From Treponema sp. (lineage in GTDB: Bacteria > Spirochaetota > Spirochaetia > Treponematales > Breznakiellaceae): a DNA stretch of 64,000 nucleotides. The notes under the pieces were generated by a model. That model saw only the letters and a list, made by a program, of their open reading frames with translations. It was not told the origin of the DNA and did no database searches. Location: positions 47,724 to 111,723 of the forward strand of contig WQXU01000007.1 in NCBI GenBank assembly GCA_009781635.1, read 5' to 3'. Made by a program: the position numbers and the translations under genes. Shown here one piece after another: positions 1 to 64,000 of this stretch (the first letter of the stretch is position 1; every line of letters begins with the position of its first letter).

Positions 1-414
1 TGTTTTCATGTGATCCCCGGAAAGAATTCCAAGACCGCCTGAGTAAATCGGAAGAGAGGCATCCATTCCGTATTCCATTGAGAAATACGCTATCACATCC
101 TGAGAGCTTCTGGCCCGATGATTGCTTTTATACCATGTTTCACCTTTTTTATAACGTTGAAACCTCTCATAAATTACATTTAAAGCAGCCAAATAGGAAT
201 CATCCTTGGCTGTCTGCGCAAGCCGTTCCTGGCTCACCATACCCAGAGTCCTTATAGGACTTTGCTGCGACCCGAGCCAGCAATCATAATCCAGCCTGAT
301 AAAAAGCTGAACCGCGTCATAATTCCAGGATAACCAGAGATTGCGGGCAATCTCTTCCAATGGCTTCAAAACTAATGGAAGTTTTGGCTTAACTGTATAT
401 GTGGATATGTTCAT
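1..414 (-). CDS. Alpha-glucan (glycogen/maltodextrin) phosphorylase, N-terminal part
   Basis: This reading frame is absent from the ORF track because it runs off the left edge. Reading the minus strand from ATG at 414 gives 138 codons with no stop. The residues SWNYDAVQLFIRLD and, near the edge, IAYFSMEYGMDASLPIYSGG and LGILSGDH match the N-terminal region of GT35 alpha-glucan phosphorylases of the GlgP family, which release glucose-1-phosphate from glycogen or maltodextrin using pyridoxal phosphate in the cytoplasm. The PLP and active-site residues lie outside the window. The family match is strong; the exact substrate cannot be told from this part. Confidence 0.85.
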   Translation of the reverse strand, partial: MNISTYTVKPKLPLVLKPLEEIARNLWLSWNYDAVQLFIRLDYDCWLGSQQSPIRTLGMVSQERLAQTAKDDSYLAALNVIYERFQRYKKGETWYKSNHRARSSQDVIAYFSMEYGMDASLPIYSGGLGILSGDHMKT

Positions 415-516
415 ATATTGAGTTTATGAGGGGAAATGCTTTGTGTCAACGGTTTGTTGAGGTGTAAATTAATGGAAAATTTGTTAAATATAGAGGCAAA
501 GCATATAATATATATT

Positions 517-729
517 TTATTTAACTCCCTGGTCGATTGCATCAAACATATTTTGCATAAATTCTTCCAGTTTATAATCTTTAGTTCCGGATAAACGAGC
601 TAATTCAACTGTTGCTAAACGCTGTGCCAATGAAAGCTCTTCTTCCCGGCGGCTGTAGGTTGCAATATCCATAAGAACTGTATCACCTTCTCCATTTCTG
701 GTACTGGATGGCTTTATGATGGGTTTCAT
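517..729 (-). CDS. Phd/YefM-type antitoxin, apparently internally shortened
   Basis: A 70-residue protein. The segment NGEGDTVLMDIATYSRREEE followed by a helical stretch is typical of the second half of Phd/YefM antitoxins, which bind DNA as dimers and neutralise RelE- or Doc-type toxins with their C-terminus. The N-terminal MKPIIKPSS also looks like the family start, but the usual DLRN..EI......PVFLT section of about 20 residues between the two is missing. I infer an in-frame deletion. No toxin gene is adjacent, and no clear ribosome binding site precedes the ATG, which follows a TATATATAT run. It may be an orphan or decayed antitoxin. Confidence 0.6.
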   Translation of the reverse strand: MKPIIKPSSTRNGEGDTVLMDIATYSRREEELSLAQRLATVELARLSGTKDYKLEEFMQNMFDAIDQGVK

Positions 730-941
730 AATATATATATTAAGCCCATTTTTTACACAATATTCAACACATAATAATCTGCAAATTATGTAATTTTACC
801 TTATTTCACTTTTTCCAACCCATGCATTTACCGCTAATATGACATTTTCTTTATCCGCCTGGCTGAGTTTAGACATACTTTTACATTATAACATTCGCTA
901 ATATCCAGATATAAAAACATTAATTTAATTTGACATTATTC

Positions 942-971
942 CGTTAATAACGTAATATTACGTAATTAACG
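942..971. promoter_or_regulatory. Large dyad, probable HigA operator
   Basis: A 30-bp near-perfect inverted repeat (28 of 30 positions symmetric) centred on the perfect palindrome ACGTAATATTACGT lies 15 bp upstream of higB. HigBA-type operons are normally repressed by the antitoxin, or the toxin-antitoxin complex, binding such dyads over their own promoter. The position and symmetry fit that role. Binding itself is inferred. Confidence 0.6.
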
Positions 972-985
972 CAATAAAGGGTAGC

Positions 986-1264
986 ATGAATAAATTTAAA
1001 AACAAAATGACAGAGCGAATATTTTCTGGAGAGCTTGTAAAAGAAATTCCGGTTGATGTCATAAGAAGAGCGATTATTAAGCTGACTATGGTTGAAGCTG
1101 CAACGAATATCCGGGAACTTGCTACACCGCCTTCAAACCATCTGGAAAAACTAACAGGCAGCAGAAAGGAGCAGTGGTCGATACGGGTAAATGATAAATA
1201 TCGAATTTGCTTTAACTGGCATAACAACAGGGCCTGCGAAATAGAGTTTGTTGATTATCATTAA
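986..1264 (+). CDS. higB: HigB toxin, RelE/ParE-fold plasmid-maintenance killer
   Basis: A 92-residue protein with the HigB pattern: a start like FKNKMTERIFSGE, then PPSNHLEKLTGSRKEQWSIR, then YRICF and a C-terminal EIEFVDYH. The family consists of ribosome-dependent mRNA endonucleases that cut translated messages. The start at 986 keeps the whole conserved N-terminus. The antitoxin follows 12 bp downstream on the same strand, the usual toxin-first order of higBA. The gene appears intact and is preceded by a large dyad suited to autoregulation. Confidence 0.9.
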   Translation: MNKFKNKMTERIFSGELVKEIPVDVIRRAIIKLTMVEAATNIRELATPPSNHLEKLTGSRKEQWSIRVNDKYRICFNWHNNRACEIEFVDYH

Positions 1265-1276
1265 GGAAGGAATTAA

Positions 1277-1588
1277 ATGGCAGAAAAAATAATAATTACT
1301 GTTGGAGATATTTTAAAAGAAGAATACCTTGATCCTATGGGGATTAGCGCTTATCGTTTAGCCCATGAAATAGGCGTTTCTACTTCTCTTGTATCGCAAA
1401 TAATACGCGGCGTAACGGCTATCTCTGCTGATGTAGCATGGCGGCTTGGTAAATTTTTTGATACCAGCGCTCAATATTGGTTGAATATGCAGGCTTCTTG
1501 TGACAGCAGGAAAATTGAAGAAAAATATGCCAAAATGAAAATAGAAATTTCATCTTATAAACAATTTATCAAGGTTGCTGCAGGTTGA
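1277..1588 (+). CDS. higA: HigA antitoxin, XRE-family helix-turn-helix
   Basis: A 103-residue protein of the HigA family. The helix-turn-helix spans roughly residues 20-60, with ISAYRLAHEIGVSTSLVSQI as the recognition region, followed by the family hallmark LGKFFDTSAQYWLNMQ. The protein binds HigB and represses the operon. GGAAGGA precedes the ATG by a few bases. It is translated right after higB and looks complete, so this toxin-antitoxin pair is probably functional. Confidence 0.9.
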   Translation: MAEKIIITVGDILKEEYLDPMGISAYRLAHEIGVSTSLVSQIIRGVTAISADVAWRLGKFFDTSAQYWLNMQASCDSRKIEEKYAKMKIEISSYKQFIKVAAG

Positions 1589-1670
1589 GTATAACTATTG
1601 TTCTTAAAACTCGTTATATACAGGTTGCGCTTATACAACAAATATAAATTATCCTACAACCGCTGTTGTA

Positions 1671-2627
1671 TTATTCATTTTCTATCCAGAACGATACTGT
1701 ATTATTATTTTGTAACGCATTGAATTTATATGTGGTTCCGCTTATAAAAGCTTGCTCTTCAAATGTATATTCTGCTGATTGTGTTGTTGTTGTTGCAATT
1801 GTTGGTCTTGTTGCTCTTTCATAACCAAGTATGTATCTCTCAAAAGCTAATTGTTCTGCACTAGGTCCAATTGTTGAAGTTGTACTTCTTGAATATCTAA
1901 CTGTCACTGAATGTACACCTGCTTGTATATAAACTTCTTTTTCACTGATTTTGACCCCATTAATAGCAATAATAGTCAAATTATTACCTCCTTGAAAATC
2001 TACTGGATGGAATGGCAGGAGGTTATCATTATAAAACCAATCGTTGTTGACTTTTGTATAGTTGCCAGGTTTCATTTCATTTAAATAATAATACCCAGAA
2101 AAGTCACCAAAAATATAGCGGTTAAAAATAGTTTGCCGGAATTTGAATATATCTTCACCTGATTCTGTTCGCATATCAGGATCAATATCTGTTATTTTAC
2201 CATAAATTATAACACTACTAAGAGGATTATCAGCGAATGCATAATTTCCAATATACTCTATGCTTTTTGGAATGTATATGGAAGAAATATTTTTATTTCT
2301 GGCAAAATTATCAAAACCTCTCATCCTATTTGAATTTATTGCAGCTATTCTAGTCACTACAATATCATCGATTGTTTCAGGGATCACTATTTCTGCTGAA
2401 TCACCATGGTATTTTATAAGCGAAATTTCTTCCATCCTTTTTACAATTCTGCTTCCTCTATCATTCCATATTTCGATTTTTCTTATTCTATATGAAAATA
2501 ATCCATCTTTAGTTAAAAACTCAGTTTCGTATCGTGGATTTGGACCAGAGGCACAAGCCAGCCCAAGCATAATAAAAACAGCTAAAGTCAATACCGCAAT
2601 AACTCGCAGTGTCCATTTTCTCTTCAT
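1671..2627 (-). CDS. LRR_5-containing surface lipoprotein
   Basis: A 318-residue protein with a lipoprotein signal peptide (hydrophobic stretch ending LGLAC, Cys at about 25). The middle section, about residues 85-140, has two or three BspA-like leucine-rich units (ISSIYIPKSIEYIGNYAFAD, then LSSVIIYG). The rest is non-repetitive and unrecognised, with a Ser/Thr-rich stretch near 255-280. BspA-type LRR_5 proteins sit on the surface of treponemes and some oral and gut bacteria and have been linked to adhesion. A role here is inferred only. It lies downstream of the larger LRR gene on the same strand with a 150-bp gap, so the two could share transcription. Confidence 0.7.
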   Translation of the reverse strand: MKRKWTLRVIAVLTLAVFIMLGLACASGPNPRYETEFLTKDGLFSYRIRKIEIWNDRGSRIVKRMEEISLIKYHGDSAEIVIPETIDDIVVTRIAAINSNRMRGFDNFARNKNISSIYIPKSIEYIGNYAFADNPLSSVIIYGKITDIDPDMRTESGEDIFKFRQTIFNRYIFGDFSGYYYLNEMKPGNYTKVNNDWFYNDNLLPFHPVDFQGGNNLTIIAINGVKISEKEVYIQAGVHSVTVRYSRSTTSTIGPSAEQLAFERYILGYERATRPTIATTTTQSAEYTFEEQAFISGTTYKFNALQNNNTVSFWIENE

Positions 2628-2777
2628 ACATAACTCCTTAAAGTTAATTTTTTATATTGTTACCTTCAATAATTATTTCACTTCTCAATATTTTCATATT
2701 ATTTATTAATATTTCAATGTTCCCTATAAAATTTACACGATACTTATATAAGTCCGCTGCCAACTTGATACTTGCTA

Positions 2778-4985
2778 TTACTGCCTTGTCCACACTGAAC
2801 TAGAACTTACTGGAGCAGTCGTGGTATATGTTCCTGGGGTTCCGTTGACAGGATCATCTACGTAAAATTTTGCTCGTAAGTCACCTGGGAATGATCTTAC
2901 ATCAAAATTACTCGATGTAATTGTACCTAATGTAACGCTTGTTAAATCAGTACAACCACTGAATGCATTACTACCGATACTCGTTACACTGTCAGGTATT
3001 GTGATACTCGCCAAACCAGCACAACCATAAAATGCGCTATTGCCAATACTCGTCACGCTTTCAGGTATTGAAATGCTCGTTAAGCCAGTGAAATAGGCAA
3101 ATGTTAAATTTTCTATACTCGTCATGCTATTGGGTATGGATATACTTGATAAGCCAGAACAATTGGCAAATGCTAAATTGCCTATACTCGTCACGCTGTC
3201 AGGTATTGTGATACTTGTTAAACCTGTACAACCGAGGAACGCTCCTCCACCAATACTCGTCACGCTGTCAGGTATTATGATACTTGTTAAACCAGTACAA
3301 CCAGCAAATGCCCCATTCCCGATACTCGTCACGCTGTCGGGTATTGTGATACTATTCAAATTGGTATAATAATAAAATCCTTCATCGCTTATCGCAATTA
3401 CCGGCAGATCGTTGTAGACAGCTGGTAAAAATACATCAGCGGCAGTTGCCAAACCTCTTGAAATCGAATATGCAGTTCCATTGTTTATCAGCATATATGA
3501 CAGTCCTGGTGTCTTAAGTACCAGAATGTTTTCTTTTCTCCAAGTCTGATTTTCTCCCGGGTTATCCATAACATATGTCCCTGCCCCTCCATCCTCAGCA
3601 AAGAACACTTCGCGTAAGTTTCCGGGAAATGAGCTAATACTAAAATTCGCCGAGTTGATAGTACCCAATGTTACACTCATCAAGCTAGTACAACCATAGA
3701 ATGCTCCACTGGATATATTTATTACACTGTCGGGTATTACAATACTTGTCAGATTAGAACAATCTCTAAATGCCCAATCACCTATGCTCATTACGCCGTT
3801 TTGTAAGGTAACATTTGTCAAACCTGTACAACCCCAGAACGCTCTTTCATCGATAATTGAGACACTATTGGGTATTGTAATGCTAACTAAGCCTGTACAA
3901 CCAAAAAATGAATATTCTCCAATACTTGTCACATAGTCGGGTATTATACTGTTCTTGCATCCAAGTACTAACATATTATCCGATAATCGTATTATACAAT
4001 TTCCTTCACTTTTATAAGTTGTATTACCACTATCTACAGTGATGCTTGCCAAGCCGGAGCAATCTTCGAACGCTCTACTAGCAATACTTGTCACACTGCC
4101 GGGTATTGTAATGTTCATCAAGCTGGAGCAGCCAGAGAATGCCCTATTGCCGATACTAGTTACGCTGTTGGGTATTGTGATACTTGTCAAACCTGTGCAG
4201 CCAAAGAACGCACTACTGCCGATACTAGTCACGCTGTCGGGTATTGTGATGTTCGTCAGGTTTATGCACCCGAAGAATACTCCATTATTGATACTAGTCA
4301 CGCTGTTGGGTATTGTGATATCTGTAAAGCTAGTGCAACCGTAGAACGCATACTGGCCAATACTCGTTACACTGTCGGGTATTGAAATGTTCGTCAAGCT
4401 GGAGCAACCCCAAAACGCATCATCACCGATACTAATCACACTATTAGGAATAATGATGCTTGTTAAGTTGATACATTTAGCGAATGCCGAATAGCTAATA
4501 CTAGTCACGCTATCAGGTATAATAATACTTGATAAACCAATGCAATTGGCGAATACCCCAGAGCCGATACTAGTCACACTGTCAGGTATTGTGATATCTG
4601 TTAAACCAGTGCAATAAAAGAATGCGCCTTCACCAATACTAATCACACTGTCAGGAATAATAATGCTTGTCATCTCGACATACCCGGCAAATCCGCCTTT
4701 GAGTGCATTAAAATCCGGCACGCCATCAACACTCCAAATTATTGTATCTAAATCAATTGAACCTATCTCAGTTACCGGTAACCCATTGTAAACAGCTGGA
4801 ATTACAACCACTGCGGCAATTTCCGTGCCTCTTGAAACTGAATACGCCGTTCCATCATTTATAAGTGTAAAAGCTAGTTCTGGTGTTGGGGATTGAAATG
4901 GAGGTTCTGGTTCGGAACAAGTTGTAACCAATAACACGAAGATTACCGTTAAAATTCCAATTAAATAAATTTTTTTTGTTTTCAT
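2778..4985 (-). CDS. BspA-like leucine-rich repeat surface lipoprotein
   Basis: A 735-residue protein with a lipobox near residue 23 (LVTTC) and about 20 tandem 23-residue LRR_5 repeats of the type LTSITIPNSVTSIGDYAF. The repeats come in two blocks, each introduced by a similar domain containing AVYNGLPVTEIG or AVYNDLPVIAIS, which suggests internal duplication of a whole half. Repeat blocks end in segments resembling TSVTLGTI...SSFPGNLR. The family is surface exposed. A divergent XRE regulator starts 270 bp upstream, and an equivalent arrangement recurs twice in this window. Start codon: ATG at 4985, the only Met giving a signal peptide. Confidence 0.85.
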   Translation of the reverse strand: MKTKKIYLIGILTVIFVLLVTTCSEPEPPFQSPTPELAFTLINDGTAYSVSRGTEIAAVVVIPAVYNGLPVTEIGSIDLDTIIWSVDGVPDFNALKGGFAGYVEMTSIIIPDSVISIGEGAFFYCTGLTDITIPDSVTSIGSGVFANCIGLSSIIIPDSVTSISYSAFAKCINLTSIIIPNSVISIGDDAFWGCSSLTNISIPDSVTSIGQYAFYGCTSFTDITIPNSVTSINNGVFFGCINLTNITIPDSVTSIGSSAFFGCTGLTSITIPNSVTSIGNRAFSGCSSLMNITIPGSVTSIASRAFEDCSGLASITVDSGNTTYKSEGNCIIRLSDNMLVLGCKNSIIPDYVTSIGEYSFFGCTGLVSITIPNSVSIIDERAFWGCTGLTNVTLQNGVMSIGDWAFRDCSNLTSIVIPDSVINISSGAFYGCTSLMSVTLGTINSANFSISSFPGNLREVFFAEDGGAGTYVMDNPGENQTWRKENILVLKTPGLSYMLINNGTAYSISRGLATAADVFLPAVYNDLPVIAISDEGFYYYTNLNSITIPDSVTSIGNGAFAGCTGLTSIIIPDSVTSIGGGAFLGCTGLTSITIPDSVTSIGNLAFANCSGLSSISIPNSMTSIENLTFAYFTGLTSISIPESVTSIGNSAFYGCAGLASITIPDSVTSIGSNAFSGCTDLTSVTLGTITSSNFDVRSFPGDLRAKFYVDDPVNGTPGTYTTTAPVSSSSVWTRQ

Positions 4986-5255
4986 TAAAAAATCCTTATT
5001 CTATTAGTTAATATAAACCACCTGTAAAAGTCATATGCATTTTCGTAAACACAAGTACTCCATCGTTAATAAATAGTTATTCTCACTTTTGAATATCCTT
5101 TATCAGAATTTACTGAATACTGTGTACTGTGTACTGTGTAACTTACGCATATAAATCTCCAAAACTACCTACTATAACTAATAGTATTATAAAATTCCAC
5201 TATTGCCAAGTGGTAATCTATAACCATTATCTTATTCTTACATAGGAGATAGTTA
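4986..5255. promoter_or_regulatory. Divergent intergenic region of LRR gene and XRE gene
   Basis: This gap carries CTATTAG at 5001-5007 and its reverse complement CTAATAG at 5178-5184. The stretch ATTATCTTATTCTTA at 5226-5240 is identical to 15 bp upstream of the XRE gene at 41569. A small tandem heptamer, TACTGTG repeated three times, lies at 5119-5139. AGGAG at 5244-5248 is the ribosome binding site of the XRE gene. I infer shared promoters or operators. Confidence 0.5.
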
Positions 5256-5609
5256 TTGTCGGAAACTATGGCACAGGCCAAAAGGCTATTAGCGATAAAT
5301 ATCAAAAAAATGAGAAAGAAATGGGGATTTTCACAAGAAAAACTGGCTGAAATTACTGATCTTTCCGCTCAAACCATTAGTGATATCGAAGGTTGCCGGA
5401 CATGGGTTAGCGATAAAACGCTGGAAAAGCTTGCCAGTGTTCTGAATGTAGATATTTTTCAGCTTTTTATACCTCAAAATGAAGATAGTACAGGAGACAC
5501 AAATTCAGTTTTATATAAAAGGCTTACTAAACTTGGAACCACAATAAAAGATGATATAGATAAAAGGCTGGAGCATTTCTATTCATCCGAAAAATCATTC
5601 TTTAAATAA
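5256..5609 (+). CDS. XRE-family transcriptional regulator
   Basis: A 117-residue protein with an N-terminal lambda-repressor-like helix-turn-helix (NIKKMRKKWGFSQEKLAEI, then TISDIEGCRTWVSDKTLEKLA, about residues 12-72) and a charged helical tail of about 40 residues that may mediate oligomerisation. The start is TTG at 5256: AGGAG lies 7 bp upstream, whereas the internal ATG at codon 5 has no such site. It is divergent from the 735-residue LRR lipoprotein gene and paralogous to XRE genes at 11209 and 41569, which occupy the same position beside other surface-protein genes. It probably controls its neighbour and itself. Confidence 0.8.
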   Translation: MSETMAQAKRLLAINIKKMRKKWGFSQEKLAEITDLSAQTISDIEGCRTWVSDKTLEKLASVLNVDIFQLFIPQNEDSTGDTNSVLYKRLTKLGTTIKDDIDKRLEHFYSSEKSFFK

Positions 5610-5665
5610 AAACCAGGTTGCCGTAACAGAGCAGTACACTATCCGAAATCTGCCATACAGACCTT

Positions 5666-5700
5666 CCGTTTAATTTGGAATCTAATTCCAAATTAAACGG
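5666..5700. repeat. Perfect 16-bp inverted repeat with 3-nt loop
   Basis: The arms are CCGTTTAATTTGGAAT and its exact complement, separated by CTA. The hairpin lies between two convergent genes (XRE regulator and mazF-like toxin). Only one strand offers a short A/T context, and no T-run follows, so it is not a classic intrinsic terminator. It may still end transcripts or be a protein-binding dyad. Confidence 0.6.
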
Positions 5701-5748
5701 GTACTCACCTGCATTAAACCGTGGGTTCTGCAATATTCCGGTTAAAAT

Positions 5749-6114
5749 TTAATTTTTAACAAAGGAATTAAAAAATACATTCGTTCTTTCATCAAACCCT
5801 ACCGCAATAGATAAAGCATAACTTAACTCATTAAGTTTATCTTCTGAAAGAATACCAATATAATCAGTTAACCGGGTTTTTAAGATACTGATGAGTTCGT
5901 CACAGCGTATTGCGCTGATGTGTTTTAATCCTTCATTAACTCCAACCAGCACCTGTGTACTAAGACCCTCGTAATTGGTGTACACGGGCGCGCATATTAA
6001 GGTTGAATATGTATTATCAATTAGTTCCTGCCGTGAAACAATAACATATATTCTGTTTTTTTTCGTATCTGTTTTTGAACCGGAGAAAACACGGTAGAGC
6101 TCTCCGCGTTTCAT
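5749..6114 (-). CDS. MazF/PemK-family mRNA interferase toxin
   Basis: A 121-residue protein beginning MKRGELYRVFSG, with RIYVIVSRQELIDN, LICAPVYTNY and a later AIRCDELISI, the order of conserved blocks in PemK/MazF toxins. These fold as SH3-like barrels and cleave mRNA at short motifs. The gene overlaps the upstream antitoxin by 4 bp, so translation is coupled. It seems intact. Its lower similarity to canonical MazF makes the cleavage specificity unpredictable. Confidence 0.8.
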   Translation of the reverse strand: MKRGELYRVFSGSKTDTKKNRIYVIVSRQELIDNTYSTLICAPVYTNYEGLSTQVLVGVNEGLKHISAIRCDELISILKTRLTDYIGILSEDKLNELSYALSIAVGFDERTNVFFNSFVKN

Positions 6115-6344
6115 AATACGTCCTGGAATTCCAGGTTTTCTTCAGCTTCATTATTAAAACGCTCTGCATTAGCCTTTATTATTTCTATATCGCGCTGCCT
6201 GCGTTCATGTTTTTTTAGCTCACTTATATAGTAGATAAGAGCAGTTTCTGTAAATTGAGAGATATTCATGTTTTTATTCACTGCCGCAATATCATTTAAT
6301 AATGACTTGGATAATGTAATTGACTTCTTTGTCTTTGTAATCAT
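6111..6344 (-). CDS. Ribbon-helix-helix antitoxin partner of MazF-like toxin
   Basis: A 77-residue protein with an N-terminal ribbon (KKSITLSKSLLNDIA) and helices (MNISQFTETALIYYISEL), followed by an acidic tail (NNEAEENLEFQDVL) of the kind that wraps the toxin. The stop codon overlaps the toxin start (6111-6114). Expected role: DNA-binding autorepressor and neutraliser of the downstream MazF-like protein. Confidence 0.75.
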   Translation of the reverse strand: MITKTKKSITLSKSLLNDIAAVNKNMNISQFTETALIYYISELKKHERRQRDIEIIKANAERFNNEAEENLEFQDVL

Positions 6345-6399
6345 GCTACTAAAATACTACTTTTTTACTACTTTGTCAAATTATTTTTAACGGATCATC

Positions 6400-6936
6400 C
6401 TACATTAAAGGCAGCGTGCCGGGGATTTCGAAGGTGACTTTTTCTTTGTTAAAACCGTAATCATCAAAATCATAAGTCATTACCAGCAGGCTGGGGACTT
6501 CGGCCATGTTGGAAGTCCGCAAGCGGTGGTTGCTCCGGTACAGATCCGGATAAAAGACAAACAACCTGAACTCTACCTGGGTTGTGGATGAAGCGGCAAG
6601 ATATTTGCTGCTTTCTACCATGCCCTTGATAAATGAGTTTCTGTTAATGTGGTAATTGTAGTTTATGGTTGGCGATGGAATTTCGTATTTGTTGGGATTA
6701 TTAAAATCAACAGTTACAAGAATTTCCGCTTTAATTGAATCTATTTTATTTATTACCATGGAAGCCGTACCTGCGTTCGGAGACTGCGGTGCAAGGGGAA
6801 CAGGAGGAGCTTCCTGTCTGATTTCCGCGCTGGGCTCAATTGCAGGTTCATGCGAAACCGGCGCCGGGGTGCGGCAGGCTGATGATATCAAAATAATACA
6901 GAAAATTATTATCAAATTTATTGTTTTAACATACAT
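6400..6936 (-). CDS. LEA type 2-like lipoprotein
   Basis: A 178-residue protein. The signal peptide ends ILISSAC (Cys at about 21), then a Pro/Ala/Glu-rich linker, then from about residue 60 a domain with VDFNNPNKYEIPSPTINYNY followed by TTQVEFRLFVFYPDLY. This resembles the water-stress/LEA14-type beta-sandwich, in which strands around a FxNPN motif are typical. Such periplasmic or surface lipoproteins are common in treponemes and have no assigned function. It is transcribed toward the toxin pair, after the sigma-factor terminator, so it probably has its own promoter. Confidence 0.65.
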   Translation of the reverse strand: MYVKTINLIIIFCIILISSACRTPAPVSHEPAIEPSAEIRQEAPPVPLAPQSPNAGTASMVINKIDSIKAEILVTVDFNNPNKYEIPSPTINYNYHINRNSFIKGMVESSKYLAASSTTQVEFRLFVFYPDLYRSNHRLRTSNMAEVPSLLVMTYDFDDYGFNKEKVTFEIPGTLPLM

Positions 6937-6983
6937 ATATTAATTGTCGGAATATCGGCATAAATTATAAATTGTTCAGGCAG

Positions 6984-7019
6984 TCAAAAATAAGGCTGTC
7001 AGGGATAACCCGGACAGCC
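6984..7019 (-). terminator. Intrinsic terminator of the sigma factor gene
   Basis: On the minus strand, GGCTGTCCGGG, a short loop and CCCTGACAGCC form a GC-rich stem followed by TTATTTTTG, starting about 25 bp after the sigma-factor stop codon. This is the normal layout of a Rho-independent terminator. Confidence 0.8.
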
Positions 7020-7043
7020 TCCTTTTATTATACAAATGCCGCC

Positions 7044-7892
7044 TTATGCAACATATGCATTTAACTTTTCCGAACGTATGGGGTTTCGCAGCCTCATAAG
7101 CGCTCTTTCTTCAATCTGCCTTATGCGCTCCTTGCTCAAATTATACTTGGCGCCAATTTCCTTAAACGACATAGGCTGCCGTCCAAGGCCAAAATGCGAC
7201 CGGATAATATCCGCTTCATCCTTGTTAAGAGTGTTAAGAACAGTATCAATGTCGTCTTTCATCAAACTTTGTTCCATAGCCTGATCCGGCGCCATATATT
7301 GATTATCTTCGATAAAGTCCCTTAAAGGTAAATCACCTTCATTGGAAGCCGGAGCATCCAGTGAAAGAAATTCTCTGGAAATACAGATTAATTCCGAAAC
7401 ACGGGCCCTTGACATGTTTAAGAAATCCGCAATTTCACCGATTCTGACTTCAGTTGACTGCTGTCTTTCGATGATTTTTCCCGCTTTCTCAATTTTGACA
7501 AGGTCGGCAGCTCTGTTAACAGGGAGCCTTATAATTCTTGCTTTTTCGTACAGAGCGCTCATAATTGCCTGACGTATCCACCACACTGCATACGAAATAA
7601 AATGATAACCTTTATCAGCATCAAAACGATCCGCCGCATTAATCAAGCCAACGTTGCCTTCATTTATTAAGTCATCAAGCGGCAATCCAAGACCCTGATA
7701 CTTTTTTGCTATTGTGACAACAAAACGCAAATTTGCATTTATAAGCTTTTCTCTGGCTGCTTTGTCACCACCCGCCGCCGCAAGGGCGTATTTTTCCTCA
7801 TCTTCCCTGGTTAACAGGGGAATACGATTTATTTCCTTTAAATAAATCGCGAGGTTGTCTTCAACCTTTCTCTTCTTTTCTTTTACTGTCAT
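7044..7892 (-). CDS. Group 2 sigma-70 family sigma factor
   Basis: A 282-residue sigma factor with region 1.2 (AIYLKEINRIPLLTREDEE), region 2 (LRFVVTIAKKYQGLGLPLDD, then FISYAVWWIRQAI), region 3 (RIGEIADFLNMSRARVSEL) and region 4.2 (MSFKEIGAKYNLSKERIRQI). It lacks the long N-terminal region and the insert of primary RpoD, whose spirochaetal versions are more than twice this length. It is therefore an RpoS/RpoD-related alternative factor that should recognise promoters similar to those of the housekeeping sigma. It is monocistronic, with its own terminator. Confidence 0.88.
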   Translation of the reverse strand: MTVKEKKRKVEDNLAIYLKEINRIPLLTREDEEKYALAAAGGDKAAREKLINANLRFVVTIAKKYQGLGLPLDDLINEGNVGLINAADRFDADKGYHFISYAVWWIRQAIMSALYEKARIIRLPVNRAADLVKIEKAGKIIERQQSTEVRIGEIADFLNMSRARVSELICISREFLSLDAPASNEGDLPLRDFIEDNQYMAPDQAMEQSLMKDDIDTVLNTLNKDEADIIRSHFGLGRQPMSFKEIGAKYNLSKERIRQIEERALMRLRNPIRSEKLNAYVA

Positions 7893-8182
7893 AATATCCC
7901 CCTTTTTATACTATTTACATAGCAAGAATCGTGCCATGTTATAATTAGAGGAATTTATGTTTTTTATTACTGCGTTTTTGATATTTTACTGTATTTATTA
8001 CGTATATTTTTATTTGTAAAAGGGAGAAATGACACATGCGTTTATAATGAAATAAAAAATGTGTCATTTTGATACACTTTTTGCAATTTATCATAATTTA
8101 TATTATGCATACAGCTTGAATTTACCGACAATAATTAATATGATCATTATATTATTTTGGAGAAATTGGGAGATTATTATTT

Positions 8183-9703
8183 ATGAATAACGAGCGTAGC
8201 TCGGCTGTTGGTTCCGCCCCCGAACTTGTTGTGGATGAAGAGAAAATCAAAAAAGCCATACAGTCCGGACTTCCTCTTACAATTACAACATATACTCTTC
8301 CAAAAGAAATCGAAATATATATCGAGCAAGTGGTGGATGCATTTCTGCGGCATATGAATCAGTTAAAATTAAAGGATTACATTATTTACTGTGTGCAGGA
8401 ACTTGTAGTTAACGCCAAGAAAGCAAATACAAAGCGCGTATTTTTTACAGAACGCGGTTTAAATATTAACAATGAAAAAGATTACGCTGCAGGAATGGTT
8501 GACTTTAAAGAAGAGACCATCGGCAATATTCAGCATTATCTGAAACTCCAGAAGGAAAAAGGCCTTTATATAAAAGTTGTTTTACAGGTAAAGAGAAACA
8601 CAATTAACATTGAAATACGCAATAACAGCACTGCCAATAAAATGGAACAGCTTAGAATTCAGGACAAGATGGCAAGATCAAGGCAGTATGACAGTATGGA
8701 AGACGCTTTCTCTTCTGTTCTTGATGATTCTGAGGGTGCGGGTCTTGGCCTTGTAATCCTTGTTTTAATGCTGAAGAAGATAGGGCTTAATGATGATGCG
8801 TTCACAATAAAATCAACCGATAAATGCACAATTGCAAGCATTTCCATTCCGCTTGATCAGGCAATGATAGAAAACATCTCGGTTCTTTCAGATGAAATTG
8901 TGCAAAATATAAACAGCCTTCCGCAATTCCCGGAAAATGTTCTGCATATTCAAAGGCTTATAAATGATCCAAGTTCTGACATGCCGACAATCGCAAGGCA
9001 AATTTCCATAGACCCGGCGCTTACTGCCGACCTGTTAAAGATTGTCAATTCTGCGCAGTACATGTTATCCAAGAAGGTCGAAAATATTTCTGATGCTGTG
9101 AAAATGATAGGCATAAAAGGAATTAAAAACCTGCTTTATTCTTATGGAACGCAAAAAGTTCTTGGCGACGATACTGTCGATAAAAAGAAACTCTGGGAAC
9201 ATTCGTACAGAACTGCCTTTTATGCCTATAACCTTATTAAGAACTTTAAAAATGACAATAACCTTCTTGAAGATGTTTATGTCAGCGGTATTTTACACGA
9301 TATGGGAAAAATTATTTTTTCCAATGTGCGTCCTGAGCTGCTCAACAAGATTAAGGGTTTCTGCTCAGATAAAAATGTTCCCGCATCGACATTCGAGGAT
9401 CTTTCCGCAGGCATGAACCACGCCGAGCTTGGCGCTTTAATCGCCGAGAAATGGAACTTCCCTGACAAGCTTGTAGCTGCAATTCGTTATCACCACGATC
9501 CGGAAGCTGCGCCGAAGGCCTGCAAGGATCTTGTAGACACAGTTTACCTTGCCAACATGTTCTGCGAGTACGAAAACGGCAATATCAATTTTGATCAGTT
9601 TGACCAGGGTCCCATGGAAAATTATAAATTTAATAGTAAAAAACAGATTGATGCTTTGCTGGAACGGCTCTCCAGGGGATTTATGAGGGAAGGTCAATTC
9701 TAG
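8183..9703 (+). CDS. HDOD signalling protein with N-terminal HATPase-like domain
   Basis: A 506-residue protein. Residues about 60-225 resemble a GHKL ATPase: an N-box-like QELVVNAKKA and a G-box DSEGAGLGLVILVLMLKKIG. Residues about 240-450 form an HDOD domain (LPQFPENVLHIQRLINDPSS, then ARQISIDPALTADLLKIVNS, then GILHDMGKIIFSN and a later RYHHDP). HDOD proteins act in bacterial signalling and often lack phosphohydrolase activity, although HDMGK is retained here. The ATPase-HDOD union suggests an anti-sigma or kinase-type input. GGGAG precedes the ATG. The sigma-factor gene lies upstream on the other strand and may or may not be related in function. Confidence 0.75.
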   Translation: MNNERSSAVGSAPELVVDEEKIKKAIQSGLPLTITTYTLPKEIEIYIEQVVDAFLRHMNQLKLKDYIIYCVQELVVNAKKANTKRVFFTERGLNINNEKDYAAGMVDFKEETIGNIQHYLKLQKEKGLYIKVVLQVKRNTINIEIRNNSTANKMEQLRIQDKMARSRQYDSMEDAFSSVLDDSEGAGLGLVILVLMLKKIGLNDDAFTIKSTDKCTIASISIPLDQAMIENISVLSDEIVQNINSLPQFPENVLHIQRLINDPSSDMPTIARQISIDPALTADLLKIVNSAQYMLSKKVENISDAVKMIGIKGIKNLLYSYGTQKVLGDDTVDKKKLWEHSYRTAFYAYNLIKNFKNDNNLLEDVYVSGILHDMGKIIFSNVRPELLNKIKGFCSDKNVPASTFEDLSAGMNHAELGALIAEKWNFPDKLVAAIRYHHDPEAAPKACKDLVDTVYLANMFCEYENGNINFDQFDQGPMENYKFNSKKQIDALLERLSRGFMREGQF

Positions 9704-9753
9704 TCTTTTTAAATGTATGCAGGATTATTTACTCAATTAGGGAATTATATGTG

Positions 9754-9878
9754 TGGTCGTGTGCGCTAAGCTACCCTGTGGGCTCCCGGTTGGGTGGCTT
9801 ATATGACGCACGCTTTGGCGTGACTGCATTGAACTTCACCCAAAGGTCGCCCACAGGGTAGCTTAGCGCACGCGACCA
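9754..9878. repeat. Large structured inverted-repeat element
   Basis: Two 30-nt arms (29 of 30 complementary, the T/C difference at arm position 7) enclose 65 nt that contains nested stems: TTGGGTG paired with CACCCAA, and CACGC with GCGTG. The GC content is far above the surrounding DNA. It sits between the HDOD gene and the convergent GYF gene. Possible roles: dispersed palindromic repeat, structured RNA or bidirectional terminator. Confidence 0.7.
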
Positions 9879-9917
9879 GATATTTGTTTAACTAAGAGTT
9901 TACATAAACGGAAAAGG

Positions 9918-11072
9918 TTAAAAAGCGAAACCTGCTCCCAAATAAATCATTCTATATCCTGGCCTGCCTACATTTTTTGATAAAACAATAGGATATGTTA
10001 TACATGGCATCAAATAAAAACCACCGGCTTTACCAACATCTATTTTCCAGCCTAATTCAGGAATAATTGTAAATCCATTGAAAATATAGTCATGATGTAT
10101 ATGATAAATACCTTCAATTTCTTCATTATAACCCAATCCAATACCTAAAAAGAAAGTCTTACCCCATGGATAAAGACGAAAAAATGTATTTATTTCATAA
10201 TATTCAGGAGCAATCATAGGATCAGAAAAAGGATTCCAATATGCATTTACTCCAAGCGATATTTTTGAACCAAGCATTCTCTCATATCTTACTCCAATGC
10301 CGGCAAAAGCTAATTCGAAAGAGAGCCAGTTATCTCTAGCATTCGCGCTCTTTACTGCATTGTCCTCTCCGCGCTCCCCGCCGGCAGTTTGTTGAGTGGA
10401 ATCATTTTGAGAACGGGAAACAAATGTAAGGGATGCTGGAGGTCCTATCTTATATTCAAGAACAATTGTTGGCCCGGGTGTTCTAATCCAATTAATACCA
10501 GGTATATTTCTTGGCGGATAAGTATGAGTCTGTGCAAGCGTTATGATAACGCCCTCATTCGTATCTTCTGATGCAAAAGCGCCGGCTAGAAAATCCCTTC
10601 CATTACGTTTTGCTATCCATGTGTCGCCGCCGAAAACAAATTGTAAATTGTTTCCGACTATGGGAATAGCAGGCATTCGATTTAATGTCTGTTGTAATAA
10701 AGTCGGCTCGCCTAACCTCGGAATAGCAGGTACATCATTAGTTTGTGTGACTTGTCCTGTTTGCGGAGCCGCTGTTTGATTTGGGAGCGCTGGAGGCGTT
10801 GGCAAAGGAGGAGGCGTTGCAGATATTAAAGGCGCCAGCTCCGCTATTGTTCCTGCGGCTGCCCATCCTGTCATCCCTTCTTTCCACACAAGTGAAGTTC
10901 TTGTTAATTGTCCGCGTTCAACCAGCTGCCTAAGGCCGGCTGTATCATACGGCCCTGTAATCTGCTCATTTATATTCACAAAGTAACCAGTTAAATTGGC
11001 TTGACTAAATACAATCCCGCCTGCGCTTATAAATATGATGCAAACTACGAAAACAAATACTGTTTTTTTCAT
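9918..11072 (-). CDS. GYF_2-domain outer-membrane protein
   Basis: About 384 residues. I prefer the ATG at 11072 over the track start at 11093 because AAGGAG lies 7 bp before it and because MKKTVFVFVVCIIFISAGG then begins a clean signal peptide. Residues about 25-80 form a GYF_2 (DUF4339-like) domain: GYFVNINEQITGPYDTAGLR, then LVWKEGMTGWAAA. A Pro-rich linker follows. The last 130 residues alternate polar and aromatic residues and finish FAF, as in outer-membrane beta-barrels. GYF_2 domains probably bind peptides. A divergent XRE gene lies 137 bp away. Confidence 0.7.
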   Translation of the reverse strand: MKKTVFVFVVCIIFISAGGIVFSQANLTGYFVNINEQITGPYDTAGLRQLVERGQLTRTSLVWKEGMTGWAAAGTIAELAPLISATPPPLPTPPALPNQTAAPQTGQVTQTNDVPAIPRLGEPTLLQQTLNRMPAIPIVGNNLQFVFGGDTWIAKRNGRDFLAGAFASEDTNEGVIITLAQTHTYPPRNIPGINWIRTPGPTIVLEYKIGPPASLTFVSRSQNDSTQQTAGGERGEDNAVKSANARDNWLSFELAFAGIGVRYERMLGSKISLGVNAYWNPFSDPMIAPEYYEINTFFRLYPWGKTFFLGIGLGYNEEIEGIYHIHHDYIFNGFTIIPELGWKIDVGKAGGFYLMPCITYPIVLSKNVGRPGYRMIYLGAGFAF

Positions 11073-11123
11073 TAATTTCTCCTTAAATATCACCTAAAAC
11101 CCCAAAAAACTGTCTTAATTCAA

Positions 11124-11200
11124 CAGGTGCTATTAGCTAATATTATAGCGCTTATACGTGAGCGTCAAGCTACTTTTATTGTATTAACAGGAGCTATTAG
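11124..11200. promoter_or_regulatory. Direct repeat and palindrome in GYF/XRE divergent region
   Basis: CAGGTGCTATTAG (11124-11136) recurs as CAGGAGCTATTAG (11188-11200). The first copy overlaps the perfect palindrome ATTAGCTAAT (11132-11141). Both contain the CTATTAG heptamer found in the other two surface-protein/XRE intergenic regions. I infer an operator for the XRE protein. Confidence 0.5.
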
Positions 11201-11208
11201 AGTAGGAT

Positions 11209-11532
11209 ATGGCGCTTCAAAAGATATTCATGACAAATATGAAAAAATATCGAAAGCAGGCAGGGTTAACCCAGGAAAAGCTTGCAGAGGCTTGCAATAC
11301 CGATCCCTGCTATATAAGGCAAATTGAAACAGGGCGCCGTTGTCCCTCATTTGAATATGTGGAGCGAATCGCCAATGCATTGGGTATTGCGCCTCATCGT
11401 TTGTTTTATGACGAAATTGATGCAGAAAATGATGAATTCATAAATCTTTTTATGGAACAAAAGCAAAAAATAAAGACCATGCTTGTAGAGAACATCTCCC
11501 GGATTTGCCTAATGCTGGATGAACAGCAATAG
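11209..11532 (+). CDS. XRE-family transcriptional regulator
   Basis: A 107-residue protein. The helix-turn-helix covers about residues 10-65 (NMKKYRKQAGLTQEKLAEA, then YIRQIETGRRCPSFEYVERI), then IANALGIAPHRLFYD and a helical tail with repeated charged and hydrophobic residues. It is the second of three related regulators in the window, each divergent from an envelope-protein gene. The start at 11209 keeps the LQKIF helix, but the ATG at 11230 is also possible because the ribosome binding site (AGGAG) is rather far from 11209. Confidence 0.78.
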   Translation: MALQKIFMTNMKKYRKQAGLTQEKLAEACNTDPCYIRQIETGRRCPSFEYVERIANALGIAPHRLFYDEIDAENDEFINLFMEQKQKIKTMLVENISRICLMLDEQQ

Positions 11533-11603
11533 AAACTGTCTTCTCAACGCTTTGTGTCCTTACTCTGGAATTTACCTGGCAGAAATGATACACTGGCAAA
11601 TCT

Positions 11604-14570
11604 ATGTTTCTTAAGCGCCTCTCTATTCTTGGTTTCAAGTCATTTGCAGACCGTACGGAAATAGAATTTAACGATGGAATCACGGCTCTTTTAGGCCCCA
11701 ATGGCTGCGGGAAATCCAATGTTGTGGATGCGGTCAAGTGGGTTTTGGGTGAGCATGCTATCAGATCGCTGCGCGCTGAAAAAATGGAAGATGTTATCTT
11801 CAGCGGCACGGAGTCCCGAAAGCCGTTAAATGTAGCGGAAGTTGCCCTTTCCATCGCAAACGAAACCGGCCTTCTGCCAATGGATATGCCGGAAATCGAA
11901 ATAAAGAGGCGGCTGTACCGTTCCGGAGAAAGCGAGTACTTTATCAACGGGACGCAGGTTCGGCTCAAAGACATTCGCGAATTGTTCTGGGACACGGGCG
12001 TAGGCAAGACTGCGTACTCTGTCATGGAACAGGGAAAAATTGACCAAATACTTTCATCAAAACCCGAGGAAAGGCGTTACCTTTTTGAAGAAGCGGCCGG
12101 CATCACAAGGTACAGAGAACGGGGCGCAGAAGCGGAACGAAACCTTGCCAAGACCGAAGAGAATGTGCGCCAGGTTGAAATAATACTGAACGAGGTAAAA
12201 CGTTCTCATGACAGCCTTAAAATACAATCGGAGAAAACTTTAAAATACCGCTCGCTCCGCGATGAAATTTTCAATTACGAACTTGATATTCAACTGCTGC
12301 GGTTAAAACAGTTTAAATACGAAAGGGACGAGAAAAACGAAACACTAAGACGCAGGACTGCCGATCGCGACAGAATACGCGCAGAAATGGAAGCTGAAAA
12401 CAAGGCGCTGGAAGCAAACATGGACGAAGTAAACTCCATGGAAGCACGGCTTGTCGAACTGCAGAAAAACATTTACGGTCTTGCTCTGGAAAAAAATGCG
12501 AAAGAGAACGAGATTCGCCTGTTCAATGAACAGCGCGGTGAAAATAAAATCAAGATAGGACAAAACGAAGAGCGCGAAAAACAATCCATAGAAAAAATAA
12601 CAGAATTAAATACAGATGCTGCGGGACAGGATGCGGTTGTACAGGATCTGCAGAAACAATGCGAAAGCATAGAAGAAAATATCCGTTCATTTGAAGAAAA
12701 TATTCATCTTGCCGCATCGCGTATAAGCGAAAACGAAAAAGAAACGCGCAGAGCCGAAGATGAAATAAAAAATATCGAAAAAGAACTAGCCGGACTTGAA
12801 AAAGAACTTGCAAAAATAACAGATGACATTGTCGCTGAACTTGATGCAGGTTTAAAAAAAGCAGGCTATTCGGCGGCGGAACGCAGAAATGCAGAAGAAG
12901 CGCTGCAGGAAATACTTGGACGGCTTCGCACCACTCTCTCCGGAAGGGATGCATTGTTCCGTGATATAACTGTTGTTGCAGATGCAAAAGGCAGCGTAGA
13001 GTCTGCGGAAATAAAGCGCATAACAGAAAGCCTTGCAGCAGGCCTTGCGGAAGCTGCCGCCGGAGCGGACAAGGCCGTAGAACTTTTTGAACGTTACCGG
13101 AAACACACACCGACCTTCATTGATGAGTTTCTTGCGCCGCAGGGTATTATTACAAAGAAGCGCGCATTGGATGCTCAGATAAGAAACGCAAAGGACGGCA
13201 TTGAGGAAAGGCGCCAGCGTATAAAAACACTGCACGAAGACAATATCAATTTGATGGCAAAAATTGATGAATACCGCGCTACCCTTGAAAACATGAAAGT
13301 TAACCGCGCGCAGATGAAAGCCCGCGCACAGTCTGCAGAGGATCAGGCGCGGCTTATAAGGCGCGAGTTATCAGGCCAGGAAGGAATTCTAAAAAACATC
13401 CGCGACGAGCTTTCGCTTTACCGCAAAAGACTGGGAGAGATTGATGTCCGTATTTCCGCCGTTCAGACAGAAATAGCAGGCATAGAAGAAAAAACAAAGG
13501 CCTTTACCTCCGAGCTTGAAAAACTTGAAAAAGATATCCGGAAAAGAAATGATAATGTTGCGGGGAAAAAAGTTGTTATTAACAAGCGGATGGCGGAACT
13601 TTCCAAAGTGCAGGAAGCCCTGGAAAAAATTCACCTTGAGCTTGTTCAATCAGATATGGAAATAAAGAACATTCAGGAAAATTTCAGGGAAACTCATTCC
13701 AGGGATTTAATGGAGTTCGAAGAGCGGACTTTCAATATTACAGCATCTCCTGCGTCACTGCGCGAAAAACTTGCAGCATCCCGCGCGAAGATAAAAGAGC
13801 TTGGCTCTGTAAATCTTATGGCCCCGGAAGAATATGCAGAAACAAAACAACGTTACGATTTTTATAATAATCAGATGGCAGACCTGGAAAAGGCGCGCAA
13901 AGACCTTGAAGATCTGACATCGGAAATCCGCCAGGAATCTTCGCAGTTATTCCTTGACACATACAACCGCATAAAGAAAAATTTTCACAATATGTTCCGC
14001 AGGCTCTTTGGCGGCGGACGCGCAGAACTTAGGCTCTCAGATCCAAATCATGTTCTGGAATCGGGCATTGAGATTCTTGCCCAGCCGCCGGGAAAAAAAC
14101 TTGAACATTTAAGCCTGCTGTCCGGCGGCGAATGTTCAATGACGGCCGTGGCTCTTCTTTTTGCAACTTACATGGTTAAGCCGTCTCCCTTCTGTCTGTT
14201 AGACGAAATTGACGCTGCGCTTGACGAACAGAATGTAGGCCGTTTTATCCACCTTCTGCGCGAGTTCAGCGATACAAGCCAGTTCATTATTATTACGCAT
14301 AACAAAAAAACCACTACGGGAGCCGGAACATTAATCGGTGTAACCATGCAGGAATCCGGCGTAACAAAATTGATAACGGCGCGGCTTAAACACGGTGAAC
14401 TTGATATCTCAGACGGACCTGTGCCGCAAAGCGAGCTGTGGGATACAGACGGATTATTCGAAGAAGAAGATGTCCCGCCGGAAGAGGGCAGGCAGCTTCC
14501 CGCCGGCATAAACGACCCGAAAAAAGTAACTCAGGAACAGCTAAGACCAATCAGATCACGGAAAGAATAA
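11604..14570 (+). CDS. smc: Chromosome partition protein SMC
   Basis: A 988-residue SMC ATPase. The Walker A GPNGCGKSN is near residue 32, a long coiled coil occupies about 170-780 with a hinge-like interruption around 390-500, then come the signature LLSGGECSM at about 837 and Walker B FCLLDEIDAALDEQN at about 864. The protein loads with ScpAB and compacts and segregates the chromosome. It is somewhat shorter than the usual 1150-1200 residues, and the hinge region looks reduced and Ala-rich. No clear ribosome binding site precedes the ATG at 11604, but the N-terminal MFLKRLSILGFKSFAD is canonical. Confidence 0.93.
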   Translation: MFLKRLSILGFKSFADRTEIEFNDGITALLGPNGCGKSNVVDAVKWVLGEHAIRSLRAEKMEDVIFSGTESRKPLNVAEVALSIANETGLLPMDMPEIEIKRRLYRSGESEYFINGTQVRLKDIRELFWDTGVGKTAYSVMEQGKIDQILSSKPEERRYLFEEAAGITRYRERGAEAERNLAKTEENVRQVEIILNEVKRSHDSLKIQSEKTLKYRSLRDEIFNYELDIQLLRLKQFKYERDEKNETLRRRTADRDRIRAEMEAENKALEANMDEVNSMEARLVELQKNIYGLALEKNAKENEIRLFNEQRGENKIKIGQNEEREKQSIEKITELNTDAAGQDAVVQDLQKQCESIEENIRSFEENIHLAASRISENEKETRRAEDEIKNIEKELAGLEKELAKITDDIVAELDAGLKKAGYSAAERRNAEEALQEILGRLRTTLSGRDALFRDITVVADAKGSVESAEIKRITESLAAGLAEAAAGADKAVELFERYRKHTPTFIDEFLAPQGIITKKRALDAQIRNAKDGIEERRQRIKTLHEDNINLMAKIDEYRATLENMKVNRAQMKARAQSAEDQARLIRRELSGQEGILKNIRDELSLYRKRLGEIDVRISAVQTEIAGIEEKTKAFTSELEKLEKDIRKRNDNVAGKKVVINKRMAELSKVQEALEKIHLELVQSDMEIKNIQENFRETHSRDLMEFEERTFNITASPASLREKLAASRAKIKELGSVNLMAPEEYAETKQRYDFYNNQMADLEKARKDLEDLTSEIRQESSQLFLDTYNRIKKNFHNMFRRLFGGGRAELRLSDPNHVLESGIEILAQPPGKKLEHLSLLSGGECSMTAVALLFATYMVKPSPFCLLDEIDAALDEQNVGRFIHLLREFSDTSQFIIITHNKKTTTGAGTLIGVTMQESGVTKLITARLKHGELDISDGPVPQSELWDTDGLFEEEDVPPEEGRQLPAGINDPKKVTQEQLRPIRSRKE

Positions 14571-14670
14571 TTACTAACAGAACGCCTCAAAAGTGAAATA
14601 TTTTACATGACGTTAAGAGAAATTGTTACGATTGCAGCTGCCTTGATATCTTTTAAGTTTAAATAATATT

Positions 14671-15078
14671 TTAATTAATAATAAACTCCGCCCAGGAATA
14701 TTGCACCATAAATCTGCCTAAATAGTTATTTATAGAACCGCTGCCGGATTTAAGGAAATCGTACATGTCGCATGAGAATTTATCAGGTGCAACAGCAAGA
14801 TACCCGCGCTCTTTTATCAGGATATCGTGAAATCCTTCTGTCTTCAGAGTCTGGTTTAAATCTGCCACAATCTGCCTGAATTGGCTCTTTAACGATTCAG
14901 AATCATTTTTATCTTCCCAAATAACCGCAATTATTTCATTAATACTGCATCTTGCTCCATTCTTACTGACTAGGTACGCAAATATTTCTTTTGCTTTTGA
15001 GCGCTGAAAACGAAGCGGTTTATCATTAACAAAAACATCAAAATTGCCAAAGCACTGAACACGCAGCCTTTTATTATT
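14671..15078 (-). pseudogene. Response regulator remnant, effector domain only
   Basis: The frame from about 15078 encodes RLRVQCFGNFDVFVNDKPLR, then KAKEIFAYLVSKNGARCSIN and a C-terminal FMVQYSWAEF. It is closely parallel to the effector domain of the intact regulator at 17472-18272. The receiver domain is missing except for its last helix (SDYIMKPVSKNGVLKAMERL), which is encoded in the frame of the upstream kinase gene. A frameshift in an A-rich stretch (AATAATAAAAGG) separates the two. It is therefore a deleted and frameshifted regulator with no phosphorylation site. Confidence 0.75.
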
Positions 15079-17312
15079 GGATTCCGCAAACGTTCCATTG
15101 CCTTTAACACCCCGTTTTTGGAAACAGGCTTCATAATATAATCGCTTGCTGCAACTGTAAAAGCGTCTCCTTTTTTTGGAATTGAAATAATGGCGGTCGT
15201 TCCATGTCCGGGCTTGCTTTGTATATATAAAGTTCCCTGGCACATTGCCAAAAGACGGTTACGAACTTTCTCTATACCGGTATGTATTCGATCCTCCGGT
15301 AACGTTCGATCCTCTGGGAACGGGCACCCTTCCTGTATAGGCATTTCAATATTAAAACCTGCGCCATCGTCAGTAACAATGACGAAAATTTCATTTTCTG
15401 TTTCCTGCGTACTGATAGTTACTGTTCCGCCGTCTTCTGTTTTTGTCACCCCGTGCCGCACAGCGATTTCCACGATAGGCTGCAAGGTAAGCACAGGCAG
15501 CATAAAATTACGCACTTTAATGTTATAAACGATGTTAAGCCTTTCTTCAAAGCGTTTTTTTTCTATTTTTAAATAGTTTTTTACTTGATGGAATTCTTTG
15601 TCAAAAGTGATTAGTTCATTATGAACAAGCGAATCCAGATTACCCCGCAGGTATTCAGCAAACTCAACTACAGTCTCCTCCGCTTTCTTCGGGTTTTTTA
15701 TGCAAAAATATTTTATAACCGAAAGAACATTGTAAAGAAAATGCGGCTGTATTTGTGTCTTTATAATGGTTATAAGCTCCTGTGACAGTTTGTGTTCCGC
15801 TTTTATTTTATCGTCAATTAAGGTTTTTATGTCCGCAGCCATAGAGTTCACAGCGTTCTTTATTTTATCAAACTCATCGTTATAACTGCCTTCAATTTTA
15901 GTATCTAAATCACCTTCGGCTATTTTACCTATTCCGCTGACCAGCGTTTTAACAGGACTTAGAAGCCCGCTTAGAACGAAATACACAACTATAGCCATAA
16001 TAATAAGCGCAAGGAGCAAAGTCCGAATCGATTCAAGAAGCAGCTGGTTACGCTCTCTGTGAAAATCTTCTTCCGGCACAAGTCCGATGATTGTATGACC
16101 ATCTGTGTTTTTATACCCTGCGTAGTAGAGAGTATTATCTATGCTTACCCATGTGAATCCGCTGCCGGCGCTTACGGTTTTGTACCATTCATATTCTGTG
16201 ACATCCCTGCCTCTTAACGTATCGTATGGGTAAGCGATTATATATCCTGCAGCCAGCACCATTCCATACCCGGTTTGCCCGATTGCCGTTTCCGAAATAG
16301 TTTTATCAATATTTATTTGCTCTTGTACCCTTGCAATAACATCAGCATTAAACCCAAGCTGGATAAACCCGCCGCCTGAACGCGCAACGCCTGTATAATG
16401 GTTGATTTGCCCAAAAGCGCCGTCCGGCAGCAGCGATACGCGCGGTTCTTCGGTTAATTCGGTCAGCGTTCCGCCGGCGAGCGCCATGTAAACGCTTGTG
16501 GTCGGCGTTGATTTGTAATCAAAGCCAATCAATTTTTCGTCGTTGCTGTTGGTAAGAATTCCATCTGCATTTACAATATTTATTTCATAGATATCAAGCT
16601 CAGAAGCAAGCTGCTGCAGAGCTTGCGGCGATATATCCTCTTTCAGTTTATTCATTATGTTCGTCACATTAAAACCTACCTGAATAAACCCGCCGCCCGG
16701 AAGCGCAATGCCAGTGTAATGGTTCATCTGACCAATCGTGCCGTCGGGCAGTACAGATGCACGCGGTTCTTCAGACAGTTGGGTTTGGGTTGAGTCAGCA
16801 AGCCTCATATAAATTCTTGTAACAGGCGATGAATTATAATTAAAACCTATAAATCCGGGAAAATTGCTTTGGGTAATAATACCGTTTCTGTTTACAATAT
16901 TTATTTCGATAATATCCAATGCACGGGCAAGACGCTGGAGCTCGCCTGATGACATGTTATAGTCAGTATTTCTGATGATATAAGCGATTGATTTCGCTAC
17001 GGCGATATTTCTTTCGTTCATCGTTTCTTTAGTGTTTTCAGTCCGGGTGTCAAGAATGTCAGCGACGGTTTTTGCGATTGATATATGTTTTTCATTTAAT
17101 ATCTGTTTGGTTTCATCAAGGATGACATCCAAATGCCTTATCTGCGCCATAATACTGTCTGCGAAAATTTCAAGGTTAGCGTTTGTTTTTGATTCTACGC
17201 TTGCATCCAGCAGCCTGTAATTAATAAACGAAATAATCAATACCGATACCGTAAATACCGAGATTATTGGGATTAACACTTTTATTTTAAAGCTTAGCTT
17301 TTTACTTCCCAT
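14970..17312 (-). CDS. LytS/YehU-type sensor kinase fused to receiver remnant; N-box Asn lost
   Basis: A 780-residue protein. One TM helix lies near 10-30. The extracytoplasmic sensor contains two tandem similar units of about 110 residues, each with LDI.EINIVN and GGGFIQ.GFN, followed by a Cache-like segment. TM2 is near 420-445, then HAMP (LVSGIGKIAEGDLDTKI), a His_kinase block with IQPHFLYN (His at about 523) and an HATPase domain. The N-box reads QPIVEIAVRHG (about 610) where the paralogue at 18.3 kb has QPIVENAVKHG, so the ATP/Mg-contacting Asn is Ile. The last 60 residues are a fused receiver tail plus out-of-frame sequence. It is probably catalytically dead. Confidence 0.75.
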   Translation of the reverse strand: MGSKKLSFKIKVLIPIISVFTVSVLIISFINYRLLDASVESKTNANLEIFADSIMAQIRHLDVILDETKQILNEKHISIAKTVADILDTRTENTKETMNERNIAVAKSIAYIIRNTDYNMSSGELQRLARALDIIEINIVNRNGIITQSNFPGFIGFNYNSSPVTRIYMRLADSTQTQLSEEPRASVLPDGTIGQMNHYTGIALPGGGFIQVGFNVTNIMNKLKEDISPQALQQLASELDIYEINIVNADGILTNSNDEKLIGFDYKSTPTTSVYMALAGGTLTELTEEPRVSLLPDGAFGQINHYTGVARSGGGFIQLGFNADVIARVQEQINIDKTISETAIGQTGYGMVLAAGYIIAYPYDTLRGRDVTEYEWYKTVSAGSGFTWVSIDNTLYYAGYKNTDGHTIIGLVPEEDFHRERNQLLLESIRTLLLALIIMAIVVYFVLSGLLSPVKTLVSGIGKIAEGDLDTKIEGSYNDEFDKIKNAVNSMAADIKTLIDDKIKAEHKLSQELITIIKTQIQPHFLYNVLSVIKYFCIKNPKKAEETVVEFAEYLRGNLDSLVHNELITFDKEFHQVKNYLKIEKKRFEERLNIVYNIKVRNFMLPVLTLQPIVEIAVRHGVTKTEDGGTVTISTQETENEIFVIVTDDGAGFNIEMPIQEGCPFPEDRTLPEDRIHTGIEKVRNRLLAMCQGTLYIQSKPGHGTTAIISIPKKGDAFTVAASDYIMKPVSKNGVLKAMERLRNPIIKGCVFSALAILMFLLMINRFVFSAQKQKKYLRT

Positions 17313-17471
17313 AAAATAGTAAAATTATATATAACGAAGCGCAACAAATATGCAATAAATTTTTTGCTTTGGGAACAGTGTTTTTGATTGCGGTGCCAAA
17401 AACTGCTTCTTCATTCTATAAAGTATGATAACCAATGCACACCGAAAGAACACACAGAAAATATATGTACT

Positions 17472-18272
17472 TTAATAAATATTTGTTTTCCGGCTTAACG
17501 CTGCGGTGGTCATTTCTGCCCAGCCGTAATTTACCATATATTCGCCGCAAAAAGCGTTTACTGCTCTTGTGTCACAATTCAGTAAATCGTAGTAATCGCA
17601 GCTTATTTTTTCACAGTCTATTGATATTTGGTTCCAGCTCTTTATAATAATATCATCAATGCCGTTTTCTTTTAGAGCTTTCATCATTTCAGAAATTGCC
17701 GCCTGGGTTTGACTTTTCAGAGATTTGTTATACTTTTTATGTTCCCATAATGCCGCCGCAATTTCGGCAGCAGTCGCAGCAGCACCCCGCCTGTCAATAA
17801 GATAGGCGAAAAGTTCTTTTGCTCTTGTCCTTATGAATACAAGCGGCTTACCGTCTACGAATACTTCGAAATTGCCAAATGTCTGCACGCGCACCCTCTT
17901 GTCTGATTTACGTTCTACAGGATGCCGGAGATTTTCGATTTCTCTCTCTATAGCTTTCTTTGCAGCGGGTTTCATAACATAACCGCTGGGATAGAGCTTC
18001 ATGGCTTCGATTGCGTATTGACTGTATGCGGTGACGAAAATTATATTTGTAGACGGCTTGATTTTCTTGAGCGCTACAGCAGCTTCCAGCCCGTTCATTC
18101 CCGGCATTCGAATGTCAAGTAATGCTATATCGCAGGGTGTTTCTTTTGCGAAGTCAAGGAGTTTGTACGGATCATCAAATGAAAATACCTCAGCATCCGG
18201 ACATGCTTCACGAATCGCTTCAGTTAGGACATCCAATGCAGGCGGGCTGTCGTCTATCGTAATAATTTTCAT
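17472..18272 (-). CDS. Response regulator, receiver plus winged-helix effector
   Basis: A 266-residue protein. The receiver domain (1-120) has acidic residues TIDDS, phospho-acceptor LLDIRMPGMNG (Asp at about 53), VTAYSQ and the Lys of VMKP. After a linker, an OmpR/AfsR-type winged-helix domain follows (RVRVQTFGNFEVFVDGKPL, RTRAKELFAYLIDRRGA, LKSQTQAAISEMMKAL) as in SARP/BTAD-like regulators. The gene overlaps the upstream kinase by 4 bp, so the two formed a cognate pair. The regulator itself looks intact although its kinase is interrupted. Confidence 0.82.
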   Translation of the reverse strand: MKIITIDDSPPALDVLTEAIREACPDAEVFSFDDPYKLLDFAKETPCDIALLDIRMPGMNGLEAAVALKKIKPSTNIIFVTAYSQYAIEAMKLYPSGYVMKPAAKKAIEREIENLRHPVERKSDKRVRVQTFGNFEVFVDGKPLVFIRTRAKELFAYLIDRRGAAATAAEIAAALWEHKKYNKSLKSQTQAAISEMMKALKENGIDDIIIKSWNQISIDCEKISCDYYDLLNCDTRAVNAFCGEYMVNYGWAEMTTAALSRKTNIY

Positions 18273-19566
18273 TCGTTACCCAATCTTTTTCCTGGTATAC
18301 TTATTGTGACTTCAGTTCCAACACCTTGTTCGCTTTTAATATCAAGCGTTCCGCCGCACATCGCAGCAAGACGGTTACGAATATTTGTTACTCCAACCCT
18401 CGGTTTAGCATCCGCCGTATCGAACCCCACTCCATCATCAGTAACAATGATAAGATATGCAGCTTCTGTTTCCCTGACAGAAACTGTTACCGTGCCGCCG
18501 CCCAAGCGCTGACATATGCCGTGTTTGACAGCGTTTTCCACGATAGGCTGCACTGTTAGCGGAGGGATTGCAAAGTAAAAAGATGTTTCGATATTGAAAA
18601 CTACATTGAGCTTTTTTTCATAGACTGCTTTTTCAAGATTTAAGTACGCTTCAATATGCATCCGTTCCCGTTCAAAAGGTATCAGGTTTTTTTCAGTCAG
18701 TGAATCCATATTGCACCTTAAATAGTACGAAAATTCCACCACTGCTTTTTCCGCTGCCTTTGGATCTGTAGCGCAAAGTTTTTTTATTGCCGTAAGCGAA
18801 TTATACAGGAAATGCGGTTGTATCTGACTGAGCATAGTTGCGATCCGGCTTTGTATCAATTCTTTTTCCAGCTGCTCAACAGTGATGTCCGTCAGGCACC
18901 TGCTGTATAAGTTAGTAAATATAATGAAGGTGGCTATAATCATACCCAAGCTGATAAGGAGCGAGCCAAAAAAAGTATCTGAATTACTGAAAATACGACA
19001 GGCACAAGCTGAAATGTATAATAATAAGTATTCATTCCTTTGAACGGGAGAGCGGGTTTATTTTTTGTTTTTATAATAAGAAGACAATATGTGATAATAA
19101 CAAATGACCAGGTTACAATCCATGTTAACGAAACAAGCGCGCCCCTTTGATAAATATTTCCAGCGTCAAGATAAAAAGTTAATCTGTGATGCGGTGTAAA
19201 CGGTACAAAAATCGTATTGATAATTAATGGTATAGAATATAATCGCAGCCGTTTTTTTAGCCCATCTGTATTGTTCCAAACCTTGTAATCGCAGATAAGA
19301 ACCCAAAAAAAAACCGGAAGCGGCACCACCATATAGTAAAGTATGTTGACAGCATAAGCCAGTTATCTTGTTACAAAAAACTGCTCCTCTATCAGCAAGT
19401 ATCCCACTGTATCAAAAATAAGATGCAGCATAACAGCTACCTGTAAATATCTGAACAATTTCAAATCTAAAAATTGCTTTGCGCCCTGCTTGCCTGTGTT
19501 GTAGTAAATGAAACAAAGGATTATAAAGCCTGTTATGTTGACGCCTGCCCAAAAGACACTTATCAT
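18269..19566 (-). pseudogene. Membrane sensor histidine kinase with nonsense codon and frameshift
   Basis: Three ORF-track fragments (19363-19566, 18940-19332, 18269-18949) belong to one gene. The first two share a frame and are separated by a single TAA at 19363-19365. The third is reached by a one-base shift in a run of seven T residues at about 18970. Repaired, it would encode about 433 residues: six or more TM helices, then IQPHFLYNSLTAIKKL, an intact N-box QPIVENAVKHG and G-box DDGVGFD. It partners the regulator at 17472. Internal starts could still yield the soluble kinase part from the ATG at 18949. Confidence 0.7.
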
Positions 19567-19830
19567 ACTGCATTTCCTTTTTAATTGGCGTCACTTTCAT
19601 ACAGATATTTATTCATAATCTGCTGTAATGATACTCACTTACTTTTGTCTCTCTGAAATTTTGATTATCGTTATTTTTCTTTCTATTGTAGGCTTACCGT
19701 TGCACATTATGTCAAGACGGTTTTATAATTGTTTTCACATTTTATTGTCTGTTTCACATACATAAATAGCATATGGATTTTTCTTATTTTTTCCCTTATA
19801 ATTGTATTATATTAAGGGGAAAGCATAAAC

Positions 19831-22800
19831 ATGAATGAAAAAAACATTTCTTCGGGAACAGTTGCAGAACTGCGAACACAGGAGTTTATTTCAAAGTTCT
19901 CAGTGCCGTTTACACAGCCTTATGATTTTGACGAGTTGATTGACAATGCGCTGTATGAATTGCGCGATTTTACCAAAACAGACAGAGCCATCATTCTGGA
20001 ATTTCAAGTTGATGGTTCTTTACTATGCACTTACGAGAGTGTTATTAACAAGGAAACCCCAAAAGTACTGGAGCGCTCACTTACCTATGATATGATGAAA
20101 CCTATTCTTGATGAGGCGGACAACACCGGCTGCTTCTACGAAAAACAGGCATCGCGGTATTTTCAAAGATATCCCACAACCGATTTAAACGAAAAGAGCT
20201 TTTGTTACATACCATTAAAAATAGGCGGTAACAGAGCCGGATACCTTGTGTTTTTCACAATGTTCAAGCAGGCAAACTGGGCAGAAGGCGAATTCCGGCT
20301 CGCTACAATGGCAGGTTCGATCATCGCCGGCGCTTACTCCAGAAAAAAAAGCGAAGAGATTCTTCATGCAGCTAACGAAGCGGAATTACGCACGCAGGAA
20401 TTTATGTCAGAGTTCTCGGTTCCATTTACACGCCCTTATGATTTTGATGATTTAATTGATAATGCGCTGTATGAATTGCGCGATTTTACCAAAACGGACA
20501 GGGCTATTGTACTGGAATTACAGCAGGACGGTTCGCTGCTTTGCACACATGAAGATGTTATTAATGAAAAAACACCGAAAGTAATCGGGCGATCACTCGC
20601 TTTCAAAATGATGAAACCGATCCTTGACAAAGCGGACAGAATCAGCTGCTTCTACGAAAAAGCAGCTTCCAGATTCTTTCAAAGATACCCATCCGCCGAT
20701 TTGGGAGAAAAAAGTTTTTGTTACATTCCTCTGACAATCGGCGGCAGCAGAGCCGGATATCTTGTCTTTTTTACAATGTTCGAAGAAGCAAACTGGGCGG
20801 AGGGAGAATTCCAGTTAGCCACAATGGCAGGTTCGATCATCGCAAGCGCGTATTCCCGTAAAAAGAGTGAAGATTTTTTAATCGCAGCTAACGAAGCGGA
20901 ATTACGCACGCAGAAATTTATATCGGAATTTTCCGTACCGTTTACACAATCCTATGATTTTGACGAATTGATCAACGATGCGCTTTATGAGTTACGTGAT
21001 TTTACCAGCACAGACAGAGCCATCATCCTGCAGTTTCAGCCGGATGATTCGCTTCTTTGTACCCATGAAGACGTTATCAACAAACAAACTCCAAAAGTAT
21101 TGGGGCGTTCACTTAGCTATAAAACCATGAAGCCTATTTTTGACAAAGCGGACAGAACAGGCTGCTTTTATGAAAAAGCGGCGTCACGTTTTTTTCACAG
21201 ATACCCGGATACCGATTTAGGCGAAAAAAGTTTTTGTTACATACCGCTTACAATCGGCGGCAACAGGGCAGGCTATCTTGTATTTTTTACAATGTTCGAA
21301 CAGGCAAACTGGGCGGAAGGCGAGTTCCGTCTTGCAACAATGGCGGGCTCAATTATTGCAGGCGCTTACTCAAGGAAAAAAACCGAAGATGTTTTATTTG
21401 CGGCAAGAGAAGCGGAGCTTCGTACGCAGGAATTTATTTCAAAGTTTTCTGTACCTTTCACCCAGCCTTATGACTTTGAAAAATTAATTGATAACGCGCT
21501 TTTTGAACTGCGTGATTTTACCAAAACAGACAGAGCAATCATTCTGGAATATATGCCTGACAATTTCCTGCACTGTACCCATGAAGACGTTATAAACAAT
21601 GAAACTCCAAGAGTATTGGGACGATCTCTGGAATACGAAGTAATGAAACCGATCCTTGATGAAGCAAACTCAATCGGCTGTTACTACGAAAAAGCGGCGG
21701 AGAAAGTTTTTGAAACACATCCCGGCACATCGCTGGAAGAAAAAAGTTTTTGCTATATTCCGCTCATGGTAGAAGGCACACGCGCAGGATACCTTGTTTT
21801 TGCCACAACATTTGAGCAGGCGGATTGGGCGCAGGGAGAGTTCCGTCTTGCAACAATGGCAGGTTCAATCCTTGCAGGAGCTTTTTCAAAACGCAAATCT
21901 GAAACCGCACTTAGAGAAGCGACACAAAAAGCTCAGCAGGCCAACGAAGCAAAGAGCCTATTCCTGTCCAACATGAGCCACGAAATACGCACGCCCATGA
22001 ACGCCATTATCGGAATGACTTATATCGGAAAATCTGCCGCTGATTTACAGCGCAAAGATTATTGCTTGTCAAAAATAGAAAACGCTTCGCAGCATTTGCT
22101 GGGTGTCATTAACGATATTCTGGATATGTCAAAGATTGAAGCAAATAAACTTGAATTATCATATGAAGAGTTTGAATTTGAAAAGATGCTTCAGCGCGTA
22201 GTTAACATCGCCGCGTTCCGCGCTGACGAAAAGAATCAAACAATTTCTGTACATATCGATAAATCAATACCGCGCACACTTATCGGCGATGACCAAAGGC
22301 TTGCGCAGGTAATTACAAATCTGCTTGGCAATGCAGTCAAGTTTACGCCCGAAAACGGTTCTATCATTCTTGATACCCGTCTTATCAAAAAAGAAGAAGC
22401 TCCGTTAAATGCAACGCAGTTTCCCGCGCAAAGTGCAACGCAGTTCCCCGCGCAAAGTGCAACGCAGTTCCCCGCGCAAAGTGCAACGCAGTTCCCCGCG
22501 CTGGAAGACGAGTACACTATACAGGTCACTGTTACCGACAGCGGTATAGGCATAAGTCCCGAACAGCAAAAGAAACTTTTTAAATCATTTCATCAGGCTG
22601 ATCTGGAAACTACACGTAAGTTTGGCGGCACAGGACTTGGGCTTGCTATTTCCAAAAGCATTGTGGAAATGATGGGCGGAAGCATCGGGCTTGAATCCGA
22701 ACTTGGAGAAGGATCAAAATTCTTTTTTACATTCAAGGCAAAACGAGGGATAAAAAGCATTCCAAACCTTTCCGAAATCGGCGTTAGCTGGGGTAATGTA

Positions 22801-23748
22801 TCCATAATGGCAATAGATGATGATCAATCTGTCCTTAATTATTTTACCGATGTTTTACACGGGTTTGGCAAGAAATGCGATATTGCTTTAAGCGGACAGG
22901 AAGCGCTGGCGCTTGTCGGCGTTAACGGCATGTACGATATTTATTTTATTGACTGGAAAATGCCGGATATGGACGGCATTAAACTGGCAAGCGAATTAAA
23001 AGCAAAATCCAAATCACCTGAACATACGATCATTATAATGATCTCCGCCGCCGAATGGAGCGGTGTTGCAGCCGATGCAAAAAAAGCAGGCGTTGATAAG
23101 TTCCTGTCCAAGCCGCTTTTCCCCTCTGCAATCGCCGATGCAATAAATGAGTCGATTGGAATAAACCGCACACAAGAAGAAGAAAGAGATGATTTCATGC
23201 ATATTTTTAAGGGATACAAAATCCTTTTGGCGGAAGATGTTGAAATCAACCGTGAAATAATTGAAGTATTGATAGAACCTACAATGCTCGAAATGGATTG
23301 CGCAGAAAACGGTTTAAAAGCAGTTGAGATGTTTGAGAAATCTCCGGATGCCTACGATTTGATCTTAATGGATGTACAAATGCCGGAGATTGACGGATAT
23401 GAAGCAACCAAAAGAATCAGAGCGATTGAAAAACAACTTATGGAAAAAAAGAGCACGAGTTTTACCGCATCTTGCAACGAAGTTCCCCGCGCATCTTGCA
23501 ACGAAGTTTCCCGCGCATCTTGCAACGAAGTTCCCCGCGCAAATTGCAACGCAGTTTCCCGCGCTGGTGAAACCCGAAGCAATAATAGAGATTTGCGCAA
23601 GCAAATTCCTATTATTGCAATGACAGCTAACGTTTTCCGTGAGGATATAGAGAAGTGCTTTGAAGCAGGAATGAACGGTCATATAGGTAAGCCTGTAGAT
23701 ATCGAAGAATTTATAAGTACGCTGCAAAAGTATCTTACCAAAGAGTAA
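19831..23748 (+). CDS. Hybrid sensor histidine kinase with four GAF-like repeats and two receivers
   Basis: A 1305-residue cytoplasmic protein without TM segments. Four GAF-like units of about 170 residues each begin AELRTQEFIS.FSVPFTQ.YDF (about residues 9, 185, 355 and 525). Next come HisKA with FLSNMSHEIRTPMNAI (His at about 716), HATPase with GDDQRLAQVITNLLGNAVKF and DSGIGISPEQQ, receiver 1 (MAIDDDQ at about 992, FIDWKMPDMDG, SKPLF) and receiver 2 (LLAEDVEINR at about 1130, LILMDVQMPEIDG, GKPVD). Catalytic residues are present. A 24-bp DNA repeat interrupts the HATPase loop and again the receiver 2 loop. AGGGG precedes the ATG. Confidence 0.85.
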   Translation: MNEKNISSGTVAELRTQEFISKFSVPFTQPYDFDELIDNALYELRDFTKTDRAIILEFQVDGSLLCTYESVINKETPKVLERSLTYDMMKPILDEADNTGCFYEKQASRYFQRYPTTDLNEKSFCYIPLKIGGNRAGYLVFFTMFKQANWAEGEFRLATMAGSIIAGAYSRKKSEEILHAANEAELRTQEFMSEFSVPFTRPYDFDDLIDNALYELRDFTKTDRAIVLELQQDGSLLCTHEDVINEKTPKVIGRSLAFKMMKPILDKADRISCFYEKAASRFFQRYPSADLGEKSFCYIPLTIGGSRAGYLVFFTMFEEANWAEGEFQLATMAGSIIASAYSRKKSEDFLIAANEAELRTQKFISEFSVPFTQSYDFDELINDALYELRDFTSTDRAIILQFQPDDSLLCTHEDVINKQTPKVLGRSLSYKTMKPIFDKADRTGCFYEKAASRFFHRYPDTDLGEKSFCYIPLTIGGNRAGYLVFFTMFEQANWAEGEFRLATMAGSIIAGAYSRKKTEDVLFAAREAELRTQEFISKFSVPFTQPYDFEKLIDNALFELRDFTKTDRAIILEYMPDNFLHCTHEDVINNETPRVLGRSLEYEVMKPILDEANSIGCYYEKAAEKVFETHPGTSLEEKSFCYIPLMVEGTRAGYLVFATTFEQADWAQGEFRLATMAGSILAGAFSKRKSETALREATQKAQQANEAKSLFLSNMSHEIRTPMNAIIGMTYIGKSAADLQRKDYCLSKIENASQHLLGVINDILDMSKIEANKLELSYEEFEFEKMLQRVVNIAAFRADEKNQTISVHIDKSIPRTLIGDDQRLAQVITNLLGNAVKFTPENGSIILDTRLIKKEEAPLNATQFPAQSATQFPAQSATQFPAQSATQFPALEDEYTIQVTVTDSGIGISPEQQKKLFKSFHQADLETTRKFGGTGLGLAISKSIVEMMGGSIGLESELGEGSKFFFTFKAKRGIKSIPNLSEIGVSWGNVSIMAIDDDQSVLNYFTDVLHGFGKKCDIALSGQEALALVGVNGMYDIYFIDWKMPDMDGIKLASELKAKSKSPEHTIIIMISAAEWSGVAADAKKAGVDKFLSKPLFPSAIADAINESIGINRTQEEERDDFMHIFKGYKILLAEDVEINREIIEVLIEPTMLEMDCAENGLKAVEMFEKSPDAYDLILMDVQMPEIDGYEATKRIRAIEKQLMEKKSTSFTASCNEVPRASCNEVSRASCNEVPRANCNAVSRAGETRSNNRDLRKQIPIIAMTANVFREDIEKCFEAGMNGHIGKPVDIEEFISTLQKYLTKE
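22410..22502 (+). repeat. 24-bp tandem repeat, four copies, in the HATPase loop
   Basis: The unit starts TGCAACGCAGTTCCCCGCGC and ends AAAG. Three full copies and one 21-bp copy encode ATQFPAQS units (codons about 860-891), between the N-box and the DSGIG box of the hybrid kinase. The insert stays in frame. The same unit occurs at 23467 in another reading frame. Confidence 0.85.
23467..23566 (+). repeat. 24-bp tandem repeat, four copies, in the second receiver domain
   Basis: The unit contains TTGCAACGAAGTTCCCCGCG, encodes ASCNEVPR-type units (codons about 1212-1245) and ends in GCGCTGG like the copy at 22410. It lies in a loop before the IPIIAMTANV strand of receiver 2. The DNA core is shared with the first array but is read in a different frame. 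Confidence 0.85.
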
Positions 23749-23793
23749 TTTTTATTATTTTTGAGCGTGTCAGAAACTAAATTATATTATTTC

Positions 23794-23857
23794 GTTTAAC
23801 GTTCTATATAAACAAGCTGCCCGAAAAAGAAAATGCTGCTTTTATTGTGTGTTATGT
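23794..23857 (+). other. attC-like site 1
   Basis: A 64-nt site starting GTTTAAC (fits RYYYAAC) and ending GTGTGTTATGT. AAGCTGCCCG and GCTGCTTTTAT near the two ends align with the equivalent boxes of the site at 25370. ATAAA and TTTAT flank the centre as weak stem partners. It lies just after the hybrid kinase and just before mazEF. Inferred integron recombination site; no integrase gene is in the window. Confidence 0.5.
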
Positions 23858-23870
23858 GCAGTAATTTTGC

Positions 23871-24212
23871 CTAATTTAGACTTAAAACCAGTCTTATCCC
23901 CAGTTCCACTTCTTCCATTATTTCCTTTTTTATTTTTATTATTTTTTTACTAAATCTGCTTCGATCTATTGCATATAATTGAGCTACTATTATTACAGAA
24001 TCATTCTTTAATTTAGAATCCTTTTTTCCAATATATACATTGCCAGGAGCGTCTAAAAGACGTAAATTTGTTGTTAATGGCAGTACAACAATAGTCTTTA
24101 TTTTACTTTCATTAAAACCATCGTCTTGTACAATTAATACCGGACGATTATTAGCAGGTTCACTGCCGTATGGAGGATCAAATTCGGCCCACCATATTTC
24201 ACCACGTATCAT
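23871..24212 (-). CDS. mazF: MazF-family mRNA interferase toxin
   Basis: A 113-residue toxin: MIRGEIWWAEFDPPYGSEPA, then RPVLIVQDDGFN, IVVLPLTTNLRL and VIIVAQLYAIDRSR are the standard MazF/PemK blocks, including the Gly-Ser-Glu and NRPVLI motifs of the RNA-binding face. It overlaps the antitoxin start region by 14 bp. It lies directly beside an attC-like site, and toxin-antitoxin pairs are frequent integron cassettes that stabilise arrays. It appears intact. Confidence 0.9.
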   Translation of the reverse strand: MIRGEIWWAEFDPPYGSEPANNRPVLIVQDDGFNESKIKTIVVLPLTTNLRLLDAPGNVYIGKKDSKLKNDSVIIVAQLYAIDRSRFSKKIIKIKKEIMEEVELGIRLVLSLN

Positions 24213-24450
24213 TTTTTGTTAATTCTCTAATGGATTCAAGTCCGGCATTTGAAATAGGTTCAAATTCTTTATAATAATCGTCATTATCATATACCTCGTT
24301 TAATTTTTGAGTTATATATTTTCGATTATTTTTTTTGATGTATTCTACAATAGCATTTAAATATAATGCGCTTCTGGAAATACCCATAAAGTGAGCAGTT
24401 TCTTCTGCTTCCATATATACCCTATCAGGTATTGAAATTGCTGTTTTCAT
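24199..24450 (-). CDS. MazE-like ribbon-helix-helix antitoxin
   Basis: An 83-residue protein. The N-terminal MKTAISIPDRVYMEAEETAH followed by MGISRSALYLNAIVEYIKK is a ribbon-helix-helix DNA-binding fold. The acidic tail YDNDDYYKEFEPISNAG should bind the toxin. The coding region overlaps the toxin gene, and the pair reads away from the kinase gene's orientation. Confidence 0.85.
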   Translation of the reverse strand: MKTAISIPDRVYMEAEETAHFMGISRSALYLNAIVEYIKKNNRKYITQKLNEVYDNDDYYKEFEPISNAGLESIRELTKNDTW

Positions 24451-24545
24451 ATATAAAGTATAACTAAAGTATAAATTTCTGTCAAGCTTTCGAGCGATTA
24501 CTTTTTATTAATTTTTTGATATTATTAAAAAAGGGAACTGCATAT

Positions 24546-25310
24546 ATGATACCTGGAAAATGTAAATTGTGCCAAAATGATAATGTTCTCCTGATGGAAT
24601 CACATATTATACCGGAATTTGCATATAAACCAGTATATGATAAGCATCATCGTTTTATTGATTTTTCAGAAGATCCAAGGACAGGGGTAAAATTTGCACA
24701 AAAAGGCATCAGGGAAAATTTATTATGCGGCAGCTGTGAAGTACTTTTAAGCAAACATGAAAAAATATTAAGTGATTTCACTTTGAACTTAAATCAAAAT
24801 AAAAATAACATCATCCATTTGTCTGATGAATTTCTTTTAAATACAAATATTAATTATGATTCGGTGAAACTGGCAGTACTATCAATAATTTTCAGATTGT
24901 CGGTTTCAAAGCTTCCGCAATACACTGGTTACGAATTAGGACCATTTGAACAGGAAATCAGAGATATTATATTACACGGCAGGCATATTGACAGGTATAA
25001 GTTTAGTATGCACATAAGTCCTGTAACACGTAATGGTATATATTATCCGGATTTAATAATGACTTACGAGAAACCATCGAAATATAAAAACATATACACA
25101 TTTTTATGTTTTATTATGTATGGACTTTTATTTGATGTAATGATTTCAAAAATTGATAAATGCGATTGCTGGCATTATTTTTCCTTAAGAGAAAAGGGTA
25201 AAATTATTATGCAAAATATTGAAATTAATAATGTAAATATTAAAGCTGATTTAATTAAACGTTTTAAAGATGAAGACATGATAAAACTTATTAGAAGGCT
25301 AAAAAAATGA
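24546..25310 (+). CDS. HNH-like zinc-binding protein of unknown function
   Basis: About 254 residues. I use the ATG at 24546 (track start 24516) because AAAAGGGA precedes it and MIPGKCKLCQNDN is a sensible start. A CKLC...CGSC pair with SHIIPEF between (residues about 5-65) forms a Zn-ribbon with an HNH-like H(I)IP motif, seen in some HNH nucleases and phage or defence proteins. The rest is helical with one hydrophobic segment and unrecognised. It is the only plus-strand gene of its inferred cassette. An AT-rich terminator overlaps its stop codon. Confidence 0.55.
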   Translation: MIPGKCKLCQNDNVLLMESHIIPEFAYKPVYDKHHRFIDFSEDPRTGVKFAQKGIRENLLCGSCEVLLSKHEKILSDFTLNLNQNKNNIIHLSDEFLLNTNINYDSVKLAVLSIIFRLSVSKLPQYTGYELGPFEQEIRDIILHGRHIDRYKFSMHISPVTRNGIYYPDLIMTYEKPSKYKNIYTFLCFIMYGLLFDVMISKIDKCDCWHYFSLREKGKIIMQNIEINNVNIKADLIKRFKDEDMIKLIRRLKK

Positions 25311-25348
25311 TTTAAAAAATTATTAATATTTTTTAAATCATTTTTTTT
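25307..25348 (+). terminator. AT-rich intrinsic terminator of the HNH-like gene
   Basis: ATGATTTAAAAAAT (25307-25320) and its exact complement (25328-25341) form a 14-bp stem with a 7-nt loop, followed by seven T residues and preceded by A residues. The stem includes the stop codon. The A/T flanks would allow function in both directions. Confidence 0.75.
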
Positions 25349-25369
25349 GAGTTATGTTAGCGATATTTC

Positions 25370-25434
25370 TCCTAACGTTTAAGGTAACTGCCCAAGCCGC
25401 CGTCAGGCGGCGCAGCTGTTACCGCGCGTTATGT
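25370..25434 (+). other. attC-like site 2
   Basis: A 65-nt GC-rich imperfect palindrome in AT-rich DNA. It runs from TCCTAACG (one mismatch to RYYYAAC) to CGCGTTATGT. GGTAAC (25383-25388) pairs with GTTACC (25418-25423), and GCCGCC with GGCGGC around a GTCA loop. TAACG...CGTTA ends, bulged stems and short length are the hallmarks of integron attC sites. It is placed between the HNH-like gene and the DUF262 gene. Confidence 0.6.
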
Positions 25435-25463
25435 GAAGTTATGGCGCCTTTTTGCAATATTTT

Positions 25464-26627
25464 TTATTTATTACCTTTTGCTCTATTATGTGTTTTGCAT
25501 AACATTTGGCAATTTTTTACAATTGTTGCACCGCCTTTACTCCATGCGGTTACATGATCAGCATCCATTTCTGTCAGTTTCCATATTTTAGATTTATTTG
25601 AATCATGTCCTATAGCACAAAGCGGACAGTTTGAAATGCCTTTTTTCCCTGCGGCTTCTGTTTGTTTTGCATAAACACTATTTTTTGTTGCTTCATCAAA
25701 AATACGAATGTCAAGTAATTTCGTATCAGTCGAGCCGCCAAGTAAAAATTCAAATATTCCCCTGCGATTTTTAACATAAGGATCAGCATATAATTTTCTT
25801 AATTTTTTTGAAATCGCGTTAGGATCATAAGCGTTTTTATGATATTCTTCATAAAGTCTTCCCCATTCAAGCCCTTTCATTTCATTTTCAACATCTTTAA
25901 AAACAGCAGAAATCCAATCAATTACACTATTAAAATATGCTTTTATCTGGTTAATATTTTTATCATTTCTGTGCCTACCCATATAATCACCAACATTATC
26001 TTTACTAACCCAATTTAATGCACATTCCAAAAACTCTTGCCGATTAACACTGCCAGAAATATACATGCTCCATTTTTGTATATTGGAATTACGGCTATTG
26101 CTAAATTCCTCTTTACATAATGTTACAAAAGTTCCAGAATATACAGCATTAAGAAGTTCCTGGTTATTTAGCGGAACACCTGCAATATTTATTGTTTTAA
26201 ACCATTCTTTAATTTCTGTTTCTGTTCCTTCGCATTCATAAATTAATAATGGTGTTTCCATTATGATTTTTTGTTTATCGGAAGCAATACCGCTAAAATA
26301 TTGTTCCATTCCATTTTCGTCTTTAATTGCAAATTTTCCAGAAACATAACGTCCAATGCTTGTAATACGCTGCTGACCATCTAAAACTTCGAATTTATTG
26401 TCTGTTACTTTAACGAAATAAATAAGACCAATAGGATACTTTTTTAGGATTGAATTTATTACTGCAACATCTTTTTTACCATCTGCATAAATATAGTTTC
26501 TTTGATATTCAGGCTGTATAGTCAATCTGCCAGATAAGCCAAATAAACCTTTACCTTCAAGTTCGTTGTAAACAAACCCTTCGCATATATCTTTGATTGT
26601 AATATTTGTTTTAAGTGTTGTTTTCAC
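25464..26627 (-). CDS. DUF262-HNH nuclease, candidate restriction partner
   Basis: A 387-residue protein. The DUF262/ParB-like N-terminal domain has IQPEYQRNYIYADGKKD and FEVLDGQQRITSIGRYVSG, where the DGQQR motif is characteristic. The C-terminal HNH domain has CPLC, MDADHVTAWSKGGA and NCQMLCKTHNRAKG, with DH, N and H catalytic residues. DUF262 proteins include the GmrSD restriction enzymes and other phage-defence nucleases, where DUF262 senses or hydrolyses nucleotides. It overlaps the upstream methylase by 4 bp, so the two are probably one modification-dependent or classical restriction unit. Confidence 0.82.
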   Translation of the reverse strand: MKTTLKTNITIKDICEGFVYNELEGKGLFGLSGRLTIQPEYQRNYIYADGKKDVAVINSILKKYPIGLIYFVKVTDNKFEVLDGQQRITSIGRYVSGKFAIKDENGMEQYFSGIASDKQKIIMETPLLIYECEGTETEIKEWFKTINIAGVPLNNQELLNAVYSGTFVTLCKEEFSNSRNSNIQKWSMYISGSVNRQEFLECALNWVSKDNVGDYMGRHRNDKNINQIKAYFNSVIDWISAVFKDVENEMKGLEWGRLYEEYHKNAYDPNAISKKLRKLYADPYVKNRRGIFEFLLGGSTDTKLLDIRIFDEATKNSVYAKQTEAAGKKGISNCPLCAIGHDSNKSKIWKLTEMDADHVTAWSKGGATIVKNCQMLCKTHNRAKGNK

Positions 26628-27754
26628 TTTGGCTTTCCTTTTCTTTTAATAAAAATTCGAGCATAAATATTTTTTCCATTTATTAATGGTCTTGCATCTT
26701 TGCTTCCTAAAAAAGGTAAACCTACAATTTCTGCATTATATCCGGCAGATGAAGACATTCCCAAAATTTCAAACTGTTCTGGGCAGTATTTATCAAGTAA
26801 AGAAACTGGCACTCCCATGACACCATCATAATCGCTTGGAATAGCATCAACATAAGGCACTTCAATTGCATTATAATTATCATATTTTTGATATTCTTTT
26901 CCTCTTAGTTCTTTATGTTTACTATATCTTATATTATCTGCCATAGTCATTAATGACAGAGGTTCATGACGGCGGCCATGATCTACATTTGTAAACCAAC
27001 GAACACCGACAACTTTCTGGTAATAAATATTTTCACCCTTTTCATTTTTGCGTATTTCACCAGTAAATTTTTCTTTGTCAACTATATTTGCTGGTATTAT
27101 AAATTCTCGATCACCGCTAGTAATACTTGGGCCTAACCATACTTTAATACTTCTTATTAGCGGGAAGACTTCTTTATAAGTTATTGCGTTTATATTGCCA
27201 ATGATTATGAATTTTTTGCTTGCTTCCACAATCCACGCTAGAAACTCTCGAAAAAGCGAAAATGGAGGATTAGTAATAATAAAATCAGTTTCTTCACGGA
27301 GAGCTTTCACTTCGTCACTACGAAAATCGCCGTTGCCTTTTAAGCGAATTAAATGTTGTTTATCAGATAAAATCTCTTTGACATTCGGCAAATTAACAGT
27401 TGCAATTCCATTAAAATCAGGCGGATCAGTCAAAACTAACTTATGTGCTTTTCGTGTTGTTTTATTTTCTGACGTTTCATCATTAAACAGTGAAAGTTCT
27501 TTGTTAGAAATCTGCGATCCATCATAACATGTTGCAATGAGCTTTTTTAGCCCAAAATCTTTGAAACGAAGTGCAAAATATTTGAAAAAGTTACTTTCAT
27601 ATGGGTCATCGCAAGGGAGTAATATTGTTTTCCCGCGAAATACATCAGGATTATACTCCAAATAGGCATTCATTTCTTTTTCAATGTCATGAAATTGGGT
27701 ATAAAATTCATCATTTTTGACAATTTTTGCCTCTTTTTGAAATTTACTTGCCAT
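26624..27754 (-). CDS. EcoRI-type adenine-specific DNA methyltransferase
   Basis: A 376-residue protein of the EcoRI methylase family. AKIVKNDEFYTQFHDIEKEM is the family start, LLPCDDPYESNFFKYFALRF is the S-adenosylmethionine-binding region, TDFIITNPPFSLFREFL contains the catalytic NPPF, and VVGVRWFTNVDH follows. It should methylate adenine N6 in a short target. The gene is first in a two-gene operon with the DUF262-HNH protein. The pair lies between two attC-like sites and has very low GC, suggesting horizontal acquisition. Confidence 0.88.
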   Translation of the reverse strand: MASKFQKEAKIVKNDEFYTQFHDIEKEMNAYLEYNPDVFRGKTILLPCDDPYESNFFKYFALRFKDFGLKKLIATCYDGSQISNKELSLFNDETSENKTTRKAHKLVLTDPPDFNGIATVNLPNVKEILSDKQHLIRLKGNGDFRSDEVKALREETDFIITNPPFSLFREFLAWIVEASKKFIIIGNINAITYKEVFPLIRSIKVWLGPSITSGDREFIIPANIVDKEKFTGEIRKNEKGENIYYQKVVGVRWFTNVDHGRRHEPLSLMTMADNIRYSKHKELRGKEYQKYDNYNAIEVPYVDAIPSDYDGVMGVPVSLLDKYCPEQFEILGMSSSAGYNAEIVGLPFLGSKDARPLINGKNIYARIFIKRKGKPK

Positions 27755-27888
27755 TTATTAACCCTATATTCCTATGATTTATGTTATATTATCATAATAA
27801 ATCATTATTTTCAATTGGCAAATTTTGACATTTTTCTGTAAATTTTGATGTTTTTTGTTTAATTTTAACTTTTCTGCGCCATAATTTC

Positions 27889-28078
27889 GCCTAACGTTCT
27901 GGTTGTATATGACGGTTTGGCAACCCGAATAAGCGAAACCGTAGGTTTTGCAGGGTTGCCAAACTTTGGCGTAGACAAAACCGCACAAAGGGCTTCGCCC
28001 GACTGCTGTTTTTCATAGCCCGAGCCGCCCTCTGGCGGCGAAGCATATAAAAATTCTCTTAGGCGACGTTTTCATGCT
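27889..28078 (+). other. Composite attC-like structured region
   Basis: It begins GCCTAACG (exact RYYYAAC core) and ends TTAGGCGACG. Inside are a perfect 12-bp stem (GTTTGGCAACCC at 27915 with its complement at 27953), GGGC-TTC-GCCC, and GCCGCC-CTCT-GGCGGC. It looks like two attC-type sites joined, with the last 3' core degenerate (CTTAGGC for GTTAGGC). The downstream cassette ends 2.3 kb later with the inverse core GTCGCCTAAC. Confidence 0.45.
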
Positions 28079-28114
28079 TTATAAAATAATAATACTATAT
28101 TTGATTTCATTATT

Positions 28115-28327
28115 TTATCTATTTTTAAAATCTATAAATTTAAACAAGAAATCTAAATCCTCATTTTTCGTTATGTATTCCATTTCAAAATTCAGCGATG
28201 ACGATCCAGCTTGACATAATAACTTACTTTTTTCTCTATCTGGAATATTTAACTTATCAAAATTGTCTAAATCTTTTCTTGTAAATTGAAATACAACATT
28301 AAAGAAGCTATCCCATATATAGATCAA
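28115..28327 (-). CDS. Small protein related to the upstream gene's N-terminal half
   Basis: A 70-residue protein, function unknown. FQFTRKDLDNFDKLNIPDRE, then DLDFLFKFIDF aligns by eye with FFLTENHLRNLNKLDITESI and LLKTIEF of the adjacent 129-residue protein, so the two are paralogous units or a split gene. It starts 5 bp after the neighbour's stop codon on the same strand. The coding status is uncertain because it is short. Confidence 0.5.
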   Translation of the reverse strand: MIYIWDSFFNVVFQFTRKDLDNFDKLNIPDREKSKLLCQAGSSSLNFEMEYITKNEDLDFLFKFIDFKNR

Positions 28328-28332
28328 GAAAA

Positions 28333-28722
28333 TTATTCTTTTTTTTTCTTTACATTACATATCCAGTACTGCTTGTCTTTGGGATAAACCCAATCTATTT
28401 TCAACCCCATTTCATTTATCAATATTTCCGACAAGTTGATAAAAACGGGATAACTATCTTTAAGGATTTTAATTAATACTTCATTTGTGGGGAATATTGA
28501 TAAATCTGTTAATAATGGTTTTAATTCATATTTTTCTATGAATTCAATAGTTTTTAACAAATCTGTTAACTCTTTTCTCACCTTTATATCTAATATGATT
28601 GGGACAGGTGTATCTATTGTTTTAAATTGTTTTTTAATACTTTCTGTAATATCAAGCTTATTCAAATTTCTCAAATGATTCTCTGTAAGAAAAAATCTTA
28701 CCAAAAAATAAGTATTATACAC
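28333..28722 (-). CDS. Unrecognised small protein sharing a C-terminal motif with the pentapeptide protein
   Basis: A 129-residue protein with no known family. The C-terminal half LKPLLTDLSIFPTNEVLIK followed by LSEILINEMGLKIDW strongly parallels the last 45 residues of the upstream pentapeptide-repeat protein (NPLLTDPTIPPSDELLG, then LSTKLINEMGFILK). The N-terminal half is paralogous to the downstream 70-residue protein. The three co-directional genes thus form a module of shuffled parts. Confidence 0.55.
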   Translation of the reverse strand: MYNTYFLVRFFLTENHLRNLNKLDITESIKKQFKTIDTPVPIILDIKVRKELTDLLKTIEFIEKYELKPLLTDLSIFPTNEVLIKILKDSYPVFINLSEILINEMGLKIDWVYPKDKQYWICNVKKKKE

Positions 28723-28800
28723 CGAAATGTAAAAAACATTTTTCTTGTTTTTTTTTGCTTTATATAGCCATAAATTTATGTCGGCAAAATTACAAAATTC

Positions 28801-30309
28801 TCATTTTAATATAAACCCCATTTCATTAATTAACTTTGTAGATAGTTCATTAAAAATAGTATAACTATCGCCAAGTGAAATACCCAATAATTCATCTGAA
28901 GGTGGTATTGTAGGATCTGTTAATAAAGGATTCCCGGAAAACATTCTATTCAATTGAGGTGTGAATTCCACTTCAGATATTTCTGCGTTTTTATTTTCGT
29001 TGTATGGCATATTAAAATACTTTAAAGAGTCTACCATATTTTTCATAAGAATATCTGAATCACTTAATATTTTATTATACTTTTCTAAATTAGGAGGTAA
29101 TGTCGTATTTTTTGGAGAAATACCAGATATTTCGCAATCTATAATTTTTGTATAATCTGTTACCTTAAAGGCTTTTCCTTTTTCAAAATTAAACGATTCA
29201 TAAGACCATGTAAGCGTACATTGATTAAACTTAGTTTTGATCATCTTGCATTTAGAAAATGTTCCATCTATAAAACTACATTCAGAAAAATTAGTTTCAG
29301 AGAAATTACATTCATCTAATGTACTATACATAAAATTACATTCAGACAGTATAGCTCCTAGAAAGCTGCATTTTCGTAAATTACTATTAGCAAAATAACA
29401 ATTTTTTATATCACCGTTAACAAAAACACATTTTGATAAGTTTCCGTCAATAAAACTACATTCAGATAAATCTGCTTCAATCATATAACTCTCGTCTAAA
29501 GTACTTTTCCCAAAATTACAATTTTTAAAAGTACTTTGAATAAAACTACATTTATGAAAAAACCCATGCTGAAAATCGCACTTCTCCAAAACACAATGAT
29601 CAAAAAATACATTTTCAATATTAATTCCGTTAAAATCGCAATTAATTAATGTGCTGGATGATAGATTGGATTTATAACCCCGATAAACACTATCATTTCC
29701 ATTATATGGTCTAAATAAATAATTAATCAGAGTTTGGATAATTACGGGACACCTATCAGGAGTTTTATTTAAATCAATGTTTTCATAGAATTTTAATGAA
29801 TTCTCTCGCAAATAACTACAAAAAAGATTATGAACCACTTGTGTATAATTCTCATTCTCGAAAGCAATTTGATGTAAAGCGTGTATTCCACCTAATACAA
29901 CAGTACGACTTTTCTTACCTAAGTTACCTACTGCATTATTGAAACGAGTATCAACATTCCCCTTATACATTATTTCAATTTGCTTGTCGGTTCTTTTTGT
30001 TTGTTCTTCCATTACTTTTACACGCTTATAGCTAGTATTCCAAACAAGAAAACCAACTATACCTGCAATAAATGCAAGGAAGACTTTTATCAATTCACCC
30101 CGTGATTCATTATCTTGGATAAAAAAATATTCAGCAATATTTTCAAAGAAATAAACAAATAAAGATAGTAATAGTACTATAATTGTTATATAAATTATTA
30201 TTCCTACAATTCTTTTTTTAGAGAATAATTGATTATTATTCCCTTGTTTTTGATTGAAATATATTTGGTTATTATTTTCTGTTATTTTATTTTTGGCTTT
30301 TTGAGTCAT
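28801..30309 (-). CDS. Membrane-anchored pentapeptide-repeat protein
   Basis: A 502-residue protein. Two TM helices (about residues 33-60 and 70-92, GIIIYITIIVLLLSLFVYFF and FLAFIAGIVGFLVW), a short helical region (VMEEQTKRTDKQIEIMYKG) and a conserved LGGIHALHQIAFENENY block precede roughly 25 pentapeptide units rich in C.F (about 215-370, for example FKNCNFGKSTLDESYM). A C-terminal domain ends LINEMGFILK. Membrane pentapeptide proteins with this N-terminal layout occur in many accessory regions; some defence systems use such repeats as scaffolds. Function is unknown. Confidence 0.75.
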   Translation of the reverse strand: MTQKAKNKITENNNQIYFNQKQGNNNQLFSKKRIVGIIIYITIIVLLLSLFVYFFENIAEYFFIQDNESRGELIKVFLAFIAGIVGFLVWNTSYKRVKVMEEQTKRTDKQIEIMYKGNVDTRFNNAVGNLGKKSRTVVLGGIHALHQIAFENENYTQVVHNLFCSYLRENSLKFYENIDLNKTPDRCPVIIQTLINYLFRPYNGNDSVYRGYKSNLSSSTLINCDFNGINIENVFFDHCVLEKCDFQHGFFHKCSFIQSTFKNCNFGKSTLDESYMIEADLSECSFIDGNLSKCVFVNGDIKNCYFANSNLRKCSFLGAILSECNFMYSTLDECNFSETNFSECSFIDGTFSKCKMIKTKFNQCTLTWSYESFNFEKGKAFKVTDYTKIIDCEISGISPKNTTLPPNLEKYNKILSDSDILMKNMVDSLKYFNMPYNENKNAEISEVEFTPQLNRMFSGNPLLTDPTIPPSDELLGISLGDSYTIFNELSTKLINEMGFILK

Positions 30310-30397
30310 ATTTTCTTATTATATAACACATTTCTTATAAATTGTCAAGCAATAACATTGTTTATTTTTATATACCTTTAATTTATTTGAAAATGTC

Positions 30398-30420
30398 GCC
30401 TAACGAGGTTATGATAAAAG
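30398..30420 (+). other. attC-like 5' core next to the IS110-family element
   Basis: GTCGCCTAACGAG matches the 5' core of the sites at 27889 and 25370, and the text then changes into the presumed IS end with no matching 3' half after the element. Some IS110/IS1111 elements insert in attC sites, which would explain a broken site here. This is weak on its own. Confidence 0.35.
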
Positions 30421-30655
30421 AAATGCGAAAGCTGGTATACTAAAGTAAAGTTTGAAAAGAACGATACTGGTTGTAACTTAAACTGGGGCAGGATTACTGA
30501 CCTCGTGCTAACGAATAACAACCAGCACCGCATTGCCTTTTGGGGAATAGTATTAATCTCATTATTACCCCGTATAGACGTTTGGTAGTATACTGGTTTG
30601 CAGAGCAAACCCAATTCCTTTTCAAATTATAATTAATTTTTTTATGAAGGAACTT
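30421..30655 (+). ncRNA. Structured non-coding end of IS110 element, candidate bridge RNA
   Basis: About 235 nt without a convincing gene lies directly 5' of the IS110-type transposase. It holds a perfect stem CTGGTTGT/ACAACCAG (30467-30474 with 30518-30525), a hairpin GGTTTGC-AGA-GCAAACC (30595-30611) and two GTATACT motifs near the ends. IS110-group elements encode a bridge RNA in this position that guides recombination. Exact boundaries are not determined. Confidence 0.45.
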
Positions 30656-31765
30656 ATGAAGTTTGTAGGTATTGACCTTCACACTAACCGTTTTACTTGT
30701 TGTTATCTTTCTGATAACTCTAAGGAAAAATAAACAGAAACTTTTGATCTTGATGCGGAAGGACTAAGAAGTTTTTATTCTACAATTAACAAGGATACCT
30801 ATATCCTTGTTGAAGCTACCATTAACACATTTTCTTTTATTACTTTGTTTAAAGATTTAGTCAAAGAAGTAATCATTGCAAATACATATCAGCTTAAATC
30901 CGTAGGTGTTCCTGGGAAGAAAACAGACAAGATAGACGCTTACAAACTAGCGGAAAAACTGAAAGCTGAAGTAATTTCTGGCGTTCAACAGATAGTTCTG
31001 GTTACCATTCCTCCAAAGGAAATCAGGGATTTAAGAGCTCTTTTTGTTACTTATCGTACTTTAAGAAAAGAAATAGGACAAACAAAGATTCGTACTCATT
31101 CTTTTTTAAAAGAAAATCTCATTCCATTCACCAAAGAAAACATATTTGGGAAAAAAGCCAGAATTGAAATAAGAAAAATATCCATTGATTATTTGTTGTC
31201 ATTTCAAATTAACCTTTTAATGGACAGTTTAGAGCATTCGGAAGATGCATTTGATAAACTTGTTAATGGAATTAATAAAGCCGGTGCTTCATTTATGTCT
31301 GAGATTGAAATATTGACCAGCATGACAGGTATATCTGTTATAACCGCAATAGCGGTTAGAGCTGATGTTAGCGATGTATCAAGGTTTAGAAATTCAAAAC
31401 ATTTTGCCTACTATTTGCGAAGCGCTCCAAGAGTTGAAAGTTCAAATGATAAAACGATTATAAAAAGCACCAATAAAGCCGGAAGGAAACTTTCAATAAC
31501 ACTCATTTCCCAGTCGCTTAATCATTTTCGTGATGATAATGAAAAGCTGTGCCGGTTTTAAGAAAGGGCAAAGGTTTATAAGAAAAAAGGAATAATACGG
31601 ATGGCTTTGTGCCGCAGGGTAATAACAGAAATATATCAGATGCTAAAGAAGCGAGAATATCATTATTTCTGTAATCCTGTATTGCATAATAAGAAAATGT
31701 CAGAGTATAGAAATTTATTGGAGAAAGAAAATATTATTTTACAAGAATTTTCAAAAGCAGCTTGA
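30656..31765 (+). pseudogene. IS110-family transposase with two in-frame stops
   Basis: One frame from ATG at 30656 (AAGGA 5 bp upstream) runs to TGA at 31763 with TAA codons at 30731 and 31559. It begins MKFVGIDLHTNRFTCCYLSD, with the RuvC-like DEDD catalytic residues in VGIDLH, LVEAT and KTDKIDAYKLAE. The C-terminal Tnp20 half has ILTSMTGISVITAIAVRADV and APRVESSNDKT. The second stop falls where the family normally has a Tyr before ERAK, fitting TAT or TAC to TAA. Repaired length would be about 369 residues. The element is probably dead unless supplied in trans. Confidence 0.85.
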
Positions 31766-31781
31766 CTTTTTTCATAGATGT

Positions 31782-32322
31782 TTATTTATCGACAAATATT
31801 TTTTCCAGTGCGATCTTCAATTCTGGAAAAATATCAACGGTAACTTTATCTGTGCCATTATATGTTTTTACGGATATAAAACCATTTTCAAAAATAAGCC
31901 ATAAGAAATATTTTGTCCGTATCTATAACCCAGTATTCTCTAACGCCTGCTTTTCGATAAAGCTCTAATTTAATTTACATTTCAATTACAAGATCAGGAG
32001 CTCTCCGGCAGCCTTCCGGGCCGAGTTTTTGCCTATCGCAGATAACAGATATATCCGGTTGAACCACATTATCGTCGCTTTCATCCGCCTTGTAAAAAAG
32101 CCGGACATTAAATGGGGCCGGAAATACTCTGCATGATTTTCCCTGCAGAAAAACGTTAAAGTAACTTGATAGCTCCATTAAAATAGCTTGATATTTTGTA
32201 CTTGGAGCAGACATAGCATACGCTTCACCGTTAATGAGCTCAAATCGTTCACCTTCTGCAAGTTCCCATTCTTTATATTCAGCATAAGTATAGTAACACT
32301 CTTCTCTTGGAAAAGCACCCAT
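31782..32322 (-). pseudogene. Uma2-family nuclease, frameshifted and interrupted
   Basis: The intact 115-residue part (31975-32322) has the Uma2 start YTYAEYKEWELAEGERFELI, SAPSTKYQAILMELSSYF and QPDISVICD, ending PDLVIEM at a stop. Beyond it, the minus strand continues with LYRKAGVREYWVID and then, in another frame, VKTYNGTDKVTVDIFPELKI to the stop at 31782. The gene has thus lost a short piece after PDLVIE and has a frameshift. Uma2 proteins have a PD-(D/E)xK fold and often multiply in genomes; their role is unclear. Confidence 0.75.
31787..31878. repeat. Direct repeat, copy 1a (pairs with 39655-39746)
   Basis: 92 nt covering the end of the Uma2 relic are repeated in the same orientation at 39655-39746 with only a few mismatches. 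A second matching block, 32253-32420, corresponds to 39748-39925. The second locus lacks the 374 bp between the blocks. Confidence 0.85.
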
Positions 32323-32813
32323 TAATTCAATTATAAACCATTTTTCTATCTTCGTCTATTTGTAATTTTACTCTTAAATGTGATTACGCATAACAAGGCA
32401 GCTTCCCTTCTATAAAAGAAATATTATTATAAGAACTCTTAAAATTTGTTATTTCCTTTACAACTGGCATCTTTCCTCCAGATTATTTTCTTTAATCTTA
32501 AATTTTCATTTTATCTTTGTTAATTGAATTATATTAATTTTTGCCCTATGACAAATACTGTAATTTCTTTATAACTATTTTTAAATCAGTACTTTTTCGT
32601 ATTGCGAGCATAATATACCTCCATAATTGTTAACAATATATCATTATAACATATTATCAATGAGGTAAACAAAAAACAATTAATTTGATAATTTTACTAC
32701 AATTAAAGATGCTGTTTTAATGGTACGAAGTTTTTAGCAATATAATAAAAACCTTAACTGATACTCCCCCTTTGTACTAATTTATCATCTTCGTAAATTT
32801 GAAATTATAATCT
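32323..32813. other. Gene-free AT-rich gap
   Basis: About 490 bp between the Uma2 relic and the large HD protein gene. The first 98 bp belong to the repeat shared with 39.8-39.9 kb. I see no convincing gene or structured RNA in the remainder, only A/T-rich tracts. Confidence 0.5.
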
Positions 32814-35800
32814 CTAATACATTTTAATGTAAATAGGCTCACAATATTTATAACCATTCTCTTTAATATCATTTATTACTTTTATATACTCGTCATATAT
32901 TTTTTTACTACGTAGACTAAATTTAGAGTCATTAAGTAGTATTACAAATTTTTCTAGTATTAATGTAATTTTTTCATTATGTGAAAATAGCTTATCATCA
33001 TTCTGTTTTATTTCAATTATCCACGTTCTATAACAATTGATGTACGTTATCATTCGATGCAAGGCTCGTTCTAAATGATACATTGATGTATTTTTGTTTT
33101 GTGGAGCATGGTAAACAAATGGAGATTCTAAAATATCTTTGCCTTGTTCGCCTAACCTCTTAAACATATCTACTTCAATTCCTCCTAATGTAGAAAGTCC
33201 TTTTTTTATATTTTCATAAAAATCATTCAACAAAATTTCATATCTATATTTCTCATGGAGCCTGTTATAAGACATATTTTTACTGTAAAATAGCGGTTTT
33301 ATAGAATTGGTTTTATGTGGTGTATCGACAAATCTCATTGCTAAAAACTCAAAATGGGAACATATTATTCTTACATATGCTCGTCCTGCGCATGTAATTG
33401 CAATTTTGCCCACAGAACCGCTGTTTTTATTTATATTTTTTTTTAATATATCTTTTATTGCTTCTTTTGTTATACCTGGCTTAATGTGAATCGAATCAAA
33501 TGTAACAAGATGAGACCATGAATCGGATGTTTTCAGCGAATACATTCCATATATTGCATCAGACAGTAATTCTATTGTTTTCTCTTCAGTTAAACCTAAT
33601 GCTTTTTCAAACTCATGTACTAGATTTGATAAATGCACTATACCATCAGTATTGTTAGTGAGACGTTTGTAATGTTTCGGCATATGAAAAAATAAATAGA
33701 ATAAAATCAATCGCGATAATGAATACTCTTCAGGTACTCTGTTTCCAAACTTAATTCCAATTTGCTCAAAGTATCCGTCTTGTTTACCGGTAAATCTGTT
33801 ATTCCTGAAATGTTCAAAAATTAACCTATACACAATTCCTCTTGCTCCATATCTTAAGAAACCCGAATGCTTTAATTCAAATTTTGCTTCGTATTTTTGC
33901 ATTTCACTATATTCAGTTAATAGTTGATCGTTTTCGTTGCATATCTCGCATAAACATCGTACAAAACGAATATAATCATTATTAAATAAACCAGCAAGAG
34001 TTGCACTCGAATATGAATCCTCCAGTATCGACTTAATAAGCAATATATGATTCTTTATTTTTGGTTTAACATTTTTAATCTTTTCCATGATGTAGTTGCT
34101 CTTAACTTCCAGCACTTTTGCTTTATCTACATCTATCGATATATCCTCATTTTCAGAGAAATCATCAAATCTTCCGATATAATGTTCACCTATTATACTT
34201 GCTGTTGTGTCCCTCATCATAAAGATACAGCAATATCCTTCATGAAAGTTAAAATTACTATCTTTAAATATATCAACCTTGCTCGAAATAAAATTAAGAA
34301 TCTGTGACATTTCTTTAACAAATTCAATATATTCTTTGTTAAGGAAATTATTTGTAACCATTGGATCATCAATTGCATCAAGGTTATCAAATATGTAAAC
34401 TATCTTCTGTTTTGCTTTTTGTTCATATGTTATTTTGACCATGTCTAGCAACATAATTGCAATCATCAAATCCTTTATTGTAGTATCTTTCAAATATTTA
34501 TTGAATTCATTTTTGCAAAAACTATATGGTTTATTTGCTTGACTTACGCAGAATTTTAAGAATTTTCTTGCGCTTGGAAACTTATTTATTCTGGGTGTAA
34601 TTTTATTATATATATCATTAAGCAAATTAAGAACATAATGACTTATTATACTATTATTTATAACTTTATTTTCAAAAACATAACCCAAGATAAATCTTAA
34701 TTTATTTTCAATTGGATATGGTTCATATGTATTAACATCAGTTTCAAAGTTAAAATAGAAACACCGACCTTTCAATGCTGACTCTATTTTATTGATATGA
34801 CTATTAATCCACTTTATTTTTTCTTTTGTTTTTAATCTTGATTTATTAGATTCACTAAAGTATCTTTCAAATTCTTTAACAACGTCATCTAGATGTTCCT
34901 TGAAATATTTATCATCGACTTTAAAATCAGCATCAATTAATGGTATTTTTCTGTGATCCTCAAAAATATCATAAATATACTTTGCAAGTGTTGTTTTCCC
35001 GCTTCCACGATATCCAGTAAAAAATATTGTATTTTTTGTTATGCTATCTAGAACTTTAGCAATTAAACATAATCTTTTATATGTTAATAATCCCATAACA
35101 TGAAATTCATTAAAAAATAGATCATATGTTATCCTACCGCTTAAATTCCTGTTTGTTATCGGGTCAGGAAAAGGATCACAAGTTAGAAATATATGGAGTT
35201 CTGTTTTCGAAAATATTTCCGCCCATTCAGAATCATTCAATTCGGATAAAATGATTTTACCTTCGTCATGTGAAGGCGGGCTCATCCTCTTATCGTTGTC
35301 AGTAAATATTGCTTTAATAATATTTTCTGGTATATTACTCTGTTCATCAAGTTTAGTAACACAATCAGCAGGGTCCTCAAAATTATAGTTTAATCCAGAA
35401 GCACGAATTATGTGTAAAACATCTTCGTTTTTCCTATACAGATTAAATAAATATTCTATAAAATTATCTTTATAATTATTAAAATCATAACTACTTAAAA
35501 TAATATTAAAGCGAATCTTATGTTCAAAATATATAATACGAGTTTGTTTATGCAAATACCAAAACAAACTACTGTCATCTGGAATATCAAAAAATTCTGT
35601 TGTCCTAGAATTGATTCTTTTCTCATCTATATCAAGCTCATCACCTAATCTCAATAATGAAGCTAAAAATCTTAGTTTAATACCTAAATAATCAACCGGA
35701 CATTCTTTTATATTCATCTTAGAATGATATTGACAAACTTTACGAACATTAGAAATTATTTCTGGTTTAATATCACGTAAAATAGAATGTAGCGTATCAG

Positions 35801-36269
35801 GTGTCTTATTTTTATATGCTTCAAATAACCATGCTGACGTCACTATATGATGGTGTTTTCGCAGTTCAATCATATTTTCCCGAGTAAAATCATCATTGAA
35901 TACACTTTCAAATTTTATATTAAAATCGTCTTCCGCTCTTTGTTTAACATTTGGAAACTTCCGAAAATCACATTGCATGCCGATATCATGCAAAAAAATA
36001 GATAATAATAGTATAAATATATCAATATCGCTAAGTATATCTGTGGTTTTTTCTTTAAATTCTGGTAAATCTTGTAATCTGGAAAGTATTCTAATTGAAT
36101 GATCATATCCATGTTCTGTATAATGATGAACTAGGCGAACCTCAGCCCATAAATCCTTTACATAACTTGCACAAGATTTTAACACTTGTTTGTGTTCTTC
36201 TGCTAGCCGTTTAAATAGATAACTATTTTCAAGTTCTGGATGATTAATTCTTTTTTGTTCTATTTGCAT
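32814..36269 (-). CDS. HD-domain plus P-loop NTPase protein, candidate defence effector
   Basis: A 1151-residue protein. The N-terminal HD-superfamily domain (about 40-240) has HYTEHGYDHSIRIL, FILLLSIFLHDIGM, KHHHIVTSAWLF and LRFLASLLRLGDELDIDE, with the H, HD and D metal ligands in order, resembling HD domains associated with bacterial conflict systems. A P-loop domain starts about 415 (FFTGYRGSGKTTLAKYIYD), with Walker B KIVYIFDNLDAID near 623, like STAND or AAA-type NTPases. The C-terminal 400 residues are helical and could be the sensor. The gene is single, very AT-rich, and lies between IS remnants and nucleases. No exact family was recognised. Confidence 0.7.
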   Translation of the reverse strand: MQIEQKRINHPELENSYLFKRLAEEHKQVLKSCASYVKDLWAEVRLVHHYTEHGYDHSIRILSRLQDLPEFKEKTTDILSDIDIFILLLSIFLHDIGMQCDFRKFPNVKQRAEDDFNIKFESVFNDDFTRENMIELRKHHHIVTSAWLFEAYKNKTPDTLHSILRDIKPEIISNVRKVCQYHSKMNIKECPVDYLGIKLRFLASLLRLGDELDIDEKRINSRTTEFFDIPDDSSLFWYLHKQTRIIYFEHKIRFNIILSSYDFNNYKDNFIEYLFNLYRKNEDVLHIIRASGLNYNFEDPADCVTKLDEQSNIPENIIKAIFTDNDKRMSPPSHDEGKIILSELNDSEWAEIFSKTELHIFLTCDPFPDPITNRNLSGRITYDLFFNEFHVMGLLTYKRLCLIAKVLDSITKNTIFFTGYRGSGKTTLAKYIYDIFEDHRKIPLIDADFKVDDKYFKEHLDDVVKEFERYFSESNKSRLKTKEKIKWINSHINKIESALKGRCFYFNFETDVNTYEPYPIENKLRFILGYVFENKVINNSIISHYVLNLLNDIYNKITPRINKFPSARKFLKFCVSQANKPYSFCKNEFNKYLKDTTIKDLMIAIMLLDMVKITYEQKAKQKIVYIFDNLDAIDDPMVTNNFLNKEYIEFVKEMSQILNFISSKVDIFKDSNFNFHEGYCCIFMMRDTTASIIGEHYIGRFDDFSENEDISIDVDKAKVLEVKSNYIMEKIKNVKPKIKNHILLIKSILEDSYSSATLAGLFNNDYIRFVRCLCEICNENDQLLTEYSEMQKYEAKFELKHSGFLRYGARGIVYRLIFEHFRNNRFTGKQDGYFEQIGIKFGNRVPEEYSLSRLILFYLFFHMPKHYKRLTNNTDGIVHLSNLVHEFEKALGLTEEKTIELLSDAIYGMYSLKTSDSWSHLVTFDSIHIKPGITKEAIKDILKKNINKNSGSVGKIAITCAGRAYVRIICSHFEFLAMRFVDTPHKTNSIKPLFYSKNMSYNRLHEKYRYEILLNDFYENIKKGLSTLGGIEVDMFKRLGEQGKDILESPFVYHAPQNKNTSMYHLERALHRMITYINCYRTWIIEIKQNDDKLFSHNEKITLILEKFVILLNDSKFSLRSKKIYDEYIKVINDIKENGYKYCEPIYIKMY

Positions 36270-36885
36270 GACATTATGACTCCAAATTAAACATTAATTC
36301 ATTATATTATATTGAACTTGAAAATGTCAATCATACATATTAATACTATCCATATAATAGTATTATCTTACGTTTGCAACCAGTTTTTAAGTCAGATTTT
36401 ATTTTGAAGTATAATGTTGTTCTTATATATGTTGTAACCGATTAGTTGTTCTAGAAAACTTACTTTTATGCTAACTTCTACTATCCTTAAGTTTATATAT
36501 CATTTAAACACAAAGAAATTACACATTTTAATCAAAACCTTTATCACAAAGAATATAAATGCAACAATGAAATGCATCGAACAAAAAGAAATCGGGGATG
36601 AAATTATAAACTTCCACATCTAATGGCTTCAAAAGGGATCATTGCAATTCACTTAAATACGGCTCAAATGATGTTAAAGGACTACGATAAAGACATTAGA
36701 TATATCATCTCAAGAAACTGTCGGTTGGAGATAATACCAACTAGAAAGTTGACTACAGAAACATCAGCGAACATTCAATGTTTATTCACTACTAAACAAG
36801 AAGTAACCGTAAAATAAACCATATCTACCGCTAAGAAAATAAATTCAATAAACTTCCAAAAAATACATTTATTTGGAGGAAAAGA
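36270..36885. other. AT-rich gap upstream of the IS66 remnant
   Basis: About 615 bp. The only open frame, 36623-36817 on the plus strand, shows no recognisable motif or ribosome binding site. The sequence may include the left flank of the IS66 element and the promoter of the HD/P-loop gene. Confidence 0.4.
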
Positions 36886-37181
36886 ATGCGTTACAGCAAA
36901 GAAGAAAGAACGATGTTACTGGAAGATTGGAAAGAGAGTGGAAAAAGCGCTTGGAAGTACGCAAAGAAAAACAAAGTAAGCTGGAAGACATTCAAGAGCT
37001 GGACAAAAAATAAACAGAGACAAAACCGTGTTTTGTAGAAGTACCGTCTCAGATTATGAAATCGCCAATGCGAATGCCGGAAATATTAATTGAAAAATGA
37101 GATGAAAAAATTCACATCCCTCTTTCAATCAGCAGCATCGAATTACACGCTGTCATTGAGGGGTTGGGAGCAGCGTTATGA
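36886..37181 (+). pseudogene. IS66-family tnpA remnant with frameshift and stop
   Basis: From ATG at 36886 (GGAGG upstream) the frame reads MRYSKEERTMLLEDWKESGK to KNKQRQN and stops. In another frame the protein resumes FVEVPSQIMKSPMRM, hits a TGA, then KIHIPLSISSIELHAVIEGL up to the TGA that overlaps the tnpB ATG (ATGA). This is the C-terminal region of IS66 accessory protein TnpA. It is absent from the ORF track because it is broken. Confidence 0.75.
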
Positions 37182-37525
37182 TAGTTGATCTTGGCAAAGC
37201 CAGAATATTCCTTCGTCTAAGAACAACGGACTTGAGAAAAGCTGTTAACGGGTTATCGGCAATAGTGCAAAACGATATAAAACAATATCCGTTCAGCGAC
37301 AGTGCCTTTTTATTCTGTAACAGGGAACGCAAGCTCTTAAAATCCGTATATTGGGATAAGACATGTTTTTGGTTAAGCCAGAAGAGGCTTGAAAAGAACA
37401 GGTTTCCCTGGCTTGCTGATAAAAATGAAGCAAGAGAGTTGACAGCAGACGAGCTGCGAATGCTATTTGCAGGAATAGATTTTTTCAAAGTGCACAAAGA
37501 AGTGTTCTGCAAAAAAGTAATATAA
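37178..37525 (+). CDS. IS66-family accessory protein TnpB
   Basis: A 115-residue IS66 Orf2: ARIFLRLRTTDLRKAVNGLS, then FLFCNRERKLLKSVYWDKT and a later FPWLADKNEARELTADELR. It is complete in length and overlaps tnpA by ATGA. The protein is required for IS66 transposition, but tnpA and tnpC on either side are broken, so this copy has no functional context. Confidence 0.85.
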   Translation: MIVDLGKARIFLRLRTTDLRKAVNGLSAIVQNDIKQYPFSDSAFLFCNRERKLLKSVYWDKTCFWLSQKRLEKNRFPWLADKNEARELTADELRMLFAGIDFFKVHKEVFCKKVI

Positions 37526-37615
37526 GAAAGAAGTCTGGTTTGATGTGATTGTATCAAATCAGACATACAAGAAAAAATATTTTATTAAAAAAAGATTGAC
37601 AGTTACGATCGTTAT

Positions 37616-38237
37616 GTGATAAAACAAGATATGCAAACCAGCGCAGTACAACTTGAAAAACTTGGTAAAGCCGCACTTATAAATTATAGTAAAGAATTAG
37701 AAATAAACTTTAACAAACAATATACAGAATTAAAAAACGATAAACAGCAGCCGTTATTTTACGAAGAACCTGAACAAGTAAACAAATCTGAAGAGAAATC
37801 AGAAAAACTGGAAGTCAAATCCCATACAAGAAAAAAGTACAGACGTAAACTTCTTGATCCTAATCTTCGCAGAGTAGAAAAAATTGTAGATATTCCTGAA
37901 GATGAAAAAACCACATTCAGCCGAAGAAGATGTAAAACACATTCGAAAATTGTACGAACTTGAAGATAAACTGCGAAAAGAGAATCTTGATGAAAATGAT
38001 TTTCTTTACAAGCGTAAAAAACAGGCGGAGCCTATACTTTCAGATTTTTGAATATGGCTTAAAAAACGAGCGAATGAAGTTCTTCCAAGTTGCAAGTTAG
38101 GTGAGGCAGTAGCATACACGTTGAAACAGTGGGATAAGTCAGTTGCGTATCTTGAAAAGTCCATATTTAACCCCAGACAACAACGCATGTTAGAACGCGA
38201 TAATTCCTCCTTCCTCTGTGTCATGGAGAATGTATAA
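37616..38237 (+). pseudogene. IS66-family transposase tnpC, internally deleted
   Basis: The GTG-started frame gives the leucine-zipper/linker part of TnpC (LEKLGKAALINYSKELEINF, SHTRKKYRRKLLDPNL, VEKIVDIPEDEK). It then jumps frame to VKHIRKLYELEDKLRKEN, KKQAEPILSDF, stop, LGEAVAYTLKQWDKSVAYLE and RMLERDNSSFLC. The DDE catalytic core between the zinc-finger region and this C-terminal third is missing, so transposition from this copy is impossible. Confidence 0.8.
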
Positions 38238-38268
38238 CCTGCTTCTGATTAGGCCTTTATTTGTATTA

Positions 38269-38412
38269 TCAAAATCTATGAGTTACAGAACCACCAATGT
38301 CTCTGATTTCACCGCCGTTTATTCTATAGACAACTTTATCATTAATATCCCTGATTTCATTGCCATTAATCCTGTGGGTAACATTACTTTAGACATCTCG
38401 AATATCTGCCAT
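38269..38412 (-). pseudogene. Relic of a short beta-repeat protein
   Basis: The minus-strand frame from ATG at 38412 reads MADIRDV, stop, then THRINGNEIRDINDKVVYRI, NGGEIRDIGGSVTHRF and a double stop. The repeated (Y/H)RING-EIRDI unit of about 16 residues resembles small beta-flower-type proteins. One nonsense codon near the start breaks it. It is too short for the ORF track. Confidence 0.45.
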
Positions 38413-38468
38413 AATTTACATTTCTTTTATTAAATTTTTTATATATCATTTTTCATTAATTTTTAATA

Positions 38469-38726
38469 TTATTCCACTTCTAATCCTAGGGTAATATTTG
38501 CCCATATATCAGTTACTTCTCCTGTTACAAAATTAATTTTTTTTCCTTTTCTTTTTGCATATCCCTCAATTTTTATTATCGAAGAATACTTATCACTAAA
38601 AGGTTCTGGCGAACAAACAAAAATATCTACATTTGTTTGATCAATTAATTTTTTTGTCTGTTCAACATTATTTTTATACATTTAGTTAGGGTCTACAATT
38701 ATTGCTATACGAACAAAACACATCAT
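38469..38726 (-). pseudogene. Unrecognised gene coupled to the Mrr-like gene, with early stop
   Basis: The ATG at 38726 overlaps the TGA of the Mrr-like gene (TGATG), so translation would be coupled. The frame reads MMCFVRIAIIVDPN, TAA at codon 15, then MYKNNVEQTKKLIDQTNVDI to 38469. Reinitiation at the ATG at 38681, immediately after the stop, could still give the 70-residue ORF listed in the track. No family was recognised; KIEGYAKRKGKKINFVTG suggests a small basic beta domain. Confidence 0.45.
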
Positions 38727-39535
38727 CAGATAAATGGATAGTCTGAACATCCATATTCTTTTTTGATATAAAATTTATTTACAAAATTATTCCAAGGTTC
38801 ATATGGATTTTGAGGTGTTATTTTAAGCATGTTTATTAAATCATCAAATGCTAATAATTTCATGTTATAATTTATTTGATTTTTTTCAGTTTGAGCTATT
38901 TCTGCTATTGCATCTTTTGTGTAACCTTTTGCAGTTGTTACAAATATTCCTTTTGGTATACCTTCTCTATATAAAACTCCATTAAGTTCTCTTACAAATT
39001 TAACAGTTTCATTTTTACTGATATTTTTTCTTCGTTTTACTTGAACCAGATAAGTATCATTATTTGATAAAATTAATTTTAAATCTATACCTTTATCTCT
39101 ACTTTGCCCTATATGTATAACTTCACATGGGGCATAATAATCTTTAAAACAATCACATATTAATTCTTCAAATTTTTGTGTATTCATTTCACCTATATCA
39201 CTAGGATATTTTAATAAATATTTTCTAATTAAATTAAGAGGAACATCTTTAGAATCCACATCATATTTCTTAAGCATTCCCGTAAGTAGAGAAGTACTAG
39301 CTTCTCTCTCACTAAAACCAGGAAATCTCCCATCAGTGTCCCATGCTATCCACCAACCACAATATTTGCATATCATTATTTCTACTGGATATCCAGTAGT
39401 ATAACTATATAATTCTATTCCACAATATTTACATTTAAATGAATGACGAACATACCTTATAGAGCCATCATAAGTGATGAGTACAACAGTTCCTTGCTCT
39501 GCCTCTTCATATCCTAAAATTGGTTTATCTCTCAT
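38726..39535 (-). CDS. Mrr-like restriction endonuclease with zinc ribbon
   Basis: A 269-residue protein. The N-terminal zinc ribbon has CKYCGIEL and CKYCGWW (residues about 33-62). From about 118 a PD-(D/E)xK Mrr_cat-type domain follows: NTQKFEELICDCFKDYY, GQSRDKGIDLKLI and YLVQVKRRKN supply the E, D and Q-K catalytic set, then GIFVTTAKGYTKDA. Mrr proteins cut modified or foreign DNA. The gene is coupled to a damaged small gene downstream and lies in the same island as the HD/P-loop protein. It appears intact. Confidence 0.82.
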   Translation of the reverse strand: MRDKPILGYEEAEQGTVVLITYDGSIRYVRHSFKCKYCGIELYSYTTGYPVEIMICKYCGWWIAWDTDGRFPGFSEREASTSLLTGMLKKYDVDSKDVPLNLIRKYLLKYPSDIGEMNTQKFEELICDCFKDYYAPCEVIHIGQSRDKGIDLKLILSNNDTYLVQVKRRKNISKNETVKFVRELNGVLYREGIPKGIFVTTAKGYTKDAIAEIAQTEKNQINYNMKLLAFDDLINMLKITPQNPYEPWNNFVNKFYIKKEYGCSDYPFI

Positions 39536-39654
39536 TTTTTTACACTATTCATTTTATCATGGTTTGAAAAAGTGTCAATGCTTTTATTCAGCTCCTATTC
39601 ATATATTTTAAATATTTCCTGAAATATCTTGACAAATGGCACATAACTCTTATA

Positions 39655-39818
39655 TATCGACAAATATTTTTTCCAGTGCGATCTTCAATTCTGGAAAAAT
39701 ATCAACGGTAACTGTGTCTGTGCCATTATATGTTTTTGCGGATATAACTTCTGCAAGTTCCCATTCTTTATATTCAGCATAAGTATAGTAACACTCTTCC
39801 CTTGGAAAAGCACCTATT
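39655..39818 (-). pseudogene. Second, deleted Uma2 relic (direct repeat copy 2)
   Basis: The sequence repeats the first and last parts of the Uma2 relic at 31782-32322 with about 374 bp of the middle missing and the start codon changed from ATG to ATA. Homology continues upstream to about 39925. With the copy at 31.8 kb it forms long direct repeats around an 8-kb island. Confidence 0.8.
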
Positions 39819-40041
39819 AATTACTCCCTATTAACAATTATAAACCATTTTTCTATCTTCGTCTATTTTTAATATACTCTTAAATGTGATTACACATAAC
39901 AAGGCAGCTTCCCTTCTATAAAAGAATGTGATTAAAATAATGCTAAGTATTTTTTTAAATGTAAGGAGCTGTTTGAAACACCTTTAACTATCATCATGTT
40001 TTTTTGGGAAACTGTTTTATTAAAAATCTCTAATTAATAAC

Positions 40042-41370
40042 CTATTCTATTGCTTTAATTATGTCTGGATTCACACCATAAAAACTCCAGATAGTTTTGT
40101 ATGCATCAACACTGCCTGCCGGAACAAAAATTTGCATATATAGATTATGATGTGAACCAATCGCTGGCGGCATTGCGGCAAGTATCGTTATGCTCGTTAA
40201 GCTGGAGCAACCAAAGAACGCATAATCGCCAATACTCGTCACGCTATTGGGTATCGTTATGCTCGTTAAGCTGGAGCAACCAAAGAACGCATAATCGCCA
40301 ATACTCGTCACGCTATTGGGTATCGTTATGCTCGTTAAACCAGTGCAACCATAGAACGCACTATTAGGAATATTATCCCCGCCTGTGATAACAACTGTTT
40401 TTAATGATGTTGGAACATCATAATTGAATAAATTATTTCCTAACTCTACATCAAGAAATGGTATCGTTATGCTCGTTAAGCTGGAACAACCAAAGAACGC
40501 ATAATCACCAATACTCGTTATAGGTACATATTCACCAGCATACAAATGATAAGCGGGTATATACACATCACCGCTGTCTACAGTTCCTCTTATGACGGTA
40601 AAGCCAGATGAAGGATCAAATACATATTCAAGTCCGGCTGTACCGGTTGCATATGAAAAAATACGGGTTTGTTCAAAAGTGCATGCTGAATATTGGCAAT
40701 GTCTTGTCTCTACTCCGTCAACTGTTTCAGTGGGAACTTGTGTTACAACCCATTCACCCCAGTTGTGGGCAGCATGCTGTATAATCCGTGTTTCTGATTG
40801 CGAACTATGATATATACAGGTTCTTGCTTCCAGACCGTCTGTTGTTTCTGTTAAAGGAATTGATACTGCCCAATTACCCCAGACATGCGCGTCAGGGTCT
40901 ATTGGAACACTGCGTGTTTCTCTATGAGAAGAGTTATGTGAGCACATTCTTGTTTCAACCCCTGTTGATACGCAGGTTGGACTTGTTGTCCGGAACCATC
41001 CTCCTCCCCATCCCCATGAGCAAGTGTGATTAAGCGCTATTATTATCCGTGTTTCTGTATGCGAACTATTATGCATGCAGGTTCCTGTTTCAAGGCCGTC
41101 TGTCGTTGCTGTTACAGGAATTGTTACTACCCAATTACCCCAGACATGCGCGTCAGGGTCTACCGGTACAAAACGTATTTCGGTATGCGAAGCATTACCC
41201 GCGCATATTCTTGTTTCTATGCCTGCTGTTATGCAGCTTGCGGAAGTTGTTACTGTCCAATCACTCCAGTCGTGCGAATGATTAATCTCTTCCAGATCAC
41301 AAGCGGAAAGGGCCATGGCGATTATTGATAAAATAACAATAGTTATAACCCATCTTCTTTTATTTTTCAT
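40042..41370 (-). CDS. Surface lipoprotein with Trp/Cys repeats and LRR_5 repeats
   Basis: A 442-residue protein. The lipobox lies at about 24 (MALSAC). Residues about 30-240 hold five units of roughly 42 residues with the pattern H.W..W.VT......G.ETR.C...SSH.ETR, each with a Trp pair and Cys residues. Then BspA-like LRR_5 repeats (LTSITIPNSVTSIGDYAFFG) fill 280-410, two of them encoded by identical 69-bp DNA. A Cys-free C-terminal part follows. It is presumably cell-surface exposed. A divergent XRE gene starts 199 bp upstream, as with the other LRR gene. Confidence 0.82.
   Translation of the reverse strand: MKNKRRWVITIVILSIIAMALSACDLEEINHSHDWSDWTVTTSASCITAGIETRICAGNASHTEIRFVPVDPDAHVWGNWVVTIPVTATTDGLETGTCMHNSSHTETRIIIALNHTCSWGWGGGWFRTTSPTCVSTGVETRMCSHNSSHRETRSVPIDPDAHVWGNWAVSIPLTETTDGLEARTCIYHSSQSETRIIQHAAHNWGEWVVTQVPTETVDGVETRHCQYSACTFEQTRIFSYATGTAGLEYVFDPSSGFTVIRGTVDSGDVYIPAYHLYAGEYVPITSIGDYAFFGCSSLTSITIPFLDVELGNNLFNYDVPTSLKTVVITGGDNIPNSAFYGCTGLTSITIPNSVTSIGDYAFFGCSSLTSITIPNSVTSIGDYAFFGCSSLTSITILAAMPPAIGSHHNLYMQIFVPAGSVDAYKTIWSFYGVNPDIIKAIE
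40182..40336 (-). repeat. 69-bp tandem repeats inside the LRR gene
   Basis: Units 40182-40250 and 40251-40319 are identical over 69 bp (one LRR of 23 residues). A third copy begins at 40320 and diverges after about 16 bp. Identity at third codon positions indicates recent tandem duplication. Confidence 0.85.
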
Positions 41371-41568
41371 ATAATACCCTTCCCGATATAAATAAATTTT
41401 TTAAAACATATCCAAACAGCTCATATAGCTATTAATCTCCTGGTTTTCAGGAATAAAACCTGTTTATATGTAAAACTATTCCCGCTATTAGCCTTAAAGA
41501 ATAATATATTATTCATATAGCCAATTTGTCAAGTACTTAAAAGCAATTATCTTATTCTTAAAGGCAAA
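41371..41568. promoter_or_regulatory. Divergent region of the LRR gene and XRE gene
   Basis: It contains CTATTAG (41485-41491), the perfect 16-bp palindrome GAATAATATATTATTC (41499-41514) and ATTATCTTATTCTTA (41546-41560), the last identical to sequence before the XRE gene at 5256. I infer an operator and promoter for both genes. Confidence 0.5.
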
Positions 41569-41913
41569 ATGGTTGAGAAAATGGAAAATATAAGGGTAAT
41601 TTTGGCAAATAATATAAAAGAACTTCGCCGGAAATGCGGTTTTTCGCAGGACAGGCTGGCTGAAATTGCCGGTATTTCATCGCAATATCTTGCAACTATT
41701 GAAACATGCCGTAAATTCCCGACACCAGAAGTTTTAGACCGCCTGGCAGCGGCTCTGGAAATTGAAACCCATGAACTCTTTGCTGCTTCCGCCTCACCTC
41801 AAATGGAATTGAAAAAATTACATAATGAAGTTCTGGCCGATTTGGATCGAGCGATAAACGAGGCTGTAGGTAAAGCAATTAAAGAACAATATAAATTCAA
41901 CAGGAACGGGTAA
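41569..41913 (+). CDS. XRE-family transcriptional regulator
   Basis: A 114-residue protein. Helix-turn-helix NIKELRRKCGFSQDRLAEI, then YLATIETCRKFPTPEVLDRL, then LAAALEIETHELFAA and a helical tail of about 40 residues. It is the third of the related regulators divergent from surface-protein genes. The start may be 41569 or the internal ATG at 41581; the first keeps the same N-terminal length as the TTG-started paralogue at 5256. Confidence 0.8.
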   Translation: MVEKMENIRVILANNIKELRRKCGFSQDRLAEIAGISSQYLATIETCRKFPTPEVLDRLAAALEIETHELFAASASPQMELKKLHNEVLADLDRAINEAVGKAIKEQYKFNRNG

Positions 41914-42012
41914 TTTTTTCATGCGAACAATATAGCATGCCGTTTTTTAATTATTTTGATAAATAATGATACAAAAATGATTTTTTATTCAAATAGCACG
42001 TGACACATATCT

Positions 42013-42027
42013 CTATACATTGTATAG
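42013..42027. promoter_or_regulatory. Operator-like dyad before dinJ
   Basis: CTATACATTGTATAG is a perfect inverted repeat around one central base, 33 bp upstream of the antitoxin ATG. RelB/DinJ antitoxins autoregulate through such dyads. AAGGAG precedes the ATG at 42061. Confidence 0.5.
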
Positions 42028-42060
42028 TATATGATATACAAGTAGTAGAAGGAGTATGAT

Positions 42061-42315
42061 ATGGCACAAGTCAATATTCGGATAGATGACGATCTAAAAA
42101 CTCGCGCTGACAGTATTTTTGAAGAATTGGGCTTAAATATGACGACCGCTTTTACAATGTTCGTCCGCCAAACAATCAGGCAGGGTGGTATTCCTTTTGA
42201 AATTACGACAAGGACAGACCCTTTTTACAATTCAGAAAACATGAAAGTTTTGCGTCAATCTATAAAAGAAGCCAATGAAGGGAAACTAACAACTCACGAA
42301 TTGATAGAAAAGTAA
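42061..42315 (+). CDS. dinJ: RelB/DinJ-family antitoxin
   Basis: An 84-residue protein: VNIRIDDDLKTRADSIFEEL, GLNMTTAFTMFVRQTIRQGG and IPFEITTRTDPFYNS are the standard RelB/DinJ ribbon-helix-helix and toxin-binding parts. AAGGAG lies a few bases upstream. It is intact although its toxin gene, starting 3 bp downstream, is frameshifted, so it may act only as a regulator or anti-addiction module. Confidence 0.88.
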   Translation: MAQVNIRIDDDLKTRADSIFEELGLNMTTAFTMFVRQTIRQGGIPFEITTRTDPFYNSENMKVLRQSIKEANEGKLTTHELIEK

Positions 42316-42318
42316 ATC

Positions 42319-42581
42319 ATGGAAAAAACATGGACAGATAAAGCCTGGAAGATTACCTTTACTGGCAATCACAGGATAAAAAAACATTAAAACGTATAAA
42401 TCTGCTTTTGAAAGATATTGACCGCAACGGTAATGTCGGAATTGGTAAGCCTGAGCCATTAAAATGGGATTTAACAGGCTGGTGGTCTCGTGAAATAGAT
42501 GATGCAAATAGATTAATATATCGGATTGAAAATAATAAAATTGAAGTCTCTCAATGCCGTACTCATTATAGGGACAAGTAA
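42319..42581 (+). pseudogene. yoeB: YoeB/Txe-type toxin with one-base frameshift
   Basis: ATG at 42319 opens MEKTWTDKAWK and then runs out of frame to a stop after 24 codons. Restoring one base at about 42348 (TGG-GAA expected) gives EDYLYWQSQDKKTLKRINLL, NGNVGIGKPEPLKWDLTGWW, SREIDDANRLIYRIE and QCRTHY, a complete 87-residue YoeB family member with the catalytic E, R and terminal HY. It is either a real inactivating deletion or a sequencing error. The cognate DinJ-like antitoxin is upstream. Confidence 0.85.
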
Positions 42582-42727
42582 AATATTTTTATTATAATTT
42601 TTTTAGAATAACTTCCCGTGCCACGAAAAGTACAGAGCGATGAATAAACTTGCGTACAATAATATTTTTTTCAGATAGGGAATATTTGCCTTTATTTTCG
42701 GTTATTTTAACAGAATTTAACGTGTTT

Positions 42728-42792
42728 ATTACCGTACGGTAATAATTATTGAAATTTCAATCAAAAACGGCTTTTTATTACCGAACGGTAAT
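42728..42792. promoter_or_regulatory. Pair of TTACCG-type palindromes between convergent genes
   Basis: ATTACCGTACGGTAAT (42728-42743) is a perfect 16-bp palindrome; ATTACCGAACGGTAAT (42777-42792) is the same except for the central pair. They are 49 bp apart by start. Both flanking genes end here, so a promoter operator is unlikely. No T-runs follow. Confidence 0.55.
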
Positions 42793-42828
42793 TTTGAATA
42801 GAAATAAATGATAATAGATAGCGCTCTT

Positions 42829-43083
42829 CTAAATCGAAATCAAATCTGGTTCATCTATTATTGGCGGCGCTTTATACAATTCGTATACATAACCTGCGCT
42901 TTCTCTGTAAAGAAGAGTGTCATAATTTAAAAGCCTTTTATACCAAATTGAATTATAGAATTTTTCAAATGCATCTAATAATTCTATGTTTTCATTTTTT
43001 GAAATAAAATGAGCAACAGCCCCTGTAATATATTCTATCATAAATTGCCTTTGCTTTTCTGTTTTTACTTCATCTGACTTCAT
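42829..43083 (-). CDS. Small protein of the DUF3990 operon
   Basis: An 84-residue protein. RQFMIEYITGAVAHFISKNE is helical, and FYNSIWYKRLLNYDTLLYRE followed by SAGYVYELYK resembles a motif common in small partner proteins of toxin-like loci. It overlaps the DUF3990 gene by 14 bp and is third in the operon. Possible antitoxin or accessory protein; the function is not established. Confidence 0.6.
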   Translation of the reverse strand: MKSDEVKTEKQRQFMIEYITGAVAHFISKNENIELLDAFEKFYNSIWYKRLLNYDTLLYRESAGYVYELYKAPPIIDEPDLISI

Positions 43084-43579
43084 AATATCCTGCCTTGGTC
43101 AAAAGTGATATTCCCTTTTCAGAATGAAAACTAATTTGATGATTTAAGTTTTTATATTCAAGAGCTTCAACCAGCGCTGTGCCGGATTTCATATTCATCA
43201 TAAATTGATCTAACACAACTGCAATTGTATCATTTGCAACAGGTCCTTCTACAATGTCGAATTGATTTCCTTGATTATTAATCTGCGTTTCAATATCAAT
43301 AAATTCACTGTTTCTGTTATTCATGATAAAATACGCCCATTCTTCCGTAGGCTCGTCAAACTTCAGGTATTTTAAGTTATTAAATAAACTGTCATCACAC
43401 TCATATATGCTGACAAATCCAAATGGCGTTCCAAACCTTGCTGACATATTTCCTGCCCATTGCTCTGCCTGATCTTTAACCTTCGTAGTATAGAAACCCC
43501 GTCCAAAATCTTTATATTTTCTTCCTTTATTTAAATCTATTTTGTCAAAATGTGTGTAAGAACCGTGATATAAAATCAT
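43070..43579 (-). CDS. DUF3990 family protein, ADP-ribosyltransferase-like
   Basis: A 169-residue protein. MILYHGSYTHFDKIDLNKGR, DFGRGFYTTKVKDQAEQWAG and later IVEGPVANDTI are DUF3990 hallmarks. The YHGS and FGRGFYTT motifs recall the NAD-binding core of ADP-ribosyltransferases, to whose superfamily DUF3990 has been related. It overlaps small genes on both sides (4 bp and 14 bp), the arrangement of a toxin with one or two antitoxin-like partners. The target and activity are inferred. Confidence 0.75.
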   Translation of the reverse strand: MILYHGSYTHFDKIDLNKGRKYKDFGRGFYTTKVKDQAEQWAGNMSARFGTPFGFVSIYECDDSLFNNLKYLKFDEPTEEWAYFIMNNRNSEFIDIETQINNQGNQFDIVEGPVANDTIAVVLDQFMMNMKSGTALVEALEYKNLNHQISFHSEKGISLLTKAGYYEVR

Positions 43580-43806
43580 GTCAATAAACCGCCGTTTTTT
43601 TTCAGTATATTATCCATATCCTCAATTATATATATTATGTTTTCCAGATGTTCGGTTTCATAATGTTTATCAAGAAAGTCCAGTACTCCAAATTTTTGTA
43701 ACTGGGGAAACACAGAATCCGGGGTTAAATTTTTGGATTTTGCATAACGGCTGATTACAAAAGAAAGCCAATAGGCCTTGCTTATATTATTTGCTTCCTG
43801 TTTCAT
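43576..43806 (-). CDS. DUF3791 family protein
   Basis: A 76-residue protein: AYWLSFVISRYAKSKNLTPD, VLDFLDKHYETEHLENIIYI is the DUF3791 pattern, regularly encoded next to DUF3990. The protein is all-alpha. It is first in the three-gene operon, and its ATG abuts the stop codon of the M48-like fragment with no gap. Likely neutralises the DUF3990 protein. Confidence 0.75.
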   Translation of the reverse strand: MKQEANNISKAYWLSFVISRYAKSKNLTPDSVFPQLQKFGVLDFLDKHYETEHLENIIYIIEDMDNILKKNGGLLT

Positions 43807-44085
43807 CTATCTTGTTGCCGCAGTAAACCGTGTTTGTCTGTGGGAGCTGTTATCTGCTATGCTGTGTCTTCCCGCAGAACGCTCCGCTTCGGGAGTAATC
43901 TCTTCCGCGGCATTGCCTATGGCTCTTGCAGACTGGCTGATGGCGGCAGCTGTGCTTGAACCAATGGCTCCTGTTGTTCCGGCTATTTGAGCGCCGATAT
44001 CAACTGCTGTTGTAATAGACTTACAGGAAATCATCAGAACAGCAAAAGCGATAACTATAACAATAATGCAAATTCTAAATCTCAT
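43807..44085 (-). CDS. Lipoprotein, probably truncated M48-metallopeptidase N-terminus
   Basis: A 92-residue protein with a lipobox near residue 21 (VLMISC). The stretch ISQSARAIGNAAEEITPE resembles the leader of spirochaetal M48 (Ste24-like) lipoproteins, which continue with the HExxH domain. Here the sequence turns into low-similarity residues and stops exactly at the DUF3791 start codon. No HExxH is present. Its ATG overlaps the stop of the SH3 gene (TAATG), so translation is coupled. I infer truncation when the DUF3990 module arrived. Confidence 0.5.
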   Translation of the reverse strand: MRFRICIIVIVIAFAVLMISCKSITTAVDIGAQIAGTTGAIGSSTAAAISQSARAIGNAAEEITPEAERSAGRHSIADNSSHRQTRFTAATR

Positions 44086-44561
44086 TAGTTATCTCCCATT
44101 GCAAGACGGCCTTCTTCAAGGAACCTTCTTAACTGATCCACGTTTACAGTTATCGCTTCGATCCTGTCAACATCAGCGTAATTCAGGCTGCTCTGCTGGG
44201 TTCTGTAAGACTGTTCAACTTCCTGATTAAATCCCTTGCCGGCAAGAGCCACTTCTCTTGCTGTAGCTGTACTTGAAGTTCCCTGTACTACCTGCCGTGC
44301 AGACAGATTAGCCGATGCAGTCCATCCTGTAAGTGATGAATTCGCTGCGTTTCTTACTTCCACAAACTTGCCGCTAACCTGCAGAACTGTTACGCGATCC
44401 CCGTAGTTCAATATTCCGCGGCTGCTTGCAAAAAATCCGGTTCTGGATTTAAGATCGGCTGTTCTTGTCGCAACATATAAAGTGCCGCCCCTTGAAACCT
44501 GGGCAAATGTAAAACCAGTAACCAGCAGCGTTAAGCAAAAAACAAATAATAACTTCCTCAT
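44085..44561 (-). CDS. Secreted bacterial SH3-domain protein
   Basis: A 158-residue protein: signal peptide cleaved after FTFAQ (about 20), an SH3_3-like domain at about 30-85 (LYVATRTADLKSRTGFFASS, GDRVTVLQVSGKFVEVR, GWTASANL), and a helical C-terminus (FNQEVEQSYRTQQSSLNYAD). SH3b domains bind peptidoglycan or proteins. It is placed between the CHASE2 cyclase and the truncated M48-like gene, a set seen together in treponemes as far as I recall. Confidence 0.75.
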   Translation of the reverse strand: MRKLLFVFCLTLLVTGFTFAQVSRGGTLYVATRTADLKSRTGFFASSRGILNYGDRVTVLQVSGKFVEVRNAANSSLTGWTASANLSARQVVQGTSSTATAREVALAGKGFNQEVEQSYRTQQSSLNYADVDRIEAITVNVDQLRRFLEEGRLAMGDN

Positions 44562-44644
44562 TTTTACACCTCTTTATTATTATATCATTGCATTTTAAAT
44601 AGATTAAGTGAACTTTTATTTAAAAAGTTCCCGCGCTTCCTGGT

Positions 44645-47050
44645 CTATTTTTCTGTAAGATTATCCACCGCGTTATCCCAGGCTTTTTCGTCCGGCGGCG
44701 CTGAATAAAATTTTGCGCACCTGTTAAGGTATTTTTTTGCTGTCATGTCATTGGTGTTTTTATTGCAGATAGCCTGAAACAGATTTTGAGCTGCCAGAAA
44801 ATCCCGATTTTCATAAAAATTGAAAGCCTGCTCCCAGTTTTTTACCATGTCAATCAATTCCGGCGAAGCATCAGATGAAATATCCAAAAGTTCATAAAGC
44901 CTTATGGGCGTATTAATACCAACAACCCTTACCTTGTTTAAAGGACGCAGTACAAACTCATCGCCGATAATTGCCCTTGTATATTCGCTAATCAGAATAC
45001 CGCCCGTGTCGTATTGCTTGTTTACTCCTTCCAGCCTTGCTGCAAGATTAACCGCGTTTCCCATGATTGTATAATCCATCTTGCTGGGAGTACCCATGTT
45101 GCCGACTACCATATCCCCTGTGTTCAAGCCAATTCTTGTAAAGATGGGGTAAGGAGCATCAATGCCGGATATTACTCCTTTTGCAGCCATTGCCTTCATT
45201 ACTTCCGGAGTTACAAGCCCTCTTTGCAGCGCTTCGCGGTTAACTTCCGCTTCGGCTTTTTTCATATTTACAACCGCGCGGCAGGCAAGAGATGCGTGGT
45301 TAGCTATATGAACCGGAGCGCCGAAAAAGGCAATTATCGCATCTCCTTCGTATTTGTCGATTGTCCCCTGATTATCAAGAACAATATTACTCATTCTTGT
45401 TAAATAAAAATTGAGAAGTTCAACAAGTTTTTGAGGATCGCCCAGGGCTTCGGAAATTGTGGAGAAAGCGCGGACATCAGTGAAGATAGCTGTCATTTCC
45501 CTTTTTTCACCGCCAAGTTTTAACTGGGATGGATCCTGAATTATCTGCTCTATTACCTTGGGCGATAAATACTGGGAAAATGCCGATTTAATAAAACGTT
45601 TCTGGCTGCCTTCTGTTGCGTAATTATAAAGCGTTACGGTAATAAAGGAGGCGAGCGTTCCTGCAATAAAGGTAATCATCGGCACCCACAGACCGCCAAA
45701 TTGATAAAACAAAAAGGAGCCGGTAATTATTATAGCTATAATAAAAGCCGTCCCTCCAACAGACAGCGAAATGCGATAAGAAAAAACTGTAAGACAGACA
45801 ATTACAATAATAATTGCCAGCAGAATTAAAAGATTCACGCCTTCCCTGCTTTCGCGGATAAAATCATTCCGGAGCATATTATCAAGCATTGTTATGTGAC
45901 ATCCCATTCCCGGATAGACGGATGAAATAGGCGTGCTGAAGATATCAAAAAGTCCCTGCGCGTAAAACCCAAAGAAAACATGGGTATCCTTAAAGTTTTC
46001 AGGATCAAGCAGCGGCTGTTCACCCCTGTTGTACGCTTCTGCGCTTAAAATTATATCCATTGTTCTGTACGGAATGTACCTGTCAAGTAATCCGTGATAA
46101 CGCAGCAGAGCATTTCCGTTTTTATCAACAGGAATTACAGTCCCATTCCACTCAATTGAACTGTTTCTGCTGTTAAAATAAATTTGATTCCCCTTTCCTG
46201 CAACAATAAGCGAAGCGGCTGAAAGACCGGGCAGCGCTCTGCCGTCAAACAGGGTAAAAGGCTTTAGCCGCCTTATAATTCCGTCGGAATCTGCAAGGCC
46301 TGTAACGCTTCCCAAAGCTGCGGCAGAATCGACTAAACCCTGAACCGGGAATTGGCCTTTTTCATCAGGACCAAGACTGAACCTGTTCAGCATGGCGCCG
46401 AAATTTTCAGGCTGAAACAAAGGCACATTCACGCCGGACGGCCATGACAGCGCGCTTCCGGTTTGACTGCTGAACATTACAGTCTGCACGACACGGCCGA
46501 AGTTCTCCGAGGCATTAATAAAAGAAGCGTCATCTTCCCTTGCGCTTAGACTTTGCAGCGCATCAATCACAAGCCTTAATACAGATCTTGCAGGTGATGA
46601 TCTGGCCCTTGTTTCACTGCCTTCAGCGCGTAATGGAGTATCTAATGCAGCTTCTTCCAGCGCTATTACCGCATTATCAATTATTTCATCCTGCCTTGCA
46701 TTTCTGTAAACGGATGGTTCGGAAAAAATTACATCGAAGACAAGCGACTTTGCTCCGCTTATATTCATGTAATCGGTAATTTCAGCATATGCCTGTCTTG
46801 GCCAGGGCCAGCCCCAGCCTCTGTCTCTTTGCGCCCAGTCAAGACTGTCCTGATCCAGAATAATTACGGCAATTTCATCAGAGGGACGGCTATAGATTGA
46901 ATCAGCCCAAAATCTGACTCTCATATCATATGATTTATATTCAAGAAAATTAAAAACACCAGTCAAATGCAGGCAGGCAATTACAAGAAAGATCAAAGCG
47001 GACATTATTATGACTATTAATTTCTTTCCTATCCTCTTCTTTACGGCCAT
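44645..47050 (-). CDS. CHASE2-domain class III adenylate/guanylate cyclase
   Basis: An 801-residue protein. TM1 is at about 10-30, CHASE2 extracytoplasmic sensor at about 35-365 (KSYDMRVRFWADSIYSRPSD, ILDQDSLDW, YAEITDYMNISGAKSLVFDV), three TM helices at about 395-470, then a class III cyclase at about 515-700 (EMTAIFTDVRAFSTISE, GDAIIAFFGAP, RIGLNTGDMVVGNMG). The two metal-binding Asp residues and GLNTGDMVVGN are present. The C-terminus has a TPR-like FYENRDFLAAQNLFQAI. It makes cAMP or cGMP in response to an outside signal. A similar order with SH3 and M48 genes follows downstream. Confidence 0.9.
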   Translation of the reverse strand: MAVKKRIGKKLIVIIMSALIFLVIACLHLTGVFNFLEYKSYDMRVRFWADSIYSRPSDEIAVIILDQDSLDWAQRDRGWGWPWPRQAYAEITDYMNISGAKSLVFDVIFSEPSVYRNARQDEIIDNAVIALEEAALDTPLRAEGSETRARSSPARSVLRLVIDALQSLSAREDDASFINASENFGRVVQTVMFSSQTGSALSWPSGVNVPLFQPENFGAMLNRFSLGPDEKGQFPVQGLVDSAAALGSVTGLADSDGIIRRLKPFTLFDGRALPGLSAASLIVAGKGNQIYFNSRNSSIEWNGTVIPVDKNGNALLRYHGLLDRYIPYRTMDIILSAEAYNRGEQPLLDPENFKDTHVFFGFYAQGLFDIFSTPISSVYPGMGCHITMLDNMLRNDFIRESREGVNLLILLAIIIVIVCLTVFSYRISLSVGGTAFIIAIIITGSFLFYQFGGLWVPMITFIAGTLASFITVTLYNYATEGSQKRFIKSAFSQYLSPKVIEQIIQDPSQLKLGGEKREMTAIFTDVRAFSTISEALGDPQKLVELLNFYLTRMSNIVLDNQGTIDKYEGDAIIAFFGAPVHIANHASLACRAVVNMKKAEAEVNREALQRGLVTPEVMKAMAAKGVISGIDAPYPIFTRIGLNTGDMVVGNMGTPSKMDYTIMGNAVNLAARLEGVNKQYDTGGILISEYTRAIIGDEFVLRPLNKVRVVGINTPIRLYELLDISSDASPELIDMVKNWEQAFNFYENRDFLAAQNLFQAICNKNTNDMTAKKYLNRCAKFYSAPPDEKAWDNAVDNLTEK

Positions 47051-47149
47051 GTCACTACCCTTTTTCCCACAAATATACCATAATTGTATTTATCTGACCA
47101 CTTATTGATAAGTGATCGGCATATTCGATTATTATGAAGTGAGGTCATT

Positions 47150-48655
47150 ATGGATACTAATATAAAAAAGCCTTCATTTAACTGGGTATGGGTTACAGCG
47201 TCAGTTATTTTCTGCGCATTATTTACATTAGCCCTTATTCCAGGGGCAGCAGCTCAGGGAAATACTCAGTCATCAGAGACAACATATTCACAGGCACAGG
47301 TACGAAACTACACAGGCATAATGCAAAATGTATTTGATTTTATTCTTCGCGGCTATGTTGATGAAGTTGATCCGCAGGTTATCTTTGAAGGCGCGATGAA
47401 GGGGATGTTTAATGCCCTTGAAGATCCATATTCAACATTTTTAACAGAATCTGATTTAAAAGATATGGGCGATACGACACAGGGAAGTTTTGGCGGCGTA
47501 GGGCTTAACATAACCCAGTCGATTGGCCCAAGGCCTGACGGAAAGCCGCGTTTTGTAGAAGTGGTATCCCCTATCGAGGATACGCCGGGCTGGCGCGCAG
47601 GAATAAATCCCGGCGATTTTATTTCTGAAATTGACGGAGTATCGACAGACACGCTTTCCATGGATGATGTGCTTGGAATGTTAAGGGGAACACCCGGAGA
47701 AGCCGTAAGACTTGTAATAAGACGCGGCGAGAGAATGGAGTTTCCTTTAACAATTACAAGGGCCGTTATCGAAGTGCCTACGGTAAAACATGCCATGATT
47801 GGCAGCACAGGTTATTTAAGATTGATTACCTTTACTCCTTTTTCTGTTGAAAGGGCAAAAGATGCAATTATTGAATTCCAGGATAATAATTACAAAAACC
47901 TGATTCTGGATTTAAGAAATAATTACGGCGGGCGGATGGACGCAGCTGTAGAGCTTGCAAATCTGTTTCTTGACGGAGGGCTTGTTGTGCGTATCAGATC
48001 CAGAATCCGTTCGGAAAACCGTGACTTTAACGCAAACAGAACAACGCTTGTCCCCGCAGATATTCCTGTCATTGTTTTAATTAACAGGGGTTCCGCTTCG
48101 TCTTCCGAGATTCTGGCAGGCGCGCTGAAAGATCGCGGCAGGGCCTATCTTGTCGGAGAAAATACATTTGGGAAAGGATCTGTTCAGCAGGTTTTTCCCT
48201 TAAGCGGTATAGGGTTTAAAATCACTACTGCCCGTTACTTTACGCCAAGCGATGCAAATATTGACAAGGTCGGCATTCCGCCGGATTTAAAAGTCAGTTT
48301 CCCGGAGGTTACAGAGGCGGATGCTGAAAAACTGAACGAACTTGTTAACGCAAACCGTATACCGGAATTTGCAGAGCAGAACCCGCAGGCAACGCCGGCG
48401 CAGATAGAAACTTTTGCGCAGAATCTGGAAATAAAATACAGCCTTAACCTGCCGCTTTTAAAACGGTTAATCAGAAATGAATTAAACAGAACATCTTTTG
48501 CTCCGGTCTATGATCTTGAATATGATATCCAACTGCAGGAAGCGGTAAACATTTTGCAAAACGGCACTTACAATAATTTGATGCAGGATGCGAAAACACT
48601 GCGGGCGCTGCAGGATGAAGAAGAAGAAGCGAAAACTGTTGCGCAGGCATCTTGA
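47150..48655 (+). CDS. ctpA: S41-family carboxy-terminal processing protease
   Basis: A 501-residue protein. Signal anchor at about 12-35, PDZ at about 105-195 (FGGVGLNITQS, GWRAGINPGDFISEIDG), and the S41 core at about 220-390 with RGSASSSEILAGALKDRGRA carrying the catalytic Ser near 313 and FGKGSVQQ its Lys near 338. It cleaves periplasmic proteins at their C-termini. The gene is divergent from the cyclase with about 100 bp between them. AAGTGAGGT precedes the ATG. Confidence 0.92.
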   Translation: MDTNIKKPSFNWVWVTASVIFCALFTLALIPGAAAQGNTQSSETTYSQAQVRNYTGIMQNVFDFILRGYVDEVDPQVIFEGAMKGMFNALEDPYSTFLTESDLKDMGDTTQGSFGGVGLNITQSIGPRPDGKPRFVEVVSPIEDTPGWRAGINPGDFISEIDGVSTDTLSMDDVLGMLRGTPGEAVRLVIRRGERMEFPLTITRAVIEVPTVKHAMIGSTGYLRLITFTPFSVERAKDAIIEFQDNNYKNLILDLRNNYGGRMDAAVELANLFLDGGLVVRIRSRIRSENRDFNANRTTLVPADIPVIVLINRGSASSSEILAGALKDRGRAYLVGENTFGKGSVQQVFPLSGIGFKITTARYFTPSDANIDKVGIPPDLKVSFPEVTEADAEKLNELVNANRIPEFAEQNPQATPAQIETFAQNLEIKYSLNLPLLKRLIRNELNRTSFAPVYDLEYDIQLQEAVNILQNGTYNNLMQDAKTLRALQDEEEEAKTVAQAS

Positions 48656-48672
48656 CGCGGTAGGGATTAGGA

Positions 48673-49476
48673 TTGAAGCAATTTATACTTAATGCCGATC
48701 CCGGCAAAGATAATATTGTCCGTCTGGAAGGCGATGACTACCGTTATCTGGTACGTGTCCGCCGTCTTGCAGCAGGAGAATATTTTCCTGCGCTTTTACC
48801 TGGCGGAGAAGAAATTCAAATACAGGTTATTTCAGTAAATGATAAGGTGTTAACAGGAAAATGTTTACCTTTAAATTATCCTTTCGCATCTTTGCAGCCA
48901 ACTCCGCCGGTTTATCTTTTCCAGAGTCTGCCAAAGGGCGATAAAATGGATTTAATTGTACGGCAGGCTGCAGAGGGCGGCATTTCAGAAATTGTCCCTT
49001 TTGTGTCGGAATTCTCAATAGCAAAAGCAAACGCAGGAGAACAAAAAATATCACGATGGGAACGCATTATAAAAGAAGCAAGACAGCAAAGCGGTTCAAG
49101 GATTGCAACTGCTATCCGTCCGCCATTATCAATGAAAGGACTTTTTGAATATTGGGAGAAACTAAAACAAAAAAATTCACTTGGATTATTATTCCATCAT
49201 CTTCCCTTGGAATTATCTGAAAACAATGATATAGTAGGGCTTGAACAGAAAAGCCTTCATAGTTATCTTAATAGTATTCCTGATAATGTGGCTTTTGTTA
49301 TAGGACCTGAAGGCGGATTTTCCTGCAAAGAGGTTTGCCTTTTCATGGAAAACGGTTTTAGAACAATAACTATCGGGGACACTGTTTTACGAACAGAGAC
49401 TGCCGCACTTTATTGCGCAGCGGCAATTCGAATTTTATTACTGGAGAAGTATTCGTGGGAACTAAAGCAGGCATAA
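48673..49476 (+). CDS. rsmE: 16S rRNA m3U1498 methyltransferase
   Basis: A 267-residue SPOUT methyltransferase. The N-terminal PUA-like domain has RLEGDDYRYLVRVRRLAAGE; the SPOUT domain has FQSLPKGDKMDLIVRQAAEG, KEARQQSGSRIATAIRPP and the SAM-binding knot FVIGPEGGFSCKE with LGDTVLRTETAAL-like TIGDTVLRTETA. Start is TTG at 48673 after AGGGATTAGGA. It methylates U1498 of 16S rRNA. It is 17 bp after ctpA and overlaps the next gene by 22 bp, so the three form an operon. Confidence 0.92.
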   Translation: MKQFILNADPGKDNIVRLEGDDYRYLVRVRRLAAGEYFPALLPGGEEIQIQVISVNDKVLTGKCLPLNYPFASLQPTPPVYLFQSLPKGDKMDLIVRQAAEGGISEIVPFVSEFSIAKANAGEQKISRWERIIKEARQQSGSRIATAIRPPLSMKGLFEYWEKLKQKNSLGLLFHHLPLELSENNDIVGLEQKSLHSYLNSIPDNVAFVIGPEGGFSCKEVCLFMENGFRTITIGDTVLRTETAALYCAAAIRILLLEKYSWELKQA

Positions 49477-50240
49477 CAGCAAACAGCGGCGCAGAAGAAG
49501 AAAAAAAGCAGCGGGTTCAGTTTCTAAAAGTCCCGATTGATATTGTTGCGCCGGATCAACTTGAAGATATAGTCTACGATTTGTTAAAAGAAAAAAAAGA
49601 ACATAACATTGTTCTTCTTTCGTTGTGGGATCTGTTACGTGCAAGAAGAAGCGGAGAATACCGCCTTTATGTTTTAAGGGCATCTCTTGTAATTCCTATT
49701 TCCAAAAGCCTTATTGGCGGCATAAAATTTATTACAGGAAAAAAAGCGCACAGATACATGCCCTTCGATTTTATTATCAAAATGTTAACGATTCTTGAGA
49801 ATAGAGAGTTTTCCTGCTATTTGCTCGGCGGAAAACGAAAGATTCTTTTAAAAACTGAACAGAACCTAAGGCAAACTTTTCCAAAGCTCCGTATTGTAGG
49901 ACGCTTCCCCGGTTATTTTAAACGGCATGAAGAAGGCACCATCATCAAAGCAATAAAAAAATCTTCACCCTCGCTGCTGCTGGTTGGTAAGGGAGTAAGA
50001 GGCAAGGAACGCTGGATTGTAAAAAACAATATCACGCTGGGACAGGAAGGCATGAGGCTTTGGTGCAGTGATATTTTTGATGTCTTCGCCGAAAAGAAAA
50101 AACACCCTTCGCGCGCCGCTTTTAACAACGGCCTTGAATGGATAGGCTATTGTTTCCATAATCCGTTTAAGCTGCTTAGAATCTTCCCGTATATCGGATA
50201 CAAGTTTCTGCTTTTATTTTACAAACTTTTTGTAAAATAA
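49455..50240 (+). CDS. WecG/TagA/CpsF-family glycosyltransferase
   Basis: About 261 residues. I choose GTG at 49455, with GGAGAAG 5 bp upstream, over the track start at 49413, which gives an unlikely N-terminus. The family pattern is visible: LKVPIDIVAPDQLEDIVYDL, an N-terminal sugar-binding region, FSCYLLGGKRKILLKTEQNL, IVGRFPGYFKRHEE and PSLLLVGKGVRGKERWI. The family transfers ManNAc-type sugars in polymer synthesis, as in WecG and TagA. The classical GxPxQE... motif near the end reads GVRGKERW, so the donor may differ. C-terminal hydrophobic helix IGYKFLLLFYKLF. Confidence 0.75.
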   Translation: MGTKAGITANSGAEEEKKQRVQFLKVPIDIVAPDQLEDIVYDLLKEKKEHNIVLLSLWDLLRARRSGEYRLYVLRASLVIPISKSLIGGIKFITGKKAHRYMPFDFIIKMLTILENREFSCYLLGGKRKILLKTEQNLRQTFPKLRIVGRFPGYFKRHEEGTIIKAIKKSSPSLLLVGKGVRGKERWIVKNNITLGQEGMRLWCSDIFDVFAEKKKHPSRAAFNNGLEWIGYCFHNPFKLLRIFPYIGYKFLLLFYKLFVK

Positions 50241-50242
50241 GG

Positions 50243-51256
50243 TTATTGATACATGATTATATACGGCCGCGGAACCAGTTCGTATACATCCCGCGGAGTC
50301 ATAAGCGGATTGTCAAAACCTGCGCCGGGTATTCCAAGATTGTAAAACAGCTTAAAAGCTTTAATGGGCATATTAGTTGCCTGGGCGTTAAACGCATATG
50401 ATGTGCGTTTCATATCAGGAGTGCCAATGCCGTCGGCGCAGTGAATCAGCCTGACCCTGTGAAAATCAGATCTTATCTGCGGGCGGTTTCTAATCATCAC
50501 GTGGTTAAATTGATGTATAACAAGCATGCGTTCGCCGGGGATATTATTTGCTATCAGATAATTTTCCATAACCTGCTGCGCGCGGATTATTTCTTCTGCG
50601 GTAAGATGACCAAGCTCTCTCATGGGCCTTGATGTCCGCCATTCGGGGTCGAGGGCAAGGTGGACATTGGGATAACGCAGGTAGGGAAACATTCTTGAAA
50701 GCGATTCAATCGGATCAAAACGTCCAATCTGATGATCAATAAAAATGAGAATATCATTTTTCATTCCATACTCTATGTACCGCATTAAGGTGTTATGATT
50801 GATTATCCCTATCTCGCCCTCCGGCCATACAGTCCCGTAAATCAAATAAAACGCCTTGCGGATCTTGCGCCCTCCGCTGACCGCTTCGTATTCGGCAGCA
50901 AGCGCCGTGAGCATTCTGTCCAGTTCCTCGATTGTATGCCGTCCCAGAATTCCCATGTTACGCGAAGCAGGATGACCGTAATAAGCCAGAATATCGTTGT
51001 TCAGCAATATCGAAATCTGGTTTTGCGCCATTTGTTCAGACTCTTCAATTTCTTCTTTTGAATGAACCCAATAAGGCTTTGAATTACCGGCCCTTAGCCA
51101 GCCATTCACTGTTTCTGTAAAAAACATTTGCGGAAAGACCGGCGCATTCCAGAACATTGGACTGTCAGGAGTTGAGACGGCAAAAACCTGTACAAACGTA
51201 CAAAAAATCAAAATTAAAAAAATTACACGGCGGAAAGTATTTTCTATAGATAACAT
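50243..51256 (-). CDS. Exported protein of unknown function
   Basis: A 337-residue protein with a signal peptide cleaved after VQVFA (about 26). The motifs IDHQIGRFDPIESLSRMFPY, YPNVHLALDPEWRTSRP, ERMLVIHQFNHVMI and RVRLIHCADGIGTPDMKR recur as beta strands ending in acidic and His residues and suggest a TIM-barrel hydrolase fold. No family was recognised. ALDPEW and HQFN may be active-site candidates. It is convergent with the WecG-like gene. Confidence 0.6.
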   Translation of the reverse strand: MLSIENTFRRVIFLILIFCTFVQVFAVSTPDSPMFWNAPVFPQMFFTETVNGWLRAGNSKPYWVHSKEEIEESEQMAQNQISILLNNDILAYYGHPASRNMGILGRHTIEELDRMLTALAAEYEAVSGGRKIRKAFYLIYGTVWPEGEIGIINHNTLMRYIEYGMKNDILIFIDHQIGRFDPIESLSRMFPYLRYPNVHLALDPEWRTSRPMRELGHLTAEEIIRAQQVMENYLIANNIPGERMLVIHQFNHVMIRNRPQIRSDFHRVRLIHCADGIGTPDMKRTSYAFNAQATNMPIKAFKLFYNLGIPGAGFDNPLMTPRDVYELVPRPYIIMYQ

Positions 51257-51304
51257 ATTATTTTAATGTCGGTAAAAACAGCGGAACTCTGCAATAAATC
51301 AGCG

Positions 51305-52114
51305 TTAGAGCCACAGATGTATTTTATGCAGCTTTGAACAAAGAAACCATGTTCCAACCGAAAGCAGTAAAATACCTGAAACAGGACCTGTCCAGTTATC
51401 TGCATTAATCAGTATGCTTCTGCCTGCCAATGCAAACATAACTCCAATTGCAATATAGGTATACTCTCCTGAGCCGCGGATTTTTGCCGCAACAAAAAAA
51501 CTTATCATTGTAGTTATAAAGGCTGTCAGCTCGATCATTCTGAATATTGACGAATAACCGTTTACCATATTCAGGCTGGTCTCCCAGTTTAAAACATCAA
51601 CCGGAACGCCCATTGTAACAACCAGAGCGGCTATGACAATAACAAAAATGACATTGCGGGTCTTTTGCACCTCAAGGCCTGCAGCGCATAAACCGGCGGC
51701 AAATAACGAGAAAATGCCGAAAAACCTTATGAACAGCAAAAACTTGAATGCCATGAGTAAATAAAATGACGGAAAATTCATAATAAAGTGTAAGGGCAGA
51801 ATCAGGCGGAGAGCTTCAAAGGCAAAGGAAAGAATAAAAGCGGCAACATACAATATTTCCGGGACTGATGTTCTTTCGAAGAAGCAGAAAATCAATATAA
51901 TTCCGGCCAGGGAGAACAAAACAGACAGGGCAATGGATGAATGAACTGCAAAATAATCGCTGGATAAAAGGGCAAAGGCAGGACGGCGGACGTTTTGATC
52001 CATCTCAGGGTATACCGGTATAACAAAAAAAGAAACTGCAGTAACAAACAGGATACAAACAGCGCAAAAAGCAATCCCGGCCTTAAAAAAGGTATTTCGT
52101 TCGGAAAGCGTCAT
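51305..52114 (-). CDS. Multi-pass membrane protein of unknown function
   Basis: A 269-residue protein with about eight predicted TM helices (for example AGIAFCAVCILFVTAVSFFV, SSIALSVLFSLAGIILIFCF, FIVIAALVV-type, TTMISFFVAAKI, GRSILINADNW). No catalytic motif was recognised. Charged loops are short and the N-terminus is cytoplasmic. It looks like a small treponemal membrane sensor or transporter half of unknown role. Confidence 0.6.
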   Translation of the reverse strand: MTLSERNTFFKAGIAFCAVCILFVTAVSFFVIPVYPEMDQNVRRPAFALLSSDYFAVHSSIALSVLFSLAGIILIFCFFERTSVPEILYVAAFILSFAFEALRLILPLHFIMNFPSFYLLMAFKFLLFIRFFGIFSLFAAGLCAAGLEVQKTRNVIFVIVIAALVVTMGVPVDVLNWETSLNMVNGYSSIFRMIELTAFITTMISFFVAAKIRGSGEYTYIAIGVMFALAGRSILINADNWTGPVSGILLLSVGTWFLCSKLHKIHLWL

Positions 52115-52251
52115 TTTTTCCTCTTTGTTGTGCCGCCTTTTAACAGGCTGTTTGCTGAAATATCATGAAGTTTAAAGCAGTCTACCTTAACTTACAATTT
52201 TCCTCAAGACAGAAAAACATAATACCGATAATGTGAATTAAGGGGAACTCT

Positions 52252-52953
52252 ATGTTGTTAAAAAAGACTGTAATGACAATCCTGATAATTTTCTTAACAT
52301 GCATTTCCGCTCTTTGGGCAGGAGATTCCGCCATCTTTGTAGATTTGGGTTTTTCTCCGGACGGCAGAACATATATGTTTGGACAACATGGAGTACTCTC
52401 TCCGTCTTTGCGTCCCTGGGCCGAGCTTTATATTGTTGATGTTACAACTAACAGATTCGTTCAAAACGGCAGGGTTTCATTCACACAGGATACTCCCATA
52501 AAAGCAGGGCAGGATGGTTCGGGCATATTACACCAGCTTGTCTCCGGCAACACAAGCCTTACAAACCGTTACAGGATCAACTTCCAGAATCAGGGGCTGC
52601 CCCTTTACATCTCAAGGGATGAGAATCCGCCGCCCCGCGGAGAAAGAATAGAGTTCCGCGACTTTTTATCCGGAAAATCATATAAAGCGCAGCTTGTTCC
52701 CACAATAACAGGCAGCGGGCAAAATGTCCGTTCAAGGTTTCATATAAACCTTGAAGCAGTTTCACCAAACGGTCAGGTTAAAACATATACTGTCGGCACG
52801 CCTAACTTTGAACGCCAGAGAATTGCGCAATACAATTTTAAAAGAGTTATAATTGATGCTAATGGCGGCTCAATCATTTTCGTTATAGAAATGAGGCGAG
52901 TTACGGATAATGGCCATGACATCAGGTATATGGTAGAAGCCGTACGCTTATAG
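52252..52953 (+). CDS. Secreted beta-rich protein of unknown function
   Basis: A 233-residue protein. Signal peptide cleaved after SALWA (about 23). AGDSAIFVDLGFSPDGRTYM, FGQHGVLSPSLRPWAELYIV and repeated short strands (FHINLEAVSPNGQVKTYTVG) indicate an all-beta domain, probably periplasmic. The motif LGFSPDGRTYMFGQHGV suggests a family found in treponemes. AAGGGG lies 7 bp before ATG. Confidence 0.6.
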   Translation: MLLKKTVMTILIIFLTCISALWAGDSAIFVDLGFSPDGRTYMFGQHGVLSPSLRPWAELYIVDVTTNRFVQNGRVSFTQDTPIKAGQDGSGILHQLVSGNTSLTNRYRINFQNQGLPLYISRDENPPPRGERIEFRDFLSGKSYKAQLVPTITGSGQNVRSRFHINLEAVSPNGQVKTYTVGTPNFERQRIAQYNFKRVIIDANGGSIIFVIEMRRVTDNGHDIRYMVEAVRL

Positions 52954-52996
52954 TTTTTTTACTGATACTTTTAATTAATTTTTCAAGGTTAAAATC

Positions 52997-53404
52997 CTAA
53001 TCAGCAAGCGGCCTGAAAACCTGCGTCACAAATGCTCCGTCTTCATGTAAATGCCGTACATAGAGCAGGTTCCCGGGCTTGCAGCGCTGCCAAAGACCGT
53101 CTTTCTGCTGCTCAACAGCCAAATCCAGCCAATGCTCTTCACCCGTCTGCATTGATTCGCACCGGCGCCGCGCAAACAGATAAAGTCCTGCCGGCAATGT
53201 AACTGCCGGGGACTCAAGCGCGTCACATGTATTCATTCCTGTAAATATCAATTTACCAAGCAGCTGATTTTGTTCCGGTTCGATGCTGCAGCTTTGCCCA
53301 GGATTAAGTTCGTAGCAAAGCAGAACCTCGGTGTGTCCGGGAATCTGCGAAGGAATAATATCAACTTTAACAAATGAAATAGAATTTCGAAGATCAAGTT
53401 TCAT
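52997..53404 (-). CDS. Conserved hypothetical protein
   Basis: A 135-residue cytoplasmic protein without signal or TM segments. ISFVKVDIIPSQIPGHTEVL, LPAGLYLFARRR and GEEHWLDLAVEQQKDGLWQR form a beta-rich profile with some likeness to AraC/MerR-type ligand domains, but no helix-turn-helix is seen. Its promoter region faces cheR. Function unknown. Confidence 0.5.
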   Translation of the reverse strand: MKLDLRNSISFVKVDIIPSQIPGHTEVLLCYELNPGQSCSIEPEQNQLLGKLIFTGMNTCDALESPAVTLPAGLYLFARRRCESMQTGEEHWLDLAVEQQKDGLWQRCKPGNLLYVRHLHEDGAFVTQVFRPLAD

Positions 53405-53453
53405 TGAGCGCCTGTCACCACTACTACATATAGTGTCTGATTATCAAGATTAT

Positions 53454-53571
53454 ACGCTATATATAGCGTTATTGTATATTATATAATTTATCATTATTTT
53501 AACATACAAAGTTTTAAAATAACAGAAAAAAAATCATTGACAGTATTTAAATAGTCCCATACTATATAGTT
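53454..53571 (+). promoter_or_regulatory. cheR promoter region: palindrome and possible leaderless promoter
   Basis: ACGCTATATATAGCGT (53454-53469) is a perfect 16-bp palindrome. TTGACA (53537-53542), 17 bp, then TACTAT (53560-53565) make a plausible sigma-70 promoter whose start point would fall on the cheR ATG. ACTATATAGT at 53561-53570 directly precedes the start codon, and no ribosome binding site is visible. Confidence 0.45.
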
Positions 53572-54390
53572 ATGGCTGATACCCAGTTTCTCAACGATGC
53601 CAATTTTGAACAATATCGCAGTCTTATTTACACTGAAAGCGGTATAACATTCACACCAACCAACCGTTCAATATTGGAAAGCCGGTTAAAAGAGCGTCTC
53701 CGTGAAAAAGGCGTCGACTCTATTATAACATATCTTGAAACAATCAAGAAAGACAAGGAAGAGCTTAAGGGGTTTCTTGATTCAATCACAACAAACCTTA
53801 CAAGGTTTTTCAGAAATCAGGCACAGTTCGATGCGCTGGAAAAATATGTAATTCCGGAACTCATTAATAACATCAAAAAATTGCCCGGTACAATAAGGAT
53901 CTGGAGCGCAGGCTGCTCAACAGGTGAAGAGCCTTATACCATTGCAATGTTATTAAGCGAGATTCTTCCAAAAAACTGGAATTACGATATCCTTGCCAGC
54001 GATATTTCCCTTAAATGCCTTATGACGGCCAAAGAAGGTTTTTATCCTGAAAGCAGGATTGTAGGAATTCCCGACAATTATCTTACAAAATATTTTGACA
54101 AGGTAGACGGCGGTTACAAGATACAATCCGCACTTCAGTCCAAGATCAAATTTGACTATCACAACCTCAAAAACGAATCCGGACAAAGAAACTTCGATGT
54201 TGTTTTTTGCAGGAATGTTATTATTTATTTTGATGAAATTGCCCAGACTGCGGTTATTAACCGTTTTTGGGATGCTATGGCTTCCAAATCGTTCTTATTT
54301 ATCGGTCATTCGGAATCCCTGTTTGGAATGAACACAAAATTTGAATTCTTAAAAACTGAATGGGCAACCTTGTATTGTAAAAATATCTAG
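53572..54390 (+). CDS. cheR: Chemotaxis protein methyltransferase CheR
   Basis: A 272-residue CheR. The N-terminal helical domain (about 10-75) contains LIYTESGITFTPTNRSILES and LRFFRNQAQF-like TRFFRNQAQFDALE; the SAM-binding domain has RIWSAGCSTGEEPYTIAMLL, DILASDISLKCLMTAKEG and FCRNVIIYFDE. It methylates Glu side chains of chemoreceptors. It is 9 bp upstream of cheB, so the adaptation enzymes are co-transcribed. No ribosome binding site is visible in front of the ATG. Confidence 0.93.
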   Translation: MADTQFLNDANFEQYRSLIYTESGITFTPTNRSILESRLKERLREKGVDSIITYLETIKKDKEELKGFLDSITTNLTRFFRNQAQFDALEKYVIPELINNIKKLPGTIRIWSAGCSTGEEPYTIAMLLSEILPKNWNYDILASDISLKCLMTAKEGFYPESRIVGIPDNYLTKYFDKVDGGYKIQSALQSKIKFDYHNLKNESGQRNFDVVFCRNVIIYFDEIAQTAVINRFWDAMASKSFLFIGHSESLFGMNTKFEFLKTEWATLYCKNI

Positions 54391-54399
54391 GAGATCAGA

Positions 54400-55539
54400 A
54401 TGGCAGATGAAATATCGGTACTAGTTGTAGACGACTCGGCATTAATGCGCAATCTCATCAGCCGTATGGTCGAAGAAACGCCTGGTTTGACTGTAGCTGA
54501 AAAGGCAATGAACGGCTATTTTGCCCTGCAAAAAATTCCCCGTGTCACTCCTGATGTTATCGTTTTAGACCTTGAAATGCCGGAAATGAACGGCATTGAA
54601 TTTTTAAAAGAACGCAAAAAACGCGGTATAGAAGTTCCTGTTGTTATACTTTCATCTATCGCCGCCAAGGGCGCAGAAATTACAATGGAAGCCCTTTCAC
54701 TTGGCGCAAGCGACTTTGTTCAAAAACCGTCAGGTTCGATTTCCGAAGACATCCATATAGTCAAAGATACGCTTGTAGGCAAGCTGCTCGGTTACGGCGG
54801 CGCGTACCGCAGATCGCAGGGCAAGAAAGTTCTCTCTCCTTCAGAGTATCAGACAAAAGTTCCTTCCACAAAAAACCTTGACATTGCAGTTCATTTCAAA
54901 CTGGCAACCGAGGCGCCCATTGCTCCGGCCGCACCTCCTGTTCAGGTGAAAAAACCCGGCAACACAGAGATTATTGCCATCGGCATAAGTACAGGCGGCC
55001 CTGATGCATTGCGCGTAGTGTTCTCAAATCTGGATGCCGATTTAAAAATTCCAATTGTTGTTGTTCAGCATATGCCGGCAGGTTTTACAAATGAATTTGC
55101 AAAGAGCCTTGACCGGATCTGTCCGTTGACAGTAAAAGAAGTTGAAGACGGCGATGTTATCATGCCCGGCAGAATTCTAATTGCACAGGGTAACAGACAT
55201 CTTGAAATTGAAAAGAAGGGAACAGGCGCTGTTGCGCGTGTTTCCAGCTCTCCGCTTGTTTCCGGACACAGACCTTCTGCTGATGTTCTTTTTGCCTCTG
55301 TAGCAATGGCCTACACTAATCATACACTTGGCGTAATTATGACAGGTATGGGCAGAGACGGAGCGCAGCATCTTGGGACAATTTACAAAGAAGGCGGCAT
55401 GACTCTTGGCCAGGATGAGCAAAGCGCTGTTGTTTACGGAATGCCGCGTGTTGCCTATGAACTAGGACATGTCATGGAACAGGTTTCCCTGGAAAATATG
55501 GCGCGCCGTATTTGCGATGTAGCAAAAACACACCGGTAA
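54400..55539 (+). CDS. cheB: Chemotaxis response regulator protein-glutamate methylesterase CheB
   Basis: A 379-residue CheB. The receiver domain (5-125) has VLVVDDSALMRN, DVIVLDLEMPEMNG (phospho-Asp at about 57) and KPSGS. After a linker the methylesterase domain follows with AIGISTGGPDALRVVFSNL (catalytic Ser), VVVQHMPAGFTNEFA (His) and MTGMGRDGAQH (Asp). It removes receptor methyl groups when phosphorylated. AGGAG precedes the ATG. It partners cheR for adaptation. Confidence 0.94.
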   Translation: MADEISVLVVDDSALMRNLISRMVEETPGLTVAEKAMNGYFALQKIPRVTPDVIVLDLEMPEMNGIEFLKERKKRGIEVPVVILSSIAAKGAEITMEALSLGASDFVQKPSGSISEDIHIVKDTLVGKLLGYGGAYRRSQGKKVLSPSEYQTKVPSTKNLDIAVHFKLATEAPIAPAAPPVQVKKPGNTEIIAIGISTGGPDALRVVFSNLDADLKIPIVVVQHMPAGFTNEFAKSLDRICPLTVKEVEDGDVIMPGRILIAQGNRHLEIEKKGTGAVARVSSSPLVSGHRPSADVLFASVAMAYTNHTLGVIMTGMGRDGAQHLGTIYKEGGMTLGQDEQSAVVYGMPRVAYELGHVMEQVSLENMARRICDVAKTHR

Positions 55540-55580
55540 AACACCTATTCAATTTACTTTCGCTGTGCTAGACTTCAAAT

Positions 55581-56762
55581 ATGAGAGTTATAGGAACAAA
55601 AGCGCTCGGACTTCGTACACCTATCATTCGTGAGTCTGACGATCTGGTCTCCGTTATATGTCAAACTGTTAAAGATGCAATTAAACATGAAAATATAGTT
55701 ATTAACGACGGCGATATTATTGGCATTACAGAAGCTGTAGTGGCGCGTTCACAGGGCAATTACGCCACTATTGATCAAATTTCCGCGGACGTGCAAACCC
55801 ATTTTAAATCCGGCTCCCATATAGGTGTTGTATTTCCTATCTTAAGCAGAAACCGTTTTGCAATGCTGCTTAAGGGCATTGCGCGGGGCGCAGAAAAAGT
55901 AACTGTTCTTTTAAGCTACCCTGATGATGAAGTGGGGAATCAGCTTATTTCCTGGGATGATATTGATGATAAAAATTTAAATCCGTATTCGGATTTTTTA
56001 AGCGAAGATGAGTACCGCCGTCTTTTCGGAAAAACAAAACACAGATTTACAGGCATCGATTATATTGATTATTACAAATCACTTAATCCGAATATCGATA
56101 TTGTTCTTTGCGCAGATCCAAAGCGTATTCTTGATTATACAGATCAGGTTATTGCCGCTGACATTCATACAAGGGCAAGAACAAAAAGGGCGCTGTTGGC
56201 TGCGGGAGCAAAAAAAGTTATAGGTCTTGATAATCTTTTGACAAAGCCTGTAAATGGCAGCGGCTACAATGAGCTTTACGGGCTTTTAGGTTCAAACAAA
56301 GCAACAGAAGACAGGGTAAAACTTTTTCCGCGGGATTGCGATGCATTTGTTGAAAGAATGCAAAAAGCGCTAAGGGAGCTTAGCGGCAAAACAGTGGAAG
56401 TTCTTGTTTACGGAGACGGCGGATTTAAAGACCCTGTCGGAGGCATTTGGGAACTTGCAGATCCTGTTGTAGCTCCCGCGTTTACATCGGGCTTAAAGGG
56501 AACACCCAATGAATTAAAATTGAAATTTCTTGCAGATAACAATTTTGCAGATCTTTCCAAGGAAGAGGCGCGCAAGGAAATTGAAAAGGCAATACAGGCC
56601 AAAGCCGGTGTAGATCAAATGGGCAAGATGGAATCTGAAGGCACTACTCCAAGGCAGCTTACAGACCTCCTTGGCAGTCTCTGCGATCTTGTCAGCGGCT
56701 CAGGCGATAAGGGTACGCCGATAGTCTTAATTCAGGGGTACTTTGACAATTACGCAAGTTAG
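55581..56762 (+). CDS. CofE-like coenzyme F420-0:L-glutamate ligase family protein
   Basis: A 393-residue protein. MRVIGTKALGLRTPIIRES, NIVINDGDIIGITEAVVARS and RNRFAMLLKGIARGAEKV fit the CofE/FbiB-type ligase family, and GDGGFKDPVGGIWELADPV, a metal- or GTP-binding-looking stretch, follows. The family adds glutamate to F420-0. Spirochaetes are not known for F420, so the actual substrate may be another folate-like or phospholactyl compound. It is 42 bp after cheB and 27 bp before the GMP synthase gene. Confidence 0.75.
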   Translation: MRVIGTKALGLRTPIIRESDDLVSVICQTVKDAIKHENIVINDGDIIGITEAVVARSQGNYATIDQISADVQTHFKSGSHIGVVFPILSRNRFAMLLKGIARGAEKVTVLLSYPDDEVGNQLISWDDIDDKNLNPYSDFLSEDEYRRLFGKTKHRFTGIDYIDYYKSLNPNIDIVLCADPKRILDYTDQVIAADIHTRARTKRALLAAGAKKVIGLDNLLTKPVNGSGYNELYGLLGSNKATEDRVKLFPRDCDAFVERMQKALRELSGKTVEVLVYGDGGFKDPVGGIWELADPVVAPAFTSGLKGTPNELKLKFLADNNFADLSKEEARKEIEKAIQAKAGVDQMGKMESEGTTPRQLTDLLGSLCDLVSGSGDKGTPIVLIQGYFDNYAS

Positions 56763-56788
56763 TATCCTTTAATATTAGGTGATATGCC

Positions 56789-57778
56789 ATGGATAAATAC
56801 ATAGAAGAACAAAGCCGGATTATCAAAGCCCGTGTTGAAAATAAACCTGTACTTTTACTAATTTCAGGCGGCGTAGATTCCACTGTAGCCGGTGCGCTGC
56901 TCTTAAAAGTACTTGATAAAAGTCAGGTGCATCTTATGTACATGGACACAGGCCTTATGCGTAAAAATGAAACTGAGGCTGTCCGCGCCATACTTGAAAA
57001 ACTCGGCGCAGAAAATATTCACATAGTAATGGCCGAAAATGAATTTTTATCTGCGCTTAAAGGCATAACCGATCCTGAAGAAAAACGCAGAGTTATCGGC
57101 GATATGTATATTACAATACAGGAAAGAGAGGTTGCAAGGCTGCATCTGCCGCAGGATTATTTTCTTGCACAGGGAAGCATTCGCGCCGATTTTTTAGAAA
57201 GCGGGCAGGGCGGCGAAAAGAAAACAAACGTAGTTAAGAGCCATCACAATATTGCAAGCCCGCTTGTTATTGCCAAACGCGAGGCCGGAAGAATCCTTGA
57301 GCCGCTTGCCAGTCTCTACAAAAACGAAGTCCGTGAACTGGGACGCTGTCTCGGAATAGACGAAGAAATTGTCAGCCGGCATCCATTCCCGGGCCCCGGG
57401 ATTTCAGTGCGCATCCTTGGCGAAGTCACAAAGGAAAAATGCGAAATACTGCGCGAAGCTGATGCAATATACATAGAGGAGCTTAGAAAACGCCGCAGCA
57501 AATCCGGAAAAAGCCTTTACGATGAAATCTGGCAGGCATTCTCTGTACTCCTTCCCGTTCGCTCGGTGGGTGTTGATAAAAGCGCCGAACGCAGATACGG
57601 ATGGGTTCTTGCGTTACGCGCCATCACCAGCGCGGACGGCATGACCGCCTGTGTTTATCCCTTTGAAATGCATGACCTTTTGGAAATATCTTCGCGCATA
57701 ACAAACTCCGTAAAGGAAATTGGGCGCGTAACTTACGACATATCAAACAAACCGCCTGCAACCATTGAATGGGAATGA
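56789..57778 (+). CDS. guaA: GMP synthase ATP-pyrophosphatase subunit (stand-alone)
   Basis: A 329-residue protein containing the ATPPase (LLISGGVDSTVAGALLLKVL, P-loop SGGVDST) and dimerisation domains of GMP synthase: GSIRADFLESGQGGEKKTNV, KSHHNIASP, RHPFPGPGISVRILG and the C-terminal ATIEWE. The N-terminal glutaminase domain present in most bacterial GuaA is absent, so it must use ammonia directly or a separate glutaminase. It converts XMP to GMP. Its last residues match the family end, so the gene is complete. Confidence 0.9.
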   Translation: MDKYIEEQSRIIKARVENKPVLLLISGGVDSTVAGALLLKVLDKSQVHLMYMDTGLMRKNETEAVRAILEKLGAENIHIVMAENEFLSALKGITDPEEKRRVIGDMYITIQEREVARLHLPQDYFLAQGSIRADFLESGQGGEKKTNVVKSHHNIASPLVIAKREAGRILEPLASLYKNEVRELGRCLGIDEEIVSRHPFPGPGISVRILGEVTKEKCEILREADAIYIEELRKRRSKSGKSLYDEIWQAFSVLLPVRSVGVDKSAERRYGWVLALRAITSADGMTACVYPFEMHDLLEISSRITNSVKEIGRVTYDISNKPPATIEWE

Positions 57779-57800
57779 CGAAACCCCGCACGAATAAAAA

Positions 57801-57832
57801 AAGGCCTCCTCCGGTTTCCCGGAGAAAGCCTT
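57801..57832. terminator. Bidirectional terminator between guaA and the 5'-nucleotidase gene
   Basis: AAGGCctcCTCCGG and CCGGAGaaaGCCTT form a stem around TTTC, with A-rich sequence on the left and TTATTACATTT on the right. The flanking genes converge, so it can serve both. Confidence 0.75.
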
Positions 57833-57854
57833 ATTACATTTAAAAGCGAATCAA

Positions 57855-59468
57855 TTACGGAATAGTTTTACCGTTAACAACAACCATACGGCCGTCCAGG
57901 GCAGGAGAAATAGTGCCCTGTGCTTTAATATAATCAATTACTATAGTTGAAAGTAACAACGAAGAATCGTAGATATCAAAGGCATTATTCCCTATCACTA
58001 CATAACCATCCCCACCGCTTAGAATAAAATCGTGCGCTATAAATCTGTAGGTTTTTTCAGGATCAATCGGCGCTCCGCCTACAGTAAGATTACTGATTGA
58101 TTTATCCGCAACATCAATTGTATAACGAACTTCTTTAGAGAACTGCGGGAAAGCTCCAGAGCTCTGCTCAATATTTTTAATGAAGTCAAACAATTCCAGC
58201 AGCTTATCTCCTGTCATTGACATTGCATAAAGGTAATTTTCGAAGGGAAGTACTGTTAATACATCTTCGCGGGTAATTTCTCCTGACGGCAAATTGGCGC
58301 GGATGCCGCCGCCGTTAGTAAATGCAAAGTCGATTTCCTGATTGGTAAATGTAGTAAAATACCAGACAAAGGAATCTGTTATCATGTTTCCAATAGCGGT
58401 TTCTGTGTGACGGGTTGTCACTCCATAAGTGGGAATATTTGCCCAGTCATAAGCATCTGTTGATGTTCCGACTACTTCCTTAAGGCTTGCATCTGCCTGC
58501 CGGATATAATTGTGCATCATAGCAACTATTTCCGGATTACGTCCAATATTCCTGATTTCTACAGGAGCCCATTCAAATTTCTCAATTTTTTTACTGGATC
58601 TGGAAATAAAAATCTTTCCCTCTCCCACATATCTTCCCCATTGGTGAGCTGAGACAATCCAGGTATCGCCTTCTTTTTCGAGTTCCGGATAATATGAATG
58701 AGAGTGGCCGTCTACAATAATATCAATTCCTGTTACTCCTTCTGCCAAATCATATGAAGTAATAAAATCACTTGTTTCTTTTACATCGCCCAAATGGGTA
58801 ACTGCAATTATTATGTCTACTCCGTAATCATTTTTAAGCTTGTCTACTGCTTCCTGGGCGGCTTCAATTTCAGGAAGGAAATCAAGAGAAGCATCCGGGT
58901 TGGAAATAATTGTTACCCTCAGGGTTGTAATGCCAATAATTCCTACTTTAAATCCGTCGTATTCCTTTATAAGATATTGGTTACCTCCAAGGAAACTGCC
59001 GTCGCTGCGTGTAACATTGGAAGATACAAATGGAAACGTTGCCAGGGCAATCTGCTTGTTAAGTCTTGCAAGACCTTCGTTAAATTCATGATTGCCGAAA
59101 GTTACAGCATCATAACCCATCAGATTATATGCAAGAATATCTACTTCCCCCTGGAACATATTTGAAAGAGCGGTTCCTGTGTTTAAATCTCCTGAATCAA
59201 CCAGTAGCACATTTGCATTTGCTTTTCTTACCGAATCGATAAAGGTTGCTCTTTCCGCAAGACCTCCTACAATATATGTAACTGCACTAGGTCCGGATCC
59301 TATCGTTATTGGGTAAGACAACATCCTGCCATGATGATCATTTGTATGAAGTAATACAAGTTCATAAGGCGGCGGTGAGGCGGGATCATCTTCGCAGCTT
59401 ACCATAAGGGTAAAGGCTAGCAGTACCGATAATAAAAGCGCCAACGGTAGCTTTCTTAAAGTTTTCAT
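57855..59468 (-). CDS. 5'-nucleotidase/UshA-type metallophosphatase lipoprotein
   Basis: A 537-residue protein: lipobox VSC (about 25); metallophosphatase domain at about 35-300 with LLHTNDHHGRML, VDSGDLNTGTALSN, FGNHEFNEG, THLGDVKET and DGHSHSYYP (the five metal-binding motifs); then the 5_nucleotid_C domain (FTNGGGIRANLPSGEITRED, LPFENYLYAMSMTGDKLLE, FILSGGDGY). It hydrolyses nucleotides or related phosphates at the cell surface. No LPXTG or other anchor beyond the lipid. Confidence 0.92.
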   Translation of the reverse strand: MKTLRKLPLALLLSVLLAFTLMVSCEDDPASPPPYELVLLHTNDHHGRMLSYPITIGSGPSAVTYIVGGLAERATFIDSVRKANANVLLVDSGDLNTGTALSNMFQGEVDILAYNLMGYDAVTFGNHEFNEGLARLNKQIALATFPFVSSNVTRSDGSFLGGNQYLIKEYDGFKVGIIGITTLRVTIISNPDASLDFLPEIEAAQEAVDKLKNDYGVDIIIAVTHLGDVKETSDFITSYDLAEGVTGIDIIVDGHSHSYYPELEKEGDTWIVSAHQWGRYVGEGKIFISRSSKKIEKFEWAPVEIRNIGRNPEIVAMMHNYIRQADASLKEVVGTSTDAYDWANIPTYGVTTRHTETAIGNMITDSFVWYFTTFTNQEIDFAFTNGGGIRANLPSGEITREDVLTVLPFENYLYAMSMTGDKLLELFDFIKNIEQSSGAFPQFSKEVRYTIDVADKSISNLTVGGAPIDPEKTYRFIAHDFILSGGDGYVVIGNNAFDIYDSSLLLSTIVIDYIKAQGTISPALDGRMVVVNGKTIP

Positions 59469-59638
59469 TTTAAACTTCCTCCTGATTATTTTATTAATAG
59501 TATAATATCATATAAATTAATAAAATGCAAAGGCGCCGGCGTGGTGAAAGCATCGTTATAATGCAGTAAAATCATATAGCTTGACAAATACATGGCAATA
59601 TATTTAATCTGAAAATATCACTATTTAAGGAGAAAATT

Positions 59639-59989
59639 ATGAAGAAGTTGAGTTTTGCTTTAGCTTTAATTATTGTTTTATTGATTGCCGGCTGCTCGGC
59701 AGGCGGTTCACCCAAGGGAGCTGTACAGGATTTTATCAAGGCTGTTGAAAAAAATGACATGGAAGCATTGGCCAAGGTATCAACGCAGGAAACTGCTCAG
59801 TTAATGGCCATGTTCGGCGAAAAAGCCCAGGGCACAGCAAAAGAATTCGGAAAAATCAAGTCAATGACTGAAAAGATAGACGGCGATAAAGCTGTAGTAA
59901 ATGTTGTTTTTGACAATGGCGAAAATTCCGACTTTCATTTAGTTAAAGAAGACGGTAAGTGGAAAGTGTCTATAAACATGAATAAATAA
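59639..59989 (+). CDS. Small lipoprotein, DUF4878-like
   Basis: A 116-residue protein. Lipobox LLIAGC (Cys at about 19), then SPKGAVQDFIKAVEKNDMEA and IDGDKAVVNVVFDNGENSDF, ending HLVKEDGKWKVSINM, the pattern of DUF4878/NTF2-like small lipoproteins. Start has AAGGAG 8 bp upstream. Function unknown. The next gene begins at once after its stop. Confidence 0.75.
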   Translation: MKKLSFALALIIVLLIAGCSAGGSPKGAVQDFIKAVEKNDMEALAKVSTQETAQLMAMFGEKAQGTAKEFGKIKSMTEKIDGDKAVVNVVFDNGENSDFHLVKEDGKWKVSINMNK

Positions 59990-59990
59990 T

Positions 59991-60605
59991 TTGTCTAAAA
60001 ACATAAAAATAGCTGCTGGTGTTTTACTGATAATCACTGTAATACTTGCTGTTATAGTTATTCAGCCAAAACGCCAGCTGCAGAATATTCAGCATATAAA
60101 AGCAGATGAATTATTGCCGTATTTAAATGACGGCGATATTATTTGCAGACTTAGCGGCAGAATCTGGTCGCTTTTTATCAGAGATTTATCCCCAGCGGAA
60201 AAAAGATTTTCTCATCTTGGAATTGTCAGAATAAGAAATAATGCTGTAACAGTTATAAACGCAGAAGGTTTGCAGGAAGGAGACGATATTGTCAGTGAAG
60301 TATCCCTGGAAAAATTCCTTGAACCTGCGCTTAGCGCAGGAATATTCAGACTGCACAATATCGATACAAGCCTTATTTCAGATACAGCGATGGAATTTAC
60401 CGGCCGTCCCTTCGACTGGAAATTTGACATGGATGAGGACGAATACATTTATTGCACAGAACTATTATATGTTGTTTTAAAAAAACTGGATCCGTCAATA
60501 AAATTAAATACAGTCTGGATAAAAGAATTTGGCAGGTACATACTTCCGCTTGATATCTGTTCACAATCAGAATATTTTACAGAAATTAAATATCTGGGGA
60601 TTTAA
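59991..60605 (+). CDS. YiiX/YebB-type NlpC/P60-like cysteine hydrolase
   Basis: A 204-residue protein. N-terminal anchor (IAAGVLLIITVILAVIV), then LNDGDIICRLSGRIWS, FSHLGIVRIRNNAVTVINAE, and ending YIYCTELLYVVLKKLD, which fit the permuted NlpC/P60 YiiX family: His in FSHLG and Cys in YCTELL are the catalytic pair. It may cleave peptidoglycan or lipid amides. Start is TTG at 59991, one base after the previous stop codon, with no obvious ribosome site, so translation is likely coupled. Confidence 0.75.
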   Translation: MSKNIKIAAGVLLIITVILAVIVIQPKRQLQNIQHIKADELLPYLNDGDIICRLSGRIWSLFIRDLSPAEKRFSHLGIVRIRNNAVTVINAEGLQEGDDIVSEVSLEKFLEPALSAGIFRLHNIDTSLISDTAMEFTGRPFDWKFDMDEDEYIYCTELLYVVLKKLDPSIKLNTVWIKEFGRYILPLDICSQSEYFTEIKYLGI

Positions 60606-60657
60606 TTTACGGAAACTTCAGTATTATAAAAAATTTCCCCGGCATTGAATGCCTTCT

Positions 60658-61407
60658 TTACAATCCCTTATATTGATTTTTTACTTTTGCTTTTATAAAA
60701 ACTTCAATTGCTTTTTGAGGGCATTTGTTTATGCAGCGGTAACAAATCGTACATTTTTTCCCTGTTATTATTTTTCCGTCAGCTTTTTCAAAATTACTCA
60801 CCGGACAAACAGAAACGCATAAACCGCACTGTGTGCACTTTTCATTTACCCTGACAGAATCCAATGCTTTTTTTTCAAACACCGGCATTAACAAACCCTG
60901 CGGCAGCCCCAGTATTCTTGAGAAGATATTGAATCCCCGCCTTTTAATAATTCCATTTTTAATATTGCCGCATACAAGCTGCATTTTCTTTTCCGCTTTG
61001 GCTATATACCTGTTTATTTTTCTTTTGTTATCCAGCGGCAATATAAACAAGTTATTAACGTTATTCGGCATAAGGAAGTGTTCTGCATAAATTACCTGGA
61101 AAAAATTCCGCGCGAACATATCCGTAAATGCTCTTGCGCCGTCGCCGGAAAAAAACATTTGCGTACAAAAGATAATCACTTTTTTGTTTTTAAGAAATTC
61201 CATATGCTTTTGCGCAAACTCCCGCATTATTCCCGGAACCCTGGAACCATAAACCGGATAACAAAATCCAATTTCATCGTGCTGCGCAATAAGCCGGCTA
61301 AAATCGATCTTTTCCTCGATTGAGAAACATTCCGCATTCATAGCGCGGCAGAATAATTCCGCTATATATTTTGAGTTGCCGGTACCTGAAAAATATAACA
61401 TTAACAT
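60658..61407 (-). CDS. EFR1-type ferredoxin-flavodoxin protein
   Basis: A 249-residue protein. The N-terminal flavodoxin-like domain (MLYFSGTGNSKYIAELFC, then GFCYPVYGSRVPGIM) is followed by two 4Fe-4S cluster motifs near the C-terminus (CTQCGLCVSVCPVSNF, CTICYRCINKCPQKAI). Proteins of this EFR1 type are thought to handle low-potential electrons in anaerobes. It is downstream of gyrB on the same strand, with the MITE-like element between. Confidence 0.9.
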   Translation of the reverse strand: MLMLYFSGTGNSKYIAELFCRAMNAECFSIEEKIDFSRLIAQHDEIGFCYPVYGSRVPGIMREFAQKHMEFLKNKKVIIFCTQMFFSGDGARAFTDMFARNFFQVIYAEHFLMPNNVNNLFILPLDNKRKINRYIAKAEKKMQLVCGNIKNGIIKRRGFNIFSRILGLPQGLLMPVFEKKALDSVRVNEKCTQCGLCVSVCPVSNFEKADGKIITGKKCTICYRCINKCPQKAIEVFIKAKVKNQYKGL

Positions 61408-61414
61408 AAAAGGC

Positions 61415-61525
61415 CTAGTGTCCTGTAATATTCAAATGACACAATGGTCTGTTAAGTTAAATCCTTGCGAAGTAAGGATTTAACGCATTTTTTTATTTTG
61501 CAAACCGAATATTACAGGACACTAG
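61415..61525. mobile_element. MITE-like element, 111 bp
   Basis: Perfect 19-bp terminal inverted repeats (CTAGTGTCCTGTAATATTC and its complement) enclose a further perfect 11-bp hairpin, GTTAAATCCTT/AAGGATTTAAC (61456-61484), followed by GCATTTTTTTATTTT. TA dinucleotides at both ends would fit a Tc1/IS630-type TA target. It has no coding capacity, and sits in the gap between gyrB and the EFR1 gene, so it can also act as a plus-strand terminator. Confidence 0.65.
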
Positions 61526-61532
61526 TTATATA

Positions 61533-63470
<1,938 letters not shown>

Positions 63471-63879
63471 TTACACAGTATATAAAGATTTTGATTTTTA
63501 TTAAAGGGCAGGCAGTTGTTTTGCAGCCGCTGTAAATAGCAAAATAATTATGTAAAATAGCTCTTGTATAAATTAAAATTATATGACTATAATGTCTTCC
63601 TGTCTTTATCCTGGTTTGTTTTAAAGTGCATAACCTGTGGATAAATTCGGGAAAAAATAGGTTTTTAATTAAACTTAAAAAGGAGTTGTACCGTTATTCG
63701 CAATGCCGGTATTGAGTCGATCCTAATTCCTTACAGGATAAGGAATTAGTGTTAATCTACCATATCAGATATTAAGTAGAAAGTATAAAAAATCATACAT
63801 ATTTTGGCTTGAAAATGACGCTAATCAAATATATGCTTGTGGATAACATGTTGATAACTATTAAAATGTAGGATAAAAA
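63471..63879. other. Probable origin region (oriC) with DnaA boxes
   Basis: The 409-bp gap between gyrB and dnaA contains two exact DnaA boxes in the TGTGGATAA orientation (63636-63644, 63838-63846) and a near match TGTTGATAA (63849-63857). It also has AT-rich stretches and a hairpin CTAATTCCTT/AAGGAATTAG (63723-63749). dnaA follows within 25 bp of the last box. This is the usual bacterial oriC layout. Replication start is inferred. Confidence 0.7.
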
Positions 63880-64000
63880 ATGGCTGATTTGGATTATGAG
63901 GGTTTCTGGAATGAGACCCTAATCCAACTGCGGAATGACCTGGGGGAGGAGGAGTTCAGCGGCTGGTTTTCAGATATGAAATACCTGCGTGCTGGTGATA
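63880..64000 (+). CDS. dnaA: Chromosomal replication initiator DnaA, N-terminal part
   Basis: The frame from ATG at 63880 runs off the right edge after 40 codons; it is absent from the ORF track. MADLDYEGFWNETLIQLRND and EEEFSGWFSDMKYL are the domain I region of DnaA (compare W....L...L....F..W). DnaA binds the boxes just upstream to open oriC and regulates its own gene through them. GTAGGA lies a few bases before the ATG. Confidence 0.85.
   Translation, partial: MADLDYEGFWNETLIQLRNDLGEEEFSGWFSDMKYLRAGD

Follow-up and report, generated by a model that had tools for sequence, protein, structure and literature searches.

HD-CE, the N-terminal domain of the protein described here, is a known, catalogued effector-type domain in NLR-like settings, since it is fused, in sequences from elsewhere, to NACHT, NB-ARC, TIR and Hsp90-like ATPase domains. 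An HD-superfamily hydrolase also serves as a phage-defence effector in Clover, in the form of the CloA dNTPase (PMC12265719), and RdrA, the ATPase of RADAR, is a heptameric AAA+ protein whose α-helical C-terminus has been proposed as a sensor (PMC9994260). In the literature library that we searched, the papers retrieved for HD-CE were all unrelated and none dealt with HD-CE activity; nor did we find a paper there on the NTPase family or on the HD-CE/NTPase combination that we compare here with these systems.

We analysed a stretch of 64,000 nucleotides from Treponema sp. (the window), in which one gene joins HD-CE to a P-loop NTPase and a helical C-terminus. This gene probably encodes a horizontally acquired, single-gene, NLR-built conflict protein, presumably an anti-phage one, with a sensor at the C-terminus, an NTPase switch and HD-CE as the output. 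None of the libraries searched contains the NTPase family or its combination with HD-CE; the types of part, an HD-CE effector and a P-loop switch, are already known.

The gene and its HD-CE domain

The gene, its promoter-like site and its first domain are located as follows.

32814..36269, minus strand: whole gene, 1151 residues, HD-CE with P-loop NTPase and helical C-terminus; open frame with ATG start and a full-length homologue (L022) of 46% identity
36301..36330, minus strand: promoter-like TTGACA-18-TATAAT; 12/12 consensus match, with the ATG 31 bp downstream
35520..36128, minus strand: HD-CE domain, residues 48–250; PF24391 match, ligand columns in 24 HD-CE proteins and HD fold in the model

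The initial annotation had placed an open reading frame of 1151 residues here, and the frame is indeed open for 1151 codons, though on the minus strand: it begins with the ATG at 36269, and its stop codon ends at 32814. Across 32814–36269, many stops close the plus strand. The strand and the promoter were absent from that annotation, as was the type II restriction–modification pair at 25464–27754 described below. The promoter scan as a whole came close to shuffle expectation, and the site is a putative promoter. Adjoining the gene, we saw no small partner gene or antitoxin-like ORF, only short chance ORFs, and we read it as a probable single-gene transcription unit. The motifs that had been quoted are all present in the protein: HGYDHS at residue 53, LHDIGM at 93, LGDELD at 208, GYRGSGKTT at 419 and IFDNLD at 626.

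The HD domain that had been annotated in the N-terminus was confirmed by profile and by structural model. The Pfam HD-CE match scores 94.5 bits (E 1.1e-26) against a curated cut-off of 27 bits and is thus far beyond chance. The six candidate metal ligands (H57, H94, D95, H140, H182 and D210) occupy columns that are identical across the 24 aligned HD-CE proteins, save one residue in one protein. Since 20 of these 24 were retrieved by peptide patterns of the seed protein, chiefly HDIGMQCD, only the four HD-CE/HATPase fusions, which were found with the Pfam profile, give independent evidence for the conservation of residues 94–101. In the AlphaFold2 model (20 sequences), residues 7–320 are confident, with pLDDT mostly 70–96. 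Structural comparison of this model gives an HD fold, with the HD-like domain of Ppx/GppA as the best match (Z 12.3, rmsd 4.4, 186 aligned) and cyclic-nucleotide phosphodiesterases next, at Z about 10.5. From these sequence and model data, HD-CE of the window protein is likely active as a phosphohydrolase or phosphodiesterase of the binuclear HD type. The earlier reading of this part as an effector is reasonable, because HD-CE is catalogued in NLR-like settings.

HD-CE was found at 28 genome loci. NACHT or NB-ARC is above the curated cut-off in 13 of the 15 HD-CE proteins scanned with Pfam (L022 excluded); many of the 13 also have TPR, pentapeptide or WD40 repeats, and one has TIR. In a search of 98 host relatives, strong HD-CE matches came only from the window gene and from four proteins (genomes G007, G020, G021 and G071) with an Hsp90-like HATPase, assigned by eye from sequence, that is either fused to HD-CE or comes directly after it. 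HD-CE is absent from all 14 control genomes.

The surroundings of these HATPase-linked genes hold other features. In G020 (L078:93-1703 and L078:2177-2992), a putative CBASS-type cyclase and a putative IrrE-type peptidase lie 4–8 kb from the gene for HD-CE and the Hsp90-like ATPase, and the neighbour set that includes this locus gave matches to the PADLOC models Cyclase and capP. In G007 (L077:1259-3999 and L077:4033-7014), the HD-CE/HATPase frame is split into two ORFs and is apparently broken; it adjoins a WD40-repeat protein that ends with a caspase-like domain.

The NTPase and its helical C-terminal module

The remainder of the protein is a module of about 820 residues with four conserved motifs.

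32817..35282, minus strand: NTPase and helical module, residues 330–1151, which also exists without HD-CE; diverged homologues L034/L036 (4.8e-33) and L035/L037 (4.8e-16), surviving Walker A masking; alignment A5
34989..35015, minus strand: Walker A GYRGSGKTT (419–427); G..G.GKTT invariant in four homologues
34377..34394, minus strand: Walker B-like IFDNLD (626–631); DN.D invariant in four homologues
34203..34214, minus strand: RDTT (686–689), a putative STAND/AAA-type sensor-1-like arginine after a hydrophobic strand; R and the final T invariant in four homologues
33345..33389, minus strand: AGRAY...HFEF motif (961–975) of the C-terminal module; AG..Y and HFEF invariant in four homologues

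Residues 330–1151 match none of the curated families of Pfam, NCBIfam, PADLOC or PHROGs. The initial annotation, which had recognized no named family for the full architecture, missed that the HD part belongs to the named family HD-CE. Many generic AAA models give weak matches to the P-loop, none of them above a curated cut-off, and the window protein is below every NACHT, NB-ARC, nSTAND and NPHP3_N curated cut-off. The homologue L036 passes the Pfam cut-off of NPHP3_N, a NACHT-type domain (29.5 versus 24.8), with NACHT itself below cut-off. When the profile was compared with the HD-CE-linked NACHT and NB-ARC domains, Walker A alone aligned, at 14% and 3% probability, respectively.

The genomes were searched for the module with a two-sequence profile of the window protein and L022, which recovered the two diverged homologues listed above. 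Their matches stay at 5.5e-34 and 1.8e-16 when Walker A is masked, and the C-terminal part alone matches them at 1.4e-26 and 2e-17; thus, the homology signal does not come from the P-loop. The best of 400 shuffled sequences against the module profile reached 0.18. One further candidate, L033, was rejected as a CobW-type protein sharing the P-loop only, and weaker profile matches (ten non-host genomes and nine others, E 1e-6 to 1e-4) are confined to the P-loop region, and we regarded them as chance. The family has four members here (the window protein, L022, L036 and L037), and its alignment is shallow.

Of the NTPase in the initial annotation, the motifs stand, being invariant in the four homologues, and the fold does not gain from modelling: the model of residues 372–800 (two sequences) has a pLDDT of 48.5, and its best VIA match is at Z 4.1 among mixed folds. 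BrxC, ORC and AAA+ proteins are only weak rows in this comparison, and RdrA is absent among the rows shown. Since the model is poor, the NTPase assignment rests on the sequence motifs and the homologues; on this evidence, the central module can be placed no more closely than among the STAND/AAA+-like P-loop NTPases, in an uncatalogued family. Many sensor domains are hypervariable, and the conservation of the C-terminal module sets it apart from these.

Partner genes and genomic setting

HD-CE is fused in cis to the module in the window protein and in L022, and the NTPases of L036 and L037 are without it. At L037, an upstream gene of 352 codons overlaps the NTPase start by 11 nt. Its protein contains nucleoside-phosphorylase-like strings, read by eye (GGEMEGGG and ICDWG), and weakly matches PADLOC PDC-M60C (3.6e-6), with no Pfam match to any phosphorylase family. 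At L036, 32 bp separate the NTPase from the end of an upstream gene for a membrane protein of 200 residues with a single, strongly hydrophobic helix; glycosidase-like genes follow the NTPase. Neither of these two surroundings is an obvious defence island. Because the same module has HD-CE in cis, or a phosphorylase-like or membrane protein in trans, the partner exchange around one NTPase suggests a modular sensor–switch–effector conflict system and is the strongest sign of one, in a sample of four proteins and three arrangements. Shortly upstream of the phosphorylase-like and NTPase pair of L037 (genome G958), L037:163-6048 encodes a YD-repeat protein of very large size that has a Hint-like segment and is probably a polymorphic toxin.

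The setting of the window gene is an AT-rich island with restriction genes and remnants of mobile elements.

24001..40000, strand not applicable: AT-rich island containing the gene, GC 0.27–0.33, with flanks mostly 0.35–0.45; composition profile
25464..27754, minus strand: type II restriction–modification pair, GmrSD_N (DUF262)-HNH nuclease and EcoRI-type methylase; PADLOC REase_II 1.4e-87 and MTase_II 2.9e-97, Pfam EcoRI_methylase 2.8e-121
30845-31561: IS110-type transposase fragment (Pfam)
31975-32322: truncated Uma2
37178-37525: IS66 Orf2
38726-39535: Mrr-type nuclease, Mrr_cat at 1.2e-16
39722-39817: second Uma2 relic, 32 residues

The IS66, IS110, Mrr-like and repeated Uma2 neighbours named in the initial annotation were borne out at the coordinates listed. 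The defence-type setting that it had described holds up, with restriction–modification and Mrr in the island; the window protein itself matches no family in PADLOC-DB 2.0.0 at E up to 1. Such an island, with its IS remnants, agrees with accessory defence cargo without proving it. In a neighbour comparison within the same genomes, 62 genes near HD-CE/NTPase loci matched 109 PADLOC families at 1e-10 and 79 control genes matched 41; these figures lean in the same direction, but what they count is families instead of genes, with 24 families hit by a single SNF2 helicase, so the comparison is not proof of enrichment.

Several other features of the window were recorded. The GmrSD_N (DUF262)-HNH nuclease is an unusual partner for an EcoRI-type adenine methylase. 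Next to this pair, at 24516-25310, a protein of 264 residues has no Pfam match and a weak PADLOC match to Drt6 (0.0018). A protein of 502 residues at 28801-30309 combines membrane helices with pentapeptide repeats, which are also seen near the C-terminus of several HD-CE/NACHT proteins. On the minus strand at 42829-43806, three short genes stand in tandem (84, 169 and 76 residues); the middle one resembles, by eye, a DUF3990-type ADP-ribosyltransferase-like protein, and the trio is a possible toxin–antitoxin group.

The distribution of the NTPase module is patchy. It occurs in one of 392 sampled genomes of the host phylum (the host itself) and in three of 297 genomes of the family to which the genome of L022 belongs. 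The sole full-length homologue, L022, is carried by a mobilisable element and has a Mob_Pre relaxase and a Toprim primase on one side, three tandem serine recombinases (Resolvase/Recombinase proteins) on the other and an Xre-type regulator just upstream. No match turned up in phage, plasmid or IMG/VR viral contigs, whether the query was the window protein, the alignment of the module or the pair of diverged homologues. The defence role proposed at the outset is in keeping with this setting, in that the homologues are not in housekeeping operons and the gene is absent from the other host relatives searched.

Mechanism, alternatives and known systems

From the HD fold and its ligands, the P-loop motifs, the C-terminal homology, the exchange of upstream genes and the mobility, all drawn from sequence or model, we propose the following as the most likely scheme. 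The helical C-terminal module would bind an infection cue, and ATP binding would let the central P-loop NTPase change state or oligomerize. This change would bring together or unlock the N-terminal HD-CE phosphohydrolase or phosphodiesterase, which, once activated, would hydrolyse a nucleotide or nucleic acid and halt growth of the infected cell, presumably with an abortive outcome.

Within the class of the NLR-like reading, the chief rival is an RdrA-like protein as in RADAR. Here the NTPase would form an AAA+ (ORC/Cdc6-like) ring whose helical lobe acts as sensor and which serves as scaffold or feeder for a nucleotide-modifying enzyme; this enzyme would be the fused HD-CE in the window protein and a protein in trans in the homologues. 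Among the weak PDB matches of the A5 profile are two sequences of a 947-residue 'Archaeal ATPase' (8hr7 and 8fnt, E 0.006–0.008), which we take to be RdrA, and the separate upstream genes of L036 and L037 recall the two-gene logic of RADAR. However, the match stops at the P-loop, and L036 is above the cut-off of a NACHT-type domain, and we regard an RdrA-like ring as unlikely.

The mobility of the gene also bears on who would benefit from it. As cargo of a mobilisable element downstream of an Xre-type regulator in one case, and among IS remnants in the other, the protein might stabilize or exclude elements (plasmid or ICE exclusion, or addiction) and so serve the element rather than anti-phage immunity of the host. 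Mobile elements commonly carry defence genes, however, and such surroundings cannot discriminate between these two roles; the window gene has only the short chance ORFs beside it where an antitoxin-like partner would be looked for; we think this role distinctly improbable. The nearest HD folds suggest a further reading, in which the protein has a housekeeping function outside conflict and regulates nucleotide second messengers or stress, because Ppx/GppA domain III and the cyclic-nucleotide phosphodiesterases act in alarmone, polyphosphate and cNMP metabolism. The absence of the gene from the other relatives searched, the lack of a conserved operon and the full-length homologue on a mobile element argue against such a regulator, to which we give very little credence.

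We return to the NLR-built conflict protein as the preferred reading. Several results count against it: the lack of a PADLOC match and of homologues in the phage, plasmid and viral contigs, the surroundings of L036 and L037, the poor NTPase model, the small size of the family and the conservation of the C-terminal module. A wider proposal, which we make more tentatively, is that the module may be an undescribed infection-sensing ATPase family that exchanges its effectors (HD-CE in cis; a phosphorylase-like or membrane protein in trans), the HD-CE form being a one-gene immune system. If this is true, the module, as a separate sensor family, would add a class of defence switch missed by PADLOC and Pfam, and its homologues could be used for finding further effectors. 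HD-CE recurs in several ATPase architectures (NACHT, NB-ARC, Hsp90-like and the window type), and the window protein, a single-gene member of 1151 residues whose active-site residues are intact, offers a practical subject for tests of this domain.

Compared with the HD-CE-NACHT and HD-CE-NB-ARC proteins, the window protein has the same N-terminal HD-CE with the same six candidate ligands, a large middle NTPase and a C-terminal extension. However, its NTPase is outside those NACHT and NB-ARC families, aligning at Walker A alone, and it lacks their TPR, WD40 or pentapeptide repeats. The HD-CE proteins with an Hsp90-like HATPase, from the same genus and order, likewise couple HD-CE to an ATP-using module, although this is a GHKL-type ATPase, as read from sequence, instead of a P-loop NTPase, and the C-terminus is another one. 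Avs and bNACHT share the single-chain plan of N-terminal effector, central P-loop NTPase and putative C-terminal sensor; the window family differs by its NTPase family and its conserved helical C-terminus. With RADAR (the RdrA ATPase and the RdrB deaminase), the window protein has in common a P-loop ATPase, a helical C-terminus and an effector enzyme that would be directed at nucleotides, whereas the sequence similarity is confined to the P-loop, and an HD domain takes the place of the deaminase, fused rather than separate. Lastly, Clover CloA and other defence dNTPases also use an HD-superfamily hydrolase as effector; CloA has no NTPase switch in its chain, its HE catalytic dyad is not recognized in the window protein and, in contrast to the defence dNTPases, the best structural rows of the window HD domain are Ppx/GppA and phosphodiesterase folds.
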